From Gordonia polyisoprenivorans (GTDB lineage: Bacteria; Actinomycetota; Actinomycetes; Mycobacteriales; Mycobacteriaceae), in contig NZ_CP072203.1 of NCBI RefSeq assembly GCF_017654315.1, positions 744,001-808,000 on the forward strand: a stretch of 64,000 nucleotides of DNA. The letters are read 5' to 3'. Position numbers and translations under genes: made by a program. Of this stretch, positions 1-64,000 are shown one piece after another. The notes below the pieces were generated by a model, which saw only the letters and a program-made list of their open reading frames with translations, was not told where the DNA came from and ran no database searches. Positions within the stretch are counted from its first letter, which is position 1. The number at the start of each line of letters is the position of its first letter.

Positions 1-692
1 GGGGTGGTGCCGTCCGCATGGTCACCATCGCCCCCGAACTCGACGGGGGACTCGATGCCATTCGGTGCATTGCCGACGCGGGAGTCGTTGCCGCGGTGGG
101 ACATACCGAGGCAACCTACGAGCAGACCCGCGCCGCGATCGACGCCGGCGCGCGCGTGGGCACCCACCTGTTCAATGCCATGCGGCCGCTACGACATCGC
201 GAACCCGGACCGGTACTCGCCCTCCTGGGCGACGACCGCGTCACCGTCGAGCTCGTCGGTGACGGAGTGCATGTACATCGTGACCTCGCGTCCTACGTCG
301 AACGGGTCGCCGGTCCGCGGCGGATCGCGCTGGTCACCGACGCCATGTCGGCGGCGGGAATGTCGGACGGCTCTTATCGTCTCGGAGTGCTCGACGTTGA
401 CGTGACCGACGGTGTGGCCCGCGTCAGGGAGACCGGCGCGATCGCCGGCAGCACCGCCACCATGGACCTGCTGTTCCGCCGCGCCGCGCACGGGCTGTCC
501 GACGGTGGCCCCATCACCCGCGAGGCAGTGATCGCCGCCGTCGAGATGTGTTCGCGCACACCGGCCCGCGCGATCGGGCTCGACGACGTCGGGGATCTAC
601 TCCCCGGATACGCCGCCGATCACCTGGTGATCGACGCCGATGCCCGGCTGGTGGAGGTCGTCGTCGGAGGGTGCCCCGGGTCGGTGGTTTAG
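1..692 (+). CDS. nagA: N-acetylglucosamine-6-phosphate deacetylase, 3' part
   Basis: The reading frame is already open at the window edge (first full codon at base 3), so the N-terminal part lies outside. About 229 residues are visible. NagA removes the acetyl group from GlcNAc-6-phosphate in amino-sugar recycling. The visible part contains the amidohydrolase metal and substrate motifs GHTEATYEQT, THLFNAM and LVTDAMSAAG in the expected order, and the usual C-terminal strand region ending near PGYAADHLVIDADARL. The gene ends before a repeat-filled convergent intergenic region. The family assignment is firm; the upstream context is not visible. Confidence 0.9.
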   Translation, partial: GGAVRMVTIAPELDGGLDAIRCIADAGVVAAVGHTEATYEQTRAAIDAGARVGTHLFNAMRPLRHREPGPVLALLGDDRVTVELVGDGVHVHRDLASYVERVAGPRRIALVTDAMSAAGMSDGSYRLGVLDVDVTDGVARVRETGAIAGSTATMDLLFRRAAHGLSDGGPITREAVIAAVEMCSRTPARAIGLDDVGDLLPGYAADHLVIDADARLVEVVVGGCPGSVV

Positions 693-1016
693 ACCGGTGA
701 CACGGCGTCCCCAGATCCCAGATCGGTGGTTCAGCCCGGAGGCGCGGCTTCCCCTGATCGGTGGTTCAGCCCGGTGAAGGGGCGTCCCCTGATCGGTGCG
801 GGTGGTCTCGAGGCCCGGCGCCTGGGGCGCCGTGCACCTCGACCATCGGGGGGAGGCGACCGCGTCGTGGTTGCCCCAGATCGGGGGGGGCAGACCGGTG
901 ATGGGGGGTTCCCGGGTCGGTGGTCGAGGTGTGAGGAGCGTTGGCGACGGGCCTCGAGACCGGCTGCGGTGGTGCTGGTTTCGGTGCGGGTGGTCTCAAG
1001 GCCCGGCGCACGGGGG
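693..1016. repeat. Cluster of ~44-bp alternating intergenic repeats (cluster 1)
   Basis: This gap between convergent nagA and the DUF6777-type gene has no credible gene. It holds degenerate copies of one repeat in alternating orientation: a reverse copy near 806-850 (starts GGTCTCGAGGCCCGGCGCC, ends CACCTCGACCA), a forward copy near 919-963 (starts GGTGGTCGAGGTGTGAGG, ends CCTCGAGACC), and a partial reverse copy from about 988 that runs up to the neighbouring stop codon. A shorter unit built on GATCGGTGGTTCAGCCC recurs at about 721-775. The same family forms clusters near 8.1, 22.2 and 37.9 kb. Confidence 0.8.
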
Positions 1017-2648
1017 TCAGCCCGCCGGAGTTGTCGTCGGTGTCTCGGTGGCTTCTTCCGATGTTTCCGTGGTGGTTTCCTCGGTCGTCGTCGGAACCTC
1101 TGTGGTCTCCGTCGTCGTCGGGGTCTCCACCGTGGTCGTTTCGGTGGTGGTCGCGATCAACGTCTGCCACGTGGCCGAGGTGATCGGCACCGAGCTACTG
1201 CCCAAGGACAATCGCCAGATTCCGGTCGAGTCGGTGGCCGAGGTGACCGACGATTGCGACAGCGAACTCTGGTACACCGTCCGCGACAACCCGTCGCTAC
1301 AGGTGAGCGAGACCGAGCCGGTGGTCTCCTGCGATGGCGCCTGGCACGTCACCGACTGATTGTTCTCGGTGAAGCTGAAGCTGCCGATGGAATCACCGCT
1401 ACCGCTGAAGACGGTGGGCGAGGGTGCCGCCGCCGACGAGCTGCTCGCGCTCGAACTGGTGTCGGACGACGTCGTGGTGCTGCTCGACGCCGAGGTCTCC
1501 TCGCTCGATGTCGGGTCTGCGGTCGAGGTGTCGGTTCCCGATTCGGTGCCCGACGCGGCTTCGGTGGTCTGGCCCTCGGTCGGCGGTGTGTTGCCATTGG
1601 ATTCGGCCATCTGCGTGACCTCCGGCGCGGCAGCCGTCTCGCCTGCCCGGGCGAGCCCGTTCTGTGTCGCAGCCTCGTCGCTGCGCGCGGCCAGCGGTAC
1701 GTTGAGTGATGCTGGCGTCGGCAGCGCCTCGGTCAGCGGCGGCTGACCCGACAGATCCAGCAACCCGCCGACCGTGCGATCGAAGAGCTGACGGGTATCG
1801 GGATTGAGCAGCGTCAACAGCGCGGCAGCACCGGCGGCCGGCGTATTCGCCTGGGCCGGAGCCTGATTGATCACGGTCGTGGTGTTGTTGACGACGGTGA
1901 CGTTCTGCGTGTTGTAGGCGACGCGGGTGATGTAGTTGACCTGATAACCCTGCCAATGGGTCCCGCGGATCCGGTACCCGCCGATGGGGGCTGAGGCGGC
2001 CGGCCCGAGCGGATTACCGCACTGGCAGCGCACCCGGGGAACGCCGGCGCTGTCGACGAGAACCGAGGTGCCGGCCTGCAGCACATCCTGGAACGGCACC
2101 GCCGAACCGCCGGTGTAGCTGTAGTTGGTCACCCAGGTGTCGGCCGAGAGGATCACCGGCGTCAGGGTGTCGAGGTAGTAGGGTATGGCCTGCGTGCTGA
2201 TCCCGTAGACACTCGCCCACGCCGCCGCCTGGGAGGGGTGTTGCGCGAGGAAGTTCCCCAGACCGGCCGGATCGCAGCTGGTGGACCCACCGACGTAAAG
2301 GCCCGGCGTGGTGCCGCTGACCAGTCGCGTGCCCTGATTCGGCGCGCCGGTCTGCGCGCTCAGGCGCAGACCGTTGTCGAGCGGCTTGTTGGTCAGGTTC
2401 GGCTGCGCCATGAACGGCGCATCACCCGGTGCGTCCGCGGACGTCAGCGACAGGAAGGGGATGTGGAACTCGCCCTTCTTGTTCTTCAGCACGATCACCA
2501 CGACCGAGGCGAACACGAGCGCGAGCACCGCGACGATCGCGGCGAGGATCAACGTGAGATTGCGGCGATTACGCGGTTGCGGTTCGGGCGGCACGGCGCC
2601 GAACGGCATCGACGGATACGTGGGTGGCCCCGGTGGGTAGTACGACAT
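1017..2648 (-). CDS. Membrane-anchored DUF6777-type protein with Ser/Thr-rich tail
   Basis: A 543-residue protein. It has a short proline-rich cytoplasmic N terminus (MSYYPPGPPTYPSMP), one membrane segment at about residues 30-54 (LTLILAAIVAVLALVFASVVV), and an extracellular part. Residues ~75-250 resemble the actinobacterial DUF6777 family, including the stretch GTHWQGYQVNYITRV; this is recalled, not searched. Residues ~340-430 are Ser/Thr/Glu-rich low complexity, a small folded segment with two Cys follows, and the last ~45 residues are almost entirely Thr, Glu and Pro. The layout suits a surface protein spanning the envelope. Function is unknown. Its stop codon touches the end of the adjacent repeat cluster. 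Confidence 0.8.
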   Translation of the reverse strand: MSYYPPGPPTYPSMPFGAVPPEPQPRNRRNLTLILAAIVAVLALVFASVVVIVLKNKKGEFHIPFLSLTSADAPGDAPFMAQPNLTNKPLDNGLRLSAQTGAPNQGTRLVSGTTPGLYVGGSTSCDPAGLGNFLAQHPSQAAAWASVYGISTQAIPYYLDTLTPVILSADTWVTNYSYTGGSAVPFQDVLQAGTSVLVDSAGVPRVRCQCGNPLGPAASAPIGGYRIRGTHWQGYQVNYITRVAYNTQNVTVVNNTTTVINQAPAQANTPAAGAAALLTLLNPDTRQLFDRTVGGLLDLSGQPPLTEALPTPASLNVPLAARSDEAATQNGLARAGETAAAPEVTQMAESNGNTPPTEGQTTEAASGTESGTDTSTADPTSSEETSASSSTTTSSDTSSSASSSSAAAPSPTVFSGSGDSIGSFSFTENNQSVTCQAPSQETTGSVSLTCSDGLSRTVYQSSLSQSSVTSATDSTGIWRLSLGSSSVPITSATWQTLIATTTETTTVETPTTTETTEVPTTTEETTTETSEEATETPTTTPAG

Positions 2649-2759
2649 CTGCTCGGTCTCCTACGTACGCCCGTGCCCGGCGAGGTTCGCCGCACGGATC
2701 GGTGGTGGTGTGTTCCTCGAGCCACAAGTATTGTGAGCGGCTCTGAGCAGGGGCAACCG

Positions 2760-2804
2760 CGTTCGGGTGGATTAGGTCGGCTGATCGAGAAATCCACCCG
2801 AACG
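2760..2804. terminator. Hairpin between the DinB gene and the DUF6777-type gene
   Basis: A perfect 14-bp inverted repeat: CGTTCGGGTGGATT at 2760-2773 and its complement at 2791-2804, with a 17-base loop. It lies about 65 bases downstream of the minus-strand DinB gene and upstream of the next minus-strand gene. It has no T tract, so it would be an atypical intrinsic terminator; a protein-binding site is the alternative. Confidence 0.55.
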
Positions 2805-2868
2805 GACTACACCGACGTAACAGACGTCCGATTCGTCGCGATGAACACGGACCGATACCGTCTCGCCC

Positions 2869-3423
2869 TCAGGCCTGGTCGCCGAAATCGAACAGCGCGG
2901 CCATCGTCGTCCGGCCGTCGAGAGCCTCGCGGATGATGTCGGCGTGACCACTGTGATGGGCGGTCTCGCGCAACATGTGCAGGGCCATCTTGCGTACCGT
3001 CCACCACTCCCGCTCGGGTTGCCACGGCGCGGTCGCCTGGGGGATCAGTTCGTCGAGCGAACCGACCTCGGCGATCACCGCGTCGTAGGCGAGTGCGGCA
3101 TCCCGGTAGGCGGTGAGCCACTCCTCGAGCGTCTCGCCGTCGGTGAGCTCGTATCCGTGCTCGAGGTTCTCCATGTGGATCTCGGAGTTCGGGTCGCGGT
3201 CGAGGATGGTCTGGGTGTGCTCGCGCTGCACCATCGTCAGGTGCTTGAGGAGACCGCCGAGCGTCAACTCGCTCACGGTGCTGCGGCGGCGGGCCTGCTC
3301 GTCGTCGAGATCGCGCAAGGTCACCAGGAACATCGCTCGCTGATCCTCCAACAGGGTCAAGACGTCGGCCTTCTCGCCGGTGACGTCGACGGTGAGGGTG
3401 ACGGAGGTGTAGGTGCCGGCCAT
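2869..3423 (-). CDS. DinB/DUF664-family protein
   Basis: A 184-residue protein of the DinB-like four-helix bundle superfamily. In actinobacteria this superfamily includes metal-binding, mycothiol-dependent transferases and isomerases. The metal-binding His triad is visible as LLKHLTMV (residue ~75), ...EHTQTI, and HMLRETAHHSGHADIIREAL near residues 148-167. Length fits the DUF664 subgroup. The ATG is preceded by a purine-rich stretch. It is monocistronic, with a hairpin downstream. The substrate cannot be read from the sequence. Confidence 0.8.
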   Translation of the reverse strand: MAGTYTSVTLTVDVTGEKADVLTLLEDQRAMFLVTLRDLDDEQARRRSTVSELTLGGLLKHLTMVQREHTQTILDRDPNSEIHMENLEHGYELTDGETLEEWLTAYRDAALAYDAVIAEVGSLDELIPQATAPWQPEREWWTVRKMALHMLRETAHHSGHADIIREALDGRTTMAALFDFGDQA

Positions 3424-3551
3424 GATGGTGCCTTTCGGAGTGGTTCGCGGCCACCACCGAAACTACGAACCAATGCGGACAGGTCCGGTCCGCATTTTCT
3501 CGGGAAGGGAAATCTGTTGCCGGGAAGCCGCGCGACGCGCACCATGCCCTC

Positions 3552-4193
3552 ATGCCCGAGCCCTCCTCGTACTCCGATGAACCCGCCGAACTGTCGACTC
3601 TGCGCCGCAAGCCGACTCGCGGTGGCGACCGCGCGTTGCTCGACGACGTCCTCGACTCGGTCCTCGTCGGAACCCTCTCGACCGTCGTCGATGGGTGGCC
3701 GTGGTCGGTGCCGTTGCTCTTCGCCCGCGACGGCGACGACATCCTCATGCACGGATCGATCGCCGCAGGCGCATTGCGTCATGTGGCCGAGGGTGTGCCG
3801 TCGACGTTCACCGTGTTCGTCCTCGACGCCATCGTGGTGGCCGACAGTCTCTTCGACCATTCCGCGAACTATCGGTCCGCGGTGGTGCGCGGAATCCCCG
3901 AACGCGCCGACGACGACCTGGCCGCATTGGAAGCCTTGTCGGACAAGCTGATCCCGGGCCGCGTCGGCGAGACGCCGCCGATCACCGGCAAGGAGCGTGC
4001 CGCGACGATCGCCCTGCGGATGCCGATCGTCGACGGTCAGTGGATTGCCAAGGCCCGCGGCGGAGGTCCCGGTGTCGACACCGACAACTGGACCGGCGTC
4101 GTGCCCGTCCGCACCGTCTACGACGACCCGATTCCCGCGACGGGCACCGAGATCCCCGAGTCGGTGCGGCGCTTGGCGCGCGGTGGCCGGTGA
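3552..4193 (+). CDS. Pyridoxamine 5'-phosphate oxidase-family flavin-binding protein
   Basis: A 213-residue protein of the split-barrel FMN-binding superfamily, of the type often annotated as pyridoxamine 5'-phosphate oxidase family. Visible features are the N-terminal strands VLVGTLSTVVDGWPWSVPL (residues ~37-55), the HGSIAAGALRH segment, and the F(T)VFVLDAIVVADS strand followed by HSANYRSAVVRGIP. These motifs match the nitroimidazole-resistance (NimA-like) subgroup rather than true PdxH. Its TGA (4191-4193) abuts the stop codon of the convergent synthetase gene with no base between them. Substrate unknown. Confidence 0.8.
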   Translation: MPEPSSYSDEPAELSTLRRKPTRGGDRALLDDVLDSVLVGTLSTVVDGWPWSVPLLFARDGDDILMHGSIAAGALRHVAEGVPSTFTVFVLDAIVVADSLFDHSANYRSAVVRGIPERADDDLAALEALSDKLIPGRVGETPPITGKERAATIALRMPIVDGQWIAKARGGGPGVDTDNWTGVVPVRTVYDDPIPATGTEIPESVRRLARGGR

Positions 4194-5789
4194 CTACGTC
4201 TGCCGCAGGACGAACCGCTGGATCTTGCCGCTCGGTGTCTTGGGCAGCGCGTCGACGAAATGCACGCTGCGCGGATAGGCATGCGCGGCGAAACCCGTCT
4301 TGACCAGCTGCTGCAGCTCGGCCTCCAGGGCGTCGTCGCCGACCACACCGTCGGCGAGCACGACGAAGGCCTCGAGGACCTCACCACGCAGCTCGTCCGG
4401 CCGGCCGACGACGGCGACGTCGATCACCGACGGATGGGTGATCAGCACGCTCTCGACGTCGAATGGTCCGATCCGGTAGCCGGCCATGATGATCACGTCG
4501 TCGTCCCGAGCGCTGAAGAAGTAGTTGCCGTTCTCGTCGACCCGGCCCGTGTCGCCGGTCAGGTACCAGCGCCCGTCCTCGGTGAATCGGGCCGCGGTCT
4601 TCTCCGGATCGTCGAGGTAGCCGGTGAACCACAGTGCCGGACTGGCCGATACGTCGATCGCGACCTGTCCGTCGACGATGCCGGTGGCGAAACCGGGCAT
4701 CGGCTGGCCCATCGATCCGGGGATCAGCGGTCGCCGCACTTCCGGGGCCCAATGGTTGTTGATGAACATGCCGTGCTCGGTCTGGCCGTAGTGGTCACGC
4801 ACCTCGGTGCCCAATGCGTCTGTCGCCCAAGCGATCACATCAGGTGTGAGAGGCTCACCCGCCGACGACGCATGCCGCAGCGAAAAGCCCTCGATCGCAC
4901 CGCTCTTGCTCAGCGCGCGATACACCGTCGGGGCAGCAGCGAAGTTGGTGACGCCCAGCTCGCCGAGAATGCGAGCGGTCAGCTCCGGCGTGAAACCGGC
5001 TTGCAGCAAGATGTTCGGGCGTCCGGTGGCCAGCGGACCGAGGATGCCGTAATACAGGCCGTAGGCCCAGCCCGGGTCGGCGGCATTCCAGAACACGTCG
5101 TCGTCGGTCACGTCGAGACCAAAATGCATGTACGTGACCATCGCCGCCAGTGCGCGCACCGGAACCGGAACCCCCTTGGGCGCCCCCGTGGTTCCGCTGG
5201 TGAACAACAGGATCAGGTGCCCGGCACCGCCGACGGCCACCGAATCCTCCCAGGGCGCACTCGCGGCGAGCAGGGTGTCGAAATCGTAGGTTCCCGAACC
5301 GCTTTCCGCCAGGCTCTCGGCGCCGGCGACCACCGTGGTCAAACCGTCGATTCCGTCGAGTTTGCCGACCTGACTGGCCTCGGTCACCACGACGCCGGCG
5401 TCGCCTCCACGTAGCCGCATCTCGATCGCCGGTGTCGCGAACGCGGTGAACAGCGGGATGTAGACCGCGCCGAGGCGGGCGAGTGCCAGCAACGTGACCA
5501 CCAGCTCGACGCGCTTGCCCATCAACACACCGACCCGTGAACCGCGCTCGACGCCGAGCCCGGCCAGGGCGGTCGCGAACTTCCGCGACTGCGCGGCCAG
5601 GTCGCCGTAGGTGATGCGGGTGGTGACGAGGGCGTCGCCGCTGGTGCCGACCGTCACGAACGCGACGGCATCCGGGTCGTGCCGGTCGACGAGCAGGGTC
5701 GCGGCATTCGCGTCGTCCGCGCCGAACTCGGCCAGCAACGCTGCCACCTCGGCCTCGACGGAGGGATGCGCGGGAGCGGTCTGGGTCAT
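4194..5789 (-). CDS. AMP-dependent acyl-CoA synthetase
   Basis: A 531-residue ANL-superfamily adenylate-forming enzyme that activates a carboxylic acid to its acyl-CoA via acyl-AMP. The P-loop motif LLFTSGTTGAPKGVPVPV lies near residue 193. YGQTEHG and the YLTGDTGRVDENG hinge motif follow, and the C-terminal KTPSGKIQR carries the catalytic lysine. Overall it resembles acetyl/medium-chain (AcsA/AcsM-like) synthetases, but the acyl substrate is not determined. A LuxR-type regulator is transcribed divergently from 5908, which makes it a candidate local regulator. Confidence 0.88.
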   Translation of the reverse strand: MTQTAPAHPSVEAEVAALLAEFGADDANAATLLVDRHDPDAVAFVTVGTSGDALVTTRITYGDLAAQSRKFATALAGLGVERGSRVGVLMGKRVELVVTLLALARLGAVYIPLFTAFATPAIEMRLRGGDAGVVVTEASQVGKLDGIDGLTTVVAGAESLAESGSGTYDFDTLLAASAPWEDSVAVGGAGHLILLFTSGTTGAPKGVPVPVRALAAMVTYMHFGLDVTDDDVFWNAADPGWAYGLYYGILGPLATGRPNILLQAGFTPELTARILGELGVTNFAAAPTVYRALSKSGAIEGFSLRHASSAGEPLTPDVIAWATDALGTEVRDHYGQTEHGMFINNHWAPEVRRPLIPGSMGQPMPGFATGIVDGQVAIDVSASPALWFTGYLDDPEKTAARFTEDGRWYLTGDTGRVDENGNYFFSARDDDVIIMAGYRIGPFDVESVLITHPSVIDVAVVGRPDELRGEVLEAFVVLADGVVGDDALEAELQQLVKTGFAAHAYPRSVHFVDALPKTPSGKIQRFVLRQT

Positions 5790-5907
5790 GGTCTCACCTG
5801 GGCCTCATGAGTAAGCTGAATCACAGTCGCATGGATTGTCTGCCGCGACCGACACTGCGTGCCACCCCCCGAAGAGGGGGAGCACAGGACCGGAGGAGGT
5901 GACCGAG

Positions 5908-6714
5908 ATGCCCGAATCACTCGCGGCGCCGGTCACCGACGCGCTGCGCCGATTGCGCCGGGCCAGCGGTGTCTCACTTGCCTTCGGTGGTGTCGTGCAG
6001 AGCGGGCGCGGCCTGCGCCTGAGTCACTTCGTCGGTCACACCGTCGGTGCGCTCAACGGTGTTGCCGTCGACATCGGGCACGGACTCGGCGGCAAGGTGG
6101 TGGCCACCAACCGGCCGATGGTCGTCGACGACTATCTGAAGACGCCGCGGATCACCCACCGCTACAACGCGGTCATCGCGACGGAGGGCCTGCGGGCGAT
6201 GGCCGCGGCACCCGTGATCGTCGACCGGACACCGGTGGCGGTGATCTACGGCGCCTTGCGCACCGACGATCCGCTCGGCGACCGCGCACTCGACGCCCTC
6301 GCCGTGGAGGCTCGCACCCTCGAACAGCAGATCGTCGCCGCCCGGACATCCGTCGAGACCGCGGCGGCCCAACCCGAGGCCGACGCGCTGCGCGTTCGGT
6401 TGACCGAGGCATATGCACAACTGCGTGACCTCGCGCGCTCGGTCGACGACGCCGAGGTCGCCGCCGCGATCGGCCGCATCACCGACGGCCTACTCGACGC
6501 CACACCCGACCACGAGTCGGCGGCGTTGACCCGCCGCGAGCAGGACGTACTGGCGCTGGCCGCGCTCGGCTATCCCAACGCACGAATCGCCGACTCACTG
6601 GGCATCGGCGTCCAGACCGCCAAGGGCTATGTGAAGGACGCGATGCGAAAGCTCGGTGCCACAAGCCGATTGGAGGCAGTGGTGATCGCGCGGCGCTCCG
6701 GTCTGCTGCCGTGA
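5908..6714 (+). CDS. GAF-like sensor with LuxR-type DNA-binding domain
   Basis: 268 residues from the ATG at 5908, chosen because GGAGGAGGTGACCGAG precedes it; an in-frame ATG 72 bases upstream lacks such a site. Residues ~10-160 form a GAF-like sensory domain (GLRLSHFVGHT, GLGGKVVATNRPMVVDDY). A helical linker spans ~165-215. The last ~65 residues are a LuxR/NarL helix-turn-helix (LTRREQDVLALAALGYPNARIADSLGI). There is no receiver domain, so it is a one-component regulator. It is divergent from the acyl-CoA synthetase gene and overlaps the next gene, a GNAT acetyltransferase. The ligand is unknown. Confidence 0.85.
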   Translation: MPESLAAPVTDALRRLRRASGVSLAFGGVVQSGRGLRLSHFVGHTVGALNGVAVDIGHGLGGKVVATNRPMVVDDYLKTPRITHRYNAVIATEGLRAMAAAPVIVDRTPVAVIYGALRTDDPLGDRALDALAVEARTLEQQIVAARTSVETAAAQPEADALRVRLTEAYAQLRDLARSVDDAEVAAAIGRITDGLLDATPDHESAALTRREQDVLALAALGYPNARIADSLGIGVQTAKGYVKDAMRKLGATSRLEAVVIARRSGLLP

Positions 6715-7193
6715 GTGTCATGACCGTCCCGGGCCGCCTCGTCCGCCTGGCCGGCCCGGCCGATGCGGCGGTCGTCGGTCGGCTGCTGTTCGACTTCAAC
6801 ACCGAGTTCGATAGTCCGACCCCAAGCGCCGACGAGTTCGCCGGCCGCTTCACCCGCCTGCTCGCCCGTGACGACGTGCTCGTCGTGCTGGCCGAGTCCG
6901 ACGGGGAGCCCACCGGATTCGCCTACCTGACGCTCCGCCCGACCCCGTACGGCGACGGGCCGCTCGCGCAGTTGGAGGAGTTGTACGTCGTGCCCGCGCT
7001 CCGGGACGGGGGCATCGGCACCGCCCTGCTCACCCGGGCCGTCGACGAGGTGCTGGACCGCGACGCGATCGAGATGCTCATCAACGTCGACGAGATCGAC
7101 ACCGACACCCGACGCTTCTACGAGCGGCACGGGTTCACCAACATCGAGCCCGGTGAGGACTACCGGATGCTCTGTTACCTGCGGGAACTCTGA
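6711..7193 (+). CDS. GNAT-family N-acetyltransferase
   Basis: A GCN5-related acetyltransferase of about 160 residues, using acetyl-CoA to acetylate an unknown amine. The core is visible as PTGFAYLTLRPTPYGDGPLA, the beta-4/motif A region LEELYVVPALRDGGIGTALL (acetyl-CoA pyrophosphate-binding R-x-x-G-I-G), and the C-terminal TRRFYERHGF. The start is ambiguous: a GTG at 6711 overlaps the upstream stop codon, and an ATG lies at 6720. Tight overlap suggests co-transcription with the LuxR regulator. Confidence 0.85.
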   Translation: MSVMTVPGRLVRLAGPADAAVVGRLLFDFNTEFDSPTPSADEFAGRFTRLLARDDVLVVLAESDGEPTGFAYLTLRPTPYGDGPLAQLEELYVVPALRDGGIGTALLTRAVDEVLDRDAIEMLINVDEIDTDTRRFYERHGFTNIEPGEDYRMLCYLREL

Positions 7194-7259
7194 TGGTCCG
7201 GCCGCGGCCGGCGGTCACCGGCGAAACGACGGCGCTCCGCTCTGGCGCCGTGACCATCG

Positions 7260-8042
7260 ATGGCCGGTAACACCTCGACGCCGGGCGCGTCGGTGGCGGC
7301 GCGCACGCTCGCGTTACTCGGCACATTCGATTCCACTCATCGGGTGCTCTCGCTGTCCGAAATGGCCGTGCACGCTGGTCTTCCGCTGCCGACCGCGCAT
7401 CGTCTCGCGGGCGAGCTCGAACGGTGGGGTGCGCTGGTGCGCCGACCCGACGGCCGGTACGTGATCGGCAGACGCCTGTGGGATCTCGGACTTCTCGCGC
7501 CGATCCAGTCGGGGATTCGGGAGGTCGCCGAACCCTTTCTCCACGACCTCTACGCCGCGACCACGGCGACCGTGCATCTGGCCATCCGGGAGGGTACCGC
7601 CGCGCTGTATCTCGATCGCATCTCCGGAAAGGAGTCGGTGCCGGTCGTCAGCCGGGTCGGCGGGCGGCTCCCGTTGGCCGCCACCGGCGTCGGGAAGGTG
7701 TTACTCGCATACGCCCCCAACGATATTCGCGAGGAGGTGATGGCCTCGCTCACGCGCATCACTGCGCACACCATCGTGAACCCGAAGCTCCTCGACGACC
7801 AGCTGCGCCGCGTTCACGTCGAGGGCTACGCGACAACCGTCGAGGAGATGACGCTCGGCGCCTGCTCGGTGGCCGTCCCGGTGCGCGGTCCGGACGGAGT
7901 GGTCGCCGCCCTCGGCATGGTGGTGCCATCGATCAGCGGCCGACTACCGCGGATCGTCGCCGCGTTACAGGTTGCCGCGCAAGGGATCGGGCGCTCGCTC
8001 GGGGCGCCCTCCCGGGTGGGTGGTTCTCTACACGGTGGTTAA
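7260..8042 (+). CDS. IclR-family transcriptional regulator
   Basis: A 260-residue IclR protein. It has an N-terminal winged helix (ALLGTFDSTHRVLSLSEMAV, residues ~15-75) and a C-terminal effector domain with the typical PVVSRVGGRLPLAATGVGKV segment and the late EEMTLGACSVAVPV motif. IclR members commonly control aromatic-acid catabolism (PobR and PcaR types). pobA lies convergent just downstream and a palindrome suited to a dimeric regulator lies in the pobA promoter, so it is a candidate regulator of pobA. That link is inferred from position only. Confidence 0.87.
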   Translation: MAGNTSTPGASVAARTLALLGTFDSTHRVLSLSEMAVHAGLPLPTAHRLAGELERWGALVRRPDGRYVIGRRLWDLGLLAPIQSGIREVAEPFLHDLYAATTATVHLAIREGTAALYLDRISGKESVPVVSRVGGRLPLAATGVGKVLLAYAPNDIREEVMASLTRITAHTIVNPKLLDDQLRRVHVEGYATTVEEMTLGACSVAVPVRGPDGVVAALGMVVPSISGRLPRIVAALQVAAQGIGRSLGAPSRVGGSLHGG

Positions 8043-8049
8043 CCATCGC

Positions 8050-8335
8050 TGGGTCATCTCCCGTGAGCGGCGGTGCCGTATCACACGGTGGTCGAGGTGT
8101 GGAGGAGCGCTAGCGACGGAGCCTCGAGACCTGTTGTGTTGCTGCTGGTTCCGGAGTTGCGAAATTCCAGCGTCGGCTTGCGGTGGTCTCGAGACGCTCC
8201 GGCTCGCTACGCTCGCGCGGGGCTCCTCGACCATCGGGAAGAAAGGGCTGCTCGATCATCGGGGGAAGGGCCATCGGGGAGGGATGGCTTCTCGACCATC
8301 GGGGGGTCATCGGGGGGGGCATCGGACACCCTCCG
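8050..8335. repeat. Cluster of ~44-bp alternating intergenic repeats (cluster 2)
   Basis: This gap sits between the convergent iclR-type gene and pobA. A forward copy at about 8089-8133 (GGTGGTCGAGGTGTGGAGG ... CCTCGAGACC) and a reverse copy at about 8182-8235 (GGTCTCGAGACGCTCC ... CCTCGACCATCGG) face each other. Short fragments of the CTCGACCATCGGG end are repeated at 8246-8310. No credible coding frame was seen. Confidence 0.8.
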
Positions 8336-8337
8336 GA

Positions 8338-9522
8338 TCAAATCGAGGGCCAGCCGGTGTATCCCTCGGCGAGATAGGCCGATCCGGCCCCGGAGGCGGT
8401 CAGGGTTTCGAGTTCGCCGAGTTGGCGGCGCTCGTCGAAGTCCGATGCGTCGGAAGCCTTGTGCAGCATCGTCGTCATCCAGTACGAGAAGTGCTGAGCC
8501 TTCCAGACGCGGGCGAGCGCCCGCTCGGTGTAGGAGTCCAGTGCCGTCTCGTCGTCCGCGAGCAGGGTTCGTTCGATGGTCTCGGCCAACACCCGGACGT
8601 CGGTTAGGGCGAGGTTGAGCCCTTTGGCGCCGGTCGGCGGAACCGTATGTGCCGCATCGCCGGCGAGGAGTAGCTTTCCGTCGCGCATCGGGGTCTGCAC
8701 GAAGCTGCGGAACGGCAGCACGCTCTTGTCGATGATCGGGCCCTCCTGCAACGAGAAATCGTCCGGTCCTGCCAGTCGGCGCTGCAGTTCGGCCCAGATC
8801 CGGTCGTCGGACCAGTCGTCGGGATTCTCGGCCGGGTCGCACTGGAAGTACATGCGCTGCACCGACTCCGTGCGCTGACTGATCAGTGCGAAGCCGAACG
8901 GGGAGCGGGTGTAGATCAATTCGGGTGCGCTACGCGGAGCCTCGGTGAGGATGCCGAACCAGGCGAACGGGTACTCGCGGAATAATCGCTGTGGGTCGGC
9001 GACGAGGTCGCGACAGATGCTGCGCGAGCCATCGGCGCCGACGACGAGGTCGGCCCTGATCTCGTGACGCCCATCGGTATCGGTGTAAGCCACACGAGGG
9101 TCGTCGCGGTGGTCGGTGACCGCTGTGTCGGCGATGCCGTAGCGGAGGTCGCCGCCGTCACGAACCCGTGCCGCGTGTAGATCGATGAACACGTCGGTCT
9201 GCGGGTAGAGCCAGCACGAGGCGCCGACGAGTTTCTGGAAGTCGACGCGATGGCTGACGCCGTCGAAGCGCAGGTCGATGCCCTGGTGCTCGTGGCCGTC
9301 GGTGAGGACGCGGTCGCCGACCCCGGATTCGACGAGCAACCGGACGCTGTCCCGCTCCAGGATTCCGGCGCGATGGGTGGTCTCGATCTGCTCGTAGGTC
9401 CTGGTGTCGAGGACGGTGCTCTCGATTCCGGCCCGATGCAGCAGGTGCGAGAGCATCAGGCCGGCCGGGCCGCCGCCGACGATCGCGACCTGCGTGCGGG
9501 TGGTGCTGGTGAAGGCGGACAT
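8338..9522 (-). CDS. pobA: 4-hydroxybenzoate 3-monooxygenase
   Basis: 394 residues from the ATG at 9522, which is preceded by AGAGGAGTCAC; this is the usual PobA length. The enzyme hydroxylates 4-hydroxybenzoate to protocatechuate using FAD and NAD(P)H in the cytoplasm. Motifs are the N-terminal VAIVGGGPAGLMLSHLL Rossmann fold, the DTRTYEQIETTHRAGILE substrate loop, the central LVVGADGSRS (DG motif) and the C-terminal LLLAGDAAHTVPPTGAKGLN (GD motif). It is divergent from an aldehyde dehydrogenase, with a palindrome in the shared promoter region. No ring-cleavage genes are in the window. Confidence 0.95.
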   Translation of the reverse strand: MSAFTSTTRTQVAIVGGGPAGLMLSHLLHRAGIESTVLDTRTYEQIETTHRAGILERDSVRLLVESGVGDRVLTDGHEHQGIDLRFDGVSHRVDFQKLVGASCWLYPQTDVFIDLHAARVRDGGDLRYGIADTAVTDHRDDPRVAYTDTDGRHEIRADLVVGADGSRSICRDLVADPQRLFREYPFAWFGILTEAPRSAPELIYTRSPFGFALISQRTESVQRMYFQCDPAENPDDWSDDRIWAELQRRLAGPDDFSLQEGPIIDKSVLPFRSFVQTPMRDGKLLLAGDAAHTVPPTGAKGLNLALTDVRVLAETIERTLLADDETALDSYTERALARVWKAQHFSYWMTTMLHKASDASDFDERRQLGELETLTASGAGSAYLAEGYTGWPSI

Positions 9523-9580
9523 GTGACTCCTCTGGTTGAGCACACGGTAGAGAGGGCGCTGTCACAGCCGCCACATCAGA

Positions 9581-9597
9581 CTTTCACTCAGTGAAAG
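9581..9597. promoter_or_regulatory. Perfect palindrome in the pobA/aldehyde dehydrogenase promoter region
   Basis: CTTTCACT (9581-9588), one central base, then AGTGAAAG (9590-9597). It is perfectly symmetrical and lies 58 bases upstream of the pobA start and about 110 bases upstream of the divergent dehydrogenase. Geometry fits a dimeric regulator; the nearby IclR protein is the obvious but unproven candidate. Confidence 0.6.
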
Positions 9598-9707
9598 CTC
9601 ATGCCGATGTGCTGCAGAAGCGGGTGTCGCCGCTCGGCGGCTACGGCACACTGGTTTGTGACCCGCAGCACAGGGAAGTGAGTGCTGGGACATCTCAAGA
9701 GGCGTGA

Positions 9708-11147
9708 ATGATCACCTACGACAAACTCTTCATCGGCGGACAGTGGGTAGCCCCGGCATCGGGTGAACAGATCGAGGTCGTGTCGTCGAGCACCGAGGAA
9801 CAGATCGGTGTGGTGCCGGCCGCGGTCGAGGCCGATGTGGACGCCGCGGTCGCCGCAGCGCGAGCGGCGTTCGACGATCCGCAGGGCTGGGCACGATGGG
9901 AACCGTCGCGCCGGGCCGATGCGATGGAACAACTCGCCGACATCCTCGAGACCAAAGGCGAGGAGATGGCCCGCCGGGTCTCGGCGCAGAACGGCATGCC
10001 GATCGCCATCTCGAGTCAGCTCGAGACCGGCGTGCCACTGACCCTGCTGCGCTACTACGCGGGGCTGGCCCGCGGGTTCACCTTCGAGGTCGAGCAGGAT
10101 CACCTCTTCGGTGGAACGACGCTGGTGCGTCGGGAACCGGTCGGTGTGGTCGGGGCGATCGTCCCGTGGAACTATCCGCAGGCACTCGCCGCGTTCAAGT
10201 ACGGTCCGGCGCTGGCCGCCGGCTGCGCGATCGTGCTCAAACCGTCACCGGAAACGGTGCTCGACGCCTTCTTGTTCGCCGAGGCCGTCGCCGAGAGCGA
10301 CATCCCCGACGGCGTCGTCAATGTGGTGCCCGGTGGCCGGGAGACCGGCGCCTACCTGGTCTCGCACCGCGACGTCGACAAGGTGGCGTTCACCGGGTCG
10401 ACCGCGGCCGGCCGGCAGATCGCGGCCACCTGCGGGCAGTTGCTGCGACCGGTGACCCTGGAACTCGGCGGCAAGTCGGCCGCGATCGTCCTCGACGACG
10501 CCAATCTCGACCTGTCGGTGATGGGCGAGCGACTCTTCGAGAGCCTGCTGGTCAACAACGGCCAGACCTGCTACCTCGGAACCCGAATCCTGGCTCCCGA
10601 CAACCGATATGACGAGGTCGTCGACACCCTGGCGGCGTTCATGAGCAGCTTGTCGGTCGGCGATGCGCTCGACGAGTCGACGATGATCGGCCCGATGGCC
10701 AGCCGCACCCATCGCGATCGGGTGGAGGGCTACATCGAGAAGGGCAAGGGTGACGGAGCGCGCGTCGTGGTCGGCGGTGGTCGCAGCGAACGCGACCGAG
10801 GCTGGTTCGTGCAACCGACCCTGTTCGCCGACGTCGACAACCACTCGACCATCGCGCAGGAGGAGATCTTCGGTCCGGTCCTCTCGGTGATCCGCTACTC
10901 CGACACCGACGACGCGATCCGACTGGCCAACGACTCCGACTACGGCCTCGGTGGTTCGGTGTGGACCTCCGATCCCGACCGCGGCAAGGATGTGGCGCGG
11001 CGGGTGCGCACCGGAACCATCGGCATCAACCGGTACATGCCCGATCCGGGCGCGCCGTTCGGTGGCGTCAAGGACAGCGGCATCGGACGTGAACTCGGGC
11101 CCCAGTCGATGGAGGCCTACCTGGTGTACAAGTCCATCTACGCCTGA
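9708..11147 (+). CDS. NAD(P)-dependent aldehyde dehydrogenase
   Basis: A 479-residue member of the aldehyde dehydrogenase superfamily, oxidising an aldehyde to the acid. The active-site glutamate lies in LELGGKSAAIV, and the catalytic cysteine is residue 288 in NNGQTCYLGTRI. The cofactor motif FTGSTAAGRQIA and the late [11 protein letters not shown] are in place. It is divergent from pobA, so an aromatic aldehyde feeding 4-hydroxybenzoate (for example 4-hydroxybenzaldehyde) is a plausible substrate. This is inference from context; the sequence itself is that of a general ALDH. Confidence 0.9.
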   Translation: MITYDKLFIGGQWVAPASGEQIEVVSSSTEEQIGVVPAAVEADVDAAVAAARAAFDDPQGWARWEPSRRADAMEQLADILETKGEEMARRVSAQNGMPIAISSQLETGVPLTLLRYYAGLARGFTFEVEQDHLFGGTTLVRREPVGVVGAIVPWNYPQALAAFKYGPALAAGCAIVLKPSPETVLDAFLFAEAVAESDIPDGVVNVVPGGRETGAYLVSHRDVDKVAFTGSTAAGRQIAATCGQLLRPVTLELGGKSAAIVLDDANLDLSVMGERLFESLLVNNGQTCYLGTRILAPDNRYDEVVDTLAAFMSSLSVGDALDESTMIGPMASRTHRDRVEGYIEKGKGDGARVVVGGGRSERDRGWFVQPTLFADVDNHSTIAQEEIFGPVLSVIRYSDTDDAIRLANDSDYGLGGSVWTSDPDRGKDVARRVRTGTIGINRYMPDPGAPFGGVKDSGIGRELGPQSMEAYLVYKSIYA

Positions 11148-11167
11148 GACCGGCACATCCGGCCGAG

Positions 11168-11250
11168 TACGAATACAGATTCCACAAAGTTGGCCCGAAA
11201 ACCCCGATTATCGGGGTCGGTGAGCCGCTCACGTGGAATCTGTATTCGAA
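11168..11250. repeat. ~80-bp hairpin repeat element, copy A
   Basis: Perfect 16-bp outer arms, CGAATACAGATTCCAC at 11170-11185 and its complement at 11233-11248, enclose a smaller perfect hairpin CCCCGA-TTA-TCGGGG at 11202-11216. A second copy in the opposite orientation is at 53.35-53.44 kb. Both copies lie between convergent genes. It could act as a bidirectional terminator or be a small non-autonomous mobile repeat. Confidence 0.75.
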
Positions 11251-11282
11251 TGTCGCGGGCCCGAGTCGCCTCGATGGCTGCC

Positions 11283-11555
11283 TCAGTGGTCGCGGAGCGT
11301 CTCGATCAGTTCGTCCTTCTTCATCGACGAGTATCCGGAGATGTCGAGTTCCTTGGCGCGCGATCGGAGTTCATCGACGGTCCAGTCCTCGTACGAGCCG
11401 GAGCGACCGCCCTTGGAGCCCACCGATGAGCGGCCCTCGTTGGCGGCGGCATTGGCGATCCGCGCGGACTTCTCCTTGGAGTTGCCCTCATCGCGGAGCT
11501 TTTCGTAGAGCTCGTCGTCCTTGACCGACGGGCCGGGATCCTCTTGCTGCGGCAT
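11283..11555 (-). CDS. Small protein with Rho-N/SAP-like C-terminal motif (DUF7218 type)
   Basis: A 90-residue basic/acidic mixed protein. Residues 1-50 include SVKDDELYEKLRDEGNSKEK and ANAAANEGRSSVGSKGG, a pattern I associate with the actinobacterial DUF7218 family. Residues ~57-90 form a two-helix motif (WTVDELRSRAKELDISGYSS, then MKKDELIETLRDH) typical of Rho N-terminal or SAP-like nucleic-acid-binding modules. The ATG is preceded by GAGAGGAGAAGATC. The divergent neighbour from 11708 ends with the same motif. A nucleic-acid-associated role is likely; the exact function is unknown. Confidence 0.75.
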   Translation of the reverse strand: MPQQEDPGPSVKDDELYEKLRDEGNSKEKSARIANAAANEGRSSVGSKGGRSGSYEDWTVDELRSRAKELDISGYSSMKKDELIETLRDH

Positions 11556-11707
11556 GATCTTCTCCTCTCGTGTGATCCATGCTGGTGACGGGAGCGGGCC
11601 GTGATGCCCGGAAAGTTCGGGTCCCGGGCGTGTGAGTCCACTCCGTGAGGGTGTTTCCCACTTACCCTGGTCCCCAAACAGCTGGTTGACGAGGGAGGAC
11701 AGCGGGC

Positions 11708-12205
11708 GTGAGCAAGAAGGACGGGGCAGGTAAGAAGGATCGGGCGATCAAGCGACTCGAGGCGGAAATCGGTCGCCTCACCAAGGAGCTGGCCAAGGTC
11801 GAGAAGGCTGCGCGCAAGCGGATCAGCCGCGCCGAAGGTGATGTGGCGGCACTGCGCGCCGAGGTGTTGAAGGTCGTCGGCCTGGGTGGCGACAAGCCGG
11901 AGCCGGACAAGCCAGAGCCGGCAGCACCCGCAAAACCGCCGACAGCGCCCGCCACGACCGCGACAGCGCCCGCCAAACCACCGACGGCGCCCGCCACGAC
12001 CGCGACAGCGCCCGCCAAACCACCGACGGCGCCCGCCAAGAAGTCTGCACCAGCCAAGAAGCCGGCAGCGCCGACCAGGGCGCCTTCACCCAAGTCGTCC
12101 GGTCGCGGCCCGACGGTCGCCGAGCTGCGGGCACAGGCAAAGACCAAGGGCATCAAGGGCTATTCGTCGATGACGAAGGCCCAACTCCTCGAAGCCTTGA
12201 AGTAG
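11708..12205 (+). CDS. Coiled-coil/Pro-Ala linker protein with Rho-N/SAP-like C terminus
   Basis: A 165-residue protein in three parts. Residues ~1-60 are a highly charged coiled coil (IKRLEAEIGRLTKELAKVEK). Residues ~62-130 form a Pro/Ala/Thr/Lys linker containing two perfect tandem 14-residue repeats. The last ~33 residues (TVAELRAQAKTKGIKGYSS, then MTKAQLLEALK) match the C-terminal motif of the divergent 90-residue neighbour. The design resembles a self-associating, nucleic-acid-binding architectural protein. The linker recalls histone-like tails, but no HU domain is present. No specific function can be assigned. Confidence 0.75.
   Translation: MSKKDGAGKKDRAIKRLEAEIGRLTKELAKVEKAARKRISRAEGDVAALRAEVLKVVGLGGDKPEPDKPEPAAPAKPPTAPATTATAPAKPPTAPATTATAPAKPPTAPAKKSAPAKKPAAPTRAPSPKSSGRGPTVAELRAQAKTKGIKGYSSMTKAQLLEALK
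11945..12028. repeat. Two perfect 42-bp tandem repeats inside the linker
   Basis: 11945-11986 and 11987-12028 are identical and in frame, each encoding APATTATAPAKPPT. A degenerate half unit precedes them and a partial unit follows. The perfect identity at synonymous positions implies recent duplication or ongoing copy-number change. Confidence 0.85.
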
Positions 12206-12249
12206 CACAGGGCACAGTGTCTTTCAGGGCACTGGAGCAGTGCTCGGCC

Positions 12250-14049
12250 TTACATCCCGGAGATGCCGTACGCGTGGATCTTTCGGTACAGCGAGCTGCG
12301 CGAGAGTCCCAATGACGCGGCTGCGCGGACCCTGTTGCCGTCGCATTCGGTGAGTGCGGCGATGATCGCGTCGCGTTCGGTGGCCTCGAGGGTCGTCAGC
12401 GCGCGGGTGGTGTTCGCACGGCAGTACCCGGGCAGGTCGTCGGGCTGGATCTCGCCGACGGGTCGTCTGCGCAGGGCCTCGGCGAGCGCTTCGCGGAGTT
12501 GTGGGATGTTGCCGGGCCACGAATAGGCGGCAAGGATGCGCATCGCCTTCGGGCTGATCCGGCTGTTGCGTTGTGGTGCAAGGGCCTTGACGACTCGCAC
12601 GACGATGGTGTTGAGATCGGTGCCCCGCAACCGCAGCGGTGGGATGGTGACGGACTGGCCGATACCCGGCAGCGTGACCACCGACGGATGCTCATCGGTG
12701 GGAGGTTCGATCGTGACCGCGAGAAGGTAACCCGCGTCGGTCGCGGCAGCCACCAGGTCTGTCACGGTGTCCACGGTGGTGGCCGAGACCTTGTCCAGAT
12801 GTCGGATCACCAGCAGTGCGCAGTCGTCGACGGCGTTCTCGGGTCCGGCGACCTGCTCGCCCCGTTCCACGCGCTGCGCGTCGATCACGACCACCGGGGC
12901 GTCGCCGTACACCTCGTGGAAGGCCTCGGCGATCAGGCTCAATCGACCCGAGCCCGGCTCGCCGATGACCAGTACACCGGTCCCCGATTCGAGGGCGGCA
13001 AGTGCCTCGGCTCGGGCGGCCTGCCACGCCGGGCTGCTCGCCGGCTCGCTCCGCGCGATCGGCGTCGACAGTGACCGAAGCGCTTGCAGCCGAACCGAAC
13101 CCGACGGCACGTCATGGTCTTCGTCGAGCAACAACACCATGCCCACGGTGTCGCCGTTGTAGGTGATGGAGGTTGATCGCAACCGGATGCTGCGCCCGTC
13201 GTCGAGGGTGACCCGACGGGCACCGGGATCGTGGCGGGACATCAAGAAGCGGGTGAACTCCACCACGCGTTCCTGGTCGGCAGGTGAGAGCATCTCTCGC
13301 GCAAGCTCATTGGCCATGACGGTATCGGCCCCGGTGAGCTGGGGGGTGGCACTGCCGACGGCCATCACCGCTTGGCGAGGACGGGAGTCGGCGCGCAGGT
13401 AGGTCTCGAACAGTGCGCGTTTGGCCTGGCTGCGGTCGAGTAGCAGATTGCGGCCGATGTCGGCGGCGGCCGAGCGAATCAGGGCGTCCACCAAGGGATT
13501 CCAGGTGTCGGCGAGCATGCTGGCGTCGAGGACCCCGGCGACGCGTCCGGTCAACGGGTCGAAGACCGGGGCGCCGGCGCAGGCGAACTGTACGAGCGAC
13601 TGGTTGAAATGCTCGCTGCCCACCACGGTGACGGGTGCTCCGACCTCGAAAACCGTTCCGACGCCGTTGGTTCCGACGCCGCTCTCGTCGAAGCAGAACC
13701 CGCGCTGGAAGTCGACGCGGTCGAGCACGCGGCCGACGGCCGTGGAGCAATCGCGCCGGTCGACGATGCGTGCCTTGGCGTCGGTCAGGGCGATGGTGAC
13801 CGGGACGTCGGACATGTCCCGGGCGAGGCGCTCGATCACCGGTTGCGCGCAGCGGGCCAATCGGGAATCGAAGTCGATGTCGGAGGAGAACGCCACGGTG
13901 TAGCGATCGGCGTCGACGCCGGCATCGTGGCTGCGCTCCCAGGATGCCGCGACCACGTCGTCGACACCCGCGGCACCTGCGGGCCCGTACTCGAGAAAAT
14001 CTGCCCGGGCGGCTGCGATGCGGAGCTGCCGCTCACGGATATCGGTCAT
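12250..14049 (-). CDS. AcoR-like GAF/AAA/Fis regulator, probable regulator of acmAB
   Basis: 599 residues from the ATG at 14049, preceded by GAGAGGAGGACG. Residues ~55-220 are a GAF sensor region (FDESGVGTNGVGTVF, VGSEHFNQSLVQFACAGAPV). A PAS-like segment follows, then a degenerate AAA+ domain at ~330-530 with Walker A-like VIGEPGSGRLSL, in which Arg replaces the usual Lys. The C terminus is a Fis-type helix-turn-helix (NRVRAAASLGLSRSSLYRKI). No GAFTGA sigma-54 contact motif is visible. It is divergent from acmA with a 21-bp palindrome between them, so it most likely regulates the acetone genes, as MimR-type proteins do for related pathways. Confidence 0.85.
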   Translation of the reverse strand: MTDIRERQLRIAAARADFLEYGPAGAAGVDDVVAASWERSHDAGVDADRYTVAFSSDIDFDSRLARCAQPVIERLARDMSDVPVTIALTDAKARIVDRRDCSTAVGRVLDRVDFQRGFCFDESGVGTNGVGTVFEVGAPVTVVGSEHFNQSLVQFACAGAPVFDPLTGRVAGVLDASMLADTWNPLVDALIRSAAADIGRNLLLDRSQAKRALFETYLRADSRPRQAVMAVGSATPQLTGADTVMANELAREMLSPADQERVVEFTRFLMSRHDPGARRVTLDDGRSIRLRSTSITYNGDTVGMVLLLDEDHDVPSGSVRLQALRSLSTPIARSEPASSPAWQAARAEALAALESGTGVLVIGEPGSGRLSLIAEAFHEVYGDAPVVVIDAQRVERGEQVAGPENAVDDCALLVIRHLDKVSATTVDTVTDLVAAATDAGYLLAVTIEPPTDEHPSVVTLPGIGQSVTIPPLRLRGTDLNTIVVRVVKALAPQRNSRISPKAMRILAAYSWPGNIPQLREALAEALRRRPVGEIQPDDLPGYCRANTTRALTTLEATERDAIIAALTECDGNRVRAAASLGLSRSSLYRKIHAYGISGM

Positions 14050-14155
14050 CGTCGCGCGTCCTCCTCTCGTTGATCCCCCTCTATTGTGACCTGCCGCACA
14101 AAGCCGATTATGCAACGCCCTCAACTGCGACGACACCGTCCGGTGGGTCAGGAAT

Positions 14156-14176
14156 GGTGTCCCAATTTGGGACACC
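14156..14176. promoter_or_regulatory. Perfect 21-bp palindrome in the regulator/acmA intergenic region
   Basis: Arms GGTGTCCCAA (14156-14165) and TTGGGACACC (14167-14176) flank one central base. It is about 66 bases upstream of the acmA ATG and about 106 bases upstream of the divergent regulator. Its symmetry and placement fit an activator site for the AcoR-like regulator. Confidence 0.7.
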
Positions 14177-14242
14177 CGGGAGTGCCCGGACACTCTCGAC
14201 ACTGGCCTTCGAACGTGAGCACCATCACAATCAGGAGGAACA

Positions 14243-15844
14243 ATGGCAACAACCACACTCGACGCGGCCGTGATCGGCACGGGAGTCGCCGGCCTGTACG
14301 AGCTGCACATGCTGCGCGAGCAGGGACTCGAGGTGCGGGCCTATGACAAGGCGTCCGGCGTCGGGGGCACGTGGTACTGGAACCGCTATCCGGGCGCCCG
14401 CTTCGATTCGGAGGCCTACATCTACCAGTATCTGTTCGACGAGGACCTCTACAACGGGTGGAGCTGGAGCCAGCGTTTCCCCGGGCAGGAGGAGATCGAA
14501 CGGTGGCTCAACTACGTCGCCGACTCGCTCGACCTGCGCCGTGACATCTCGCTCGAAACCGAGATCACCAGCGCCGTCTTCGACGAGGACCGCAACCGGT
14601 GGACTCTGACCACAGCCGACGGCGACACCATCGACGCGCAGTTCCTCATCACCTGCTGCGGGATGCTCTCGGCGCCGATGAAGGATCTGTTCCCCGGACA
14701 GTCCGACTTCGGTGGTCAGCTCGTGCACACCGCGCGTTGGCCCAAGGAGGGCATCGACTTCGCGGGCAAGCGCGTCGGCGTGATCGGCAACGGCGCGACC
14801 GGAATCCAGGTCATCCAGTCCATTGCCGCCGACGTCGACGAGCTGAAGGTGTTCATCCGCACCCCGCAGTACGCGCTGCCGATGAAGAATCCGTCCTACG
14901 GCCCCGACGAGGTCGCCTGGTACAAGTCGCGATTCGGTGAACTGAAGGACACCCTGCCGCACACGTTCACCGGATTCGAGTACGACTTCACCGACGCCTG
15001 GGAGGATCTCACCCCCGAGCAGCGTCGGGCGCGGCTCGAGGACGACTACGAGAACGGTTCGCTGAAGCTCTGGCTCGCCTCGTTCGCCGAGATCTTCTCC
15101 GACGAACAGGTCAGCGAAGAGGTCTCGGAGTTCGTCCGGGAGAAGATGCGCGCCCGTCTCGTCGACCCGGAGCTGTGCGACCTGCTGATCCCGAGCGACT
15201 ACGGCTTCGGCACGCACCGGGTGCCGCTGGAGACCAACTATCTCGAGGTCTACCACCGCGACAACGTGACCGCGGTTCCGGTGCGCGACAACCCCATCAC
15301 CCGCATCCGGGAGAACGGCATCGAGCTCGCCGACGGCACCGTGCACGAGCTCGACGTCATCATCATGGCGACCGGATTCGACGCCGGCACCGGTGCGCTC
15401 ACCCGCATCGACATCCGTGGTCGCGACGGCCGCAGCCTCGCCGACGACTGGAGTCGCGACATCCGCACGACGATGGGCCTGATGGTGCACGGCTACCCGA
15501 ACATGCTGACCACCGCGGTCCCGTTGGCGCCGTCGGCGGCGCTGTGCAACATGACGACCTGCCTGCAACAGCAGACCGAGTGGATCAGCGAGGCCATCCG
15601 GCACATGCGCGCCACCGGCAAGACGGTCATCGAGCCGACTGCCGAGGGTGAGGAAGCCTGGGTCGCCCACCACGACGAACTCGCCGACGCGAACCTCATC
15701 TCCAAGACCAACTCCTGGTACGTCGGGTCGAATGTGCCCGGCAAGCCACGTCGGGTCCTGTCCTACGTCGGCGGCGTCGGCGCCTACCGGGACGCGACGC
15801 TCGAGGCCGCTGCGGCCGGCTACAAGGGTTTCGCACTGTCCTGA
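14243..15844 (+). CDS. acmA: Acetone monooxygenase (Baeyer-Villiger)
   Basis: 533 residues, FAD- and NADPH-dependent; converts acetone to methyl acetate. The N-terminal FAD Rossmann motif GTGVAG (residues ~11-16) and GGTWYWNRYPGARFDSE are followed by the Baeyer-Villiger fingerprint FGGQLVHTARWP (F-x-G-x3-H-x3-W-P) and the second Rossmann motif GNGATG. From memory the protein matches AcmA of Gordonia sp. TY-5 (also 533 residues) almost throughout; no alignment was run. AGGAGGAAC precedes the ATG. The esterase gene acmB follows after 42 bases, as in the TY-5 pathway. Confidence 0.93.
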   Translation: MATTTLDAAVIGTGVAGLYELHMLREQGLEVRAYDKASGVGGTWYWNRYPGARFDSEAYIYQYLFDEDLYNGWSWSQRFPGQEEIERWLNYVADSLDLRRDISLETEITSAVFDEDRNRWTLTTADGDTIDAQFLITCCGMLSAPMKDLFPGQSDFGGQLVHTARWPKEGIDFAGKRVGVIGNGATGIQVIQSIAADVDELKVFIRTPQYALPMKNPSYGPDEVAWYKSRFGELKDTLPHTFTGFEYDFTDAWEDLTPEQRRARLEDDYENGSLKLWLASFAEIFSDEQVSEEVSEFVREKMRARLVDPELCDLLIPSDYGFGTHRVPLETNYLEVYHRDNVTAVPVRDNPITRIRENGIELADGTVHELDVIIMATGFDAGTGALTRIDIRGRDGRSLADDWSRDIRTTMGLMVHGYPNMLTTAVPLAPSAALCNMTTCLQQQTEWISEAIRHMRATGKTVIEPTAEGEEAWVAHHDELADANLISKTNSWYVGSNVPGKPRRVLSYVGGVGAYRDATLEAAAAGYKGFALS

Positions 15845-15886
15845 CGGACAGTGTGATCCAGATCATATCCGTGAAAGGATAAAGCT

Positions 15887-17092
15887 ATGACCAGCACATT
15901 CTCTTCACTCGATGTCTCCGCGTTCACCAGTGCCGCCGATCGGATTCTGGCCGAGGCCGTCACCGGGGACGCCCGCGTGCCCGGCGTGGTGGCGATGGTG
16001 ACCGATCGTGACCGCACCGTGTATTCCGGAGCTGCGGGCCAACGCAGCCTGGGCGGGTCGGCTCCGATGACCACCGACGACGTGTTCGCGATCTTCTCCA
16101 CCACCAAGGCGATCACCGCGACCGCGGCGCTGCAGCTGGTGGAAGAGGGCCTGCTCGACCTCGACGCGCCGGCGAGCACCTATGCGCCCGCCATCGGCAC
16201 CCTGCAGGTGATCGAAGGCTTCGACGACGCCGGCGAACCGATCCTGCGGGCACCGAAGTCGGTGCCGACCACCCGCCAATTGCTCACGCACACCGGAGGA
16301 TTCGGCTACGACTTCTTCGACGAGATCTATAGCCGGCTCGCCGAGGAGAAGGGGCAGCCCAGCGTCACCACGGCCAGTCGGGCGGCGCTGATGACACCGC
16401 TGCTCTTCGATCCGGGCGAGCGGTGGCAGTACGGAACCAACATCGACTGGGTCGGTCAGGTGGTCGAGGGGTTGCGCGGAAAGCGGCTCGGTGAGGTGTT
16501 CGACGAACGCATCTTCGCCCCGCTCGGCATCGAGAACATGAGTTTCATTCTGCGCGAGGACTTCCGGTCGCATCTGACCGAGATCCACGCGCGCAACGCC
16601 GACGGCTCGCTGACCCCGATGGGTCTCGAACTACCGTCGCCGCCGGAGGTGGACTTCGGTGGACACGGCCTGTACGGGACCGTCGGTGACTACATGAAGT
16701 TCATCCGGATGTGGCTCAACGGCGGTGTGGGCGAGGGTGGTCGGGTCCTCAAGGCCGAGACCGTGGAGATGGCGCTGCGCAATCATCTCGGTGATCTGCC
16801 GGTCACCATGCTGCCGGGCGTCATCCCGTCGCTGTCCAACGACGCGGAATTCTTCCCGGGACAGTCGAAGTCGTGGTCGTTGCCGTTCATGATCAACAAC
16901 GAGACGGCGCCGACCGGCCGCCCGGCAGGTGCCCAGGGATGGGCGGGGCTGGCCAATCTCTTCTACTGGATCGACCGGCAGAACGGATACGGCGGGTACT
17001 GGGCCACCCAGATCCTGCCGTTCGGCGACCCGACCTCGTTCACCAAGTACATGGAGTTCGAGACGGCCTTCTACGACGCCCTGAAGAGCTAG
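15887..17092 (+). CDS. acmB: Serine-hydrolase esterase acting with acetone monooxygenase
   Basis: A 401-residue protein of the beta-lactamase/family VIII esterase fold. The nucleophile is in the S-x-x-K motif STTK (Ser71, Lys74). The Y-x-N-type motif YGTNIDW lies near residue 182 and a late [11 protein letters not shown] follows. No signal peptide is visible, so it is cytoplasmic. AAAGGATAAAGCT precedes the ATG. Directly after acmA, its expected job is hydrolysis of methyl acetate to acetate and methanol, the role known for AcmB in Gordonia sp. TY-5. The substrate assignment rests on this context; the fold assignment is firm. Confidence 0.85.
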
Positions 17093-17280
17093 CCCCTGCA
17101 CGGGCCGGCCCCGGGGGCCGGACGTCCGAGGAGTAGCGGTGCGGGATCATCCGCACCTCGGCCCGCCATGCCGCCCCCCGGCATGGCGGGCTGATCACTC
17201 TTGCCCGCATCCGGGTACTGCCACACCTTCTTCGCTTTCCGAAACCACTTCTCTTTTCCCGAAACCAAAGGATGAGCCAC

Positions 17281-18345
17281 ATGTCCGCCTTGATGAAGAC
17301 CTTCACGATGCTCGAGATCGGTAAGACCGCGATCGTCGAGAAGCCCATACCCACACCGGGCCCCAACGAAGCCCTGGTGAAGACCACCGCCGCACTGATC
17401 TGCACCTCGGATGTGCACACCGTCAAGGGTGCGCTGCCCGTCGAGAACGGGCGCACCCTCGGACATGAGTCGGTGGGTGTGATCGCCGCACTCGGCTCCG
17501 CGGTCACCGGTTTCACCGAGGGCCAGCGCGTCGCGGTGAACGCGGTGACGCCGTGCTTCGAATGTTCCTACTGTCAGCGGGGTTTCACCAGCCAATGCGG
17601 TGGGCTCCTCGGCGGCTACAAGTACACCGCGCAGGTCGACGGCAACATGGCCGAGTACTTCCTGGTGCCGGCGGCGCAGGGGAATCTCGCCCCGATCCCG
17701 GACGAGTTGAGCGACGACGCCGCGGTGTACGCCTGCGACATGCTCAGCACCGGACTGATGGGGGCCGAGCATGCGCAGATCGAGATCGGGGACACCGTGG
17801 CGATCTTCGCGCAGGGTGCGGTCGGATTGTGTGCCACCATCGGGGCGAAACTGCGGGGTGCGGGGCGGATCATCGCCGTCGAGTCACGTCCCGAACGCAT
17901 TGCTCTGGCAAAGCGTTTCGGTGCCGACGACATCGTCGACTTCACCGACGGTGATCCCGTCGCGCAGATCATGGACCTCACCGGTGGCGTCGGCGTGGAT
18001 GCCTCGATCGAGGCGCTCGGCTTCCCGCAGACCTTCGAGGCCGCGTTGGCCTGCCTCAAGGCCGGTGGCACGTTGTCGAACATCGGGTATCACGGCGAGA
18101 ATCCGGCGCCGCTGCCTCTGGCTCTGACGGCGTGGGGACTGGGCATGGGCGACAAGACCATTCGGACCGGACTGTGTACCGGTGGCAGTGACCGGATGTC
18201 GCGGCTGTTCACCCTGATGACGACCGGCAAGGTCGACCCGACGGTGATGACCACTCATCGCTTCGGCTTCGACGACGTCGAGGACGCGTTCGTCATGATG
18301 GCCGAGAAGCGCGACAACATCGTCAAACCGTTGATCACCTTCTGA
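17281..18345 (+). CDS. Zinc-dependent secondary alcohol dehydrogenase
   Basis: 354 residues from the ATG at 17281, chosen for AAAGGA eight bases upstream; an in-frame ATG at 17272 lacks a site. It is a medium-chain dehydrogenase of the secondary-alcohol type. The catalytic zinc ligand sits in CTSDVHT, GHESVG follows, and the cofactor region is VAIFAQGAVGLCATIGAKL then AGRIIAVESRPERI. Its second half resembles the Thermoanaerobacter/Clostridium 2-propanol dehydrogenases (TGGVGVDASIEALGF, DKTIRTGLCTGG). Located after acmAB, it probably oxidises 2-propanol to acetone, the step before AcmA. NAD versus NADP preference was not determined. Confidence 0.87.
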   Translation: MSALMKTFTMLEIGKTAIVEKPIPTPGPNEALVKTTAALICTSDVHTVKGALPVENGRTLGHESVGVIAALGSAVTGFTEGQRVAVNAVTPCFECSYCQRGFTSQCGGLLGGYKYTAQVDGNMAEYFLVPAAQGNLAPIPDELSDDAAVYACDMLSTGLMGAEHAQIEIGDTVAIFAQGAVGLCATIGAKLRGAGRIIAVESRPERIALAKRFGADDIVDFTDGDPVAQIMDLTGGVGVDASIEALGFPQTFEAALACLKAGGTLSNIGYHGENPAPLPLALTAWGLGMGDKTIRTGLCTGGSDRMSRLFTLMTTGKVDPTVMTTHRFGFDDVEDAFVMMAEKRDNIVKPLITF

Positions 18346-18417
18346 CCGGGCATCCGGGTACGGGAGAAGCCGGGGCGCGGTCGTTGTCACCCCACCGCGG
18401 TCAGCCAGAATGGGAAC

Positions 18418-19665
18418 GTGACGAGCGACCCCGACGGCTGGCAACGACTGCGCACCGTCATCGACGGACCGCTGCCGGAGATCGCGGCCCGGTTCTCCCG
18501 GTTCCTGACGTCGCAGTGTCCGCACGACGCGCTGGTCATCTTCACCCGCGAGTGCACCGGGCGTCCCCGCAAGGTGGCCGGCGACCCGGCGATCGTCGAT
18601 CGGGTCACCATCGCCGAACTCGATGCGATCAAGGACGAGACGGTCGTCGGTGAGGTGATCGAGCGCGACGCGGTGGTCGGGGGCGCGTCGCGTCGGGTGC
18701 GGGTGGTGCGCGACGAGACCGACACGCTGCTCGTCCTGGTGCCCAAGCGGGCGTTGTCGGGGTCGCCGAAGCTGTTGCGCGCCTGGTTTGCGATCGTCGC
18801 GGTCTCGATCCGCCAGCAGGTCGCCCAGGCCAGCCCGGATTATCTCGCCGAGTCGCGGGCGGCGTCGAGTGAGCGGGCGCGCACCATCACCCAGCTGACC
18901 GAGACCCACGAGGACACCCTCGCGGCGATCCTGACCACGCTGCGTGCCCGCGACCTCGACGATCGGACAGCCCGCACTCGCGCCGCCGACGCCGCGTCGT
19001 CGGCGCTGATCGCATTGCGCACGGTCGGCGATGCCGACCACAAGCTGGCGACCGAGGCGTTGGCCACCGCATTCTCCCGGTTGCAGGCCGAACTCGAACC
19101 GGTCCTGCGGCACGTCGACGCCGAGGTCGACTTCGGTGGACCGACCGCCGCCGGCCGGTCGTTGCCCGGGGAGATCGCGCACGCCGCGCGGGCGATCGTT
19201 CGTGCCGTTGCGGTGGCGGTCGTCGCCCAGGCGCACCTCGTGCGGGTGCGGATCTCCTGGGATGCGCAAGGTGACGATCTCGTCGTCGACGTCCGTGACC
19301 AGGGCAGCGGCGAACTCGATGGGGACGCGTTGCGGCGCCAGCTGGCCGGACGGCTGCAGGCGCTCGACGGTCGCCTCGAGGTCGAGACGATCCCCGGCTG
19401 GGGCAGTCGGGTGTCGGCGCACATCCCGCTGCAGACTCCCGACGCGCGGCCCTCCGAGGATCTGCTGTCGTCGCTCAATCCGCGGGAGGTCGAGGTGCTG
19501 GGGCATCTGGCCCTCGGGCGACGCAACAAGTCGATCGCCACTGATCTCGGTGTCAGCGAATCCACGATCAAGTTCCACGTCACCTCGATCCTGCAGAAAC
19601 TGCAGGTCTCCAACCGCGGGGAAGCCGGTCTGCTCGCGGCCCGGGCGGGTATCACGGCGCAGTGA
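18418..19665 (+). CDS. Histidine-kinase-like ATPase fused to a LuxR DNA-binding domain
   Basis: A 415-residue protein with a GTG start. Residues ~1-140 form an uncharacterised sensory part. Residues ~145-230 look like a helical dimerisation region ([18 protein letters not shown]). Residues ~240-345 resemble a GHKL ATPase domain with an RDQGSGE G1-like box and [16 protein letters not shown] at its end. The last ~65 residues are a LuxR/NarL helix-turn-helix ([20 protein letters not shown]). There is no receiver domain, so kinase-like and DNA-binding parts share one chain. Set between the alcohol dehydrogenase and formaldehyde dehydrogenase genes, it may regulate either. Confidence 0.8.
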
Positions 19666-19837
19666 TCATTCTCGACGGGTCGGGGGCGGCTGTACTTTCG
19701 TCTAGGTAGAACCATCCATTCGGGCGGATGCATGTGTTCGTCGGCGCCGTGAGACTGGGACGGGACTACTACGACTGCATGGCGCAGTCCAGCGTTGTCC
19801 CCAACCAGAGTCGTATCGAGAGGATCGAGAAGCGGAT

Positions 19838-20929
19838 ATGTCGGAGCAGACGGTCAAGGGAGTCATCTCGCGGAGCAAGGGTGCTCCGACGGAGCTCGTC
19901 GATGTGGTGGTCCCCGATCCCGGGCCCCGCGACGTGATCGTGAAGATCCAGGCATGCGGTGTCTGCCACACCGACCTCGCCTACAAGCAGGGCGGGATCA
20001 ACGACGAGTACCCCTTCCTGCTCGGGCACGAGGCGGCGGGCATCGTCGAGACCGTCGGGTCCGACGTCAGTCACGTCGAGGTCGGCGACTTCGTCGTCCT
20101 CAACTGGCGTGCGGTGTGCGGTGAGTGCCGCGCCTGCAAGCGGGGCCGTCCGTGGTATTGCTTCAACACCTTCAACGCGTCGAAGTCGATGACGCTGACC
20201 GACGGCACCGAACTCACCCCTGCCCTGGGCATCGGCGCGTTCATCGAAAAGACGCTGATCCACGAATTGCAGTGCACCAAGGTCAATCCCGAGACCGACC
20301 CGGCGGTGGCCGGACTGCTCGGCTGCGGTGTGATGGCGGGTCTGGGTGCGGCCATGAACACCGGCAACGTGGGCCGCGGTGATTCGGTGGCCGTCATCGG
20401 CTGCGGTGGTGTCGGTGACGCCGCCATCGCCGGCGCGCGGCTGGCCGGTGCCACAACCATCATCGCGATCGACCGCGACCCGGCAAAGCTGGAGTGGGCC
20501 ACCGATCTCGGCGCCACCCACACCATCAACGGTGCCGAGGTCGACGACGTGATCACCGCCGTGCAGGATCTCACCGACGGCAACGGGGTGGACGTCATCG
20601 TCGACGCCGTCGGCCGACCCGAAACCTACAAGCAGGCCTTCTACGCCCGTGACCTCGCCGGCACCGTGGTGCTCGTCGGCGTGCCGACCCCGGAGATGAC
20701 CCTCGAGCTCCCGCTGGTCGACTTCTTCTCTCGCGGTGGTGCTTTGAAGTCCTCCTGGTACGGCGACTGCCTGCCCGAGCGGGACTTCCCGATGCTCATC
20801 GACCTCTACGAGCAGGGTCGTCTCCCGCTGGAGAAGTTCGTCACCGAACGTGTCGGACTCGGCGACGTCGAGGACGCGTTCTCGGCGATGGAGGCCGGTA
20901 AGGTGCTGCGTTCGGTGGTGGAACTCTAA
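19838..20929 (+). CDS. mscR: S-(hydroxymethyl)mycothiol dehydrogenase
   Basis: A 363-residue zinc-dependent medium-chain dehydrogenase of the mycothiol-dependent formaldehyde dehydrogenase type (MscR/AdhE in actinobacteria). It oxidises the formaldehyde-mycothiol adduct. Catalytic zinc motifs are CGVCHTD and GHEAAG; the structural zinc loop is [15 protein letters not shown]; the NAD-binding fold has [11 protein letters not shown]. Its stop codon overlaps the start of a metallo-beta-lactamase-fold hydrolase (TAATG), the usual partner. Placed beside acmAB, it can detoxify formaldehyde arising from methanol released by AcmB. Confidence 0.9.
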
Positions 20930-21555
20930 TGCCCCTGCAGATCGAGAACGTGGTCACCTCAGGCACTTTCAGCCTCGACGGCGGCACCTGGGACGTCGAC
21001 AACAACATCTGGATCGTCGGTGACGACAGCGAGGTCGTCATCATCGACGCGGCGCACAAGGCTGCGCCGATCCTCGACGCGGTCGGCGGTCGCACCGTCA
21101 AGGCGATCCTGTTGACCCACGGGCACAATGACCACATCACCGTCGCACCGGAGTTGTCGCAGGAGACGGGTGCACCGATCCTGCTGCATCCCGGTGACGA
21201 CATGCTGTGGAACGACACCCATCCCGACGTCGGCCATGGCGATCTCGCCGACGGCCAGGAGATCGAGGTCGCGGGCACCGCGCTGACGGTCATCAACACC
21301 CCGGGACATTCGCCGGGCTCCTCGGTGATCTACGCGCCGGAGGCCGGCGTGCTGTTCAGCGGTGACACTCTGTTCCAGGGCGGGCCGGGGGCGACGGGGC
21401 GCTCGTTCTCGAGCTTCCCGACGATCATCGAGTCCATCAGGACCAAGATCTTCACCCTCGATCCGGAGACCAAGGTCTACACCGGTCACGGCGACGGCAC
21501 CACCGTTGCCGCCGAGGCACCGCACCTGGAGGAATGGATCAAGCGCGGCAACTGA
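20929..21555 (+). CDS. Metallo-beta-lactamase-fold hydrolase paired with mscR
   Basis: A 208-residue MBL-fold protein. The metal motif is THGHNDH (residues ~64-70), with later ligands in NTPGHSPGSS, FSGDTLFQG and the final GHGDGT. The glyoxalase II-like layout suggests hydrolysis of a thioester. Its one-base overlap with mscR points to S-formylmycothiol, the product of MscR, as the likely substrate, giving formate and mycothiol. The operon pairing is common in actinobacteria. The substrate is inferred from this pairing. Confidence 0.82.
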   Translation: MPLQIENVVTSGTFSLDGGTWDVDNNIWIVGDDSEVVIIDAAHKAAPILDAVGGRTVKAILLTHGHNDHITVAPELSQETGAPILLHPGDDMLWNDTHPDVGHGDLADGQEIEVAGTALTVINTPGHSPGSSVIYAPEAGVLFSGDTLFQGGPGATGRSFSSFPTIIESIRTKIFTLDPETKVYTGHGDGTTVAAEAPHLEEWIKRGN

Positions 21556-21647
21556 GTCGGGGTCTGCGGGGCCAGATGATCGCGATCTATGGAGTGGCTC
21601 ACAGTTGATTGCCGGACTATTGGTTGCATACGCAAACACTGTCACTA

Positions 21648-21666
21648 TTAGGCAATGCTAACCTCA
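21648..21666. promoter_or_regulatory. IdeR/DtxR-type iron box over the doxX start codon
   Basis: TTAGGCAATGCTAACCTCA matches the 19-bp DtxR/IdeR consensus TTAGGTTAGGCTAACCTAA at 15 of 19 positions, counted by eye. It covers the ATG at 21655-21657. Iron-loaded repressor bound here would block transcription or initiation. Confidence 0.55.
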
Positions 21667-22095
21667 CTTGAGAAACTCTCCCCGTGGGCGATCGGGATCT
21701 TCCGGATCGTCGTCGGCTTCCTGTTCTTCTGCCACGGCACGTCCACGCTGTTCGCGTGGCCGGTGGCGCCGTACAGCGGTCAGACCGCGGACTTCGGTGC
21801 CTGGCCGTCGTGGTGGGCTGCGGCCATCCAGTTCGTCGGCGGGCTGCTGATCATGCTCGGGGTCGGGACCCGCGTCGCGGCGCTCATCGGATCGGGATCG
21901 ATGGCCGTCGCCTACTTCTGGAAGCATCAGGGCGACGGCCTGCTCCCCATCCAGAACGAGGGTGATTCCGCAGCGCTGTTCTGCTGGGCGTTGCTGCTGC
22001 TCGTCTTCGTGGGTGCCGGTCAGCTCGCACTGGGATCGGTGTTGTCACGCAAGGATTCTGCGTCGCGAGAGGCAGGGGTGGCCGAGCCGGCCTGA
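21655..22095 (+). CDS. DoxX-family membrane protein
   Basis: A 146-residue inner-membrane protein with four predicted helices: PWAIGIFRIVVGFLFFCHG (~9-27), WWAAAIQFVGGLLIMLGVG (~53-71), then ~75-92 and ~105-128. The pattern WPVAPYSGQTADFGAWP between the first two helices is typical of the DoxX family, whose mycobacterial members belong to a redox-linked membrane complex. The start codon lies inside an iron-box-like sequence, so it may be iron-regulated. Downstream is a repeat cluster before a convergent IclR gene. The role is otherwise unknown. Confidence 0.8.
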   Translation: MLTSLEKLSPWAIGIFRIVVGFLFFCHGTSTLFAWPVAPYSGQTADFGAWPSWWAAAIQFVGGLLIMLGVGTRVAALIGSGSMAVAYFWKHQGDGLLPIQNEGDSAALFCWALLLLVFVGAGQLALGSVLSRKDSASREAGVAEPA

Positions 22096-22475
22096 GGCGT
22101 TTTGCCTGACGGCCGGAACCAGCTGCGGCGCAGGTGGCCTCGAGGCTCGCCGCACGCGGCTCGCACCTCGACCAGCGAGTGGGGTGTTGCTCGCGTGTGG
22201 GTGAGGCCATCCCCGGGTGGCCGAGCGGCGTTTTGCCTGGTGATCGGAACCAGCTGCGGCGTAAGTGGGTCTCGAGGCTCGCCGCACGCAGCTCGCACCT
22301 CGACCAGCGATCAAAGTCGCAGTCGGTAGGTCGGTTGCGTTCGGGGAAGTCGCCGTCGATCGGTTGCGGTTGGCGAACCCGGTTTTCCCCCGATGGTCGA
22401 GGTGCTCGGCGCCCCAGGCGCCGAGCCTCGAGACCCGCCGCACCGATGGGAATCCGGGCCCACCGACGACCGGCG
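22096..22475. repeat. Cluster of ~44-bp alternating intergenic repeats (cluster 3)
   Basis: This gap sits between convergent doxX and an IclR gene. Two reverse copies, at about 22136-22175 and 22267-22307, share the core CTCGAGGCTCGCCGCACGC and the end GCACCTCGACCAGCG. A forward copy lies at about 22391-22437 (ATGGTCGAGGTGCTCGG ... CCTCGAGACC). The first two are each preceded by CGGAACCAGCTGCGGCG, so a longer ~130-bp unit is itself duplicated. No coding frame is credible here. Confidence 0.8.
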
Positions 22476-23267
22476 TCAGCCGCGGAAACCGAAGCGTGCG
22501 TTGAGTTCCGCGGCGGCTCGCTGCACAGTGGCGGCGAGGGTGGGGGCGTCGTCGGGATCGAGGCGGTATCTCGGTCCCGACACACTCAACGCGCCGATCA
22601 CGGCGCCGCTGTGATCGCGGATGGGTGCGGCGACCGCGACGAGCCCGAGTTCCAGTTCTTCCTCGGCGATCGCCCACCCGCGGTCGCGGATACGGGCGAG
22701 ATCGGCGAGTAGGGCGTCGATCTCGGTGATGGTGTGTTCGGTGTAGCTCGGCAGTCCGGCGGCGAAGGTGGCGCGCACCTCGTCGTCGGATAGCGCGGCG
22801 AGTAGGGTCTTGCCCGACGACGTGGCATGCGCCGGAGAGGTCTGACCGATCCAGGTCTGCAGCGCAACACTCGAGGTGCCCTGTGCCTCAACGATGTTGA
22901 CCGCCTGTGTGCCGCCGAGTACGGCGATGTTGGCGGTCTCGCCGAGTTTCGCGGCGAGCATCTCGCAGATCTCCTGTCCCTGTTTGGACAGGTCGAGCGT
23001 GGCGCTGGTCGAACTGGCCAGTCGCACCACGGTGAAGCCGATGCGGTACTTGCGGCCGACGGGCTCCTGTTCGACGAAGCCGCGTGCCTCCAGCGAGCCG
23101 ATGACACGCGAGACCGTCGACTTGTGCACGCCGAGTTCGGCGGCGAGTTCGGTGACGCCGGCCGCGCCGTGCTGCCCGATGAGCTCGAGGATCTGCAGGG
23201 CCCGGTCGACCGACTGGACGGCGCCGGAGCCGGGGTTCTCGGACGGGTTGCTCTCCTTGGTGGGCAT
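22476..23267 (-). CDS. IclR-family regulator, probable regulator of betaine catabolism
   Basis: 263 residues from the ATG at 23267; longer upstream reading frames are antisense artefacts. The winged helix is at ~15-80 (ALQILELIGQHGAAGVTELA, then GVHKSTVSRVIGSLEARGF). The effector domain has GQTSPAHATSSGKTLLAAL and EEELELGLVAVAAPIRD. It lies 59 bases downstream of, and on the same strand as, the dimethylglycine dehydrogenase gene, so it may be the last gene of the betaine operon. It is the only DNA-binding protein in the catabolic region and so the best candidate for the repressor of the shared promoter elements. That role is inferred. Confidence 0.85.
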   Translation of the reverse strand: MPTKESNPSENPGSGAVQSVDRALQILELIGQHGAAGVTELAAELGVHKSTVSRVIGSLEARGFVEQEPVGRKYRIGFTVVRLASSTSATLDLSKQGQEICEMLAAKLGETANIAVLGGTQAVNIVEAQGTSSVALQTWIGQTSPAHATSSGKTLLAALSDDEVRATFAAGLPSYTEHTITEIDALLADLARIRDRGWAIAEEELELGLVAVAAPIRDHSGAVIGALSVSGPRYRLDPDDAPTLAATVQRAAAELNARFGFRG

Positions 23268-23326
23268 GACCCGACCAACTCTAGCCGACCACCCCAGTGG
23301 GGGATCGAACACCGAGGTCACGGCGA

Positions 23327-25780
23327 TTACTTCCGGATGCGCGACATCGCGGGGTCGACGGAGACGTCGGGGCCGAGCACGGCCCGATAGGTGGTGCGTT
23401 GATAGGCGACGGACACCTCGACGCCGTCTTCGAGGTCGGCGGGCAGCCACGCGTAGGCCAGGCACGCCCGCTGCGTCGGCGACCAGCCCGCGCTGGTGAT
23501 GTAGCCGACGACCCCACCGCCCACCGATACCGGCTCCTTGCCGAGGACGACGGCCGCGGGATCGGTGAATCGCAGGGTCCGCAGGCGAGTCGTCGAGACG
23601 CGTTCGGCCACTGCGCTCTTGCCCACGAAGTCGTCCTTGCTCATGCGGACCGCGAAGCCCAGACCGGCGGCGTCCGGGGTGTGCTCGGTGGTCATGTCGG
23701 TGCCGGCCGACCGGTAGCCCTTTTCGATCCGCAACGCGTTGAACGCGATTCGACCCGCGGGGATGATCTGGTGCTCGTGCCCGGCGCTCATCAACAGATC
23801 CCACAGGCCGCGCCCGTACTCGGCGCCGGTGTAGATCTCCCAGCCGAGTTCGCCGACGTAGGACACCCGCATCAGCGTGACCGGAATCGGTCCGATCGTC
23901 GTCCGTACACACCGGAAGTACTTGAGCCCCTCGTTGGTGAGGTCGGTGGGTGTCAGTGGCGCCAGCACCTCCCGCGCCGAGGGCCCCCAGAGGCCAAGAC
24001 AGCAGTTGGCGCCGGTGATGTCGCGCAGGGTCACCCCGTCGGTGGGCAGGTGTCGGGCGATCCAGTCGAAGTCGACGGGACCGTTGGCGCCGACCTGGAA
24101 CACATCCTCGGAGAGCCGGGCGACCGTCAGATCCGAACGCACACCGCCCTTCTGGTCGAGCATGAGGGTGTAGGTCACTGATCCCACCGACTTGTCGAGA
24201 TTGTTGGTGGTCAGCCGTTGCAGCAGATCGAGAGCGCCCGGCCCGGACAGTTCGTAGCGGGTGAGTGGGGTCATGTCGTACAGGGCGACGTGACTGCGGG
24301 TGTGCGCGGCTTCGGCGACGGAGATCGGCGACCAGTGCCGTGCCGACCACGAATCACGTTCCGGTATCCCGAATCCGCCGGCGACGAGGTCGTCGAGCAG
24401 ACCCTGGTTGGCCTCGAACCATGCGGGCCGCTCCCAGAAGCCGGCCTCCCAGAACTGCGCGCCGAGCGCGACCTGACGATCGTAGAACGGGCTGGTCCGC
24501 ACCTGCCGCGGCGCAGTGCGCTGATCGTGCGGGTGGATGACGTCGTAGACCTCTACGAACGACTGTGAGCTCGTGGCGAGGATCGCGTCGTCGGTCAGCC
24601 CGGCCTCCTCGAACCGGTACAGATCGAACTCGTGGGTGTCGACGGAGGCGGCACCGTCGATCATCGACTCGGCGACGGTGCGTGCGATGCCCGCGGAGTG
24701 GGTCACCCACACGGCCTCGGCCACCCAGAAGCCGTGCAGTTCACGGTGTTCGCCGACCACCGAATGTCCGTCGGGGGTGAATGAGAAGATCCCGTTGAAT
24801 CCCTCCTCCACCTTGCCGCCGGCCAGCTCGGGGAGCAATCGCGTGCTCTGCTCCCACGCCTGCGCGAAATCGTCGGGGGTGAACATCACCTTCGACGGCA
24901 TCTCCTCGAGGGAGATCGTCGACTCGTGGTCGAGGGCGGAGACATCGGTCGGCATCGGCCGGTGACCGTAGTAGCCGATACCCAGCCGGTCACCGTGCTC
25001 GCGGTAGTAGAGGTCCTGATCCTGGTGACGCAGGATCGGCAGCGACGCCTCGGCGACAGCCGAATTGACGCCCTTTCGCGAGGTCAGCGGAGTGGTGTAG
25101 GCGTACTGGTGGGCCATCGGTACCAACGGGATCGTCAGGCCCACCCGACGGCCGAACTCCCGGCCCCAGAATCCGGTGCAGCACACGACGATGTCGGCGT
25201 CAAAGGTCCCGGTGGTGGTGCGCACGCCCCGAACAGAGCCATTGGACTCGATGACGTCAACGACCTCCTGATGGCCCACGAACCGTGCGCCCCGCTCGGT
25301 GGCGCGAGCGGCCTGCGCCTCCACCGCACGCAACGCCTTGGCGAGCCCGTCGCGCGGTGTGTACAGCCCGCCGAGGATCAGGTCGGGGTCGAGCAACGGA
25401 TACTTCGCGACACATTGTGCGGGGGTGAGCAACTCGTGGTCGACGCCACGGGATGCGGCCCACCCGGCCTTGCGGTGCAGATCGCCCCACCGCACGTCGG
25501 TGGTCGCCACCTCGAGTCCGCCGACGTGGTTGAAGCACCATCCGTCGGGATGGGTCAGCGCCGAGAACTTCTCGCACGTGTAGGACGCCAACTCGGTCAT
25601 CGTCTTCGACGGGTTGGTCGCGAAGACCAGTCCCGGTGCGTGCGAGGTCGATCCGCCGGTGGCGAACAGCGGACCGCGGTCGACGACGGTGACGTCGGTC
25701 CAGCCGCGCCCGGTCAATTCGTCGGCCAGCGAGGTGCCGACGATCCCGGCGCCGACGATCACGACTTTCGGTGTGCTCAT
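23327..25780 (-). CDS. Dimethylglycine dehydrogenase/oxidase, FAD- and folate-dependent
   Basis: 817 residues from the ATG at 25780. The N-terminal DAO-type FAD domain (VVIVGAGIVGTSLADELTGR, SHAPGLVF) covers ~1-370. A central FAO-type segment follows, and a C-terminal GcvT-like tetrahydrofolate-binding region covers ~430-815 (SHVALYDMTPLTRYELSGP, LRIEKGYRSAGTDM). This layout and length fit dimethylglycine oxidases/dehydrogenases, which demethylate dimethylglycine to sarcosine and form methylene-THF. Sarcosine dehydrogenase is an alternative, but a full sarcosine oxidase is encoded in the same operon, which favours dimethylglycine. Confidence 0.85.
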   Translation of the reverse strand: MSTPKVVIVGAGIVGTSLADELTGRGWTDVTVVDRGPLFATGGSTSHAPGLVFATNPSKTMTELASYTCEKFSALTHPDGWCFNHVGGLEVATTDVRWGDLHRKAGWAASRGVDHELLTPAQCVAKYPLLDPDLILGGLYTPRDGLAKALRAVEAQAARATERGARFVGHQEVVDVIESNGSVRGVRTTTGTFDADIVVCCTGFWGREFGRRVGLTIPLVPMAHQYAYTTPLTSRKGVNSAVAEASLPILRHQDQDLYYREHGDRLGIGYYGHRPMPTDVSALDHESTISLEEMPSKVMFTPDDFAQAWEQSTRLLPELAGGKVEEGFNGIFSFTPDGHSVVGEHRELHGFWVAEAVWVTHSAGIARTVAESMIDGAASVDTHEFDLYRFEEAGLTDDAILATSSQSFVEVYDVIHPHDQRTAPRQVRTSPFYDRQVALGAQFWEAGFWERPAWFEANQGLLDDLVAGGFGIPERDSWSARHWSPISVAEAAHTRSHVALYDMTPLTRYELSGPGALDLLQRLTTNNLDKSVGSVTYTLMLDQKGGVRSDLTVARLSEDVFQVGANGPVDFDWIARHLPTDGVTLRDITGANCCLGLWGPSAREVLAPLTPTDLTNEGLKYFRCVRTTIGPIPVTLMRVSYVGELGWEIYTGAEYGRGLWDLLMSAGHEHQIIPAGRIAFNALRIEKGYRSAGTDMTTEHTPDAAGLGFAVRMSKDDFVGKSAVAERVSTTRLRTLRFTDPAAVVLGKEPVSVGGGVVGYITSAGWSPTQRACLAYAWLPADLEDGVEVSVAYQRTTYRAVLGPDVSVDPAMSRIRK

Positions 25781-25803
25781 GGGAGGGTTCTTTCGGGTCG
25801 GGG

Positions 25804-26652
25804 TCAGCTGAAGACGACGGTGCTGGTGCCGTTCATCAGGACGCGATTCTCGCTGTGCCAGCGCACGGCTCGCGAGAGCGCGAGTGCCTCGGCGTCGCTG
25901 CCGACGGTGGCCAGGCGGCGCGGGTCGTGGGTGTGGTCGATGCGGATCACCTCCTGCTCGATGATCGGTCCCTCGTCGAGGTCGGGGGTCACGTAGTGCG
26001 CGGTGGCGCCGACATACTTGACACCTCGCTGGTGTGCCTGGTGGTAGGGCTTGGCGCCCTTGAAGCCCGGCAGGAACGAGTGATGGATGTTGATCGCCCT
26101 GCCACGCAGCGCGGTACACGTCTCGTCGGAGAGGATCTGCATGTACCGGGCAAGTACGACGAGGTCGGCGTCGTACTCGTCGACGAGTCCGAGCAGTCGG
26201 GATTCGGCCTGCGCCTTGGTATCCGGGGTGACGGGCACGTGATGGAACGGCAGGCCGGCCGAGACCGCCATCGGTTCGAGAGCCGTGTGGTTGGACACCA
26301 CCGCGACCAGGTCGCCGCCGAGGGTGCCCGAGCGCCAACGGAACACGAGGTCGTTGAGGCAGTGGCCGAGCGTCGAGACCATCACCAGGATGCGTTGCGG
26401 CGCTTGATCGGTGATCGTGAACTCGGCGTCGATGCCGGCTGCGAGGTACTCGAAGGCGCGCGTCATGTCTTCGGCGCCGGCCTCGCGCGCGCACACGAAC
26501 TCGGTGCGTACGAACAACGTGTGGGTGAGCGGGTCGTCGAACTGCCGGTGATCGGCCACCTCGCATCCGTGACTGTAGAGAAACGACGAGACCGCATGCA
26601 TGATGCCGCTGCGCGACGGACAGCGCAGGGTGAGGATGAACGTGTCAGACAT
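25804..26652 (-). CDS. purU: Formyltetrahydrofolate deformylase
   Basis: A 282-residue enzyme hydrolysing 10-formyl-THF to formate and THF. It has an N-terminal ACT domain (residues ~1-80, LRCPSRSGIMHAVSSFLYSHG) and a C-terminal formyltransferase-like domain with INIHHSFLPGFKGAKPYHQA and GATAHYVTPDLDEGPII, carrying the catalytic Asn/His/Asp set. It overlaps soxG by eight bases and precedes the dimethylglycine dehydrogenase gene. In this operon it can drain the one-carbon folate formed by demethylation and return free THF to those enzymes. Confidence 0.93.
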   Translation of the reverse strand: MSDTFILTLRCPSRSGIMHAVSSFLYSHGCEVADHRQFDDPLTHTLFVRTEFVCAREAGAEDMTRAFEYLAAGIDAEFTITDQAPQRILVMVSTLGHCLNDLVFRWRSGTLGGDLVAVVSNHTALEPMAVSAGLPFHHVPVTPDTKAQAESRLLGLVDEYDADLVVLARYMQILSDETCTALRGRAINIHHSFLPGFKGAKPYHQAHQRGVKYVGATAHYVTPDLDEGPIIEQEVIRIDHTHDPRRLATVGSDAEALALSRAVRWHSENRVLMNGTSTVVFS

Positions 26653-27277
26653 GGCCGGGTCCTTCTGTGCGGGTGCGGTCTTCAGCTACCGCGGGGTTCT
26701 GGCAGTACTCCGCTGCCGCGTCGAGCAGCCAGTGGGCGAGATGGTCGGCGAAGGACGAACGAACCAGCAGGGCGAAACCCGACTCCGGGTCGTCGCCGGT
26801 GCGGTGCAGGATCACCCCGGTCTGCGCGAGCAGTGTCTGTGCGGCCTCGTTCGCACCGAACGAGGTCGGTGCGAGGTCGATCGCGCAGCCGTGTGCGAGG
26901 ACGGTGTGCGCATGCTCGCCCGCCAGGAGTACGCGGGTGCGCTGGCCGGTGGCATCCATCAGATAGGTGCCGGGTCGGGTGTCGGCGAGTCGCCCGGTGA
27001 CCTCGGCGAGATATTCGTGCCCGGGGATTCCGGGCCGGTACAGCAGCCATTCGTCGGGGCCCAGCCAGATAGCCACCTCGCCGTCATCCGCGCCGTCTCG
27101 ACGGACCTGGCACGCAGACGGCAGATCCAACCGCGTGATCGCGTCCTCGTCGGTGGTCCGCACCACCACCTGGGCAACGGGTGACTCGCATAGCCGCACC
27201 GCAGGGGCGAGGGCGTCGAAGGCGCTCGCCCAGCCGTGCAGGGGCGAGCGGGAGGTGCAGGTGTGCTCAGCCATCAC
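26645..27277 (-). CDS. soxG: Sarcosine oxidase gamma subunit
   Basis: About 209-210 residues; GTG at 27277 and ATG at 27274 are adjacent possible starts behind GGAGCTCGTC. It is the small GcvT-related subunit of heterotetrameric sarcosine oxidase. Visible family features are SRSPLHGWASAFDAL, LGPDEWLLYRPG, LMDATGQRTRVLLAG and the closing SFADHLAHWLLDAAAEY. Its start overlaps the end of soxA and its end overlaps purU, showing translational coupling. Sequence conservation in this subunit is generally low, but the position within soxBDAG makes the call secure. Confidence 0.9.
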   Translation of the reverse strand: MMAEHTCTSRSPLHGWASAFDALAPAVRLCESPVAQVVVRTTDEDAITRLDLPSACQVRRDGADDGEVAIWLGPDEWLLYRPGIPGHEYLAEVTGRLADTRPGTYLMDATGQRTRVLLAGEHAHTVLAHGCAIDLAPTSFGANEAAQTLLAQTGVILHRTGDDPESGFALLVRSSFADHLAHWLLDAAAEYCQNPAVAEDRTRTEGPGHV

Positions 27278-30092
27278 GACGAGCTCCTTCCGGATCGACG
27301 AAGACCGTTGTGGTGACCTCGACTTCGATCAGCCGGTCACCGATCGGCACGTCGAGGAGGGCGCCGATCCGCTCACGTCCGCCCTTGACGAGTGCGAGGG
27401 CGAACGGCCGTCCGAGTTCGGCGCTGCGGTAACTCGAGGTGACGTGCCCGAGCATCCCGACCGGCGGTGCCGGCAGCGTGCGGTCGGCACGGTGGGCGAT
27501 GATCTGCGATCCCTCCGGAAGCTTCGTGGCGCTGTCGGTGGGCAGCAATCCCACCAGGTGCTTGCGGTTCGGGTCCTGATTCGACGGCCGGTCGAAGGAG
27601 CGTTTGCCGAGGAAGTCGGCCTTCTTCTTCGACACCACCCAGCTCATGCCGAGATCGTGCGGGGTGACGGTGCCGTCGGTGTCCTGCCCGATGATCGGGT
27701 ATCCCTTCTCGGCGCGCAGCACGTGCATCGTCTCGGTGCCGTACGGGGTGATGCCGTACGGTGCGCCCGCGTCGATCAGTGCACGCCACAGGGTTTCGGC
27801 GTACTCGGCGGCCACGTTGACCTCGTAGGCGAGCTCGCCGGAGAAACTCACCCGGCCCAACCGCACCGGGACCCCGCCGAAGGAGGTGTCGCGCCAGTCC
27901 ATGAAGCCGAACGCCTGATTGGTGACGTCGAGGTCGGGGAATACCGCGCCGACGACCGCACGCGAGTGCGGCCCGACCACCGGGAACGTGGCAACATGGT
28001 CGGTCAGCGACGTCGTGAACACCTGCAGATGCGGCCACTCGGTCTGATGCCATTCCTCCATCCAGTCCAGGATCGTCGCGGCGTTGCCGGTGGTGGTGTA
28101 GACGGTGTAGCGGTCCTCGGCGATCCGCATCACCGTGCCGTCATCGAGGACCATCCCGTCCGGCCCGCACATGACGCCATAGCGCACCTTGCCGACCTTC
28201 AGGGTGCTCATCAGGTTGGTGTAGAGCAGATCGAGGAAGACCGGTGCGTCCGGGCCGGCCACGTCGATGACCCCGAGGGTGGATCCGTCGAGGATGCCGA
28301 CTCCCGAACGGACGGCACCACATTCGCGCAGCACCGCCGATTCCATGTCCTCGCCGCCGCGCGGGTAGAACCGCGGACGTTTCCACTGCCCGACGTCCTC
28401 GAAGATCGCACCACGCTCGATGTGCCACTCGTGCAACGGGGTCCGGCGGATCGGATCGTAGAGGTCGCCGCGGTTGCGTCCGGCCAGCGCGGTGAACGAC
28501 ACCGGCGTGTAGGGCGGACGGAAGGTGGTGGTGCCGGCGTCGGAGACGTCGACCCCGAGGAGTTCGGCGACGATGCCGGAGGCGACGATCCCCGATGTCT
28601 TGCCCTGATCGTGGGCGGTGCCGATGGTGGTGTAGCGCTTGACATGTTCCACCGAGCGCATACCCGCGCCGACCGCGCGCCCGATGTCGGCGACGGTGGC
28701 GTCGCGCTGCAGGTCCACGAAGGACAACGTCGGCTCCGACTGCGGCACATGCCAGTACACGGCGGTCGCGGCCGGGGTGCGGTCGGCGGTGCGCGGTACA
28801 CCGCGGTACTCGGGTAGGACCGCGCCGAGGGCACGCAACGCGGCGAGGCCGGCGCGCCTGCCGTCGGTCAGGCAGGAGCCGGTGGTCAGCAATCCCGCTG
28901 CGGCGCCGGCGATGTCGGTGGTCGGCAGGGTGCCGGTCGGCAGGAAGGCTGCTGCGTCGGCGTCGAAGGCGATGGTGCCCCGCATCTGGCTCCACAGGTG
29001 CGCGGCGGGGTTCCAACCACCCGAGACCAGCACGGTGTCACAGCGAATGATGGTGCCGTCGAGCAACTCCACGGCCTCGACGCACTCGTCGCCGATGGCT
29101 CGCACCACCGCGCCGGAGGTGCGAACGTCGATCCCGAGATGGGTGGCGCGCTCGAGAAGATCCGACGAGACGTGCGCCCGAACATCGACGAGGGCCGCGA
29201 TGTGCACACCCGATTCGGCGAGGGCGAAGGCATCGGCGTACGCGGAGTCGCCGGCGGTGAACATCACGGCTTCGCGACCGACGAGTACGCCGTATCGGTG
29301 GAGGTAGTCGGCGGCGGCGCCGGCGAGCATCACGCCGGGAAGGTCGTTGCTGCCGAACACGATCGGGCGCTCATGCGCGCCGGTCGCGAGGACGATCCGT
29401 TTCGCCCGGATGCGGTGTACGCGTTGCCGCGAGATCCGGGTCGGTGCCCCGAGTGGACAAGCTTCGCCGAGATGGTCCGTGCGACGCTCCACCGCCAGCA
29501 CGAATCCGTCGTCGTAGCCGCCGAATGCGGTGGTGCGGACGAGGCGGGTGGTGTGTGGGTGCGCGTCGAACTCGGTGACCGCGTCGGCGACCCACGGGGC
29601 GTCGGGCGTGGCGCCGCCGGGTTCGGGGCGTTCGTCGACGAGCATGACCCGCACGCCGGCGCGGGCGGCCATCACCGCCGCCATCAGACCGGCGGCACCC
29701 GCGCCGACGACGAGCACCTCGGGATGGTGGTGCAGCGAATCGTAACGGGCGGTATCGATGTCGGCGGACAGCTTGCCCCATCCGGGGACGCCGTGCGCGG
29801 TGAGTCCGGGACAGAGTTCGATCATGGTGGCCGGCACCATCGGTTCGCTGTAGGGGGCGTCGATACCGACCTGGGCGGTGGCATCCTCCGACCAGGAGCC
29901 GGTGATCCCGCGGACCCGACCGAGATTGACGCTGCTGGTGATGGTGCGGACGCCGTTGGCCAGCAGTGCCGAGGCCAGGGTGTCGCCGGCGTAGCCGGTG
30001 TAGGTGACGCCGTCGAACACGAAGTCGATGGGCCGGGTGCGGTCGATGCGGCCACCGGCGGGGGTGCGGAGATCGGTGAGTGAGTGGGTCAT
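27267..30092 (-). CDS. soxA: Sarcosine oxidase alpha subunit
   Basis: 941 residues from the ATG at 30092; the stop of soxD overlaps it as ATGA. SoxA carries an N-terminal ferredoxin-like segment (YAGDTLASALLANGV), an NAD/FAD-type Rossmann region (VLVVGAGAAGLMAAVMAARA at ~125), and a C-terminal GcvT-like folate domain (LGVIDVAGPDAPVFLDLLY onward). It is the large subunit of the tetramer that oxidises sarcosine to glycine and methylene-THF. The N-terminal stretch after LLANGV differs from the usual GRSFKYHRPRG-like sequence. Slightly shorter than many family members. Confidence 0.93.
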   Translation of the reverse strand: MTHSLTDLRTPAGGRIDRTRPIDFVFDGVTYTGYAGDTLASALLANGVRTITSSVNLGRVRGITGSWSEDATAQVGIDAPYSEPMVPATMIELCPGLTAHGVPGWGKLSADIDTARYDSLHHHPEVLVVGAGAAGLMAAVMAARAGVRVMLVDERPEPGGATPDAPWVADAVTEFDAHPHTTRLVRTTAFGGYDDGFVLAVERRTDHLGEACPLGAPTRISRQRVHRIRAKRIVLATGAHERPIVFGSNDLPGVMLAGAAADYLHRYGVLVGREAVMFTAGDSAYADAFALAESGVHIAALVDVRAHVSSDLLERATHLGIDVRTSGAVVRAIGDECVEAVELLDGTIIRCDTVLVSGGWNPAAHLWSQMRGTIAFDADAAAFLPTGTLPTTDIAGAAAGLLTTGSCLTDGRRAGLAALRALGAVLPEYRGVPRTADRTPAATAVYWHVPQSEPTLSFVDLQRDATVADIGRAVGAGMRSVEHVKRYTTIGTAHDQGKTSGIVASGIVAELLGVDVSDAGTTTFRPPYTPVSFTALAGRNRGDLYDPIRRTPLHEWHIERGAIFEDVGQWKRPRFYPRGGEDMESAVLRECGAVRSGVGILDGSTLGVIDVAGPDAPVFLDLLYTNLMSTLKVGKVRYGVMCGPDGMVLDDGTVMRIAEDRYTVYTTTGNAATILDWMEEWHQTEWPHLQVFTTSLTDHVATFPVVGPHSRAVVGAVFPDLDVTNQAFGFMDWRDTSFGGVPVRLGRVSFSGELAYEVNVAAEYAETLWRALIDAGAPYGITPYGTETMHVLRAEKGYPIIGQDTDGTVTPHDLGMSWVVSKKKADFLGKRSFDRPSNQDPNRKHLVGLLPTDSATKLPEGSQIIAHRADRTLPAPPVGMLGHVTSSYRSAELGRPFALALVKGGRERIGALLDVPIGDRLIEVEVTTTVFVDPEGARRDG

Positions 30093-30379
30093 CGGCGTGG
30101 CCCGGGAACTGAGGTCGACACCGGGGCGGCCACCGGCGTGCCGGTAAACCGGTAGGTCACGGTGTCCCGGGTGATGGTGAACCACCGTCGGCAGCCGGCG
30201 CTGTGGCACCAGCGTTCGGCGAGAACACCTTTCGGGTTCGGACGGAAGAACAGATAGTCGGCCCACTCGTCGTCGTCGAGGGTCTGCGGCTGCGCGGGAT
30301 ACTCGACACCCGCGGCGGCGCCGTAATGGAACTCGGTCTCCTCGCGCGGCCCGCAGTGCGGGCAGGGAATCAGTTGCAT
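30089..30379 (-). CDS. soxD: Sarcosine oxidase delta subunit
   Basis: A 96-residue subunit with the zinc-binding cysteines expected for SoxD: IPCPHCGPREETEF at the N terminus and WCHSAGCRRWFTI near residue 65. YGAAAGVEYPAQP and DDEWADYLFFRPNPKG are also family-typical. It lies between soxB and soxA in the conserved B-D-A-G order, separated from soxB by 53 bases and overlapping soxA by four. The ATG at 30379 is preceded by GGAGAACCCC. It is a structural subunit of the cytoplasmic sarcosine oxidase complex. Confidence 0.93.
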   Translation of the reverse strand: MQLIPCPHCGPREETEFHYGAAAGVEYPAQPQTLDDDEWADYLFFRPNPKGVLAERWCHSAGCRRWFTITRDTVTYRFTGTPVAAPVSTSVPGPRR

Positions 30380-30432
30380 GGGGTTCTCCGGGCTTGGGTG
30401 GAGTCGATGATCTGCACTGGTGGGCCGGTGGA

Positions 30433-31704
30433 CTAGTGCGCCACGGCGGCCGCGCCGTGCTCGTCGATGAGTCGGCCGGTGGTGAACCGGTCGATGGTGA
30501 ACGGGGCGTTGATCGGGTGGGGAGCGCCGGTCGCGATGGTGTGGGCCAGGCACCATCCGACGGCTGGTGTCGCCTTGAATCCACCGGTGCCCCAACCGCA
30601 ATTGACGAAGAGGTTGTCGTAGGGGGTGGCACCGAGGATCGGGGAGGCGTCGGGGGTGACGTCGACGATGCCGCCCCAGGTCCGCAACAGCCGGGCGCGG
30701 GCGAAGATCGGGAACAGCTCGACGGCGGCGGCCATCTGGCGTTCGATGATGTGGAACGCGCCGCGCTGGCCGTAGCCGTTGTAGGAGTCGACGCCCGCAC
30801 CCATCACGAGTTCTCCCTTGTGCGCCTGGGAGACATAGACGTGCACCGCATTCGACATGACGACGGTCGGGTGGACGGGTTCGAGGAGTTCGGAGACGAG
30901 CGCCTGCAGCGGATGGGATTGCAGCGGCAAGCCGAAGCCCAGTTGATCGGTGAGAGTGGAGGTGTGCCCGGCCGCACACAGGGCGACGGTGCCCGCCCCG
31001 ATGCGCCCGCGCGAGGTGTTGACCGCGGTGACCTTCCCGTCGGTGGTCTCGAACCCGGTGACCTCGCAGTTCTGGATGATGTCGATGCCCGCGGTGCTGG
31101 CGCTGCGCGCGAATCCCCAAGCGACCCAGTCATGCTTGGCGATCCCGCCGCGCGGCTGGAAGGTCGCCCCCATGACCGGGTACCGGATGTCGGCGGAGGT
31201 GTTGACGATCGGGCAGATCTCGGCGACCTGTTTGGGGTCGAGCCACTCGGCGTCGATTCCGTTGAGCCGGTTGGCCTCGACCCGGCGAACGGAGTCGCGG
31301 ACGTCCTGCTCGGTGTGTGCGAGATTGAGAACGCCCCGCTGGCTGAACAGGATCGGATATCCGAGCTCTTCCTCGAGACCCTCCCACAGCTTCAGTGCGT
31401 GCTCGTAGATGCCTGCGCTCTCGTCCCACAGGTAGTTGGACCGGATGAGCGTGGTGTTGCGGGCCATGTTGCCGCCGGCGAGCCAACCACGTTCGAGGAC
31501 GGCGACATTGGTGATGCCGTGATTGCGGGCGAGGTAGTGGGCGGTGGCGAGCCCGTGTCCGCCGCCGCCGACGATGACGACGTCGTAGGTGGGTTGGGGG
31601 TCGGGGTTGTGCCAGAGGAAGTCTGGGTGCTCGGGGAGCCCGGCGCCGGGAGCGGAGCGAGCGGGCCGAATTGTGTCGGCGCCGGGAGCAGGGTCGGATG
31701 TCAT
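30433..31704 (-). CDS. soxB: Sarcosine oxidase beta subunit
   Basis: A 423-residue FAD-containing subunit that oxidises sarcosine. The dinucleotide fold [19 protein letters not shown] starts near residue 41, followed by [38 protein letters not shown] and the C-terminal [19 protein letters not shown]. The first ~33 residues are an unusual Pro/Ala/Gly-rich extension ([20 protein letters not shown]) whose DNA contains two copies of a short GC-rich repeat. The gene is eight bases from gbcB upstream. Confidence 0.93.
31641..31689. repeat. Short GC-rich repeat in the soxB 5' coding region
   Basis: CGGCGCCGGGAGC occurs at 31641-31653 and again at 31677-31689. The first copy continues GGAGCGAGCGGGCCGA. 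A near copy, CGGCGCCGGGAGC followed by GCAGAGCGGGCCGA, lies in a non-coding gap at about 58444-58470. The soxB copies encode most of a low-complexity N-terminal extension. Confidence 0.6.
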
Positions 31705-31711
31705 GGTGTCC

Positions 31712-32749
31712 TCAGAAATCGATGACGACGGGGGTGATGGGTTCGGAGCAGCAGAGCAGGATCTTGCCCTGCTCGATCTCGCGGTTGCGGATGCCGCCCT
31801 GATGGTTCATGACGACGTCGCCGGAGACCTTGGTGACCTTGCAGGAGCCGCACAGGCCGACGCCACAGGTCGAGGGCAGGGTGACGCCTGCGGCCGCGGC
31901 GGCGGCGAGGATGCTGCTGCCCGCGGTGACGTTGACGCGGCGGGCGCGGCGGGTGAAGTCGACGGTGATGCCGGGGCCGTCGTCGTCGGTGGGCGTGGGT
32001 AGGACGAAGCCGAAGCTCTCCTCGTGGATGTGGGCGAGAGTCGCGCCGGAGGCGACCAGTGCGGATCGGACGCCGCTGCGGAATTGGCCGGGGCCGCAGA
32101 GGAATACCTCACGGTCGGCGAGGTCGGGGCACATGCGTAGGAGGGTGTCGGCGTCGAGGCGCCGGGGAGCGGTTGCCGTCGGGTCGTCGAGATGTGCGCG
32201 GGTGAGCGCGAAGGCCACGTCGAGTCCGGGATGGGCGACGGAGAGTTGTTCGAGTTCGGCGCGGAACGGGATGTCCTCGAGGGTGCGGGCGCTGTGGATG
32301 AACACGATGTCGGTCTGCTCGCCGGAGCGGTACGGCCCGGACGTGGTGCCGTCGGTGGCGGCGCGGATCATCGACATGATGGGGGTGATCCCGCTGCCCG
32401 CGGAGATGAACAGGTAGCGTTCGGCGCCTTTGCCCATGTAGCTGAATCGGCCGAGGGGGCCGCTGGCGGTCATCGTCATGCCCGGTGTCATGTTGTCGTG
32501 CAACCAGTTCGACACGTGGCCGCCGGTCTTGCGTTTGACCGAGATGGACAGGGTGTCGGGGCGGGTGGGTGGTGAGGAGATGCTGTAGCAGCGTTGCACG
32601 GTGCGGCCGTCGATGGTGACCCCGATGGTGAGGAACTGCCCGGGGTTGAACACGAAGGTGTGGGGTTCGACGGTGCGGAAGGTGAATGTCGTCATGTCGT
32701 GGGTGGCCGGGGTGCGTTCGACGCAGACCAGCAGGTGTTCGTCGCTCAT
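31712..32749 (-). CDS. gbcB: Glycine betaine monooxygenase, reductase component
   Basis: 345 residues from the ATG at 32749, which overlaps the gbcA stop (ATGA). A FAD-binding ferredoxin-reductase domain comes first ([21 protein letters not shown] segment, [14 protein letters not shown]), then an NAD domain ([10 protein letters not shown]), and a C-terminal plant-type 2Fe-2S domain with the Cys cluster [13 protein letters not shown] plus a distal Cys in LLCCSEP. It passes electrons from NAD(P)H to the Rieske oxygenase encoded just upstream. Confidence 0.92.
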
Positions 32750-34092
32750 CAGGCGCTCTCCGGAATCTGTGACACCGCTTGCGCCACTGCAGGTGTGGTG
32801 CCCAGTGTGGTGCGCAATGTGGTGATGTACCAGTTGATGAAGGCCTCGACCTGGACCTCGGACGGGCCGTACGGGCCGGGAAGGTAGGCGGGGTCGGCGA
32901 TGCCCTGATGGGCGAGCGCGACGAGGTCGGCGTCCTGCTGGTTGGTGATCTCCCAGACGCCGGTCAGCCGGTCGAGGTCGTAGTCGATGCCTTCGACGGC
33001 GTCGGCGTGGACCAGCCACGTGGTGCGCACGAGGGTTTGGTCGGGGGCGAGCGGGATGGCCGAGAACAGCACGGCGTGGTCGCCGGTGATGTGTAGCCAC
33101 ATGTTGGGTTGCAGGTGCATCGAGAGGCGGCCGAGTCGGCGATCGGGAAGGGCGTCGGCGAGTGGGCGGGTGCAGGCGACGGTACCGTCGAGGGTGAACG
33201 ATTCCCCGGCAAGATCCATCGGCTCACGCTCGATGTGGAATCCGGTTGTGCGCGTGTCGAGTTGAACGATCCGGTCATAGGGAAGTCCGCGTTGTCGCCA
33301 CAGGTCGGTCATCTCGTCGGTGGCCTGACGATATCGGGCGGTGGCGGGACGGAGCCGTTCGGGGATGGCGTCGGAGTCGGCGAAACCCCAGATCGGGAAG
33401 AACACGTTGAGCAGTTCCGGATGCCCACCGCAGTGATAGCACTCGCGGTTGTTCTCCATGGTGAGTTTCCAGTTGCCGTTCTCGATGAGATCGGTCTGTT
33501 TGGCGACCTTGGCGTTCGCGAGGCCGTGGGGTTCGAGGTAGGGCGTGACGATCGCGGCGACCTCGTCGATGTCGGCGGGCGGCTCGTCGGCGAGGCAGAT
33601 GAAGATCAGCCCGGCGATCGTGCGGAGCGCGACCGGCCGGAGTGAGAAGCATTTCTTGTCGAAGCCGGGCGCCTGCGCGTCGGCGAACATCAGCCGACCG
33701 TCTATGCCGTATGTCCAGGAGTGGTAGGCGCAGACGATGGTGCCGGTGCTGCCGTGGTCGTCGGTGAGCAGCCGGGCGCCGCGGTGCCGGCAGACGTTGT
33801 GGTGGGCACGGACGACCTGCTCGTCGTCGCGGGCGATGATGACCGAACTTCGGCCGAGATTCACCGTGAGGTAGTCACCGGGCTCGGCGATCTCGGCTTC
33901 GGTGGCGACGAAGATCCACCGCTTGGCGAAGACCTCGTCGAGGTCGCGGTCGAACCACTCCCGGTCGACGTAGAACGGGGCGGGCAGGCTCTCGCCGACG
34001 ACGCGCTCGTCGAGGAGCGCTCTGGCGGCCGGGTCGAGTCGGTCGGATTCGGCTCCCGCCTCGGCGGCGCCCGCGACGACGTGTGCGGTCAT
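32749..34092 (-). CDS. gbcA: Glycine betaine monooxygenase, Rieske oxygenase component
   Basis: 447 residues from the ATG at 34092. The Rieske 2Fe-2S site is visible as CRHRGARL and CAYHSWTYG (residues ~95-125), and the mononuclear iron site as ENNRECYHCGGHPE near residue 212. With GbcB it demethylates glycine betaine to dimethylglycine and formaldehyde. An alternative upstream GTG (34128) has no good ribosome-binding site. It heads a run of eight minus-strand genes, seven junctions of which are tight. A conserved promoter-operator element lies 115 bases upstream. Confidence 0.92.
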   Translation of the reverse strand: MTAHVVAGAAEAGAESDRLDPAARALLDERVVGESLPAPFYVDREWFDRDLDEVFAKRWIFVATEAEIAEPGDYLTVNLGRSSVIIARDDEQVVRAHHNVCRHRGARLLTDDHGSTGTIVCAYHSWTYGIDGRLMFADAQAPGFDKKCFSLRPVALRTIAGLIFICLADEPPADIDEVAAIVTPYLEPHGLANAKVAKQTDLIENGNWKLTMENNRECYHCGGHPELLNVFFPIWGFADSDAIPERLRPATARYRQATDEMTDLWRQRGLPYDRIVQLDTRTTGFHIEREPMDLAGESFTLDGTVACTRPLADALPDRRLGRLSMHLQPNMWLHITGDHAVLFSAIPLAPDQTLVRTTWLVHADAVEGIDYDLDRLTGVWEITNQQDADLVALAHQGIADPAYLPGPYGPSEVQVEAFINWYITTLRTTLGTTPAVAQAVSQIPESA

Positions 34093-34207
34093 GGGAGATG
34101 AATGCCTCTCTTGGCCAGTGATTTTCACGTGGTAATCGATATGTGGATATGCGTACCGGGTGGGCGGGCTCCGCGAACCACCCCAGCGACCGCATCGGCG
34201 TCTGTAG

Positions 34208-34272
34208 TTGCACTATGCGCAACACCGCGCACGTGATGCAACAAGTGTGAAGTCTATGTCGGGCGATGTCAA
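34208..34272 (-). promoter_or_regulatory. gbcA promoter with conserved operator-like element
   Basis: Read on the minus strand: a perfect -35 TTGACA (34272-34267), a 17-base spacer and a -10-like CACACT (34249-34244). Directly downstream lies a 44-bp element (34208-34251) matching the one before betB at 33 of 44 positions without gaps. The element contains GTTGC-N7-GCAAC and TGCAACAAGTGT (plus-strand reading). A repressor bound there would overlap the start of transcription. Confidence 0.7.
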
Positions 34273-34378
34273 CCGGATCGGGGGCTGCTGTCGTGGCGCC
34301 GTCCGACTTGTCGGATCGACGAGTATTTCACCGGATGCTTGCCGCCGATTCCGGTGGACAAACCACTAGCCTGGCGGG

Positions 34379-36145
34379 ATGAAGCGGGGAGCGCTGACGC
34401 GGCTGGTTCCGCCGGCATTGGCCGGCTATCAGCGCTCGTGGCTGCGGACCGACCTGGTCGCGGGATGCACCCTCGCGGCCGTGGCGATCCCCGAATCGAT
34501 GGGATACAGCGCCATCGCGCATGTGCCGGTCGTCGCCGGGCTGTACACGATCATCCTGCCGACGATCGTGTTCGCGCTGATCGGCTCGTCCCGGCTGATG
34601 GTCGTCGGCGCGGACTCGGCGACCGCGGCGCTGCTGGCATCGGGTATCGCCGGGCTCGGCGTTGCGGGGCTGGTGCCGGACTCGCAGGCATGGCTGCAGT
34701 GGGCGTGCCTGATCGCGATCGTCACCGGTGGACTGCTCGCGGTGGCCCGACTCCTGCGCCTGGGATTCCTCGGCGACTTCTTGTCCACCTCGGTGCTCGT
34801 CGGATTCCTCGCCGGCACCGGTGTCACCGTCATGACCGGCCAGGTCCCGGGAATGCTGGGAATGTCGAGCACCGACGGGTCGATCTGGTCACGGTGGTGG
34901 GCGATCCTCAGCCACCTCGGCGACATCAACTGGGGAGCGGTCGGTTTTGCCGCGGTGACCCTGGTCGCGCTGCTGGCTGGCGGGCGCCTGATGCCCCGTT
35001 TCCCGGCCGCCGTCGTCGTGGTCATCGGGTCGATCGTCGCCGTTGCAGCCTTCGGGTGGTCCGAGCGCGTTCCGGTGATCGGCTCGGTCCACGGTGGCCT
35101 CCCGGACTTCGGGTGGCCGGGCGGAATGGGCTCGGGAGGAATGGGATTGGGGGAGATCGCCAAGGCCACCACCGTCGCATTCGGTTGCGCGCTGGTGATC
35201 CTCGCCCAGAGTGCCGCGACCGCTCGCAGCTTCGCGCAGCGGCACGGGCAGAACGCCGACATCAACCGCGACGTCCTGGGTCTGTCGGGGGCCAATTTGG
35301 TGGCGGGCTTCTCCGGCACCTTCGTCGTCAACGGCAGCCCCACCAAGACCCAACTCCTCGACGACCAACGCGGGCGGACCCAGGTCGCGAATCTGACGAT
35401 GGCGGTGATCGCGCTGCTGGTGGTGGTGTTCGCCACCGGCGTGCTGGCCCGTCTGCCGCATGCCGTGCTGGCGGCGATCGTGTTCCTGATCGCGCTGCGC
35501 CTCATCGACGTCCACGGCTTCGTCCGGATCTGTCGGGTCCGGCGGGTCGAGTTCGGTATCGCGGTACTCACCGCGGTCATCGTCGTGGTGTTCGGTGTGC
35601 AGGTCGGTATCGTCGCGTCCATGGTCGTCTCGCTGCTGGAACTGGTTCGACGCCAATACCGGCCCGAACGTTTCGTGCTGGGCGTCAGCGGTGGCGGCCG
35701 GCCACGGTACGAGTCGGCGACGCCGGGCAGCCAGTCGTTACCGGGCTTGATCGTGTTCCGGTACGACGCGGAGCTGTTCTACGCCAACGCCGGTCGCTTC
35801 TCCGACGACGTCATGCATCTGGTGAAGCAGGCGCCGGACCCCGTGCGGTGGCTGGTGCTCGACGCGTCGGCGATGACCGACGTCGACTATTCGGCGTCGA
35901 CGGTGCTCACCGACCTGATCGGCTACATCCATTCCCGCGGTGCGCATTTCGCGCTCGCCGGCGTCGATCCCGAGTTGCAGCAGACATTGCGCACCGACGG
36001 GATACTCGCCGAGTTGAATCCCGACCACGTCTTCGCCTCGCTCGAGGATGCGCTGCGCGCCTACCTACAGGCACATCCGGATTCCGCGCCGCCCGGATAC
36101 GATCCGTCCGCGCTCGACCTCCCACCGGAAACCCGGGGACACTGA
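34379..36145 (+). CDS. SulP-family anion transporter with STAS domain
   Basis: A 588-residue membrane protein. It opens with the SulP start region (WLRTDLVAGCTLAAVAIPES, then MGYSAIAHVPVVAGLYT) and has ten or more hydrophobic segments through residue ~425. The conserved VNGSPTKTQLLDDQRGRTQ lies near 325. A cytoplasmic STAS domain follows at ~445-560 (WLVLDASAMTDVDYSAS). SulP proteins carry sulfate, bicarbonate or other anions; the substrate here is not known. It lies between the two betaine operons but on the opposite strand. Its stop codon overlaps the start of the ligase gene by one base. Confidence 0.88.
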   Translation: MKRGALTRLVPPALAGYQRSWLRTDLVAGCTLAAVAIPESMGYSAIAHVPVVAGLYTIILPTIVFALIGSSRLMVVGADSATAALLASGIAGLGVAGLVPDSQAWLQWACLIAIVTGGLLAVARLLRLGFLGDFLSTSVLVGFLAGTGVTVMTGQVPGMLGMSSTDGSIWSRWWAILSHLGDINWGAVGFAAVTLVALLAGGRLMPRFPAAVVVVIGSIVAVAAFGWSERVPVIGSVHGGLPDFGWPGGMGSGGMGLGEIAKATTVAFGCALVILAQSAATARSFAQRHGQNADINRDVLGLSGANLVAGFSGTFVVNGSPTKTQLLDDQRGRTQVANLTMAVIALLVVVFATGVLARLPHAVLAAIVFLIALRLIDVHGFVRICRVRRVEFGIAVLTAVIVVVFGVQVGIVASMVVSLLELVRRQYRPERFVLGVSGGGRPRYESATPGSQSLPGLIVFRYDAELFYANAGRFSDDVMHLVKQAPDPVRWLVLDASAMTDVDYSASTVLTDLIGYIHSRGAHFALAGVDPELQQTLRTDGILAELNPDHVFASLEDALRAYLQAHPDSAPPGYDPSALDLPPETRGH

Positions 36146-37677
36146 TGCGTTTCTCGTCGGTGGTGCAGGCGTCGACCGCGGTTGCGGCGACACGCTCCCG
36201 CACCGCGAAAACCGCTGTGCTGCGCGAACTCCTCGCCATCGCCGCCGACGAGGTGGGTCTTGTGGTGGCGTGGTTGTCGGGTGAGATCCCGCAGGGACGC
36301 CTCGGAATCGGCTGGCGCACCGTCCGAGGAATCGATGCGGCGCCGATATCCGACGAGGAGTCGCTGCTGACGGTGGCAGAGGTCGACGACACCTTCACCC
36401 GGTTGGCGACGACGTCAGGTGCCGGGTCGGTGCCCGCCCGAGCGGAGTTGCTGGGCAACCTCTTCGGCCGCGCCACCGCCGACGAACAGAACTTCTTGCT
36501 CAGGCTGCTCACCGGCGAACTGCGGCAGGGTGCGCTCGCCGGGGTGATGGTGGAGGCGATCATCGCGGTGTCGGATCAACCCGCACCACTGGTCCGTCGA
36601 GCGCACATGCTCACCGGGTCCCTGTCGGAGACCGCGACGTCGGCGATCGACGGTGGCCGTGCCGTCTTGGAAGGCATCGGCCTGCAGGTGGGGCGGGCGG
36701 TGTCGCCGATGCTGGCGACACCCGCGGAGGATCTCGACTCGGCGTTGGCGAGTCTCGGACCGGATCTCGTCGTCGACCACAAACTCGACGGAGCCCGCAT
36801 CCAGGTGCACCGCGACGGTGATGAGGTGGCCGTCTTCACCCGTACCCTCAACGACGTGACGGCACGGGTGCCGGATCTCGTTGCGGCAGTACGAGAACTG
36901 CCGCTGCGCTCGGTGATCCTCGACGGGGAGACCCTGACCCTGTTCGACGACGGCCGGCCTCGCCCGTTCCAGGAGACGATGAGTCGGTTCGGGTCGATGG
37001 TGGAGGAGGACGCCGGGGTCGACAGTGGTCCGCGGTTGTTGCGCCCCTTCTTCTTCGATTGTCTCCACCTCGACGGCGAGGATCTGATCGACCGGCCCCT
37101 CGTCGAGCGGCTCGACGCGCTGGATTCGTTTGCGCCGCATCTGCGGATCACATCGGTACGCAATCCGACGCCCGAGCAGGCCCGGCAAACCCTCGAGGCC
37201 GCATTGGCCGCCGGTCACGAGGGCGTCATGGTGAAGTCGTTGTCGGGACCGTACGCGGCCGGTCGACGGGGCAAGGCCTGGCAGAAGGTGAAGCCGGTGC
37301 ACACCCTCGACCTCGTCGTCCTCGCCGCCGAGTGGGGGTCGGGGCGCAGGACCGGATACCTCTCGAACATCCATCTGGGGGCACGTGATCCCGATGGTGG
37401 ACCCCCGGTGATGGTCGGCAAGACGTTCAAGGGGCTCACCGACAAACTGCTCCAGTGGCAGACCGAGGAGTTCCCGAAACACGAAGACCGCCGCGATTCG
37501 TGGACGGTCTACCTGCATCCCGAGATCGTCGTCGAGATCGAACTCGATGGTGTACAACGCAGTTCGCGGTACCCGGGTGGAGTGGCGCTCCGATTCGCCC
37601 GCGTGCTGCGGTACCGCCCAGACAAGACCGCCGACCTCGCCGACACCATCGATGCGGTGCGCGGGCTCCTGCGGTGA
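36145..37677 (+). CDS. ligB: ATP-dependent DNA ligase
   Basis: A 510-residue ATP-dependent ligase of the mycobacterial LigB type, similar in length to M. tuberculosis Rv3062. The N-terminal DNA-binding region covers ~1-190. The adenylation motif DHKLDGARIQVH carries the nucleotide-binding Lys213. ILDGETL, FFFDCLHLDG, EGVMVKSL and KAWQKVKP are motifs III to V, and an OB-fold domain closes the protein. It joins nicks using ATP. It overlaps the SulP gene by one base, so the two are probably co-transcribed although functionally unrelated. Confidence 0.93.
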   Translation: MRFSSVVQASTAVAATRSRTAKTAVLRELLAIAADEVGLVVAWLSGEIPQGRLGIGWRTVRGIDAAPISDEESLLTVAEVDDTFTRLATTSGAGSVPARAELLGNLFGRATADEQNFLLRLLTGELRQGALAGVMVEAIIAVSDQPAPLVRRAHMLTGSLSETATSAIDGGRAVLEGIGLQVGRAVSPMLATPAEDLDSALASLGPDLVVDHKLDGARIQVHRDGDEVAVFTRTLNDVTARVPDLVAAVRELPLRSVILDGETLTLFDDGRPRPFQETMSRFGSMVEEDAGVDSGPRLLRPFFFDCLHLDGEDLIDRPLVERLDALDSFAPHLRITSVRNPTPEQARQTLEAALAAGHEGVMVKSLSGPYAAGRRGKAWQKVKPVHTLDLVVLAAEWGSGRRTGYLSNIHLGARDPDGGPPVMVGKTFKGLTDKLLQWQTEEFPKHEDRRDSWTVYLHPEIVVEIELDGVQRSSRYPGGVALRFARVLRYRPDKTADLADTIDAVRGLLR

Positions 37678-38198
37678 GGGTGTGGTCCGATTCCAGCTTC
37701 GGCGCAAGCGGTCTCGAGGCTCGCCGCACGCGGCTCGCACCTCGACCAGCGGGGGAAAGACGACTCGCCTTTGAAGGATGCTCCGCGCTTCCCGCCCGAT
37801 GGCCGACCCACTCCGGTGGTCGAGGTGCCGAGGAGCGTTAGCGACGAGCCTCGAGACCTGGTGTGCCGACGGGTATCCGGGCCACGGTGGTTCGATTCTA
37901 GCTTCGGCACAAGAGGTCTCGAGGATCGCCGCACGCGGCTCGCACCTCGACCATCGAGGGGAGCCGTCTCATCCCGGTGGTCGAGGTGCCGAGGAGCGTT
38001 AGCGACGAGCCTCGAGACCTAGTGTGCTGAAGGGATTCCGGGCTACGGTGGTTCGTTTCCAGCTTCGGCACAAGCGGACTCGAGGCACCTCGACCATCGG
38101 GAGGGGACGGTTCTCGATCATCGGGGGAAGGTTGTCGACTATCGGGGCAGGCCGCTCGATCGCGAAACTACTCGAGTGTTTGGAGCAGGCGCCGCAAG
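37678..38198. repeat. Cluster of ~44-bp alternating intergenic repeats (cluster 4)
   Basis: The largest cluster, between convergent ligB and the DUF294-type gene. Copies alternate in orientation: reverse at about 37711-37750, forward at 37816-37859, reverse at 37912-37954, forward at 37976-38019, and a shortened reverse copy at about 38072-38101. The two forward copies are identical over about 44 bases (GGTGGTCGAGGTGCCGAGG ... CCTCGAGACC). Fragments of CTCGACCATCGGG follow to 38160. No coding frame is credible. Confidence 0.85.
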
Positions 38199-40043
38199 TC
38201 AGTTGAGGGGCACCGTGATTCGCGTGCGGACCCGGCGCTGGATGTCGCTGATCTCGCGAACGCCTTCGCTGAGCATGCTGCGTTCCAAGGGGGACAGGTC
38301 GCTGAGGACGATGACGTCTCCGGGGGTGTGGCCGGCGCGGAGTTGGGTGATCTGGTGACGAAGCCGCAGGCGCTGGGTCATCGCGAAAACCTCGTGCAGC
38401 AGTGAGGCTTCCGCGGAGGTGAGGGTGCCCACGTCGACGGCGCTGTGCAGGCGCGCAGGAGTGGGGGCGGAGGTGATGCCCGCAGTCAGGCCGGCCCAGC
38501 GCGCGAGGTTCACGATGGGTGCGATGACGTGCGCCTTCAGGTCGACGGTGCCGCCGCGTCGGGACAGGACGTCACGCAGGCTCCGTACGCGGGGCCGCAG
38601 CGACAGCGCGTTGAGTAGTTGCAGGCGTAGGGCTTCGGGATGGTCGGCGGGCATCGACGAGAATGCCGAGGGGGCTGTGTGCAGACTCTCGGGGCCGAGG
38701 ATGACGCGCCCGTCGATCAGCAGTGACGACATGATGAGACCGTGGTCGGCGAGTGGTGCTGTCAACCATCGGCGTGCCGCGAGCAGCCAGTCGTCGCAGG
38801 ATCGCGAGAAGCTCGGGGAGAAGGCGACGGCACCGTTGGTGTCGGCGGGTAGACCGCAGTCGTCGAGGATCGTGTGGGTGCGACGGGCCAACGCGCGGAA
38901 TTCGTCTGCCGAACGGTCGCCGTCGTCGATCCAGCTGAGGGCGGAGTCCACGTCGGAGGACGGCATGGCCTCCCGGCGCGCCACGCTACCCAGGGTGATC
39001 CAGGCGAAGCCCGACAGCTCGGGGTGGTCTTCGAGGGCGAGTTCGACGGCACGGCGGGCTGTGGTGTCGATGATCAACGACAGCACACCGCAGGTGGATT
39101 CGGCGTCGAGCCCCGCGCTGACGAGGTCATCGGCCAAGCGTGGCATGGCCTGGGTTGCCGATGCGAGTGCGGCGACATCGGTGGAATGAGCGATTCGTCG
39201 TTGCAGTGAGCCGCCACGGCTCGCGGCGACCAGCAGATCGGTCTCCTCGAGTACCCCGATGGCGCGGCCGCGCGGAGAACACACCGGCATGTGACGAACG
39301 CCGGCCTCCAACATCTCCAGCCAGGTGGTGATCGCGTAGCGCCCGGCGTCGACGGAGCGCGCCGGTGCGGTCATCACCTCGGCGACCGGCACACCCGGTG
39401 ATCGTCCGGCACCGACGACGCGGTGGGTGACGTCGCCTTCGGTGACGATTCCCAGTGTGCCGTCGGGCAACTCGACCAGCACACATGACTGCCCGGCCGC
39501 ACCCATCGCACGCACCGCCTCGACCACGGGCGTGTGGGGAGCGACGAACACCGGAGCGTCACGGATCAACGACGACACCCGCGTCGTCGACGACCAGCCT
39601 GCGGTGGGTGCGGGCCGGGCGGAGATGGACTGCCAGGCCGACTCGGCGAGAAAGGTCAATCCCGACCGTCTGCCGAGCACAACGCGTACCTCGTCGGCGG
39701 GCAATGCGATGGCCGACGCCGGCTCGGCAGCACGTGCGACGAACCGAGCCTCGCCGCCGATGATGAGCGGTATGTAACCGAACAACGCTCCTGGGCCGAG
39801 TGATTCGAACACGTCCGGGTGGTCGAGATCTGCTCCCGGAGCCGTCAGCTCCACCCGCCCGGAGCGGACCATGAACACCGCATCCGCGGAGCCGTCACCG
39901 TATTCGGCGATGACCTCGCCGGAACGGAATCGACGGATACTCGCGCCGGCGGCGATCCGTGCCAGCTCGTCGTCGGCCAGCTCCTGGAAAGGTGAATGGG
40001 CTCCCAGGAATTCGACGGTGTCGGAGTCCTCGGACCCGGCCAT
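38199..40043 (-). CDS. cNMP-binding/CBS/DUF294 nucleotidyltransferase-like signalling protein
   Basis: 614 residues from the ATG at 40043; a GTG directly before it abuts the stop of the choline dehydrogenase-like gene (TGA-GTG-ATG). Order: a cyclic-nucleotide-binding domain at ~10-130 (FRSGEVIAEYGDGSADAVFM), two CBS repeats at ~160-285 (MTAPARSVDAGRYAITTWLE), a DUF294 nucleotidyltransferase core with GSVARREAMPSSDVDSALSW near 350-370, and the DUF294 C-terminal helical domain. The GS...SDxD motif is that of nucleotidyltransferases such as PII-uridylyltransferase. Being last in the choline operon suggests control of transport or metabolism, but its target is unknown. Confidence 0.82.
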   Translation of the reverse strand: MAGSEDSDTVEFLGAHSPFQELADDELARIAAGASIRRFRSGEVIAEYGDGSADAVFMVRSGRVELTAPGADLDHPDVFESLGPGALFGYIPLIIGGEARFVARAAEPASAIALPADEVRVVLGRRSGLTFLAESAWQSISARPAPTAGWSSTTRVSSLIRDAPVFVAPHTPVVEAVRAMGAAGQSCVLVELPDGTLGIVTEGDVTHRVVGAGRSPGVPVAEVMTAPARSVDAGRYAITTWLEMLEAGVRHMPVCSPRGRAIGVLEETDLLVAASRGGSLQRRIAHSTDVAALASATQAMPRLADDLVSAGLDAESTCGVLSLIIDTTARRAVELALEDHPELSGFAWITLGSVARREAMPSSDVDSALSWIDDGDRSADEFRALARRTHTILDDCGLPADTNGAVAFSPSFSRSCDDWLLAARRWLTAPLADHGLIMSSLLIDGRVILGPESLHTAPSAFSSMPADHPEALRLQLLNALSLRPRVRSLRDVLSRRGGTVDLKAHVIAPIVNLARWAGLTAGITSAPTPARLHSAVDVGTLTSAEASLLHEVFAMTQRLRLRHQITQLRAGHTPGDVIVLSDLSPLERSMLSEGVREISDIQRRVRTRITVPLN

Positions 40044-40046
40044 CAC

Positions 40047-41612
40047 TCAGGTACCGGACCGGATCAGGTCGGCGCATTTCTCGGCCATCGTCATCACCGT
40101 GATGTTGGGGTTGACGATCGGCAGATTGGGCATCGCCGACGCGTCGACAACCCGTAAACCGCTGACCCCCTTGACCTTGAGCGTTGGATCGAGCACCGCC
40201 ATCGGGTCGCTGACGGCACCCATTCGCGCGGTGGCGGCCGGGTGGTAGACGGTGTTGTGGGTCTTGTGGAAGTAGTCGATGATCTCGTCGTCGGTGGTGA
40301 CGTCGGGGCCCGGGGCGAGTTCGCGGGCCACCCATTCCCGCAGCGGTGACTGCTCGGCGATCCGGCGGGCGAGCTTGACACCGGCGAGCATGACGCGTTC
40401 GTCGTGGCCGTCCGGATCGGTGAAGTAGCGCGGGTCGACCTTGGGCCGGTCCCGGAAATCCCGTGACCGCAGACGTACGGTTCCGCGTGATCGTCCCTGG
40501 GTGACGTTGGGGGTCAGGCAGAATCCGTTCTCGGTGGTCGGATAGCCCCAGCGCAGGGTGTTCATGTCGAAGGGCACACTGCCGTAGTGCATCATCAGAT
40601 CCGAATGGTCCAGCCCCTCCTGGGTGGTGGTGAACAATCCGATCTCCCACCACTGGGTGGAGTCGGTGACCATCGGGCGGGCGGCCTCCCAGAACACCAG
40701 TCCCTCGACGTGGTCGTCGAGATTCTCCCCGACGCCGGGGGAGTCGACGCGCACGGTCACGCCCATCTCGCGCAGATGCTCGGCCGGTCCGATCCCGCTG
40801 AGCATCAAGAGTTTCGGCGTATCGATGGCACCGGCGGTGACGATCACCTCGTGGTTGGCGGTCACCTCGTCATAGCCGGTGAGGTCGGGGCGTTGGAATC
40901 GAACTCCGGTGGCGCGCAACGAATCGTCGATTAGGATCTCGCTGATCCAGCTGTCGGTGAGCACGGTGAGGTTGGGGCGGGTGCCGAGAATGGGATGCAG
41001 GTACGCGTGCGAGGTCGACATGCGCTCGCCGGCCTCGTTGGCGTTGATCTGAAACCATCCGGCACCGTTGAGATGCCACTGGTCGCGATTGAACTGCACG
41101 GTGGGCAGACCGACCTTCGCGGCGGCGTCGAGGACGGCCTGGCCGCACGGGTCCACCGGCGGAACGTCACGCAACCGGACCGGTCCGTCATGGCCGTGCG
41201 GATAGCCCTGATAGTCGCCGTCGGCGACGTTGTTCTCGACGCGGGACACGTAGGGCAGCACGCCGTCGGGCCCCCAGCCGGTCGCGCCGGCCGCCTCCCA
41301 GTTGCGCAGTCCCTGGGCCAACGGCCAGAACGCGATACACGAATTGTGTGAGGAGCACCCGCCGAGCACCTTGGCGCGGGCGTGACGCATGAAGCTGTTC
41401 CCGCGCTCCTGTGGTTCGACCGGATAGTCCCAGTCGTACCCGGAGTCGAGTAGATGCATCCATTCCTTGAGTACCAGGATGTTCGGATCGTCGACGTCGC
41501 TGGGCCCGGCCTCGATCAGGCAGACCGTGACCGCCGGATCCTCGGAAAGGCGTGCGGCGAGCACACATCCGGCGGTCCCGCCACCGGCGATGACGTAGTC
41601 GTAAGAGGTCAT
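40047..41612 (-). CDS. betA: Choline dehydrogenase-like GMC oxidoreductase
   Basis: 521 residues from the ATG at 41612. It is a FAD-dependent GMC-family enzyme: DYVIAGGGTAGCVLAARLSE at the N terminus, the signature KVLGGCSSHNSCIAFW near 85, GAIDTPKLLMLSGIGPAEHL near 265, and the C-terminal HNTVYHPAATARMGAVSDP and VVDASAMPNLPIVNPN with the catalytic His/Asn pair. Alcohol substrates vary within GMC, but its position between a permease and betB strongly favours choline to betaine aldehyde. Confidence 0.85.
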   Translation of the reverse strand: MTSYDYVIAGGGTAGCVLAARLSEDPAVTVCLIEAGPSDVDDPNILVLKEWMHLLDSGYDWDYPVEPQERGNSFMRHARAKVLGGCSSHNSCIAFWPLAQGLRNWEAAGATGWGPDGVLPYVSRVENNVADGDYQGYPHGHDGPVRLRDVPPVDPCGQAVLDAAAKVGLPTVQFNRDQWHLNGAGWFQINANEAGERMSTSHAYLHPILGTRPNLTVLTDSWISEILIDDSLRATGVRFQRPDLTGYDEVTANHEVIVTAGAIDTPKLLMLSGIGPAEHLREMGVTVRVDSPGVGENLDDHVEGLVFWEAARPMVTDSTQWWEIGLFTTTQEGLDHSDLMMHYGSVPFDMNTLRWGYPTTENGFCLTPNVTQGRSRGTVRLRSRDFRDRPKVDPRYFTDPDGHDERVMLAGVKLARRIAEQSPLREWVARELAPGPDVTTDDEIIDYFHKTHNTVYHPAATARMGAVSDPMAVLDPTLKVKGVSGLRVVDASAMPNLPIVNPNITVMTMAEKCADLIRSGT

Positions 41613-41676
41613 GAGCGTGCTCAGATCCTTTCGGGGGTGAGGTGGCGAGGCGGGATACGACCGGCAGGACAGTCGC

Positions 41677-43245
41677 TCACAGTCCGCCGCCGATCTCGTC
41701 GGCGGTGGGCAGCTTTGTTGCGGTGGAGTGGGATTCGAGCACGCCGATGTGGCGACGGCCGACGGTGAGGTACCAGAGGAAGCCGACGCCGAAGATGATG
41801 CCGATGTAGACGAAGGCGCCCCAGGTGTTGTACCAGGGTTCGCCATAGATCTCCGAGCGTGGCCACGCGAGGTTGAGCGCCATGCCCACACCCCAGACCA
41901 CGGCGACGATGTTCACCGGCAGGCCCCACCGGCCCATGGTGAAGTATCCGCCCTCGGCCAGGTCCTTCGGCGGCCACTCCCCGCGAAACCGCTTGGCCAG
42001 CAACGGCCCGGTGACCAAGAGGTAGGCCAGGTAGATCATGATGATCGCGATGGAGGTCAGCACGGTGAAGATCTTGGGCTGACCGACATTGATGACCAGA
42101 ATGAGGACGGCGACGACCCCGATCACCAGCGACGGGATCACCGGAGTCTGCCGGACGGGATCGACCTTGGCGAGTTTCTCACCGAAGGGCAGGGCATTGT
42201 CGCGGGCCATCGCGAACATCAGCCGAATGGCCGCGGTGTGCACGGCCAGTGAGCAGACGAAGACCGCGACGACGATCGCGACGAGGAAGACCTTGCTCGC
42301 CGGCCCCCACATCACCTGCTCGACAATGTACTGCAGGCCACCGGAGGCGTCACCGAGCTTCGGATCCGACAGGTTCGGCGCGGCCATGATCGCGAATACC
42401 AGGATGGCACCGCCGATCACGAACGAGGCGAGAATGGCCCGCAGGATCGCCTTGGGTGCGGTTCGGCGGGGTTCGACGGTCTCCTCACCGAGCGAACTCG
42501 CGGTGTCGAAGCCGTACATCACGTACCCGGAGGCCAGCGACGCGATCAGGAACGCCCCAAGATAGCCGCTGCTCTCGCCCGCGCCATAGCCGTTGGTGGA
42601 GAAGAAGATCTGCGGACCACGAGTGATGTTGCAGGCCAGAATGATCGCGATCAACACCGCCGCGATCAGCTCGACGAACACACCGACGGAATTGATCAAT
42701 GACATCAGCCGGACGCTCCAGGCGTTGATGGCCGTGGTCAGAGCGATGAGGATCGCGCCAAGGATGACCGCATTGACCGCATAGTCGGTGGCATCGTCAC
42801 CGCTGCCGTAGATCTGGAAGCCGCTCCACAGTCGGGGCAGATTGAGCTGCATCGCCAGGGCGACCGCCGCGAGAGTGACCACCGATGCGGTGAACATCAG
42901 CCAGCCCGCCGACCATCCAACGCGTTGGCTCCCGAGTCGCTTGGCCCAGTTGTAGACCGATCCGGCCACCGGATATTTTGCGGCGAGCTCCATGAAACAC
43001 AGTGCGACGCAGAGCTGCCCGACGAAGACCATCGGCCATGACCACAGATAGGCCGGGCCGGCGTTGCCGAAACCGACGTAGAACAGCTGGAAGGTGCCGG
43101 TCAGGATCGAGATGTAGCTGACGCCCGCGGCGAAGCTGGCGAACTTGCCGATGGAGCGGTCGAGGGACTCCTTGTAGCCGAAGTCGGACAGGCCGTACGA
43201 TTCGTCCGCCGAATCCTTCGGCGCACCAGTGGGAGCTGTACTCAT
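41677..43245 (-). CDS. APC-superfamily permease, probable choline/betaine uptake
   Basis: A 522-residue permease with about twelve hydrophobic segments and the APC features PVAGSVYNWAKRLGSQR near residue 93 and YGFDTASSLGEETVEPRR near 244. It starts inside the betB stop codon (ATGA) and precedes the GMC gene by 64 bases, so it belongs to the choline operon. The substrate is probably choline or a related quaternary amine, inferred from context. It is not a BCCT-type BetT transporter. A general amino-acid permease is the alternative. Confidence 0.85.
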   Translation of the reverse strand: MSTAPTGAPKDSADESYGLSDFGYKESLDRSIGKFASFAAGVSYISILTGTFQLFYVGFGNAGPAYLWSWPMVFVGQLCVALCFMELAAKYPVAGSVYNWAKRLGSQRVGWSAGWLMFTASVVTLAAVALAMQLNLPRLWSGFQIYGSGDDATDYAVNAVILGAILIALTTAINAWSVRLMSLINSVGVFVELIAAVLIAIILACNITRGPQIFFSTNGYGAGESSGYLGAFLIASLASGYVMYGFDTASSLGEETVEPRRTAPKAILRAILASFVIGGAILVFAIMAAPNLSDPKLGDASGGLQYIVEQVMWGPASKVFLVAIVVAVFVCSLAVHTAAIRLMFAMARDNALPFGEKLAKVDPVRQTPVIPSLVIGVVAVLILVINVGQPKIFTVLTSIAIIMIYLAYLLVTGPLLAKRFRGEWPPKDLAEGGYFTMGRWGLPVNIVAVVWGVGMALNLAWPRSEIYGEPWYNTWGAFVYIGIIFGVGFLWYLTVGRRHIGVLESHSTATKLPTADEIGGGL

Positions 43246-44801
43246 TGATCGTCCTTCTGTTGATCATCCTCGCGCGGAGTGAACCACTGCGACGCCGACG
43301 GCGCGGTGTTGTGCCAGATATGTTTGTTCTCTTGGTATTCCGCGAGACCGGTGGGGCCGAGTTCACGTCCGTTGCCGGACTTCCCGAATCCGCCCCATTC
43401 GGCTGCCGGGGTGTAGTAGCCGAAGTCGTTGAGCCACACCGTGCCGTGGCGCAGGCCGCGCACCATGCGTTCGCCCAACGCGGCGTCGGAGGTGCGCACC
43501 CCGGCCGCCAGCCCGTAATCGGTGTCGTTGCCCAGGGTGAGTGCCTGCTCCTCGGTATCGAATCGCTCGACGGTGAGGATCGGTCCGAAGGTCTCGTCGC
43601 GGACCACCGACATCGTGCGATCGCAGTGGTCGAAGATGGTGGGCGCGAACCAGTATCCGCCGGGTGCGAGTCCCTCACGTTCGGGATGTCCACCGCCGCA
43701 GCGCAACTGTGCGCCCTCGGCGATGGCCGACGCGACGTGGGCGGTCATCTTGTCCAACTGGGCCTGCGACACCAGGGGACCGGTCTTGGCGGCCGGGTCG
43801 AGTCCGTTGCCCATGACGATCTGGTCGGCCCGGGCGACGAGGGCGTCGACGAAGTCGTCGGCGATCGATTCGTGGACGATGAGCCGCGTGCCGGATGAGC
43901 AGACCTGGCCCGAGTGCAGGAACACCCCGGCGAGTACCTGTTCGACCGACGAGTCCCAGTCGGCGTCGGCGAAGACGATGTGCGGATTCTTTCCGCCGAG
44001 TTCGACGGCGACCTTGGTGACGTGGCGCGCGGCGGTCTCGGAGATGATCCGCCCGGTGGCGAGCCCGCCGGTGAAGGAGATGAAATCGACCTCGTCGGTG
44101 TCGGTGAGGGCGGAGCCCAGCGAGGAGCCAGCTCCCTGAACGAGATTCAGCACACCTGCAGGCACACCGGCCTCCTCGCACAACCGGACGAACGCAATGG
44201 TGCTCAGCGGGGTGACCTCGCTGGGCTTGGCGACCATTGTGCAACCAGCGGCCAACGCAGGGGCGATCTTCCACGAGATCTGCAGAAGTGGATAGTTCCA
44301 CGGTGCGATCAGCACACAGACCCCGATGGGTTCGCGCACCACTCGGCTGATCACCCCGGGCACCCCGGTGTCGACGGCCCGATCGGCCTCGGTCTCCACC
44401 AGACTTGCGTAATAACGGAAAACCGATTCGACGTCGTCGATGTCGATCTCGCTCTCGGCCAGCGTTTTTCCGGTGTCGAGTGTCTCGATACGGGCGAGTT
44501 CGGCCTTGTCCCGAACGAGTAGATCGGCGATGCGGCGTAGCAGTGCGGCGCGCTCGGCGACCGGGGTGGCCGGCCACCGGCCGTCGTCGAAGGTGGTGCG
44601 GGCCGCCGCGATCGCCGCGGTCACATCCTCGGAGGTGGCCTCGTCGACTCGGATGAAGCTCTCACCGAGGGCGGGGTTGATGATCTCGCGGGTACCGCCG
44701 TCGGCGGCGTGATGCCACCGCCCGGCGGTGAACAGTTGGGCCTCGCCCAAAAGCGGCGATGAAAAGGTGTTCGACGAGACGGACTGATCGGTGGTGCTCA
44801 C
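43242..44801 (-). CDS. betB: Betaine-aldehyde dehydrogenase
   Basis: 519 residues from a GTG at 44801, chosen for GGAGAGG eight bases upstream. An aldehyde dehydrogenase with the catalytic Glu in VELGGKNPHIVF and the Cys in LHSGQVCSSGTRL. The late WLNDFGYYTPAAEWGGFGKS resembles betaine-aldehyde dehydrogenases. It would convert betaine aldehyde to glycine betaine, using the product of the GMC enzyme encoded two genes downstream. It is first in the operon. A conserved promoter element lies ~190 bases upstream and a tandem 15-bp repeat lies in the leader. Confidence 0.87.
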   Translation of the reverse strand: MSTTDQSVSSNTFSSPLLGEAQLFTAGRWHHAADGGTREIINPALGESFIRVDEATSEDVTAAIAAARTTFDDGRWPATPVAERAALLRRIADLLVRDKAELARIETLDTGKTLAESEIDIDDVESVFRYYASLVETEADRAVDTGVPGVISRVVREPIGVCVLIAPWNYPLLQISWKIAPALAAGCTMVAKPSEVTPLSTIAFVRLCEEAGVPAGVLNLVQGAGSSLGSALTDTDEVDFISFTGGLATGRIISETAARHVTKVAVELGGKNPHIVFADADWDSSVEQVLAGVFLHSGQVCSSGTRLIVHESIADDFVDALVARADQIVMGNGLDPAAKTGPLVSQAQLDKMTAHVASAIAEGAQLRCGGGHPEREGLAPGGYWFAPTIFDHCDRTMSVVRDETFGPILTVERFDTEEQALTLGNDTDYGLAAGVRTSDAALGERMVRGLRHGTVWLNDFGYYTPAAEWGGFGKSGNGRELGPTGLAEYQENKHIWHNTAPSASQWFTPREDDQQKDDQ

Positions 44802-44844
44802 GTGAAGTGGCCTCTCCGCGATGGTGGATGGTGTTCTCACGACT

Positions 44845-44874
44845 GGTGACGAAGACGGGGGTGACGAAGACGGG
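44845..44874. repeat. Tandem 15-bp direct repeat in the betB leader
   Basis: GGTGACGAAGACGGG occurs twice back to back (44845-44859 and 44860-44874), 44-73 bases upstream of the betB start and inside the predicted 5' leader. It could be a regulator site or a slippage product. The rest of the 44802-44990 leader shows nothing recognisable. Confidence 0.7.
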
Positions 44875-44990
44875 ATGAACATGACGAGACAGCGAACACG
44901 AACGAGTGCGTGGGACGCGCCCACGGTGGCGGTCAGGGCTCGCACGGGCGCGTGGACGTGCGCGAGCGCCTACGGACGACGGTTCTCGGT

Positions 44991-45056
44991 GTTGCTTCGT
45001 GCGCAACTCTGCGCATCTGTTGCAACAAGTGTTGTGCCAGCCCGGTGTTCTGTCAA
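44991..45056 (-). promoter_or_regulatory. betB promoter with conserved operator-like element
   Basis: On the minus strand: -35 TTGACA (45056-45051), a 17-base spacer, -10-like AACACT (45033-45028), then the 44-bp element at 44991-45034 that matches the gbcA element. It contains GTTGC-N7-GCAAC, the 10-bp palindrome TGTTGCAACA (45018-45027) and CAACA-AG-TGTTG (45023-45034). Orientation relative to the gene is the same as at gbcA. Confidence 0.7.
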
Positions 45057-45125
45057 TAGGTGAGGAGCTCATGGCTGCGCCGGCTCCCGTCACCGAGAGG
45101 ACGTGAGCCGGTCTGGGCGCCATGA

Positions 45126-45944
45126 TCAGCGCAGCGGGAGCTCGGCGACGATCGAACCGGGAGACGTTGCGCCGGCGGCGGGTTCGACGCTGAAGCCCAA
45201 CGCCGTCGCGTCGCCGATATGGGGGATGACCGCAGTCGTCGACGGCGCGATGTCCTTGTCGGTCATCGTGCCGGCCAAGGTGGTGCCCTGCGGGCCGAGC
45301 AGCCACATCTGGTAGACGGTGCCGGGCTGGGGCGGCGGCACATCGTTCATCACGAGGACCGCTGCGTCGGCGCGCTCGGAGTAGGTCACCGACGCCCGAC
45401 CGGTGGCCACCGACCCGGAGCTCGTCCGAACGTCCTTGGCGCTGAACACCTTGGCTGCGGTGGGCTGTTCGGTGGTGGTCTTGCTCGACAGTCCACTGCC
45501 GATCGCCCATCCGATGGCTCCGACCGCGACGGCGACCACCGCGGCAGCAGCGAGATAGGCGATCCGACGTCCGGTCCGGGTGCCGTCGGGAACTGTCGCG
45601 GCACCGCCCGACGCCCCGGCCCCCGGGGCATCCGAGCGTGCGACGTCGTCGGTCGATCGCGGGCGGATCTCGCGGACCCCGGCGGTGGTCGGGCGAGCGG
45701 TGTCGCGGGCCTCGGCCGTGGCCGCAGCCAACAGCCGGGCACGCAGCTCGGCGGGCGGGGTCATGGCGGTCGACGCGCTGACCGAGGCCATCGTCTCCCG
45801 GGTCGCGGCCACGAGCGCGTCGAACTCCGCGCGCACCGCGTCGTCGGCCTGCGCACGCCGGCGTCGGACCGAGTCCAGTTCTGCCGGCGACAGGGCATCG
45901 AGTCCCATCAGCGGCGCCATCGCGAGCAACTCGTCGTCAGACAT
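45126..45944 (-). CDS. rskA: Anti-sigma-K factor
   Basis: A 272-residue RskA-like membrane protein. Residues ~1-120 are the cytoplasmic sigma-binding part (MSDDELLAMAPLMGLDALSP), one membrane helix follows at ~127-150 (IAYLAAAAVVAVAVGAIGWA), and the extracytoplasmic domain carries the RskA-typical PPPQPGTVYQMWLLGPQG and late VIPHIGDATALGFSVEPAAG. It overlaps sigK by eight bases, the conserved sigK-rskA arrangement. It holds SigK inactive until proteolysis releases it, as established for mycobacteria. Somewhat longer than the M. tuberculosis protein, mainly in the linker. Confidence 0.9.
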   Translation of the reverse strand: MSDDELLAMAPLMGLDALSPAELDSVRRRRAQADDAVRAEFDALVAATRETMASVSASTAMTPPAELRARLLAAATAEARDTARPTTAGVREIRPRSTDDVARSDAPGAGASGGAATVPDGTRTGRRIAYLAAAAVVAVAVGAIGWAIGSGLSSKTTTEQPTAAKVFSAKDVRTSSGSVATGRASVTYSERADAAVLVMNDVPPPQPGTVYQMWLLGPQGTTLAGTMTDKDIAPSTTAVIPHIGDATALGFSVEPAAGATSPGSIVAELPLR

Positions 45945-46701
45945 CCCGATCCCCCAGGCATTCCCGCAGACGCGCCAAACCGTCCCGGATGCGCGACTTG
46001 ATCGTCGGTAGGGCGACCGAGAGCTGCTCGGCGACCTCCCGGTACGTCAGCCCGCGGTAATACGCCAGCGACACCGACTCGCGCTGGATGTCGGTGAGAC
46101 TGCCCAGGCAGTTGATGACACGTTCACGTGCCTCACGGACCTCAACGGCGTCGGCGACCTGATCGAAGGCGATCGACGCCGTGGCCTGGCTGTAGGTGGT
46201 CTCCCGCCGATCGCCGGCGACCTCGGAGCGCACCCGATCGACCGCGCGTCGGTGCGCCAGGGTGATCAGCCAGCTCAACGCCGACCCGGCCGCCGGATCG
46301 AACTTGTCGGCCGACCGCCACACCTGCAGGAACACCTCCTGCGTGGTCTCCTCGCTGTATCCCGGATCGCGCAGAACGCGAAGAACCATGCCGTACACGC
46401 GATCCCCGGTCCGGTCATAGAACTCGGCGAAGGCCGCCGAGTCGCCGTCGGCGATCCGCGCCAGCAGATCCGGCAGTGCCGCATCCTCGCGGCCGTCGGT
46501 TGCCGTCACCTCGACGCCTCTGATCTCATCGCCGATCACCCTAACCCGCGGCAGGGGGGCACTCAACGATTCGGGTGCCCGGCTCGCCCGGAGAACACCC
46601 GGTGCGGTCGTCGACGGGCCGATCAACGGTGACACCGGGCGGCCTGCTGGCTGTGTCATGGTGCGGCCTGACGGCCGGGCCACCGCCAACCCGGCGGTCA
46701 T
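45937..46701 (-). CDS. sigK: ECF sigma factor SigK
   Basis: 254 residues if the ATG at 46701 is used; it overlaps the preceding stop as ATGA, like every other junction in the operon. ATG 46659 (240 residues) or a later start is possible, because the first ~70 residues are not conserved. The sigma-2 region is AAFAEFYDRTGDRVYGMVLR to EVFLQVWRSADKFD; sigma-4 is ALPTIKSRIRDGLARLREC. Gene order (FAD enzyme, DUF1365, ufaA1, DUF1295, sigK, rskA) equals M. tuberculosis Rv0449c-Rv0444c, which makes the identity secure. Confidence 0.9.
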   Translation of the reverse strand: MTAGLAVARPSGRTMTQPAGRPVSPLIGPSTTAPGVLRASRAPESLSAPLPRVRVIGDEIRGVEVTATDGREDAALPDLLARIADGDSAAFAEFYDRTGDRVYGMVLRVLRDPGYSEETTQEVFLQVWRSADKFDPAAGSALSWLITLAHRRAVDRVRSEVAGDRRETTYSQATASIAFDQVADAVEVREARERVINCLGSLTDIQRESVSLAYYRGLTYREVAEQLSVALPTIKSRIRDGLARLRECLGDRDV

Positions 46702-47555
46702 GGCGTAGCGCGGGAGTCGGCCGTTGGCGTCGACGAGGGCGGCAGCGGGAAGAAGTACGAGGTGCGTTGCTGGTACTCGGGATAGCCGGGTCGCGTGCTC
46801 ATCGACTTCTCCAGCAACCGGGCGCCGGTGGCGAATACGAGGAAGTAGGTCATCACCACCGGTGACAGGACGGTGAGGACGCCGGGACACGGGACGAGTG
46901 TGGGGCCGGTGGCCATCGCCCCCGATGTCGCCGCGAGCAGCCAGATTCCCCACCACACCGACGCGTCGCCGAAGTAGTTGGGGTGACGCGTCCACGCCCA
47001 GAGCCCGCGATCCATGATCGCGCCCTTGTTGGCGGGGTCGGCCTTGAAGGCGCGCAGTTGCGCATCGCCGATCGCCTCGAAGCACAGCCCGAGCGTGAAC
47101 AGTGCGATGCCGAGGCCGCCGACGATCCATGCGAGTGCGGGTGTGGGGCCGGCGACCGCCGACACCTGGATCGGCAGCGACACGAACCACTGCGCGGCCC
47201 CCTGCGTCGCGAAGATCTTGCGGGCGACGACCGCGAAACCGTTGCCGCCGGAACGTTCCAGCATCTCGGTGTAGCGCGGGTCCTCGCCCTTGCCCTTCGA
47301 TTTGCCCACCATGTGCCACGCCAGTCTCAGCCCCCACACGCTCACGCCGAGCGCGAGCAGCCAACGGCGCGTGGGGTCACCGCCGCCGAGAATCAGTGAC
47401 AGCCAGGCGACCGCGACGAATCCGAGGCCCCACGTGACGTCGACGACGTTGAAACGCCCGATGCGATAGCCGATCGCGAAGGTGATCGCCTGCATCACCG
47501 CGAGCAGGATCAGCGACGACAATGTCAGGATGAGGAATCCCGTCCAACCGGTCAT
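46698..47555 (-). CDS. DUF1295 membrane protein of the sigK operon
   Basis: 285 residues from the ATG at 47555. A multi-helix membrane protein of the DUF1295/steroid 5-alpha-reductase-like fold. The N-terminal helix is TGFLILTLSSLILLAVMQA, and the family signature GLWAWTRHPNYFGDASVWWG lies near residue 185, followed by RPGYPEYQQRTSYFFPLPP. Corresponds to M. tuberculosis Rv0446c by position. NAD(P)H-dependent lipid reduction is known for the wider fold, but the substrate is unknown. Its start overlaps the ufaA1 stop and its stop overlaps the sigK start. Confidence 0.88.
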   Translation of the reverse strand: MTGWTGFLILTLSSLILLAVMQAITFAIGYRIGRFNVVDVTWGLGFVAVAWLSLILGGGDPTRRWLLALGVSVWGLRLAWHMVGKSKGKGEDPRYTEMLERSGGNGFAVVARKIFATQGAAQWFVSLPIQVSAVAGPTPALAWIVGGLGIALFTLGLCFEAIGDAQLRAFKADPANKGAIMDRGLWAWTRHPNYFGDASVWWGIWLLAATSGAMATGPTLVPCPGVLTVLSPVVMTYFLVFATGARLLEKSMSTRPGYPEYQQRTSYFFPLPPSSTPTADSRATP

Positions 47556-48883
47556 GACCGCTCCCGGGAAGTCGTGTCGGCCGAGCCGCGGGTGAACAGC
47601 AACTGGTGGACGTCGAGGTATCCCGCCCGGAATCCGGCCTCGGAGTAAGCGAGATAGAACTGCCACATCCGCATGAAGGTGGAGTCGAAGCCGAGGTCGG
47701 CGATCCGGCGCCGGTGGGAATCGAAGCGTTCGCGCCAGAGCCTCAGCGTCTCGGCGTAGTGCGCGCCCATCGACAGCGAGTCGGTCAGCCGCAGCGTCGT
47801 GTGCTTGTCGGTGACGGCGCGTAGCGCGGGCAGCGAGGTGAGCTGACCGCCGGGGAAGATGTACTTGTGCACCCAGGTGTAGGTGTGGCGGGACGCGCGC
47901 ATGCGATCGTGCGGCATGGTGATGGCCTGGATCGCGACCTTCCCGCCGGGCGCGAGGATGCGGTCGATGGTGGAGAAGTATGTAGGCCAATACTTTTCGC
48001 CGACGGCCTCGATCATCTCGACCGACACGACGGCGTCGTAGGTGCCGTCGACCTCGCGGTAGTCGAGGAGATCGATCTGCACCTTGTCGGCGAACCCGGC
48101 GTCGGCGACGCGACGCAACGCCAGCTCGCGCTGCTCGGAGGACAGGGTGACCGAACGGACCGTGGCCCCGCGGGCCGCGGCGCGCAGGCACAGTTCGCCC
48201 CAGCCCGTTCCGATCTCGAGTAGGCGCGTGCCCTCCCCGACGCCGGCGAGGTCGAGCAGCCGGTCCACCTTACGACGCTGGGCGTCGGCGAGATCATCCC
48301 AGAGTGGGTGCAGCACGGCATGTTCGGCCGAGACCGCGGGGTCGGCGAACAGTGCGCTCGAATACGTAATCGTCTCGTCGAGGAAGGTGGCGAACAAGTC
48401 GTTGGACAGGTCGTAGTGGCGCGAGATGTTGGAGCGGGTGTTGGCCGTCGTGTTCTCTTCGTCCTCGGGGTGTTTCGGCAGCACCACCCGGCGCAGCGCC
48501 TGTAGGGGTCGGGGGACCAGTCGCGCGACCCGGGAGGCGAACGGGGTGAGGACGCCGACGAGGTCGTCGGTGCTCCAGTCGCCGGCCATGAAGGACTCGC
48601 CGAATCCGATCAACCCGTGGCACCCGACCCGTCGCGCGAAGTCGTTGGGGCGCCGAATGATCATGCGCGGCTGCACATCGTCGGTGCGGCGGCCGCCTCT
48701 AGTGCCGTCCGGATACTCGATGCGCACGTCGAGCCCGGCGGTGGCGTGCCGGAACAGCCAGGACGCCGCGGCGCCGCGGACCCGCGCGGATCGGCCGGTG
48801 GGGATCGCGGCGGCGTCGGGCCAGCGTCCGGCGTCGGGTGGGGTGACCTCGGAGTCGTCGGGCCGATGGATGGGGGTGCTCAT
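47552..48883 (-). CDS. ufaA1: Cyclopropane/methyl-branched fatty acid synthase-type methyltransferase
   Basis: 443 residues from the ATG at 48883. The N-terminal ~130 residues are the CFA-synthase accessory domain (GLIGFGESFMAGDWSTDDLV). The SAM-dependent methyltransferase domain follows: SNISRHYDLSNDLFATFLDE, LLEIGTGWGELCLRAA (SAM motif I) and VSVEMIEAVGEKYWPTYFST. C-terminal MRMWQFYLAYSEAGFRAG is typical. It adds a methylene or methyl group to unsaturated phospholipid acyl chains. Position equals M. tuberculosis Rv0447c (ufaA1), which is linked to tuberculostearic acid formation. Whether this copy makes cyclopropane or methyl branches cannot be read directly. Confidence 0.9.
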   Translation of the reverse strand: MSTPIHRPDDSEVTPPDAGRWPDAAAIPTGRSARVRGAAASWLFRHATAGLDVRIEYPDGTRGGRRTDDVQPRMIIRRPNDFARRVGCHGLIGFGESFMAGDWSTDDLVGVLTPFASRVARLVPRPLQALRRVVLPKHPEDEENTTANTRSNISRHYDLSNDLFATFLDETITYSSALFADPAVSAEHAVLHPLWDDLADAQRRKVDRLLDLAGVGEGTRLLEIGTGWGELCLRAAARGATVRSVTLSSEQRELALRRVADAGFADKVQIDLLDYREVDGTYDAVVSVEMIEAVGEKYWPTYFSTIDRILAPGGKVAIQAITMPHDRMRASRHTYTWVHKYIFPGGQLTSLPALRAVTDKHTTLRLTDSLSMGAHYAETLRLWRERFDSHRRRIADLGFDSTFMRMWQFYLAYSEAGFRAGYLDVHQLLFTRGSADTTSRERS

Positions 48884-49671
48884 CGGTGTCCTTTCGTCGC
48901 GGTGGAGGCGAGAGTGGAATGAACGAGATGATCGGGACGGGGTTGGACCGGGAGTCGGCGGGCCCATAATCCGATGCCCTGCAGTCGGATTCGGGCGGAG
49001 ACGACGAGCGGGGCGAGAGGCGTGCGCAGTTGGGCTCCGACGATCGCACGAGCCGTCGCCGGGCGGGCGTGCCCGGTCAGGGCGGCGACGAAGGGCCCGG
49101 CTCCCGGACGGTCGAGGATGATCGAGACCGACACGCGGCCTTGGTCATCCGGCTCGGGGACACGTAGCCGATAGCGGCCGGAGACGTCGTGGAACGGTGA
49201 GACGTAGAACTCCTTGTCCACCTCGGCCCGGCCGTCGGCGTCGGGCGTCACGATGTAGCAGTGACGCTCGCCGTAGGTGTTGTGCACCTCGGCCACCACA
49301 TGTGCGAGGGCGCCGTCGGCATCGTGGCACCAGAAGACGCTGAGCGGATTGAACGTGTATCCGGCGACGCGAGGCGAGAGCAGGGCGCACACCGGGCCGT
49401 CGGCGGGTGCGACACCCGCGCTGCGCAGATGACCGTCGAGACGCTGCCGCAGCGACTGTCCCGGCCGCATCGGCTCCGGGAAATGGTCGGCGGCCCGGAC
49501 ATCGGCGGCCAGGCGCAGCGGACCACGAAACCGGGGTGGTGCGTCGACATCGATGAGCCACGAACTGCTGCGGTAGGTGAACGTATGGCGCAGCGGTGAA
49601 CGCCGGGTGTGGGTGATGCGCGTGGCGACGACGGCCGGAAACCGGGTCGCGGGCGATGCCGGGCCGGTCAT
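48880..49671 (-). CDS. DUF1365 protein of the sigK operon
   Basis: A 263-residue DUF1365-family protein. Conserved features are RHTFTYRSSSWLIDVD near the N terminus, VAGYTFNPLSVFWCHDADG near residue 90, and HNTYGERHCYIV with KEFYVSPFHDVSGRYRLR. Its genes commonly accompany cyclopropane-synthase-like and amine-oxidase-like genes, as here and in M. tuberculosis Rv0448c, suggesting a lipid-modification role. The biochemical function is not established. ATGA overlaps couple it on both sides. Confidence 0.88.
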   Translation of the reverse strand: MTGPASPATRFPAVVATRITHTRRSPLRHTFTYRSSSWLIDVDAPPRFRGPLRLAADVRAADHFPEPMRPGQSLRQRLDGHLRSAGVAPADGPVCALLSPRVAGYTFNPLSVFWCHDADGALAHVVAEVHNTYGERHCYIVTPDADGRAEVDKEFYVSPFHDVSGRYRLRVPEPDDQGRVSVSIILDRPGAGPFVAALTGHARPATARAIVGAQLRTPLAPLVVSARIRLQGIGLWARRLPVQPRPDHLVHSTLASTATKGHR

Positions 49672-51038
49672 GTCGGATCATCCTGGAGAACAACGGATTC
49701 GGTGGCCACGCGGTGGAGGGAATCGGCCAGCCGCCGGGCGGCACGCTCGCCCGACGCCGCGCCGTCCTCGTGGAATCCCCACCCGTGGTAGGCGCCGGCG
49801 AATACGATGCGGTCGCTCCCGATGTCGGGGAGGAGTGCTTGTGCAGCAACCGATTCGGTGGTGTAGATCGGATGCTCGTAAGTCATCTCGGCGAGAATCG
49901 TCGATTCGTCGACGAGGTCGGTCCGGCCGAGGGTGACGAGCATGCGGGGGTCGGCGGTGGGCAGTCGCATCAGACGAGTCATGTCATAGGTGACGGCGAC
50001 GCCGGAGCCGTCGAGCGCGTCGGTCGGTGCGTGGTCGGCGCGGATCTGGTAATTCCACGACGCCCAGGCCCGGCGGGCGCGCGGCAGCAATGAGATATCG
50101 GTGTGTAGGACAGCGGGTTTCGCGCAGTAGGAGATGGCGCCCAGGACGCGTTGCTGTGCGGCGGTCGGGTGGTCGAGTGCGGTGAGGGCCTGATGCGGGT
50201 GGGTCGCGAGGACGACGGCGTCGAACTGCTCGGTGGGGTGACCGTCGGCGGTGACCGCGACATCGGTACCGAGATCCTCGACGGAGCGCACCGGCGCGCC
50301 GAGGTGGATGCGACCGCCATGGGCACGGAGGTGGTCGGCGACGGCGTCGACGTAGGTGATCGAACCGCCGACGACGGTCCGCCACGTGGGTGACCCGAAT
50401 ACTGACAGCATCCCGTGGTGGGAGAGGAAGGTGAACAGGTAGCGCGCCGGATAGGCCTGCGCGGTGCGCGCGTCACACGACCACACCGCGGCGATCAGCG
50501 GGAGCAGGAAGTTGTCGACGAAGTAGTCCGACAGTTCCTCGCGGGCGACGAACTCGGTGATCGGCTCGTCGGAGTCAGGGGTGTCGAGGACCTTGCGTGC
50601 CGCGCGATGGAAACGCACGACCTCGCCGAGCATCCACAGATAGCGGCCCCGGGTGAGGGTGCGCACTGTCGGGATGAGCCCCGAGAGACCCAGGGCTCCC
50701 GCGTACTCCAGACCGGTGCGTTCGGAGTGCACCGACATCGACATGTCGGTCTCCTGCGTCGGCACCGCGAGCTCGTCGAAGAGCCGTAGCAGAGTGGGAT
50801 AGGTGCGGTCGTTGTGGACGATGAACCCGGAGTCGACGGCGACGGTGCCGCCGGCCCCGGGCGGCGTGATCGAGTGTGTGTGGGCGTGGCCACCGAGACG
50901 GTGATCTGCCTCGTACAGGGTGACGTCGGCGTCGGCGGAGAGTCGGTAGGCGGCAACCAGACCCGCGACGCCACTGCCCACCACCGCGACTCGGTGGGGA
51001 CGGCCGGTGTGGGGTACCGGTGGACCCGAGGTTGTCAT
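49668..51038 (-). CDS. FAD-dependent amine oxidase-like oxidoreductase, first gene of the sigK operon
   Basis: 456 residues from the ATG at 51038. The FAD-binding motif RVAVVGSGVAGLVAAYRLS is at ~16-34, with EADHRLGGHAHTHS and VDSGFIVHNDRTYPTLLRLF after it. The C-terminal FAD motif is RIVFAGAYHGWGFHEDGAASGE. It belongs to the NAD(P)-binding amine oxidase/desaturase-like group and corresponds to M. tuberculosis Rv0449c. A role in fatty-acid modification with UfaA1 is likely. No ribosome-binding site is visible and a SigK-like promoter ends just before the ATG, so the mRNA may be leaderless. Confidence 0.88.
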   Translation of the reverse strand: MTTSGPPVPHTGRPHRVAVVGSGVAGLVAAYRLSADADVTLYEADHRLGGHAHTHSITPPGAGGTVAVDSGFIVHNDRTYPTLLRLFDELAVPTQETDMSMSVHSERTGLEYAGALGLSGLIPTVRTLTRGRYLWMLGEVVRFHRAARKVLDTPDSDEPITEFVAREELSDYFVDNFLLPLIAAVWSCDARTAQAYPARYLFTFLSHHGMLSVFGSPTWRTVVGGSITYVDAVADHLRAHGGRIHLGAPVRSVEDLGTDVAVTADGHPTEQFDAVVLATHPHQALTALDHPTAAQQRVLGAISYCAKPAVLHTDISLLPRARRAWASWNYQIRADHAPTDALDGSGVAVTYDMTRLMRLPTADPRMLVTLGRTDLVDESTILAEMTYEHPIYTTESVAAQALLPDIGSDRIVFAGAYHGWGFHEDGAASGERAARRLADSLHRVATESVVLQDDPT

Positions 51039-51045
51039 GCCCGAG

Positions 51046-51072
51046 GTTCGGACTCGACGGCCGTTTGGATGG
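51046..51072 (-). promoter_or_regulatory. Candidate SigK promoter of the sigK operon
   Basis: On the minus strand: CCATCC (51072-51067), 15 bases, CCGAAC (51051-51046), then seven bases to the ATG at 51038. I recall the mycobacterial SigK consensus as CCATCC...CCGAAT with a slightly longer spacer. The position implies a leaderless transcript and positive autoregulation. Confidence 0.5.
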
Positions 51073-51073
51073 G

Positions 51074-51496
51074 TCAGTACCGCTGCGGTGGGGGTGGGGC
51101 GGCGATGTAGCCGGCCTGCGGCTGGTCGGCGTCGACGATCTCGGCGCCGAGTGGCAACAGTGACAGCGGCACCATCTTGAAACTCGCGATGCCCAGCGGG
51201 ATGCCGATGATCGTCAGGCACATCGCGATGCCGGAGGTGATGTGCCCGATGGCCAGCCAGATCCCGGCGAAGATCAGCCAGATGATGTTGCCGATCGTCG
51301 ACGCCGCACCGGCCTGTGGTTTGCGCACGACGGTCCTCCCGAACGGCCACAGGGCGTAGTTGGCGATGCGGAAGGATGCGATGCCGAACGGGATCGTGAT
51401 GATCAGGATGCAGCAGATGATTCCGGCGACGACGTATCCGATCGCCATCCAGAACCCGCAGAGCACCAACCAGATGATGTTGAGGAGTGTGCGCAT
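51074..51496 (-). CDS. YccF-domain membrane protein
   Basis: 140 residues from the ATG at 51496. It holds two copies of the YccF domain, each with two helices: LNIIWLVLCGFWMAIGYVVA, IICCILIITIPFGIASFRIA, then GNIIWLIFAGIWLAIGHITS, GIAMCLTIIGIPLGIASFKM. The internal duplication is clear by eye. A short Pro/Gln tail ends the protein. YccF proteins are small inner-membrane proteins of unknown role. Its stop codon lies two bases from the -35 region of the candidate SigK promoter downstream. Confidence 0.85.
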   Translation of the reverse strand: MRTLLNIIWLVLCGFWMAIGYVVAGIICCILIITIPFGIASFRIANYALWPFGRTVVRKPQAGAASTIGNIIWLIFAGIWLAIGHITSGIAMCLTIIGIPLGIASFKMVPLSLLPLGAEIVDADQPQAGYIAAPPPPQRY

Positions 51497-51631
51497 ACGC
51501 CCATTGTCCGCTGTCGTGGATGATCGTGGTGCAACGTTGGGCAACCGTCGGCCGCCGTCACGCCGAACAGGGGGCCGCGGGGTATGCCCGATTTCATGCG
51601 TGGTGTCCTCGGCCCTGGCTAACCTGTGCGC

Positions 51632-51886
51632 ATGGCCCCGGACGCCGAGCGTGCACGTGTCACCGTGTGGTGGGTCATCACCACCGTCGTCCTGGTGATC
51701 CGCCTGCTCGCGACGATCGCGCTGATCCTGCTCGCCATCGGTTGGGCGGTCGCGGCGATCCGGGATTCGATGAACAACATTTTCTTGTGGCCGGCCGTCG
51801 GGAGTGCGGTCGCACTGCTGATCAGCACGTATCTCTACAGTTACCTGCGGGCGAGGTACCCGCGCCGCAACGCCTGGCTGCCCTGA
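51632..51886 (+). CDS. Small two-helix membrane protein
   Basis: 84 residues from the ATG at 51632. Two hydrophobic helices are visible, VTVWWVITTVVLVIRLLATI (extending to ~42) and FLWPAVGSAVALLISTYLYS (~50-70), with a basic C terminus (YLRARYPRRNAWLP). I do not recognise a family. It is monocistronic, between the divergent YccF gene and the GAF regulator. Codon composition matches the neighbours, which supports a real gene. Confidence 0.6.
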   Translation: MAPDAERARVTVWWVITTVVLVIRLLATIALILLAIGWAVAAIRDSMNNIFLWPAVGSAVALLISTYLYSYLRARYPRRNAWLP

Positions 51887-52015
51887 CCCCTCGGGTCGCG
51901 GTGACCCCTCGCGGGTGCATTCGACGTCGTTCGGGCTGATGACAAGGCCACCTGTAGCCCGCGTCACACCAGAGTTGGCATAATCGACCGCACAGAGGCA
52001 ATTGAGAGAAGACCT

Positions 52016-53296
52016 ATGACCGAACTCGGCTCGTCGCGCATCCGGCGTGCCTATGAGGATTTCCTCTCCGGCATCACACCGCCGTCCGACGCGGTGCGTT
52101 CGGTGGTGCGCGATTCGTGGTCGAGGTCGTTGTCGCGAGGGGTCGATCCGATCGAGGCGCTTCCCGAGGACGACACCAGCGCGAGCATGACGATGGCCGA
52201 GTTCACGCGATACCGCGAGGCCCATCCGATCACGTCGGTGCGCCCGCTCGTGCAGTCGTTGATGCTCGACGACATCGCCGACTCCGGCGTCGTCGTCGCC
52301 CTCACCGATCAGGTCGGCCGACTGCTGTGGGTCGAGGGCAGCACCGACGCCGTCGATCGGGCGAGCCGCATCAACTTCGTCGAGGGTTCGGTCTGGAGCG
52401 AGGACGTTGTCGGCACCAATGCCCCGGGCCTGGCGCTCGCGGTCGGCAAGGGTGTGCAGGTGATCGGCCCGGAACACTTCGCGGGCTCGGTGCAGGATTT
52501 CAGCTGTGCCGCCGCGCCCGTCCACGACCCGGTGACCGGACATGTCATCGGCGTCATCGACGTGACCGGCGGTCGTGAGGTGGCCGCACCGTTCGCCCTG
52601 GCCGCCGTCCGATCGGTGGTGGCCGCAGTCGAGCGTGAACTGCAGTCCCAGGCGGTCAACCTGGCCGACCCGGCGACCTTCGCATCTGCGGACAACGGCG
52701 ATGCGCGGCTGACGGTGTTGGGCGACGACGGTTATCGATGGCATCGGGAGGGCGATCCGGCCGGTGAGCGGACGCTCTCGCGCCGTCACGCCGAGATCCT
52801 GTTGCTGCTGCAGGAGTATCCCGAGGGTCTCAACACCGAACAACTCGCCATGCACCTGGCCGGCGACGGTATCGACCCGGTCACCGTGCGCGCCGAGATC
52901 TCGAGGCTGCGCCGTGATCTCGGCAACGACGTGGTCACCTCACGGCCGTACCGCCTGACCGTCGACATGACCTCCGACGTCGCCGACCTGCGCCGGCGTA
53001 TCGCCGAGCGCGGCGAACTGTCGTCGGTGATCGACGAACTCGGCCGCGGTGGACTGCTGGTGGAGTCGACGGCGCCGGGCATCGCCGAGATCTTCGAGGT
53101 GGTCCGTGAGGATGTGCGGTCACGGGTGATCGCCGAGGGAGATGTCGGGGCCCTGCGGACCTGGACGTCATCGATCCACGGTCGCGATGATCTCGTCGCG
53201 TGGCGTCGACTCGAGCACCGTCTCCCCGTGGGACATCCCGACCGTGCCGTGGTCGGCGGGCGAATCAGGTTGCTGGACAAGCGGTACGGGGTCTGA
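52016..53296 (+). CDS. GAF-domain regulator of the aldehyde dehydrogenase/DUF779 genes (probable)
   Basis: A 426-residue protein. Its GAF region (residues ~75-205: FVEGSVWSEDVVGTNAPGLA, VIGPEHFAGSVQDFSCAAAP, HVIGVIDVTG) is clearly related to that of the AcoR-like regulator at 12.2-14.0 kb. The rest differs: instead of AAA+ and Fis domains it has a winged-helix-like segment at ~250-325 (TLSRRHAEILLLLQEYPEGL, VTVRAEISRLRRDLGND). Proteins of this kind sit beside acetaldehyde dehydrogenase and DUF779 genes, which here follow at 54.0-56.0 kb. AGAGAAGACCT precedes the ATG. Confidence 0.82.
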   Translation: MTELGSSRIRRAYEDFLSGITPPSDAVRSVVRDSWSRSLSRGVDPIEALPEDDTSASMTMAEFTRYREAHPITSVRPLVQSLMLDDIADSGVVVALTDQVGRLLWVEGSTDAVDRASRINFVEGSVWSEDVVGTNAPGLALAVGKGVQVIGPEHFAGSVQDFSCAAAPVHDPVTGHVIGVIDVTGGREVAAPFALAAVRSVVAAVERELQSQAVNLADPATFASADNGDARLTVLGDDGYRWHREGDPAGERTLSRRHAEILLLLQEYPEGLNTEQLAMHLAGDGIDPVTVRAEISRLRRDLGNDVVTSRPYRLTVDMTSDVADLRRRIAERGELSSVIDELGRGGLLVESTAPGIAEIFEVVREDVRSRVIAEGDVGALRTWTSSIHGRDDLVAWRRLEHRLPVGHPDRAVVGGRIRLLDKRYGV

Positions 53297-53353
53297 CCCG
53301 GCCTATGGCGCGAGGCGTCCGAGGATGTGGCCACTCCGCGTCATGGCGCCTTG

Positions 53354-53437
53354 TACGAATACAGATTCCACGTGAGCGGGCCACCGACCCGAAAATCACG
53401 GCGTGTCGCGCCGGATCCGTGGAAGTTATATTTCGCG
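53354..53437. repeat. ~80-bp hairpin repeat element, copy B
   Basis: CGAATACAGATTCCAC at 53356-53371 is identical to the arm of copy A. The next ~27 bases (GTGAGCGGGCCACCGACCCG and on) follow copy A read in the opposite orientation with a few changes. The distal arm (GTGGAAGTTATATTTCG, 53419-53435) is degenerate. It lies in the gap between a convergent gene pair. Confidence 0.7.
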
Positions 53438-53454
53438 TCGGCGTTGCCGCGCCC

Positions 53455-53646
53455 TCAGGGCTGCGCGTCGGGCATCGAACCGATGAGTAGCAGCGCTGCC
53501 GAGATGGTGGTGACGATGCACAGCACCACGAGCAGCAGCCCGACGCCCAACGTGACGAGCGGGCGCGGTTCGGACTCGTCGCGAGCACCGGCCGTGCTGC
53601 GTTGCGCGGGATCATGTTGCGCGGGCTCATTCTGAGCGAGAACCAT
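53455..53646 (-). CDS. Small single-helix membrane protein
   Basis: 63 residues: a polar N terminus (MVLAQNEPAQHDPAQRSTAG) and one hydrophobic helix at ~31-56 (LVTLGVGLLLVVLCIVTTIS). AGAGGG lies about eleven bases before the ATG. No family is recognised. It is convergent with the GAF regulator, with hairpin copy B between them. It is short, so the call depends on the ribosome-binding site and plausible codon use; an artefact cannot be excluded. Confidence 0.5.
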   Translation of the reverse strand: MVLAQNEPAQHDPAQRSTAGARDESEPRPLVTLGVGLLLVVLCIVTTISAALLLIGSMPDAQP

Positions 53647-53882
53647 CGTGGCACCACCCTCTTGGCGACTCGGCCTGGCATATTTCGAATAATGAATCAG
53701 ATTGCTAAAAATGGATAGTATCGGTTGCGGGCGCTGTCCACGACTTGAGTACCGCGAATTGCCCCTTGCGCACCAGGGAATTGCCGCGAATTAGTCTTTT
53801 CGGCTGACCCAACGTCGGGCCAACGGCTAGTGGATCGGGCCGGCTGATCACGGGACCTGACCTGCTGTTTCGTGGCGATCCA

Positions 53883-53906
53883 ACGTTGCGAACGCATCTG
53901 CAACGT
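53883..53906. promoter_or_regulatory. Inverted repeat upstream of the aldehyde dehydrogenase gene
   Basis: ACGTTGC (53883-53889) and GCAACGT (53900-53906) are perfect arms separated by ten bases, about 120 bases before the ATG at 54025. A further GCAAC follows at 53911-53915. It is a candidate site for the adjacent GAF regulator. The 53647-54024 gap otherwise shows AT-rich sequence near 53680-53720 and no gene. Confidence 0.5.
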
Positions 53907-54024
53907 GGCTGCAACCACAGCCCTCCTACTCTGTGGAACAGATCACACCGACTGCCGTCGCGGCTCGGTGTGGCATCCCGCAACTGGCCGGACGCCTGTT
54001 ACTGCATTGAGGAGCTGGACACAC

Positions 54025-55548
<1,524 letters not shown>

Positions 55549-55568
55549 ACCGAAGAAGAGGTGCAACG

Positions 55569-55994
55569 ATGACCACCGAACAGAACGTTCCTGATCGGGT
55601 GGTCGCCACAGACGCCGCCGTGCAGCTCCTGACCAAGTTGTCGGAGCTGCACGGCGGACTCATGATCCACCAGTCCGGTGGATGCTGTGACGGTTCCGCC
55701 CCCATGTGCTACCCCGTCGGGGAGTACCGAGTGGGCCAGCGCGACGTGCTGGTCGGCGAGATCGATCTGCCCGAACCCATTCCGGCGGTACGGGTCTGGA
55801 TCAACGGCGACCAGTTCGAACTGTGGAAACACACGCAGTTGATCCTCGACGTGGTACCCGGACGTGGCGCCGGATTCAGCCTCGAGTCCCCCGAGGGAGT
55901 GCGATTCCTCTCGCGGGCAAGGGCTTTCAGCGAGGATGAGAATGCCGTGCTGTCGGCGAACCCGCCGTTGACCGGCGCGGCGGTCGGCGTCTGA
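55569..55994 (+). CDS. DUF779 protein, partner of the aldehyde dehydrogenase
   Basis: A 141-residue DUF779-family protein. The Cys-rich motif HQSGGCCDGSAPMCYP near residues 34-49 and the later WKHTQLILDVVPGRGAGFSL and SPEGVRFLSR are the family signature. DUF779 genes nearly always follow acetaldehyde-type dehydrogenase genes, as here (20-base gap, GAAGAGGTGCAACG before the ATG). A metal- or redox-linked accessory role is plausible from the cysteines; no activity is established. Confidence 0.9.
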   Translation: MTTEQNVPDRVVATDAAVQLLTKLSELHGGLMIHQSGGCCDGSAPMCYPVGEYRVGQRDVLVGEIDLPEPIPAVRVWINGDQFELWKHTQLILDVVPGRGAGFSLESPEGVRFLSRARAFSEDENAVLSANPPLTGAAVGV

Positions 55995-56196
55995 TCGTTC
56001 CCACGAGGTCCAATCGACACGTGCCCGTTGGCTCGCTCGGCGAGCCGGCGGGCATTCGTCGTGTCGAGGGCGCCTGTCGTCTCATCGGGGGAAATGTCCG
56101 AAACCGTGGGTAGCCGATATTTGCCGCGTTACCGTCGAGTCTGTTGCGTAGTGCAACCAAGTCCACCAATGGTGATGTGACGGAGGCGAATACCTG

Positions 56197-56904
56197 ATGA
56201 AACGTGTGATGACCAGTGTGCTTGCGGCCGGAGCGGTTGTGGGTGCCGCATCCCTGATGGTCCCGGCAACGGCGTCGGCGGCGCCGGTGTCGTCGGCGAA
56301 CTGCGCGCGGATCGCGACACCGACGGCTCCGAACGGCTGGGGGAACAGCTTCCCGGACGAGACCGGTCTGGCAGGCAAGATCACGGCCACCAACGTGAAC
56401 GACGACGACGGATCACTGCAGTTCACGACGAGTCCGCAGGTGCCGCGGCAGGCGTCGTACCACTCGGCGGGTGATCTGCCGTTGACCCAGCTGGCCGGAA
56501 AGCCGTTGACCTTCCACAAGTCCACGGGCAATGCGAACTGGCAGATCCGGGTGACCGGCGCGAACACCGGTGAAGGGAATGGCTTTGCGACGCTGGTCTG
56601 GTCGGCTTCCGACGTAGCGGGTGCGCCTGACGCCGCGTCGTCCGATCAATGGCGGGCAACCCGCGCCCTGGGCACGATCCCGCGGGGCCAGACCGGCACC
56701 CTCGCCGAGCTGACCACCGCCGCCAACTCCGGCGGAAAGACCACGGTCGTCGAGTATTACGGGATCTCCAGCCAGCCCAACAGCGGCAGCGGCACCGTGC
56801 ACGTCGACAACGTGACCTTCAACGGCTGCACGACCAACTTCGCGGTCCGGAGTGGCAACGGCTCGCTGGGCGGCCTCGAACTCCCGAGCTTCGGATCGTC
56901 ATAG
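56197..56904 (+). CDS. Secreted protein of unknown function
   Basis: A 235-residue protein with a clear Sec signal peptide: MKRVMTSVLAAGAVVGAASL, continuing to a likely cleavage after ATASA-A (residue ~29). The mature part has two Cys (in SANCARI and FNGCTTN) that could pair, and a beta-rich carbohydrate-binding or jelly-roll-like pattern (GNANWQIRVTGANTGEGNGF, VVEYYGISSQPNSGSG). No family is recognised with confidence. It is monocistronic, and GGAGGCGAATACCTG precedes the ATG. Confidence 0.75.
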   Translation: MKRVMTSVLAAGAVVGAASLMVPATASAAPVSSANCARIATPTAPNGWGNSFPDETGLAGKITATNVNDDDGSLQFTTSPQVPRQASYHSAGDLPLTQLAGKPLTFHKSTGNANWQIRVTGANTGEGNGFATLVWSASDVAGAPDAASSDQWRATRALGTIPRGQTGTLAELTTAANSGGKTTVVEYYGISSQPNSGSGTVHVDNVTFNGCTTNFAVRSGNGSLGGLELPSFGSS

Positions 56905-56956
56905 CCCGGGAGCCGCGTAACCCCGGATCGTCGTAACCCGTTGTGATGCCGGGGTG

Positions 56957-57817
56957 TCAGCCCGCGTCGAGCCACCAGCCCCGCACCATGCCGGGTGGCC
57001 GGCCGGGTTCGATGTAATGCTCGGTGCCGAAGGCGAACGGGAACGCCTCGACAGGTATCGCCAGTAGCTGACGAACGTCGCTCTGGCTGGCGTGGCAGGC
57101 CAACGCTTCGCGTTTGGCCGCCACGTCGTCGCCGAGATCGACGGCCCAATGCAATTCGACTTCCGGTGTGCCGATCGGATTGCCGTCGTCGCCCGGGGCA
57201 TCCGGGTCGAATCCGCCGGCGTCGTTCTCGCGGGCAGGGTCGTTCTCGCCGGCGGACTCCTTTTCGCCGAACAGGCCCATCTCGGCGGCCAGGACGAACA
57301 TCTGCCGCATGAGGTCACGATTCATCGTGACCTCCAGATAGCGTGGTCGCCTGGCGGCGAGTTCTGCTGCGGCGCGGGTGGTGTGGTGCAGCATCACGTG
57401 ATCGGGGTGACCGTAGCCGCCGTGCCAGTCGTAGCCGATGACGACGTCGGCGTCCTCCTCGTCGAGGATGTCGGCCAGACGTCGAGCCGCTTCCTCGACG
57501 GGCGCGCGGGAGAAGACGCCGTCGGTGCCGTTCTGGGTCCATCCGGTCATCCCCGAATCGGCGTATCCGAGCCACGCCACGCGGGCGGTGCCGGTGATCG
57601 CCGCCGACGCCTCGGCTTCACCGCGCCGTCTCATCGCCACCGTTTCTCCGGGAGCCAGATCATCGGGCACGTCGCCGTCGCCGTGTTCTCCCGGGTCGCC
57701 GTCGGTGCAGTAGACGACGACCACCCGGTGCCCCTCGCGTGCGGCGCGGATCATGCTGCCTGCAGTGGACGTGGCCTCATCGTCGGGATGGGCGTGGACG
57801 AAGACGATGGTGCTCAT
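56957..57817 (-). CDS. PIG-L-family deacetylase
   Basis: A 286-residue zinc-dependent N-deacetylase of the PIG-L/LmbE/MshB superfamily. The N-terminal motif AHPDDEAT (residues ~9-16) provides Asp and Glu/His ligands, and GYDWHGGYGHPDHVMLHH near 128-146 gives the second His cluster. Family members deacetylate GlcNAc-inositol (MshB), mycothiol conjugates (Mca) or other sugars. The protein resembles MshB/Mca in length, but the substrate is not fixed. A truncated copy of its 5' end and promoter lies at 61.16-61.31 kb. Confidence 0.85.
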   Translation of the reverse strand: MSTIVFVHAHPDDEATSTAGSMIRAAREGHRVVVVYCTDGDPGEHGDGDVPDDLAPGETVAMRRRGEAEASAAITGTARVAWLGYADSGMTGWTQNGTDGVFSRAPVEEAARRLADILDEEDADVVIGYDWHGGYGHPDHVMLHHTTRAAAELAARRPRYLEVTMNRDLMRQMFVLAAEMGLFGEKESAGENDPARENDAGGFDPDAPGDDGNPIGTPEVELHWAVDLGDDVAAKREALACHASQSDVRQLLAIPVEAFPFAFGTEHYIEPGRPPGMVRGWWLDAG

Positions 57818-57940
57818 GCCCTACAGCATCTCAGGTCGGGATATCCGGGGCGGTCGTGGCAGTACGCTGCTTGCAGCACTGTCGTGAACGCACGCCCGCA
57901 GCGCATGCCGGTATGCGCACGGATTCGGAAAGTTGTCACC

Positions 57941-58429
57941 ATGCCCAACTCCCAGCCGCCCGCGGCGGTGGATGCCATAGACGGGAGCATCCTGGCCGCG
58001 CTCGCCGAGGATCCACGAGCCACCGTGCTGGCGATCGCGGATCGGACGCAACTCTCGCGGAACACCGTGCAAGCCCGGCTGTCGAAGCTGGAGCAACGGG
58101 GAGTGTTGCGCTCCTTCGAACGCAGCATCGATCCGGCGGCGTTGGGTTACCCGCTCACGGCGTTCATCCTGACGAATGTCACCCAGAGCCAGCTGACGCC
58201 GATCGGTGAAGCGCTGGGTGATGTTCCCGAGGTCGTCGAGGTCCATGGGCTCAGCGGGATCAGTGACCTGCTCGTGCATGTCGTCGCCCGCGATGCGGAT
58301 GATCTGTATCGAATCGCCGGCCAGATTCTCGACATCCCCGGGGTCACCCGGACGACCACCGCACTCGTGATGCGGAAACTGGTCGACTACCGGATCTCCG
58401 GGTTGCTGGAACGGTTGATTGCCGAGTGA
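57941..58429 (+). CDS. Lrp/AsnC-family transcriptional regulator
   Basis: 162 residues from the ATG at 57941. The N-terminal helix-turn-helix (DAIDGSILAALAEDPRATVL, IADRTQLSRNTVQARLSKLE) and the C-terminal RAM/AsnC ligand domain (LGYPLTAFILTNVTQ to GVTRTTTALVMRKLVDY) are complete. Members sense amino acids. It lies 230 bases upstream of, and on the same strand as, a 2-oxoacid dehydrogenase E1 gene, so it may control that gene in response to an amino acid. The gap between them holds a copy of a short GC-rich repeat. Confidence 0.88.
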   Translation: MPNSQPPAAVDAIDGSILAALAEDPRATVLAIADRTQLSRNTVQARLSKLEQRGVLRSFERSIDPAALGYPLTAFILTNVTQSQLTPIGEALGDVPEVVEVHGLSGISDLLVHVVARDADDLYRIAGQILDIPGVTRTTTALVMRKLVDYRISGLLERLIAE

Positions 58430-58659
58430 CCCCCGACCGGCACCGGCGCCGGGAGCGCAGAGCGGGCCGACTGCCACAGCGGCCGCGCTGGCACACAACC
58501 GGTTTCGGCGCCGTTGCGCAGACTGCTCACCGATGATCCGGCCTTCGGAGGGATGGTGTGCACAATGCTGAGATCTCCTGGCACCGTTTGATTGATCTGC
58601 GGGCCGGTGGTCGACTGAGAGGTGAGTTCTGCACACAGAACCGGGTAAGGATGCCTCCC

Positions 58660-61008
58660 ATGAAGTCAGCACAGATACTCGATCCGTCCGAGCGCCCCGC
58701 CGACACCGTCACGCCGGACGCCCTCCGCAGCATCGAGGAGCGTGTGCTGTGGTTGTCCACGGCCATCATTCATCACGCGAATCGCGTTCGCCCCAACCCG
58801 TCCGGGCTGAAGGTCGGCGGCCACCAGGCCTCGTCCGCGTCGATCACGTCGATCATGACCGCACTGTGGTTCGAACATCTCACCGACGCCGACCGGGTGT
58901 CGGTGAAACCGCACGCATCGCCTGTGCTGCATGCGATCAACTACCTGTTGGGCAACCTCGACGAGCGCTATCTCACGACGTTGCGTGAGTTCGGCGGGCT
59001 CCAGTCCTATCCGAGCCGCACCAAGGATCCCGATCCCGCCGACTACTCCACCGGGTCTGTCGGGATCGGTGCCACGGCACCGATCTGGGGTGCCATCGCT
59101 CGTCGCTATGTCGACGCCAAGATCGGCCCGGCCGGTACGGGGCGTCAGTACTCCTTGGTCGGCGATGCCGAACTCGACGAGGGAGCGGTGTGGGAGGCGA
59201 TTCTCGACCCGTCGGTCCGTGATCTCGGCGAGATCGTGTGGATCGTCGACCTCAACCGACAGTCGCTGGATCGGGTGGTCCCGAACATCGCGGCCGGGCG
59301 TCTGGCGAGCATGTTCGACGCCGCCGGCTGGCAGGTGATCACCGTCAAATTCGGCAGGCTCCTCGAGACACTGTTCACCCGTCCGGGCGGAGATGCGTTG
59401 CGCGAGCGCATCCTGGGCATGCCCAACGCCGAGTACCAGAGGCTGTTGCGTTGTACCGCAGAAGAATTGCGGGCGCGGATGCCCGGTGACGGGGAGCGGG
59501 CGCCGGAGATCGCCACTCTCGTTGCGGGACTCGACGATGCGACCCTGACGGCCGCAATTCGCAACCTGGGTGGCCACGATCTCGACGCGTTGCGTCAGGC
59601 GTTCGCCGACATCGACGACACCCGGCCGACGGTCATCATCGCGTACACGATCAAGGGACACGGTCTGCCCACCGAGGGACACCCGCAGAATCACTCGTCG
59701 CTGTTGACGGTGGAGCAGTTCGACGAGTTGGCAGCGGCGATGACGATGGATGCCCGACATCCGTGGGCCCGATTCGACCCCGAGACCGACGCGGGACGGA
59801 TGTGCGCGCAGACCGCACGCCGACTGGCCCGCGCGCCGATTCAGATGCACACTCCGCCAACGGTTCCTGATGATCTCGGCCGCACACCGGGCGGGACGTC
59901 GACCACGCAGGCCGCTCTGGGTCGGGCGCTACTCGCCCTGACCCGCGACGCCCCGGAGGCGGCCGAACGCATCGTCACCGTGAGCCCGGACGTCAGCTCG
60001 ACGACGAACCTCGCCGGGTGGCTGAACAAGGTGGAGATCTGGTCGCCGGCCGAGCGACGAAACTGGTTCGACGACGACGCCGAGACGATCATGCACTGGC
60101 GGGAGAAGCCGACCGGTCAGCACATGGAGCTCGGGATCGCGGAGACGAATCTCGTTGGGCTGATGGGTGAGCTGGGGGCCACCTGGAGCCGCTGGGGCCA
60201 GCCGCTGTTTCCCATCGGCGTGATGTACGACCCGTTCGTGGAGCGAGCTCTGGAACCGTGGTCCTACGGCATCTATGCCGGCGGTCAATCGATCCTGGTC
60301 GGTACGCCGTCGGGGGTCACCCTTGCCGCGGAAGGCGGCGCCCACCAGTCGATCACGACTCCTTCGATCGGTCTCGAACAACCCGGCTGCGTCAGCTGGG
60401 AACCCGCGTTCGTGATCGAGACCGAATGGACACTGCTCGCGGCGATGCGTCTGCTCGGACGCCCCGATGGGAGTTCGGCGTACCTTCGCCTGTCGACCCG
60501 GCCGGTCGATCAGACGCTGGCCGCGGTGCCCACCGATCCCGCGGCCCGGGAACGTCGGCGCCGTCAGGTGGTCGCCGGGGCCTACCCGCTGCGCAGGGTT
60601 GCCGATCCGGTGGTCACCCTCGTCGGTATGGGCGCGTTGATGACCGAAACCCTGGCGGCTGCAGATCGTTTGGCCGCTCAGGACATCGCGGCAGACGTCG
60701 TGTGTGTCACCAGTCCGGGCCTGCTCTTCGAGGCGCAACAGGCACGGCGTGGTCTCGCCGAGGCGCCCACCTGGATTCTCGACCAGGCGTTCCCGGCCGA
60801 TCGGGCCACCCCGATGGTCACCGTCCTCGACGGCCACCCGCACACCTTGGCATTCCTCACCGGTATCCGCGGAGTCGCCGGTGCCGCGCTCGGCGTCAGC
60901 CACTTCGGCCAGGTCGGATCACTCGATGACGTCTACCGCCACCACGGCATCGACACCGACAGCATCGTGCGTGCCGCGCTCGACCTCGTCGGCGCAGCGG
61001 GGAGCTGA
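58660..61008 (+). CDS. Transketolase-like 2-oxoacid (pyruvate) dehydrogenase E1 component
   Basis: 782 residues from the ATG at 58660, nine bases after AAGGA; ATG 58651 is an alternative. A thiamine-diphosphate enzyme of the homodimeric E1/AceE-like group. The N-terminal region has GLKVGGHQASSASITSIMTA. The ThDP motif is LVGDAELDEGAVWEAILDPS to WIVDLNRQSLD. A transketolase-like pyrimidine-binding domain follows (GQHMELGIAETNLVGLMGEL) and a C-terminal domain comes last. It would decarboxylate a 2-oxoacid and pass the acyl group to a lipoyl E2, but only a stub of an E2 gene follows, so any E2 must be encoded elsewhere. Confidence 0.82.
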   Translation: MKSAQILDPSERPADTVTPDALRSIEERVLWLSTAIIHHANRVRPNPSGLKVGGHQASSASITSIMTALWFEHLTDADRVSVKPHASPVLHAINYLLGNLDERYLTTLREFGGLQSYPSRTKDPDPADYSTGSVGIGATAPIWGAIARRYVDAKIGPAGTGRQYSLVGDAELDEGAVWEAILDPSVRDLGEIVWIVDLNRQSLDRVVPNIAAGRLASMFDAAGWQVITVKFGRLLETLFTRPGGDALRERILGMPNAEYQRLLRCTAEELRARMPGDGERAPEIATLVAGLDDATLTAAIRNLGGHDLDALRQAFADIDDTRPTVIIAYTIKGHGLPTEGHPQNHSSLLTVEQFDELAAAMTMDARHPWARFDPETDAGRMCAQTARRLARAPIQMHTPPTVPDDLGRTPGGTSTTQAALGRALLALTRDAPEAAERIVTVSPDVSSTTNLAGWLNKVEIWSPAERRNWFDDDAETIMHWREKPTGQHMELGIAETNLVGLMGELGATWSRWGQPLFPIGVMYDPFVERALEPWSYGIYAGGQSILVGTPSGVTLAAEGGAHQSITTPSIGLEQPGCVSWEPAFVIETEWTLLAAMRLLGRPDGSSAYLRLSTRPVDQTLAAVPTDPAARERRRRQVVAGAYPLRRVADPVVTLVGMGALMTETLAAADRLAAQDIAADVVCVTSPGLLFEAQQARRGLAEAPTWILDQAFPADRATPMVTVLDGHPHTLAFLTGIRGVAGAALGVSHFGQVGSLDDVYRHHGIDTDSIVRAALDLVGAAGS

Positions 61009-61015
61009 CCATCTG

Positions 61016-61114
61016 ATGACAATCGCACTGCATACCGCGACGCCGATTCCGTTGCCGGCCCTCGGTGAACACGTCACCGAGGCCACGGTCACCCAGTGGC
61101 TCAAGCAGCCATAG
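61016..61114 (+). pseudogene. Remnant of a lipoyl E2 (dihydrolipoamide acyltransferase) gene
   Basis: A 32-codon frame seven bases after the E1 gene ends. Its product matches the start of an E2 lipoyl domain: IPLPALGEHVTEATVTQWLK, equivalent to the usual MPALGESVTEGTVTRWLK region. It stops at Gln-Pro-stop before the lipoylated lysine. No continuation of the domain is visible in any frame downstream; instead a duplicated fragment of the PIG-L gene begins 44 bases later. It is best read as an E2 gene truncated by rearrangement. Confidence 0.75.
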
Positions 61115-61425
61115 CCACGATAGACATCATCACGGTCGATCAGCACCACGCCGATCCGGCGGCGAGTTCTGCTGCGGCGCGGATCATGCTGCCTACAGTG
61201 GACGTGGCCTCGTCGTCTGGATGGGCGTGGACGAAGACGATGGTGCTCATGCGCTACGGCATCTCAGGTCGGGGCATGTGGGGTGGTCATCGCAGTACGC
61301 TGCTCGGACCGGTGATCACCGCAAGGCCGGCCGTACCTCTGCCTGCCCCGCGGACACCGAAGCGTCGGTCCGAACCGTTGGATGCGGGCGGAGAAAAGTG
61401 AGGTGCGAGCCGGTATCCTCGACTG
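61115..61425. other. Rearranged intergenic segment with duplicated DNA
   Basis: About 310 bases without an intact gene. 61115-61157 shows nothing recognisable. 61158-61250 is a PIG-L gene remnant. 61251 to about 61310 resembles the DNA upstream of the intact PIG-L gene (57818-57872), sharing GCATCTCAGGTCGGG and GCAGTACGCTGCT. The remainder, 61311-61425, leads into the hydrolase-LuxR gene. Confidence 0.75.
61158..61250 (-). pseudogene. Truncated second copy of the PIG-L deacetylase 5' end
   Basis: Read from the ATG at 61250, the frame gives MSTIVFVHAHPDDEATST-V-GSMIRAA, nearly identical to the intact protein's first ~26 residues, then jumps to AELAA, found near residue 150 of the intact protein. 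The junction falls at TGCGGCGCGG, a 10-base sequence present at both corresponding sites of the intact gene (about 57369 and 57743), so an internal deletion by microhomology is likely. The rest of the gene is absent. Not functional. Confidence 0.8.
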
Positions 61426-62505
61426 ATGGCGCCGACGGCCACGTCGAACTCGGCGACCCGGGACACGCGATTCTGCCGCAGCGCGGACGGTACTCGGATC
61501 GCCTACGCCGTGCACGGCGCGGGTCCGCCGCTGCTGTTGGCCTCGTGCTGGCTGAGCCATTTGGAATTCGATTGGCAGAGCCCGGTCTGGCGGCACTTCC
61601 TGATCGATCTGGGGCAGATCGCGACGGTGATCCGTTATGACGAGCGCGGTTTTGGCATGTCGGACTGGGACGTCGAGGATTTCGGATTGGACGCGCGTGT
61701 CGACGATCTCGCCGCTGTCATCGAAGCGGCCGGTCTGAACCGATGCGCGATCCTGGGCATGTCTCAGGGCGGTCCCGTCGCGATCGCCTACGCCGCACGG
61801 TGTCCCGAGCGAGTGAGCCGGCTGATTCTCTATGGCACGTACGCCGCCATCGATCGCGATGACGGCGAGATGGAACTCGAACGCACGCTCCAACAGCTGA
61901 TCAAGGTGGGATGGGCGCGGCCCGACAGCACTTTTCGGCGGGTGTTCACCCAGCTGATGATCCCCGGGGCCACCGAGGAACAGGCCTCATGGCTCGACGA
62001 CCTGCAGGCCCGGGCGACGACTGCCGACAACGCCACACGATCACGATACGAGCGGGGGATTGCCGACGTGCGTGCGTTGCTTCCGGCGATCACACAGCCG
62101 ACCTTGGTCGTTCACGCGAGGGGCGACCGAGTCAATCCCTTCGCCGAGGGCCGACAGCTCGCCACCGGCATCGCGGGCGCCCGCCTGATGACGTTGGACA
62201 GTGACAATCACATCACTCTTTCCGACGAGCCGGTCTGGACCGATGTGGTCCATGAGATCCGATCGTTCATCTCCGCCGATGCGGTGTCCGCGGTTGACAC
62301 GCCAAGCGCGGTGCGCAGTCTCAGTCACCGTGAACTCGATGTCATTCGGCTTGTCGGCCGCGGTATCGACAACTCGCAGATCGCGCGGGAGTTGTCGATT
62401 TCGGTGCGCACCGTGGAGCGGCATCTCACCAGTATTTACACCAAGTTGGGCCTGCGTGGACGGTCGGCGCGAGCGGCGGCCGTCGCGCGTCTGTTGGGCG
62501 GCTGA
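61426..62505 (+). CDS. Alpha/beta hydrolase fused to a LuxR DNA-binding domain
   Basis: A 359-residue protein. Residues ~15-280 are an alpha/beta hydrolase domain with oxyanion region HGAGPPLLLASCW, YDERGFGMSDW, the nucleophile elbow GMSQGGPVA (Ser near 109), and the late PTLVVHARGDRVNPF and DNHITLS that place the Asp and His. The last ~65 residues are a LuxR helix-turn-helix (LSHRELDVIRLVGRGIDNSQ, RTVERHLTSIYTKLGLRGRS). The triad looks intact, so it may bind or hydrolyse an ester, lactone or similar ligand while regulating transcription. The target genes are unknown. Confidence 0.85.
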   Translation: MAPTATSNSATRDTRFCRSADGTRIAYAVHGAGPPLLLASCWLSHLEFDWQSPVWRHFLIDLGQIATVIRYDERGFGMSDWDVEDFGLDARVDDLAAVIEAAGLNRCAILGMSQGGPVAIAYAARCPERVSRLILYGTYAAIDRDDGEMELERTLQQLIKVGWARPDSTFRRVFTQLMIPGATEEQASWLDDLQARATTADNATRSRYERGIADVRALLPAITQPTLVVHARGDRVNPFAEGRQLATGIAGARLMTLDSDNHITLSDEPVWTDVVHEIRSFISADAVSAVDTPSAVRSLSHRELDVIRLVGRGIDNSQIARELSISVRTVERHLTSIYTKLGLRGRSARAAAVARLLGG

Positions 62506-62646
62506 GCGTCGTCGAACCACCGCATTGTCCGCCACCGTCCCGACCGATTGACTCACTGACATGGCGGTCGGCACGGATTCGTCGGGAGGAGGTTGAGCAA
62601 TAGCGTCGGTGGTGTCGAAAACGCTTGACACACCGAAGGAGCGGAC

Positions 62647-63012
62647 ATGAACGAGAACAAGGCTGCCATCAGCCTGACCACCGGCCTCGAAGACACCGAG
62701 AAGGTGACCGTGGCGTTCCTCGTCGCCGTTGCCGCAGCGGAAAGCGGCCGTCCCACAACGATTTTCCTCACCAAGGAAGCGGTCCGGCTGGTGGTGAAGG
62801 GGGTAGCCGTCGGCACTGCCTGCGCTGGTTGCCCGCCTCTGGAAAGTCTGATGGAGCGTTACGAGACGGCAGGTGGCCGCTACCTCGTCTGCCCCATCTG
62901 CGTGAACTCCAAGAAACTCGACCCGGGCACCTTCATCCCCGGCGCCGAGATGGGCGGCACCGTCCAGCTCTGGGAGTGGATCGGCGACGGCGCTACCACG
63001 TTCAGCTATTGA
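62647..63012 (+). CDS. DsrE-family protein with two CxxC-type motifs
   Basis: A 121-residue DsrE/DsrF-like protein: SLTTGLEDTEKVTVAFLVAV with the alpha/beta fold, GRPTTIFLTKEAVRLVVKG, then cysteine motifs TACAGCPPLES (Cys-x-x-Cys) near 60 and LVCPICVNSKKLD (Cys-x-x-Cys) near 85. Members take part in sulfur transfer or act as peroxiredoxin-like proteins; the cysteines would suit either. Monocistronic; GAAGGAGCGGAC precedes the ATG and a hairpin follows the stop codon. Confidence 0.82.
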   Translation: MNENKAAISLTTGLEDTEKVTVAFLVAVAAAESGRPTTIFLTKEAVRLVVKGVAVGTACAGCPPLESLMERYETAGGRYLVCPICVNSKKLDPGTFIPGAEMGGTVQLWEWIGDGATTFSY

Positions 63013-63020
63013 AGCGCCGA

Positions 63021-63054
63021 TGGCCACGGCGACCACGGTGAGGTCCCGTGGCCA
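63021..63054. terminator. Hairpin after the DsrE gene
   Basis: Perfect 9-bp arms TGGCCACGG (63021-63029) and CCGTGGCCA (63046-63054), starting nine bases after the DsrE stop codon. No T tract follows. It lies in the gap between convergent genes. Confidence 0.6.
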
Positions 63055-63183
63055 GTCGCGCCATATTGCTGACAGTGGGAGGGATCGCGCGGTCGCAGGT
63101 CGGCGGCGATACCGTTCACGGACGATTGTGGCCACCTCGTCGTAAACGACATCCAGCTCGTCCGGTCCGCGAGGAATCAGACG

Positions 63184-64000
63184 TCAGCCCTGCCCGGTCT
63201 CGTCGTCGGTGGTCCCGGACCGCATCATCGCCAGTCCCAGGCCGGTGATGCCCAGCACACCGACGAAGATGGCGACACCGCTCCAGCCGAACGACGAGAA
63301 CACCAGGCCGCCAACGGCTCCCACCACGGAGCTGCCGAGGTAGTAGTGGAACAGGTACAACGACGACGCCTCGGCGCGATGGGTGGTGGCCCGCGCCGAC
63401 ACCGCGCCGCTCGCCACCGAGTGTGCCCCGAAGAAGCCCGCGGTGAACAGGAACATGCCCACCAGTACCGACCAGAGATGTTCGGGGACAGTGATTCCCA
63501 GGCCGGTGAGCATCACCACGATCGAGGCGGCGAGCACCGGACGGCGGCCGATGCGGTCGCCGAGCCGGCCGGCCAGCGCCGAGGAAGTGGTGCCGGCGAG
63601 GTACATGAAGAAGATCGACGCGATCACCGCCTCGCCGAGGTCGAACGGACTCTGCAGCAGCCGATAGGTGAGGTAGTTGTAGACCGTCACGAAGCCACCC
63701 ATCAACACGAAACCGATGAAGAACAGCGGCAGTAAACGGCGATCGGCGAGGTGTGACAAGAGGTTTCGCGCGGTGGCCGACGGGGATACCCGACGCGGGG
63801 TGAAGAATCGGGACGCCGGGATCGTCCGCCAGAAGAGCAGCGCGAAACCGAGTGAGGCCAGACACGCGATCTCCAGTGCCCACTGCCACGACATCACGTC
63901 GACGGCGAACCCGGGGATGAGCCGGCCGACGAGACCGCCGATGGTGGTGCCCGCGACGTAGCGGCCCATCGCGGTGCCCAACGAGCGGCCCTCGACCTCC
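63184..64000 (-). CDS. MFS transporter, 3' part
   Basis: At least 271 residues are visible and the frame stays open to the window edge (EVEGRSLGTAMGRYVAGTTI at the visible start), so the N-terminal half lies outside. At least seven hydrophobic helices are present, plus the cytoplasmic MFS loop motif ALAGRLGDRIGRRPVLAAS. The pattern recalls the YnfM/arabinose-efflux-like drug exporter subgroup. The direction of transport and substrate are not known. It is convergent with the DsrE gene. Confidence 0.88.
   Translation of the reverse strand, partial: EVEGRSLGTAMGRYVAGTTIGGLVGRLIPGFAVDVMSWQWALEIACLASLGFALLFWRTIPASRFFTPRRVSPSATARNLLSHLADRRLLPLFFIGFVLMGGFVTVYNYLTYRLLQSPFDLGEAVIASIFFMYLAGTTSSALAGRLGDRIGRRPVLAASIVVMLTGLGITVPEHLWSVLVGMFLFTAGFFGAHSVASGAVSARATTHRAEASSLYLFHYYLGSSVVGAVGGLVFSSFGWSGVAIFVGVLGITGLGLAMMRSGTTDDETGQG

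Follow-up and report, generated by a model that had tools for sequence, protein, structure and literature searches.

GbdR of Pseudomonas is a regulator of the AraC family. It has been tied to choline and betaine metabolism (PMC3572970), and among the titles and abstract openings of the literature surveyed, no regulator of choline or glycine betaine catabolism in actinobacteria is described; the passages of three papers that mention IclR and betaine or choline do so separately, with no regulatory link between them (PMC7434839, PMC6080646, PMC3141670). For the IclR family itself, comparative work has defined group 1 sites as 17-bp palindromes with 5-bp half-sites, a 7-bp centre and the consensus GKTYC, has reported that in 94 of 181 orthologous groups such sites come in tandem, their centres separated by 18-22 bp, and has described regulators that control their own as well as adjacent operons (Suvorova and Gelfand, 2021; PMC8222616). 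The main text of that survey contains none of the words betaine, choline and sarcosine.

The window analysed here, a stretch of 64,000 nucleotides from Gordonia polyisoprenivorans, contains gene sets for choline and glycine betaine breakdown in a soil bacterium, arranged as neighbouring gbc/sox and bet blocks (Table 1), each of which we infer to be transcribed as an operon. The gbc/sox block ends in a regulator that scores 58.9 bits against HTH_IclR and 139.9 bits against IclR_C, exceeding the respective gathering scores (22 and 24). Like GbdR, this protein is linked to choline/betaine metabolism, although the two belong to different regulator families. Its best NCBIfam match is BhcR (NF045644), also of the IclR family, at 188.8 bits, far under the equivalog cut-off of 350, and identity with BhcR was therefore rejected.

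Table 1. Promoter and operator features and genes of the gbc/sox and bet blocks in the window.
Feature	Positions	Strand	Remarks
gbcA promoter, -35 hexamer TTGACA	34267..34272	-	same in all 16 promoters aligned
gbcA promoter, -10 hexamer CACACT	34244..34249	-	17-bp spacer from -35
gbcA operator palindrome 1, GTTGC-N7-GCGCG, right half degenerate	34226..34242	-	1 base from -10
gbcA operator palindrome 2, GTTGC-N7-GCAAC	34207..34223	-	centre 19 bp from palindrome 1
betB promoter, -35 hexamer TTGACA	45051..45056	-	
betB promoter, -10 hexamer AACACT	45028..45033	-	17-bp spacer from -35
betB operator palindrome 1, GTTGC-N7-GCGCA, right half degenerate	45010..45026	-	1 base from -10
betB operator palindrome 2, GTTGC-N7-GCAAC	44991..45007	-	centre 19 bp from palindrome 1
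IclR-family regulator, last gene of gbc/sox block, proposed binder	22476..23267	-	Pfam HTH_IclR, IclR_C; co-occurrence with site
gbcA, glycine betaine monooxygenase oxygenase subunit (Rieske)	32749..34092	-	best match NF058607, 401 bits, under equivalog cut-off 670
gbcB, reductase subunit	31712..32749	-	best match NF058606, under cut-off
soxB, sarcosine oxidase beta	30433..31704	-	TIGR01373, over cut-off
soxD, sarcosine oxidase delta	30089..30433	-	
soxA, sarcosine oxidase alpha, start approximate	27267..30200	-	TIGR01372, 1125 bits, slightly under cut-off 1164
soxG, sarcosine oxidase gamma	26645..27277	-	
formyl transferase domain protein	25804..26652	-	perhaps formyltetrahydrofolate deformylase
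dimethylglycine oxidase/demethylase-like protein, FAD oxidoreductase and GcvT domain, start approximate	23327..25876	-	
betB, betaine aldehyde dehydrogenase, start uncertain (GTG 44801 or upstream)	43242..44801	-	best match TIGR01804, 559 bits, under cut-off 669
amino acid permease-type transporter of bet block	41677..43245	-	
betA, choline dehydrogenase-like GMC oxidoreductase	40047..41612	-	

Upstream of both gbcA (34272-34207) and betB (45056-44991), the minus strand reads TTGACA, a 17-bp spacer, (C/A)ACACT and then a common element made of two palindromes of the GTTGC-N7-GCAAC type. Their centres are separated by 19 bp; the first has a degenerate right half, and the second, at both promoters, is 17 bp long with 5-bp half-sites separated by 7 bp. 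The coordinates, orientation and motifs given in the first-pass annotation proved correct on re-reading, with both GTTGC-N7-GCAAC and TGCAACAAGTGT present at each promoter; its count of 33 identities also stands, whereas the 44 bp it assigned to the element become 42 bp in the best ungapped alignment (34248-34207 against 45032-44991). Its further remark of knowing no described site of this kind needs correcting, as tandem 17-bp palindromes 18-22 bp apart are known for many IclR-family regulators (PMC8222616). The layout at gbcA and betB obeys this published grammar in its 17-bp palindrome, 7-bp centre and 19-bp tandem spacing, and differs from it in that the first palindrome has one degenerate half-site and that GTTGC fits GKTYC at four of five positions, with G rather than Y at position 4. 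The operator is thus a G-variant, for which the listed motif of TphR, the terephthalate regulator of Comamonas, is a near precedent: that motif, TTTTTGCGCATAGCGCAAAAA (Table 1 of PMC8222616), contains TTGCGCATAGYGCAA, like palindrome 2 of gbcA, but concerns another pathway in another organism, and the likeness noted is between motifs. The three-box sites of PcaU, PobR and HmgR, likewise of the IclR family, carry an extra repeat beside the palindrome (PMC8222616); there the third box is an external half-site, whereas the extra GTTGC at gbcA and betB is the left half of the second palindrome, a direct repeat at 19 bp, so that the arrangement is not of the PcaU/PobR type.

Chance similarity between the two elements was ruled out by shuffling and by a whole-genome pattern search. 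The gbcA/betB match scores 24, whereas the best of 1000 dinucleotide-preserving shuffles of both intergenic regions reached 16, and the 29-bp core, with up to three mismatches allowed, matches only the gbcA and betB sites in the 6.03-Mb genome, where a control pattern had no match. When 300-bp tiles of the window were compared in 903 same-strand pairs, one pair (tiles at 4500 and 28500) reached a score of 25. A longer pattern, allowed up to three mismatches, gave two further sites in the same genome (2608203 and 5730159, three mismatches each), which were taken as chance because the reversed-pattern control also gave two.

Across 121 genomes searched, 21 gbcA places were found in 18, and the alignment with upstream regions of gbcA orthologues that the first-pass annotation had called for shows the element to be kept: TTGACA-N17, the -10 hexamer and the operator occur at constant spacing upstream of all 15 orthologues of at least 71% identity (loci L003-L017), 130-262 bp ahead of the matched gbcA stretch. 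In 14 promoters (13 of gbcA and the soxB promoter of genome G027, left after removal of two near-duplicates from 16), mean pairwise identity is 1.00 for the -35, 0.85 for the -10, 0.70 for the element, 0.43 for the spacer and 0.30 for the 60-bp flanks. The gbcA paralogues of 52-58% identity are without the GTTGC form; GTTYC-like repeats are found in G003, G028 and G025, and none was recognised at the paralogues in G033, G075 and G090. In four genomes (G054, G017, G009 and G064) the bet genes lie behind the gbc genes on the same strand and one site was found; the bet block is thus joined behind one copy of the switch in some relatives and is separate, with its own copy, in the clade of the window. 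In G054, G009, G048, G017 and G006 an anti-sigma gene is found upstream of gbcA; in the window it adjoins betB, which suggests that the bet block probably split off from the gbc block by rearrangement. Such a history would also accommodate two promoters that simply descend from one duplicated ancestor and share no regulator. However, unselected sequence would be expected to drift equally, whereas the spacers of gbcA and betB are identical at 4 of 17 positions and the -10 plus element at 33 of 43, by which duplication alone was rejected; we hold this reading to be very improbable.

The distribution of the site further bears on which protein uses it. All 15 genomes whose IclR orthologue reaches 61% identity carry the strict promoter-operator pattern without a mismatch, as do 2 of the 106 others (nominal Fisher P of 2.5e-17, which ignores the relatedness of the genomes). 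One of these two, G075, is taken as a chance match; in the other, G064, an IclR gene of 42% identity is divergent from gbcA with the site in between. In G027, no gbcA match was found at E 1e-60, yet the site lies ahead of soxBA...iclR. In the surroundings of 46 of the 47 IclR places there are 17 exact copies of GTTGC-N7-GCAAC (two being gbcA sites already counted), as against 0-1 for each spacing of 2-6 and 8-12; around 80 named actinobacterial relatives of the window IclR there are 38, as against 0-1 for each of ten other spacings. Tandem pairs around these 80 loci number 53, of which 32 are at 19 bp, 8 at 18 bp and 41 at 18-20 bp. Directly ahead of iclR the close orthologues are mostly without a site, so that homologues of about 45-56% identity supply most of the sites adjoining iclR. 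Of the 80 named loci, 40 yielded no palindrome at 0-1 mismatch in the searched stretches beside iclR. None turned up within 10 kb either in G058, G038, G026 and G036, genomes of the same genus with an IclR of 55-56% identity; these have no gbcA at E 1e-60 and carry a Rieske gene of 29% identity as well as a gene for dimethylglycine oxidase.

It is improbable that a DNA-binding protein other than the window IclR uses the element. Binding by IclR is a prediction, and G064 keeps the site with an IclR of merely 42% identity; however, the linked gene in G064 itself flanks the site, the site tracks the IclR gene across genomes, including one with no gbcA match, and sites of IclR-type geometry stand beside iclR genes of several families. 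That the element works as RNA, forming an attenuator hairpin or riboswitch in the 5' leader, is extremely improbable: it lies within the expected leader and has inverted repeats, but its half-sites are near-invariant rather than covarying in the aligned promoters, such tandem palindromes are found on one strand or the other around iclR genes, and no Rfam family reaches its gathering score in 20000-48000, by which a known RNA family was rejected there. Comparative evidence thus strongly supports one element for both operons with the IclR protein as its likely user, and the first-pass proposal of this protein as the natural candidate is supported by the co-occurrence of site and gene and by their adjacency in relatives.

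The recognition helix is in part consistent with this assignment. The window IclR has His27 and Lys28, which is in line with the G/C pairs that published work predicts at half-site positions 4 and 1 (position numbering inferred). However, a simple helix code dividing GTTGC from GTTYC sites is contradicted by the G064 and G108 proteins, both with GTTGC sites, in which Phe replaces a Ser of the window IclR; and since His27 and Lys28 are retained in the regulators adjoining the GTTYC-like repeats of G003, G028 and G025, while G064 has Arg at position 28 and yet a GTTGC site, the helix code leaves the difference unexplained. In alignment to 1tf1, Ala occupies the positions of the Asp and Cys that we take to be the glyoxylate-contacting residues in E. 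coli IclR/AllR, so that glyoxylate looks unlikely as an effector.

Taken as a whole, the element is most likely a tandem operator for the IclR protein from the end of the gbc/sox block, with two dimers or a tetramer repressing both promoters until a pathway compound releases them. Each operator copy would offer two 17-bp palindromes approximating GTTGCGYNNNRCGCAAC, the first degenerate on the right and the centres 19 bp apart, on which two dimers (or one tetramer) would occupy the transcription start and the first transcribed bases, blocking RNA polymerase at gbcA and betB; choline, betaine, dimethylglycine or sarcosine may then bring about release. As iclR is the last gene of the block it would repress, an autoregulatory loop is predicted. 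The position of the element over the expected transcription start fits a repressor. The protein could instead bind as an activator or dual regulator, which is unlikely, as an operator downstream of the -10 at fixed spacing from a perfect TTGACA in 16 of 16 promoters would suit a roadblock better than recruitment.

In actinobacteria, a likely regulator of choline and glycine betaine catabolism can now be named, along with its likely operator and regulon. On balance, it seems somewhat probable that one IclR subfamily and its layout (TTGAC, a -10, a degenerate palindrome and, 19 bp further, a perfect one) serve actinobacteria as their counterpart of GbdR; from Gordonia to Streptomyces and Geodermatophilus they would govern the breakdown of choline, betaine, dimethylglycine and sarcosine, the switch being copied as operons split. 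The two promoters, one protein and few candidate effectors provide a clean test system and an example of a separated operon bearing its own copy of a switch, and the motif is usable to annotate an IclR subfamily across many actinobacteria.

The gbc/sox and bet blocks of the window (placed at G000:C1:744001-808000 in the 6.03-Mb genome) are both preceded by TTGACA, 17 bp, [C/A]ACACT and a common element. The 33 identities between copies counted in the first-pass annotation stand, although the best ungapped alignment spans 42 bp and not the 44 bp given there. The similarity of the two copies exceeds chance; their score was 24 against a maximum of 16 among 1000 shuffles, and when tiles of the window were compared in 903 pairs, one pair attained 25. 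That pair, tiles 4500-4800 and 28500-28800, has an ungapped match scoring above the promoters. The element core has no third place in the 6.03 Mb at up to 3 mismatches, and a control pattern likewise gave zero matches there. Each copy comprises two 17-bp palindromes with 19 bp between centres (see table). Because a single base separates palindrome 1 from the -10, the expected transcription start, about 7 bases beyond the -10, would lie inside palindrome 1.

Positions of the shared elements, the blocks they precede and neighboring genes
Feature	Position	Strand	Remark
Palindrome 1, gbcA	34242-34226	-	left GTTGC kept; right retains only GC of GCAAC
Palindrome 1, betB	45026-45010	-	left GTTGC kept; right retains only GC of GCAAC
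Palindrome 2, gbcA	34223-34207	-	GTTGC-N7-GCAAC
Palindrome 2, betB	45007-44991	-	GTTGC-N7-GCAAC
gbc/sox block	34092 to 22476	-	gbcA, gbcB, soxB, soxD, soxA, soxG, formyl transferase, dimethylglycine oxidase-like gene, iclR
bet block	44801 to 40047	-	betB, permease, betA
SulP transporter	34379-36145	+	divergent from gbcA
Cyclic-nucleotide-binding, CBS and DUF294 nucleotidyltransferase-like domain protein	38199-40046	-	directly after betA
Permease	41677-43245	-	
SigK-type ECF sigma factor and anti-sigma factor	45126-47364	-	just upstream of betB

A gbcA search of 121 genomes (E 1e-60 or better) gave 21 places in 18 genomes, and alignment with the orthologues bore out conservation of the element: the promoter-operator stands at each of the 15 places where identity is 71% or more, always with TTGACA starting 28 bases upstream of a TTGTTGC-like stretch, and the GTTGC form is absent from all six at 52-58%. 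Across 14 promoters (13 gbcA and the soxB promoter of genome G027, leaving out the near-duplicates G034 and G054), pairwise identity was 1.00 in the -35, 0.85 in the -10 and 0.70 in the element, with 0.43 in the spacer and 0.30 in the flanks either side. A predicted IclR repressor bound just after the -10 would block polymerase, and the position and invariant spacing of the element suit such a repressor, although IclR may instead activate from it. G003, G028 and G025 carry gbcA genes of a second type, 52-55% identical, upstream of which (L099, L100, L102) TTGACA precedes GTTYC-like repeats. An IclR of 41-44% identity is encoded nearby, and the arrangement is perhaps a diverged sister switch.

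The proposal that IclR uses the element gains support from the co-occurrence of site and regulator gene across genomes, which makes this protein the probable regulator at the site. A strict pattern, made up of the -35, a single -10 position and the first half-site and allowed 0 mismatches, occurs in every one of the 15 genomes whose IclR orthologue is 61% identical or more; two of the remaining 106 have it too. In G064, one of these two, the site lies between gbcA and a divergently oriented IclR gene of 42% identity; the match in the other, G075, was taken as chance. G027 has IclR and a site upstream of soxBA...iclR (L117 6868-6913), with no gbcA match at E 1e-60. Around 46 of 47 IclR places (from 3 kb upstream to 3.8 kb downstream of each, 297 kb total), exact GTTGC-N7-GCAAC occurs 17 times, including the sites at gbcA in G003 and in G064, and 0 or 1 times at spacings 2-6 and 8-12. 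A second set of 80 named loci, a few in common with the first and with Gordonia oryzae (92%) as the closest named match to the window IclR, holds 38 exact palindromes (0 or 1 at control spacings). With 0-1 mismatch there are 68 sites, 34 of them within 200 bp upstream of the matched iclR start and 31 at +700 to +1100, a position that in L171 and L174 is upstream of the next gene. An iclR-adjacent site of this kind is present at 40 of the 80 loci (1-11 for six control spacings), and tandem pairs, counted unordered, lie 19 bp apart in 32/53 and 18 bp apart in 8/53. At loose identity thresholds, 75 of the 80 examined flanks carry a choline, betaine, dimethylglycine, sarcosine or Rieske GbcA-like gene. 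Tandem sites of the GTGTTGCAC type are shared by L110, L111 and L121, from three genomes of a single genus that belongs to another family, and one of these sites adjoins a 28% GbcA-like gene; no relative of the window IclR was found in these stretches at E 1e-15.

Among 39 strand-resolved tandem pairs from 25 of the 80 loci, TTGACA (up to 1 mismatch) lies 22-30 bases upstream of the first half-site in 15, from 13 loci of Williamsia, Geodermatophilus, Modestobacter, Kitasatospora and Actinoplanes (controls: reversed hexamer 1/39; TTGACA closer to the site 1/39). An A...T -10-like hexamer abuts the first half-site in 14/39, is one base off, as in the window, in 2/39 and two off in 5/39. The promoter-operator layout therefore recurs, with a -10-to-operator distance about 1 base different from that of the window.

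The first-pass annotation knew of no described site of this kind; the element nonetheless belongs to a known type, matching group 1 IclR-family sites in size, symmetry and tandem spacing, but with G at half-site position 4 where group 1 has Y. We take TM0065 to be 1mkm. TM0065 gives the numbering of Table 5 of PMC8222616, and alignment to 1mkm under this numbering places His-Lys-Ser-Thr at helix positions 27-30 of the window IclR. For His27, PMC8222616 predicts a G/C pair at motif positions 10/22, and for Lys28 at 7/25; as we read the numbering, they correspond to positions 4 and 1 of the half-site, each of which is G in the element. Regulators at loci with GTTYC-like repeats have the identical His-Lys pair, which counts against a strict helix code. 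The TphR motif listed in PMC8222616 shares the TTGCGCATAG stretch with the element, and that paper interprets tandem palindromes spaced by about two helical turns as bound by tetramers, with dimers on one face. Among the titles and opening lines of abstracts covered by the literature search, none describes an IclR protein as controlling the breakdown of betaine or choline.

The bet-block permease has a urea-carboxylase-system permease model as its best match (below cut-off), but in relatives, too, it lies between betB and betA, and it is a candidate choline or betaine importer. The cyclic-nucleotide-binding/CBS/DUF294 protein, a recurrent choline-cluster member, sits between betA and iclR in G072 and G025, and the SulP transporter lies less than 4 kb from iclR in G017, G006, G048 and G009. 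G054, G017 and G009 have a joined arrangement, in which the gbc and sox genes are followed on the same strand by betB, permease and betA, and these by iclR, with a single site found, upstream of gbcA; the G009 contig ends within betA, and iclR starts another contig beside a betA fragment. G048 has betB, permease, betA and iclR together, the middle being hidden by contig breaks, and G064 has one site followed by gbcA, gbcB, betB, permease and betA. The bet block is separate, with its own site, in G000 (the window's genome), G034 and G001, and was not seen in the flanks examined for the remaining 7 of the 15 gbcA genomes. Five relatives (G054, G009, G048, G017 and G006) have an anti-sigma factor gene upstream of gbcA; in the window it adjoins betB. 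These positions suggest a putative course of the rearrangement, in which the bet block moved to the place of the old promoter and the switch was copied.
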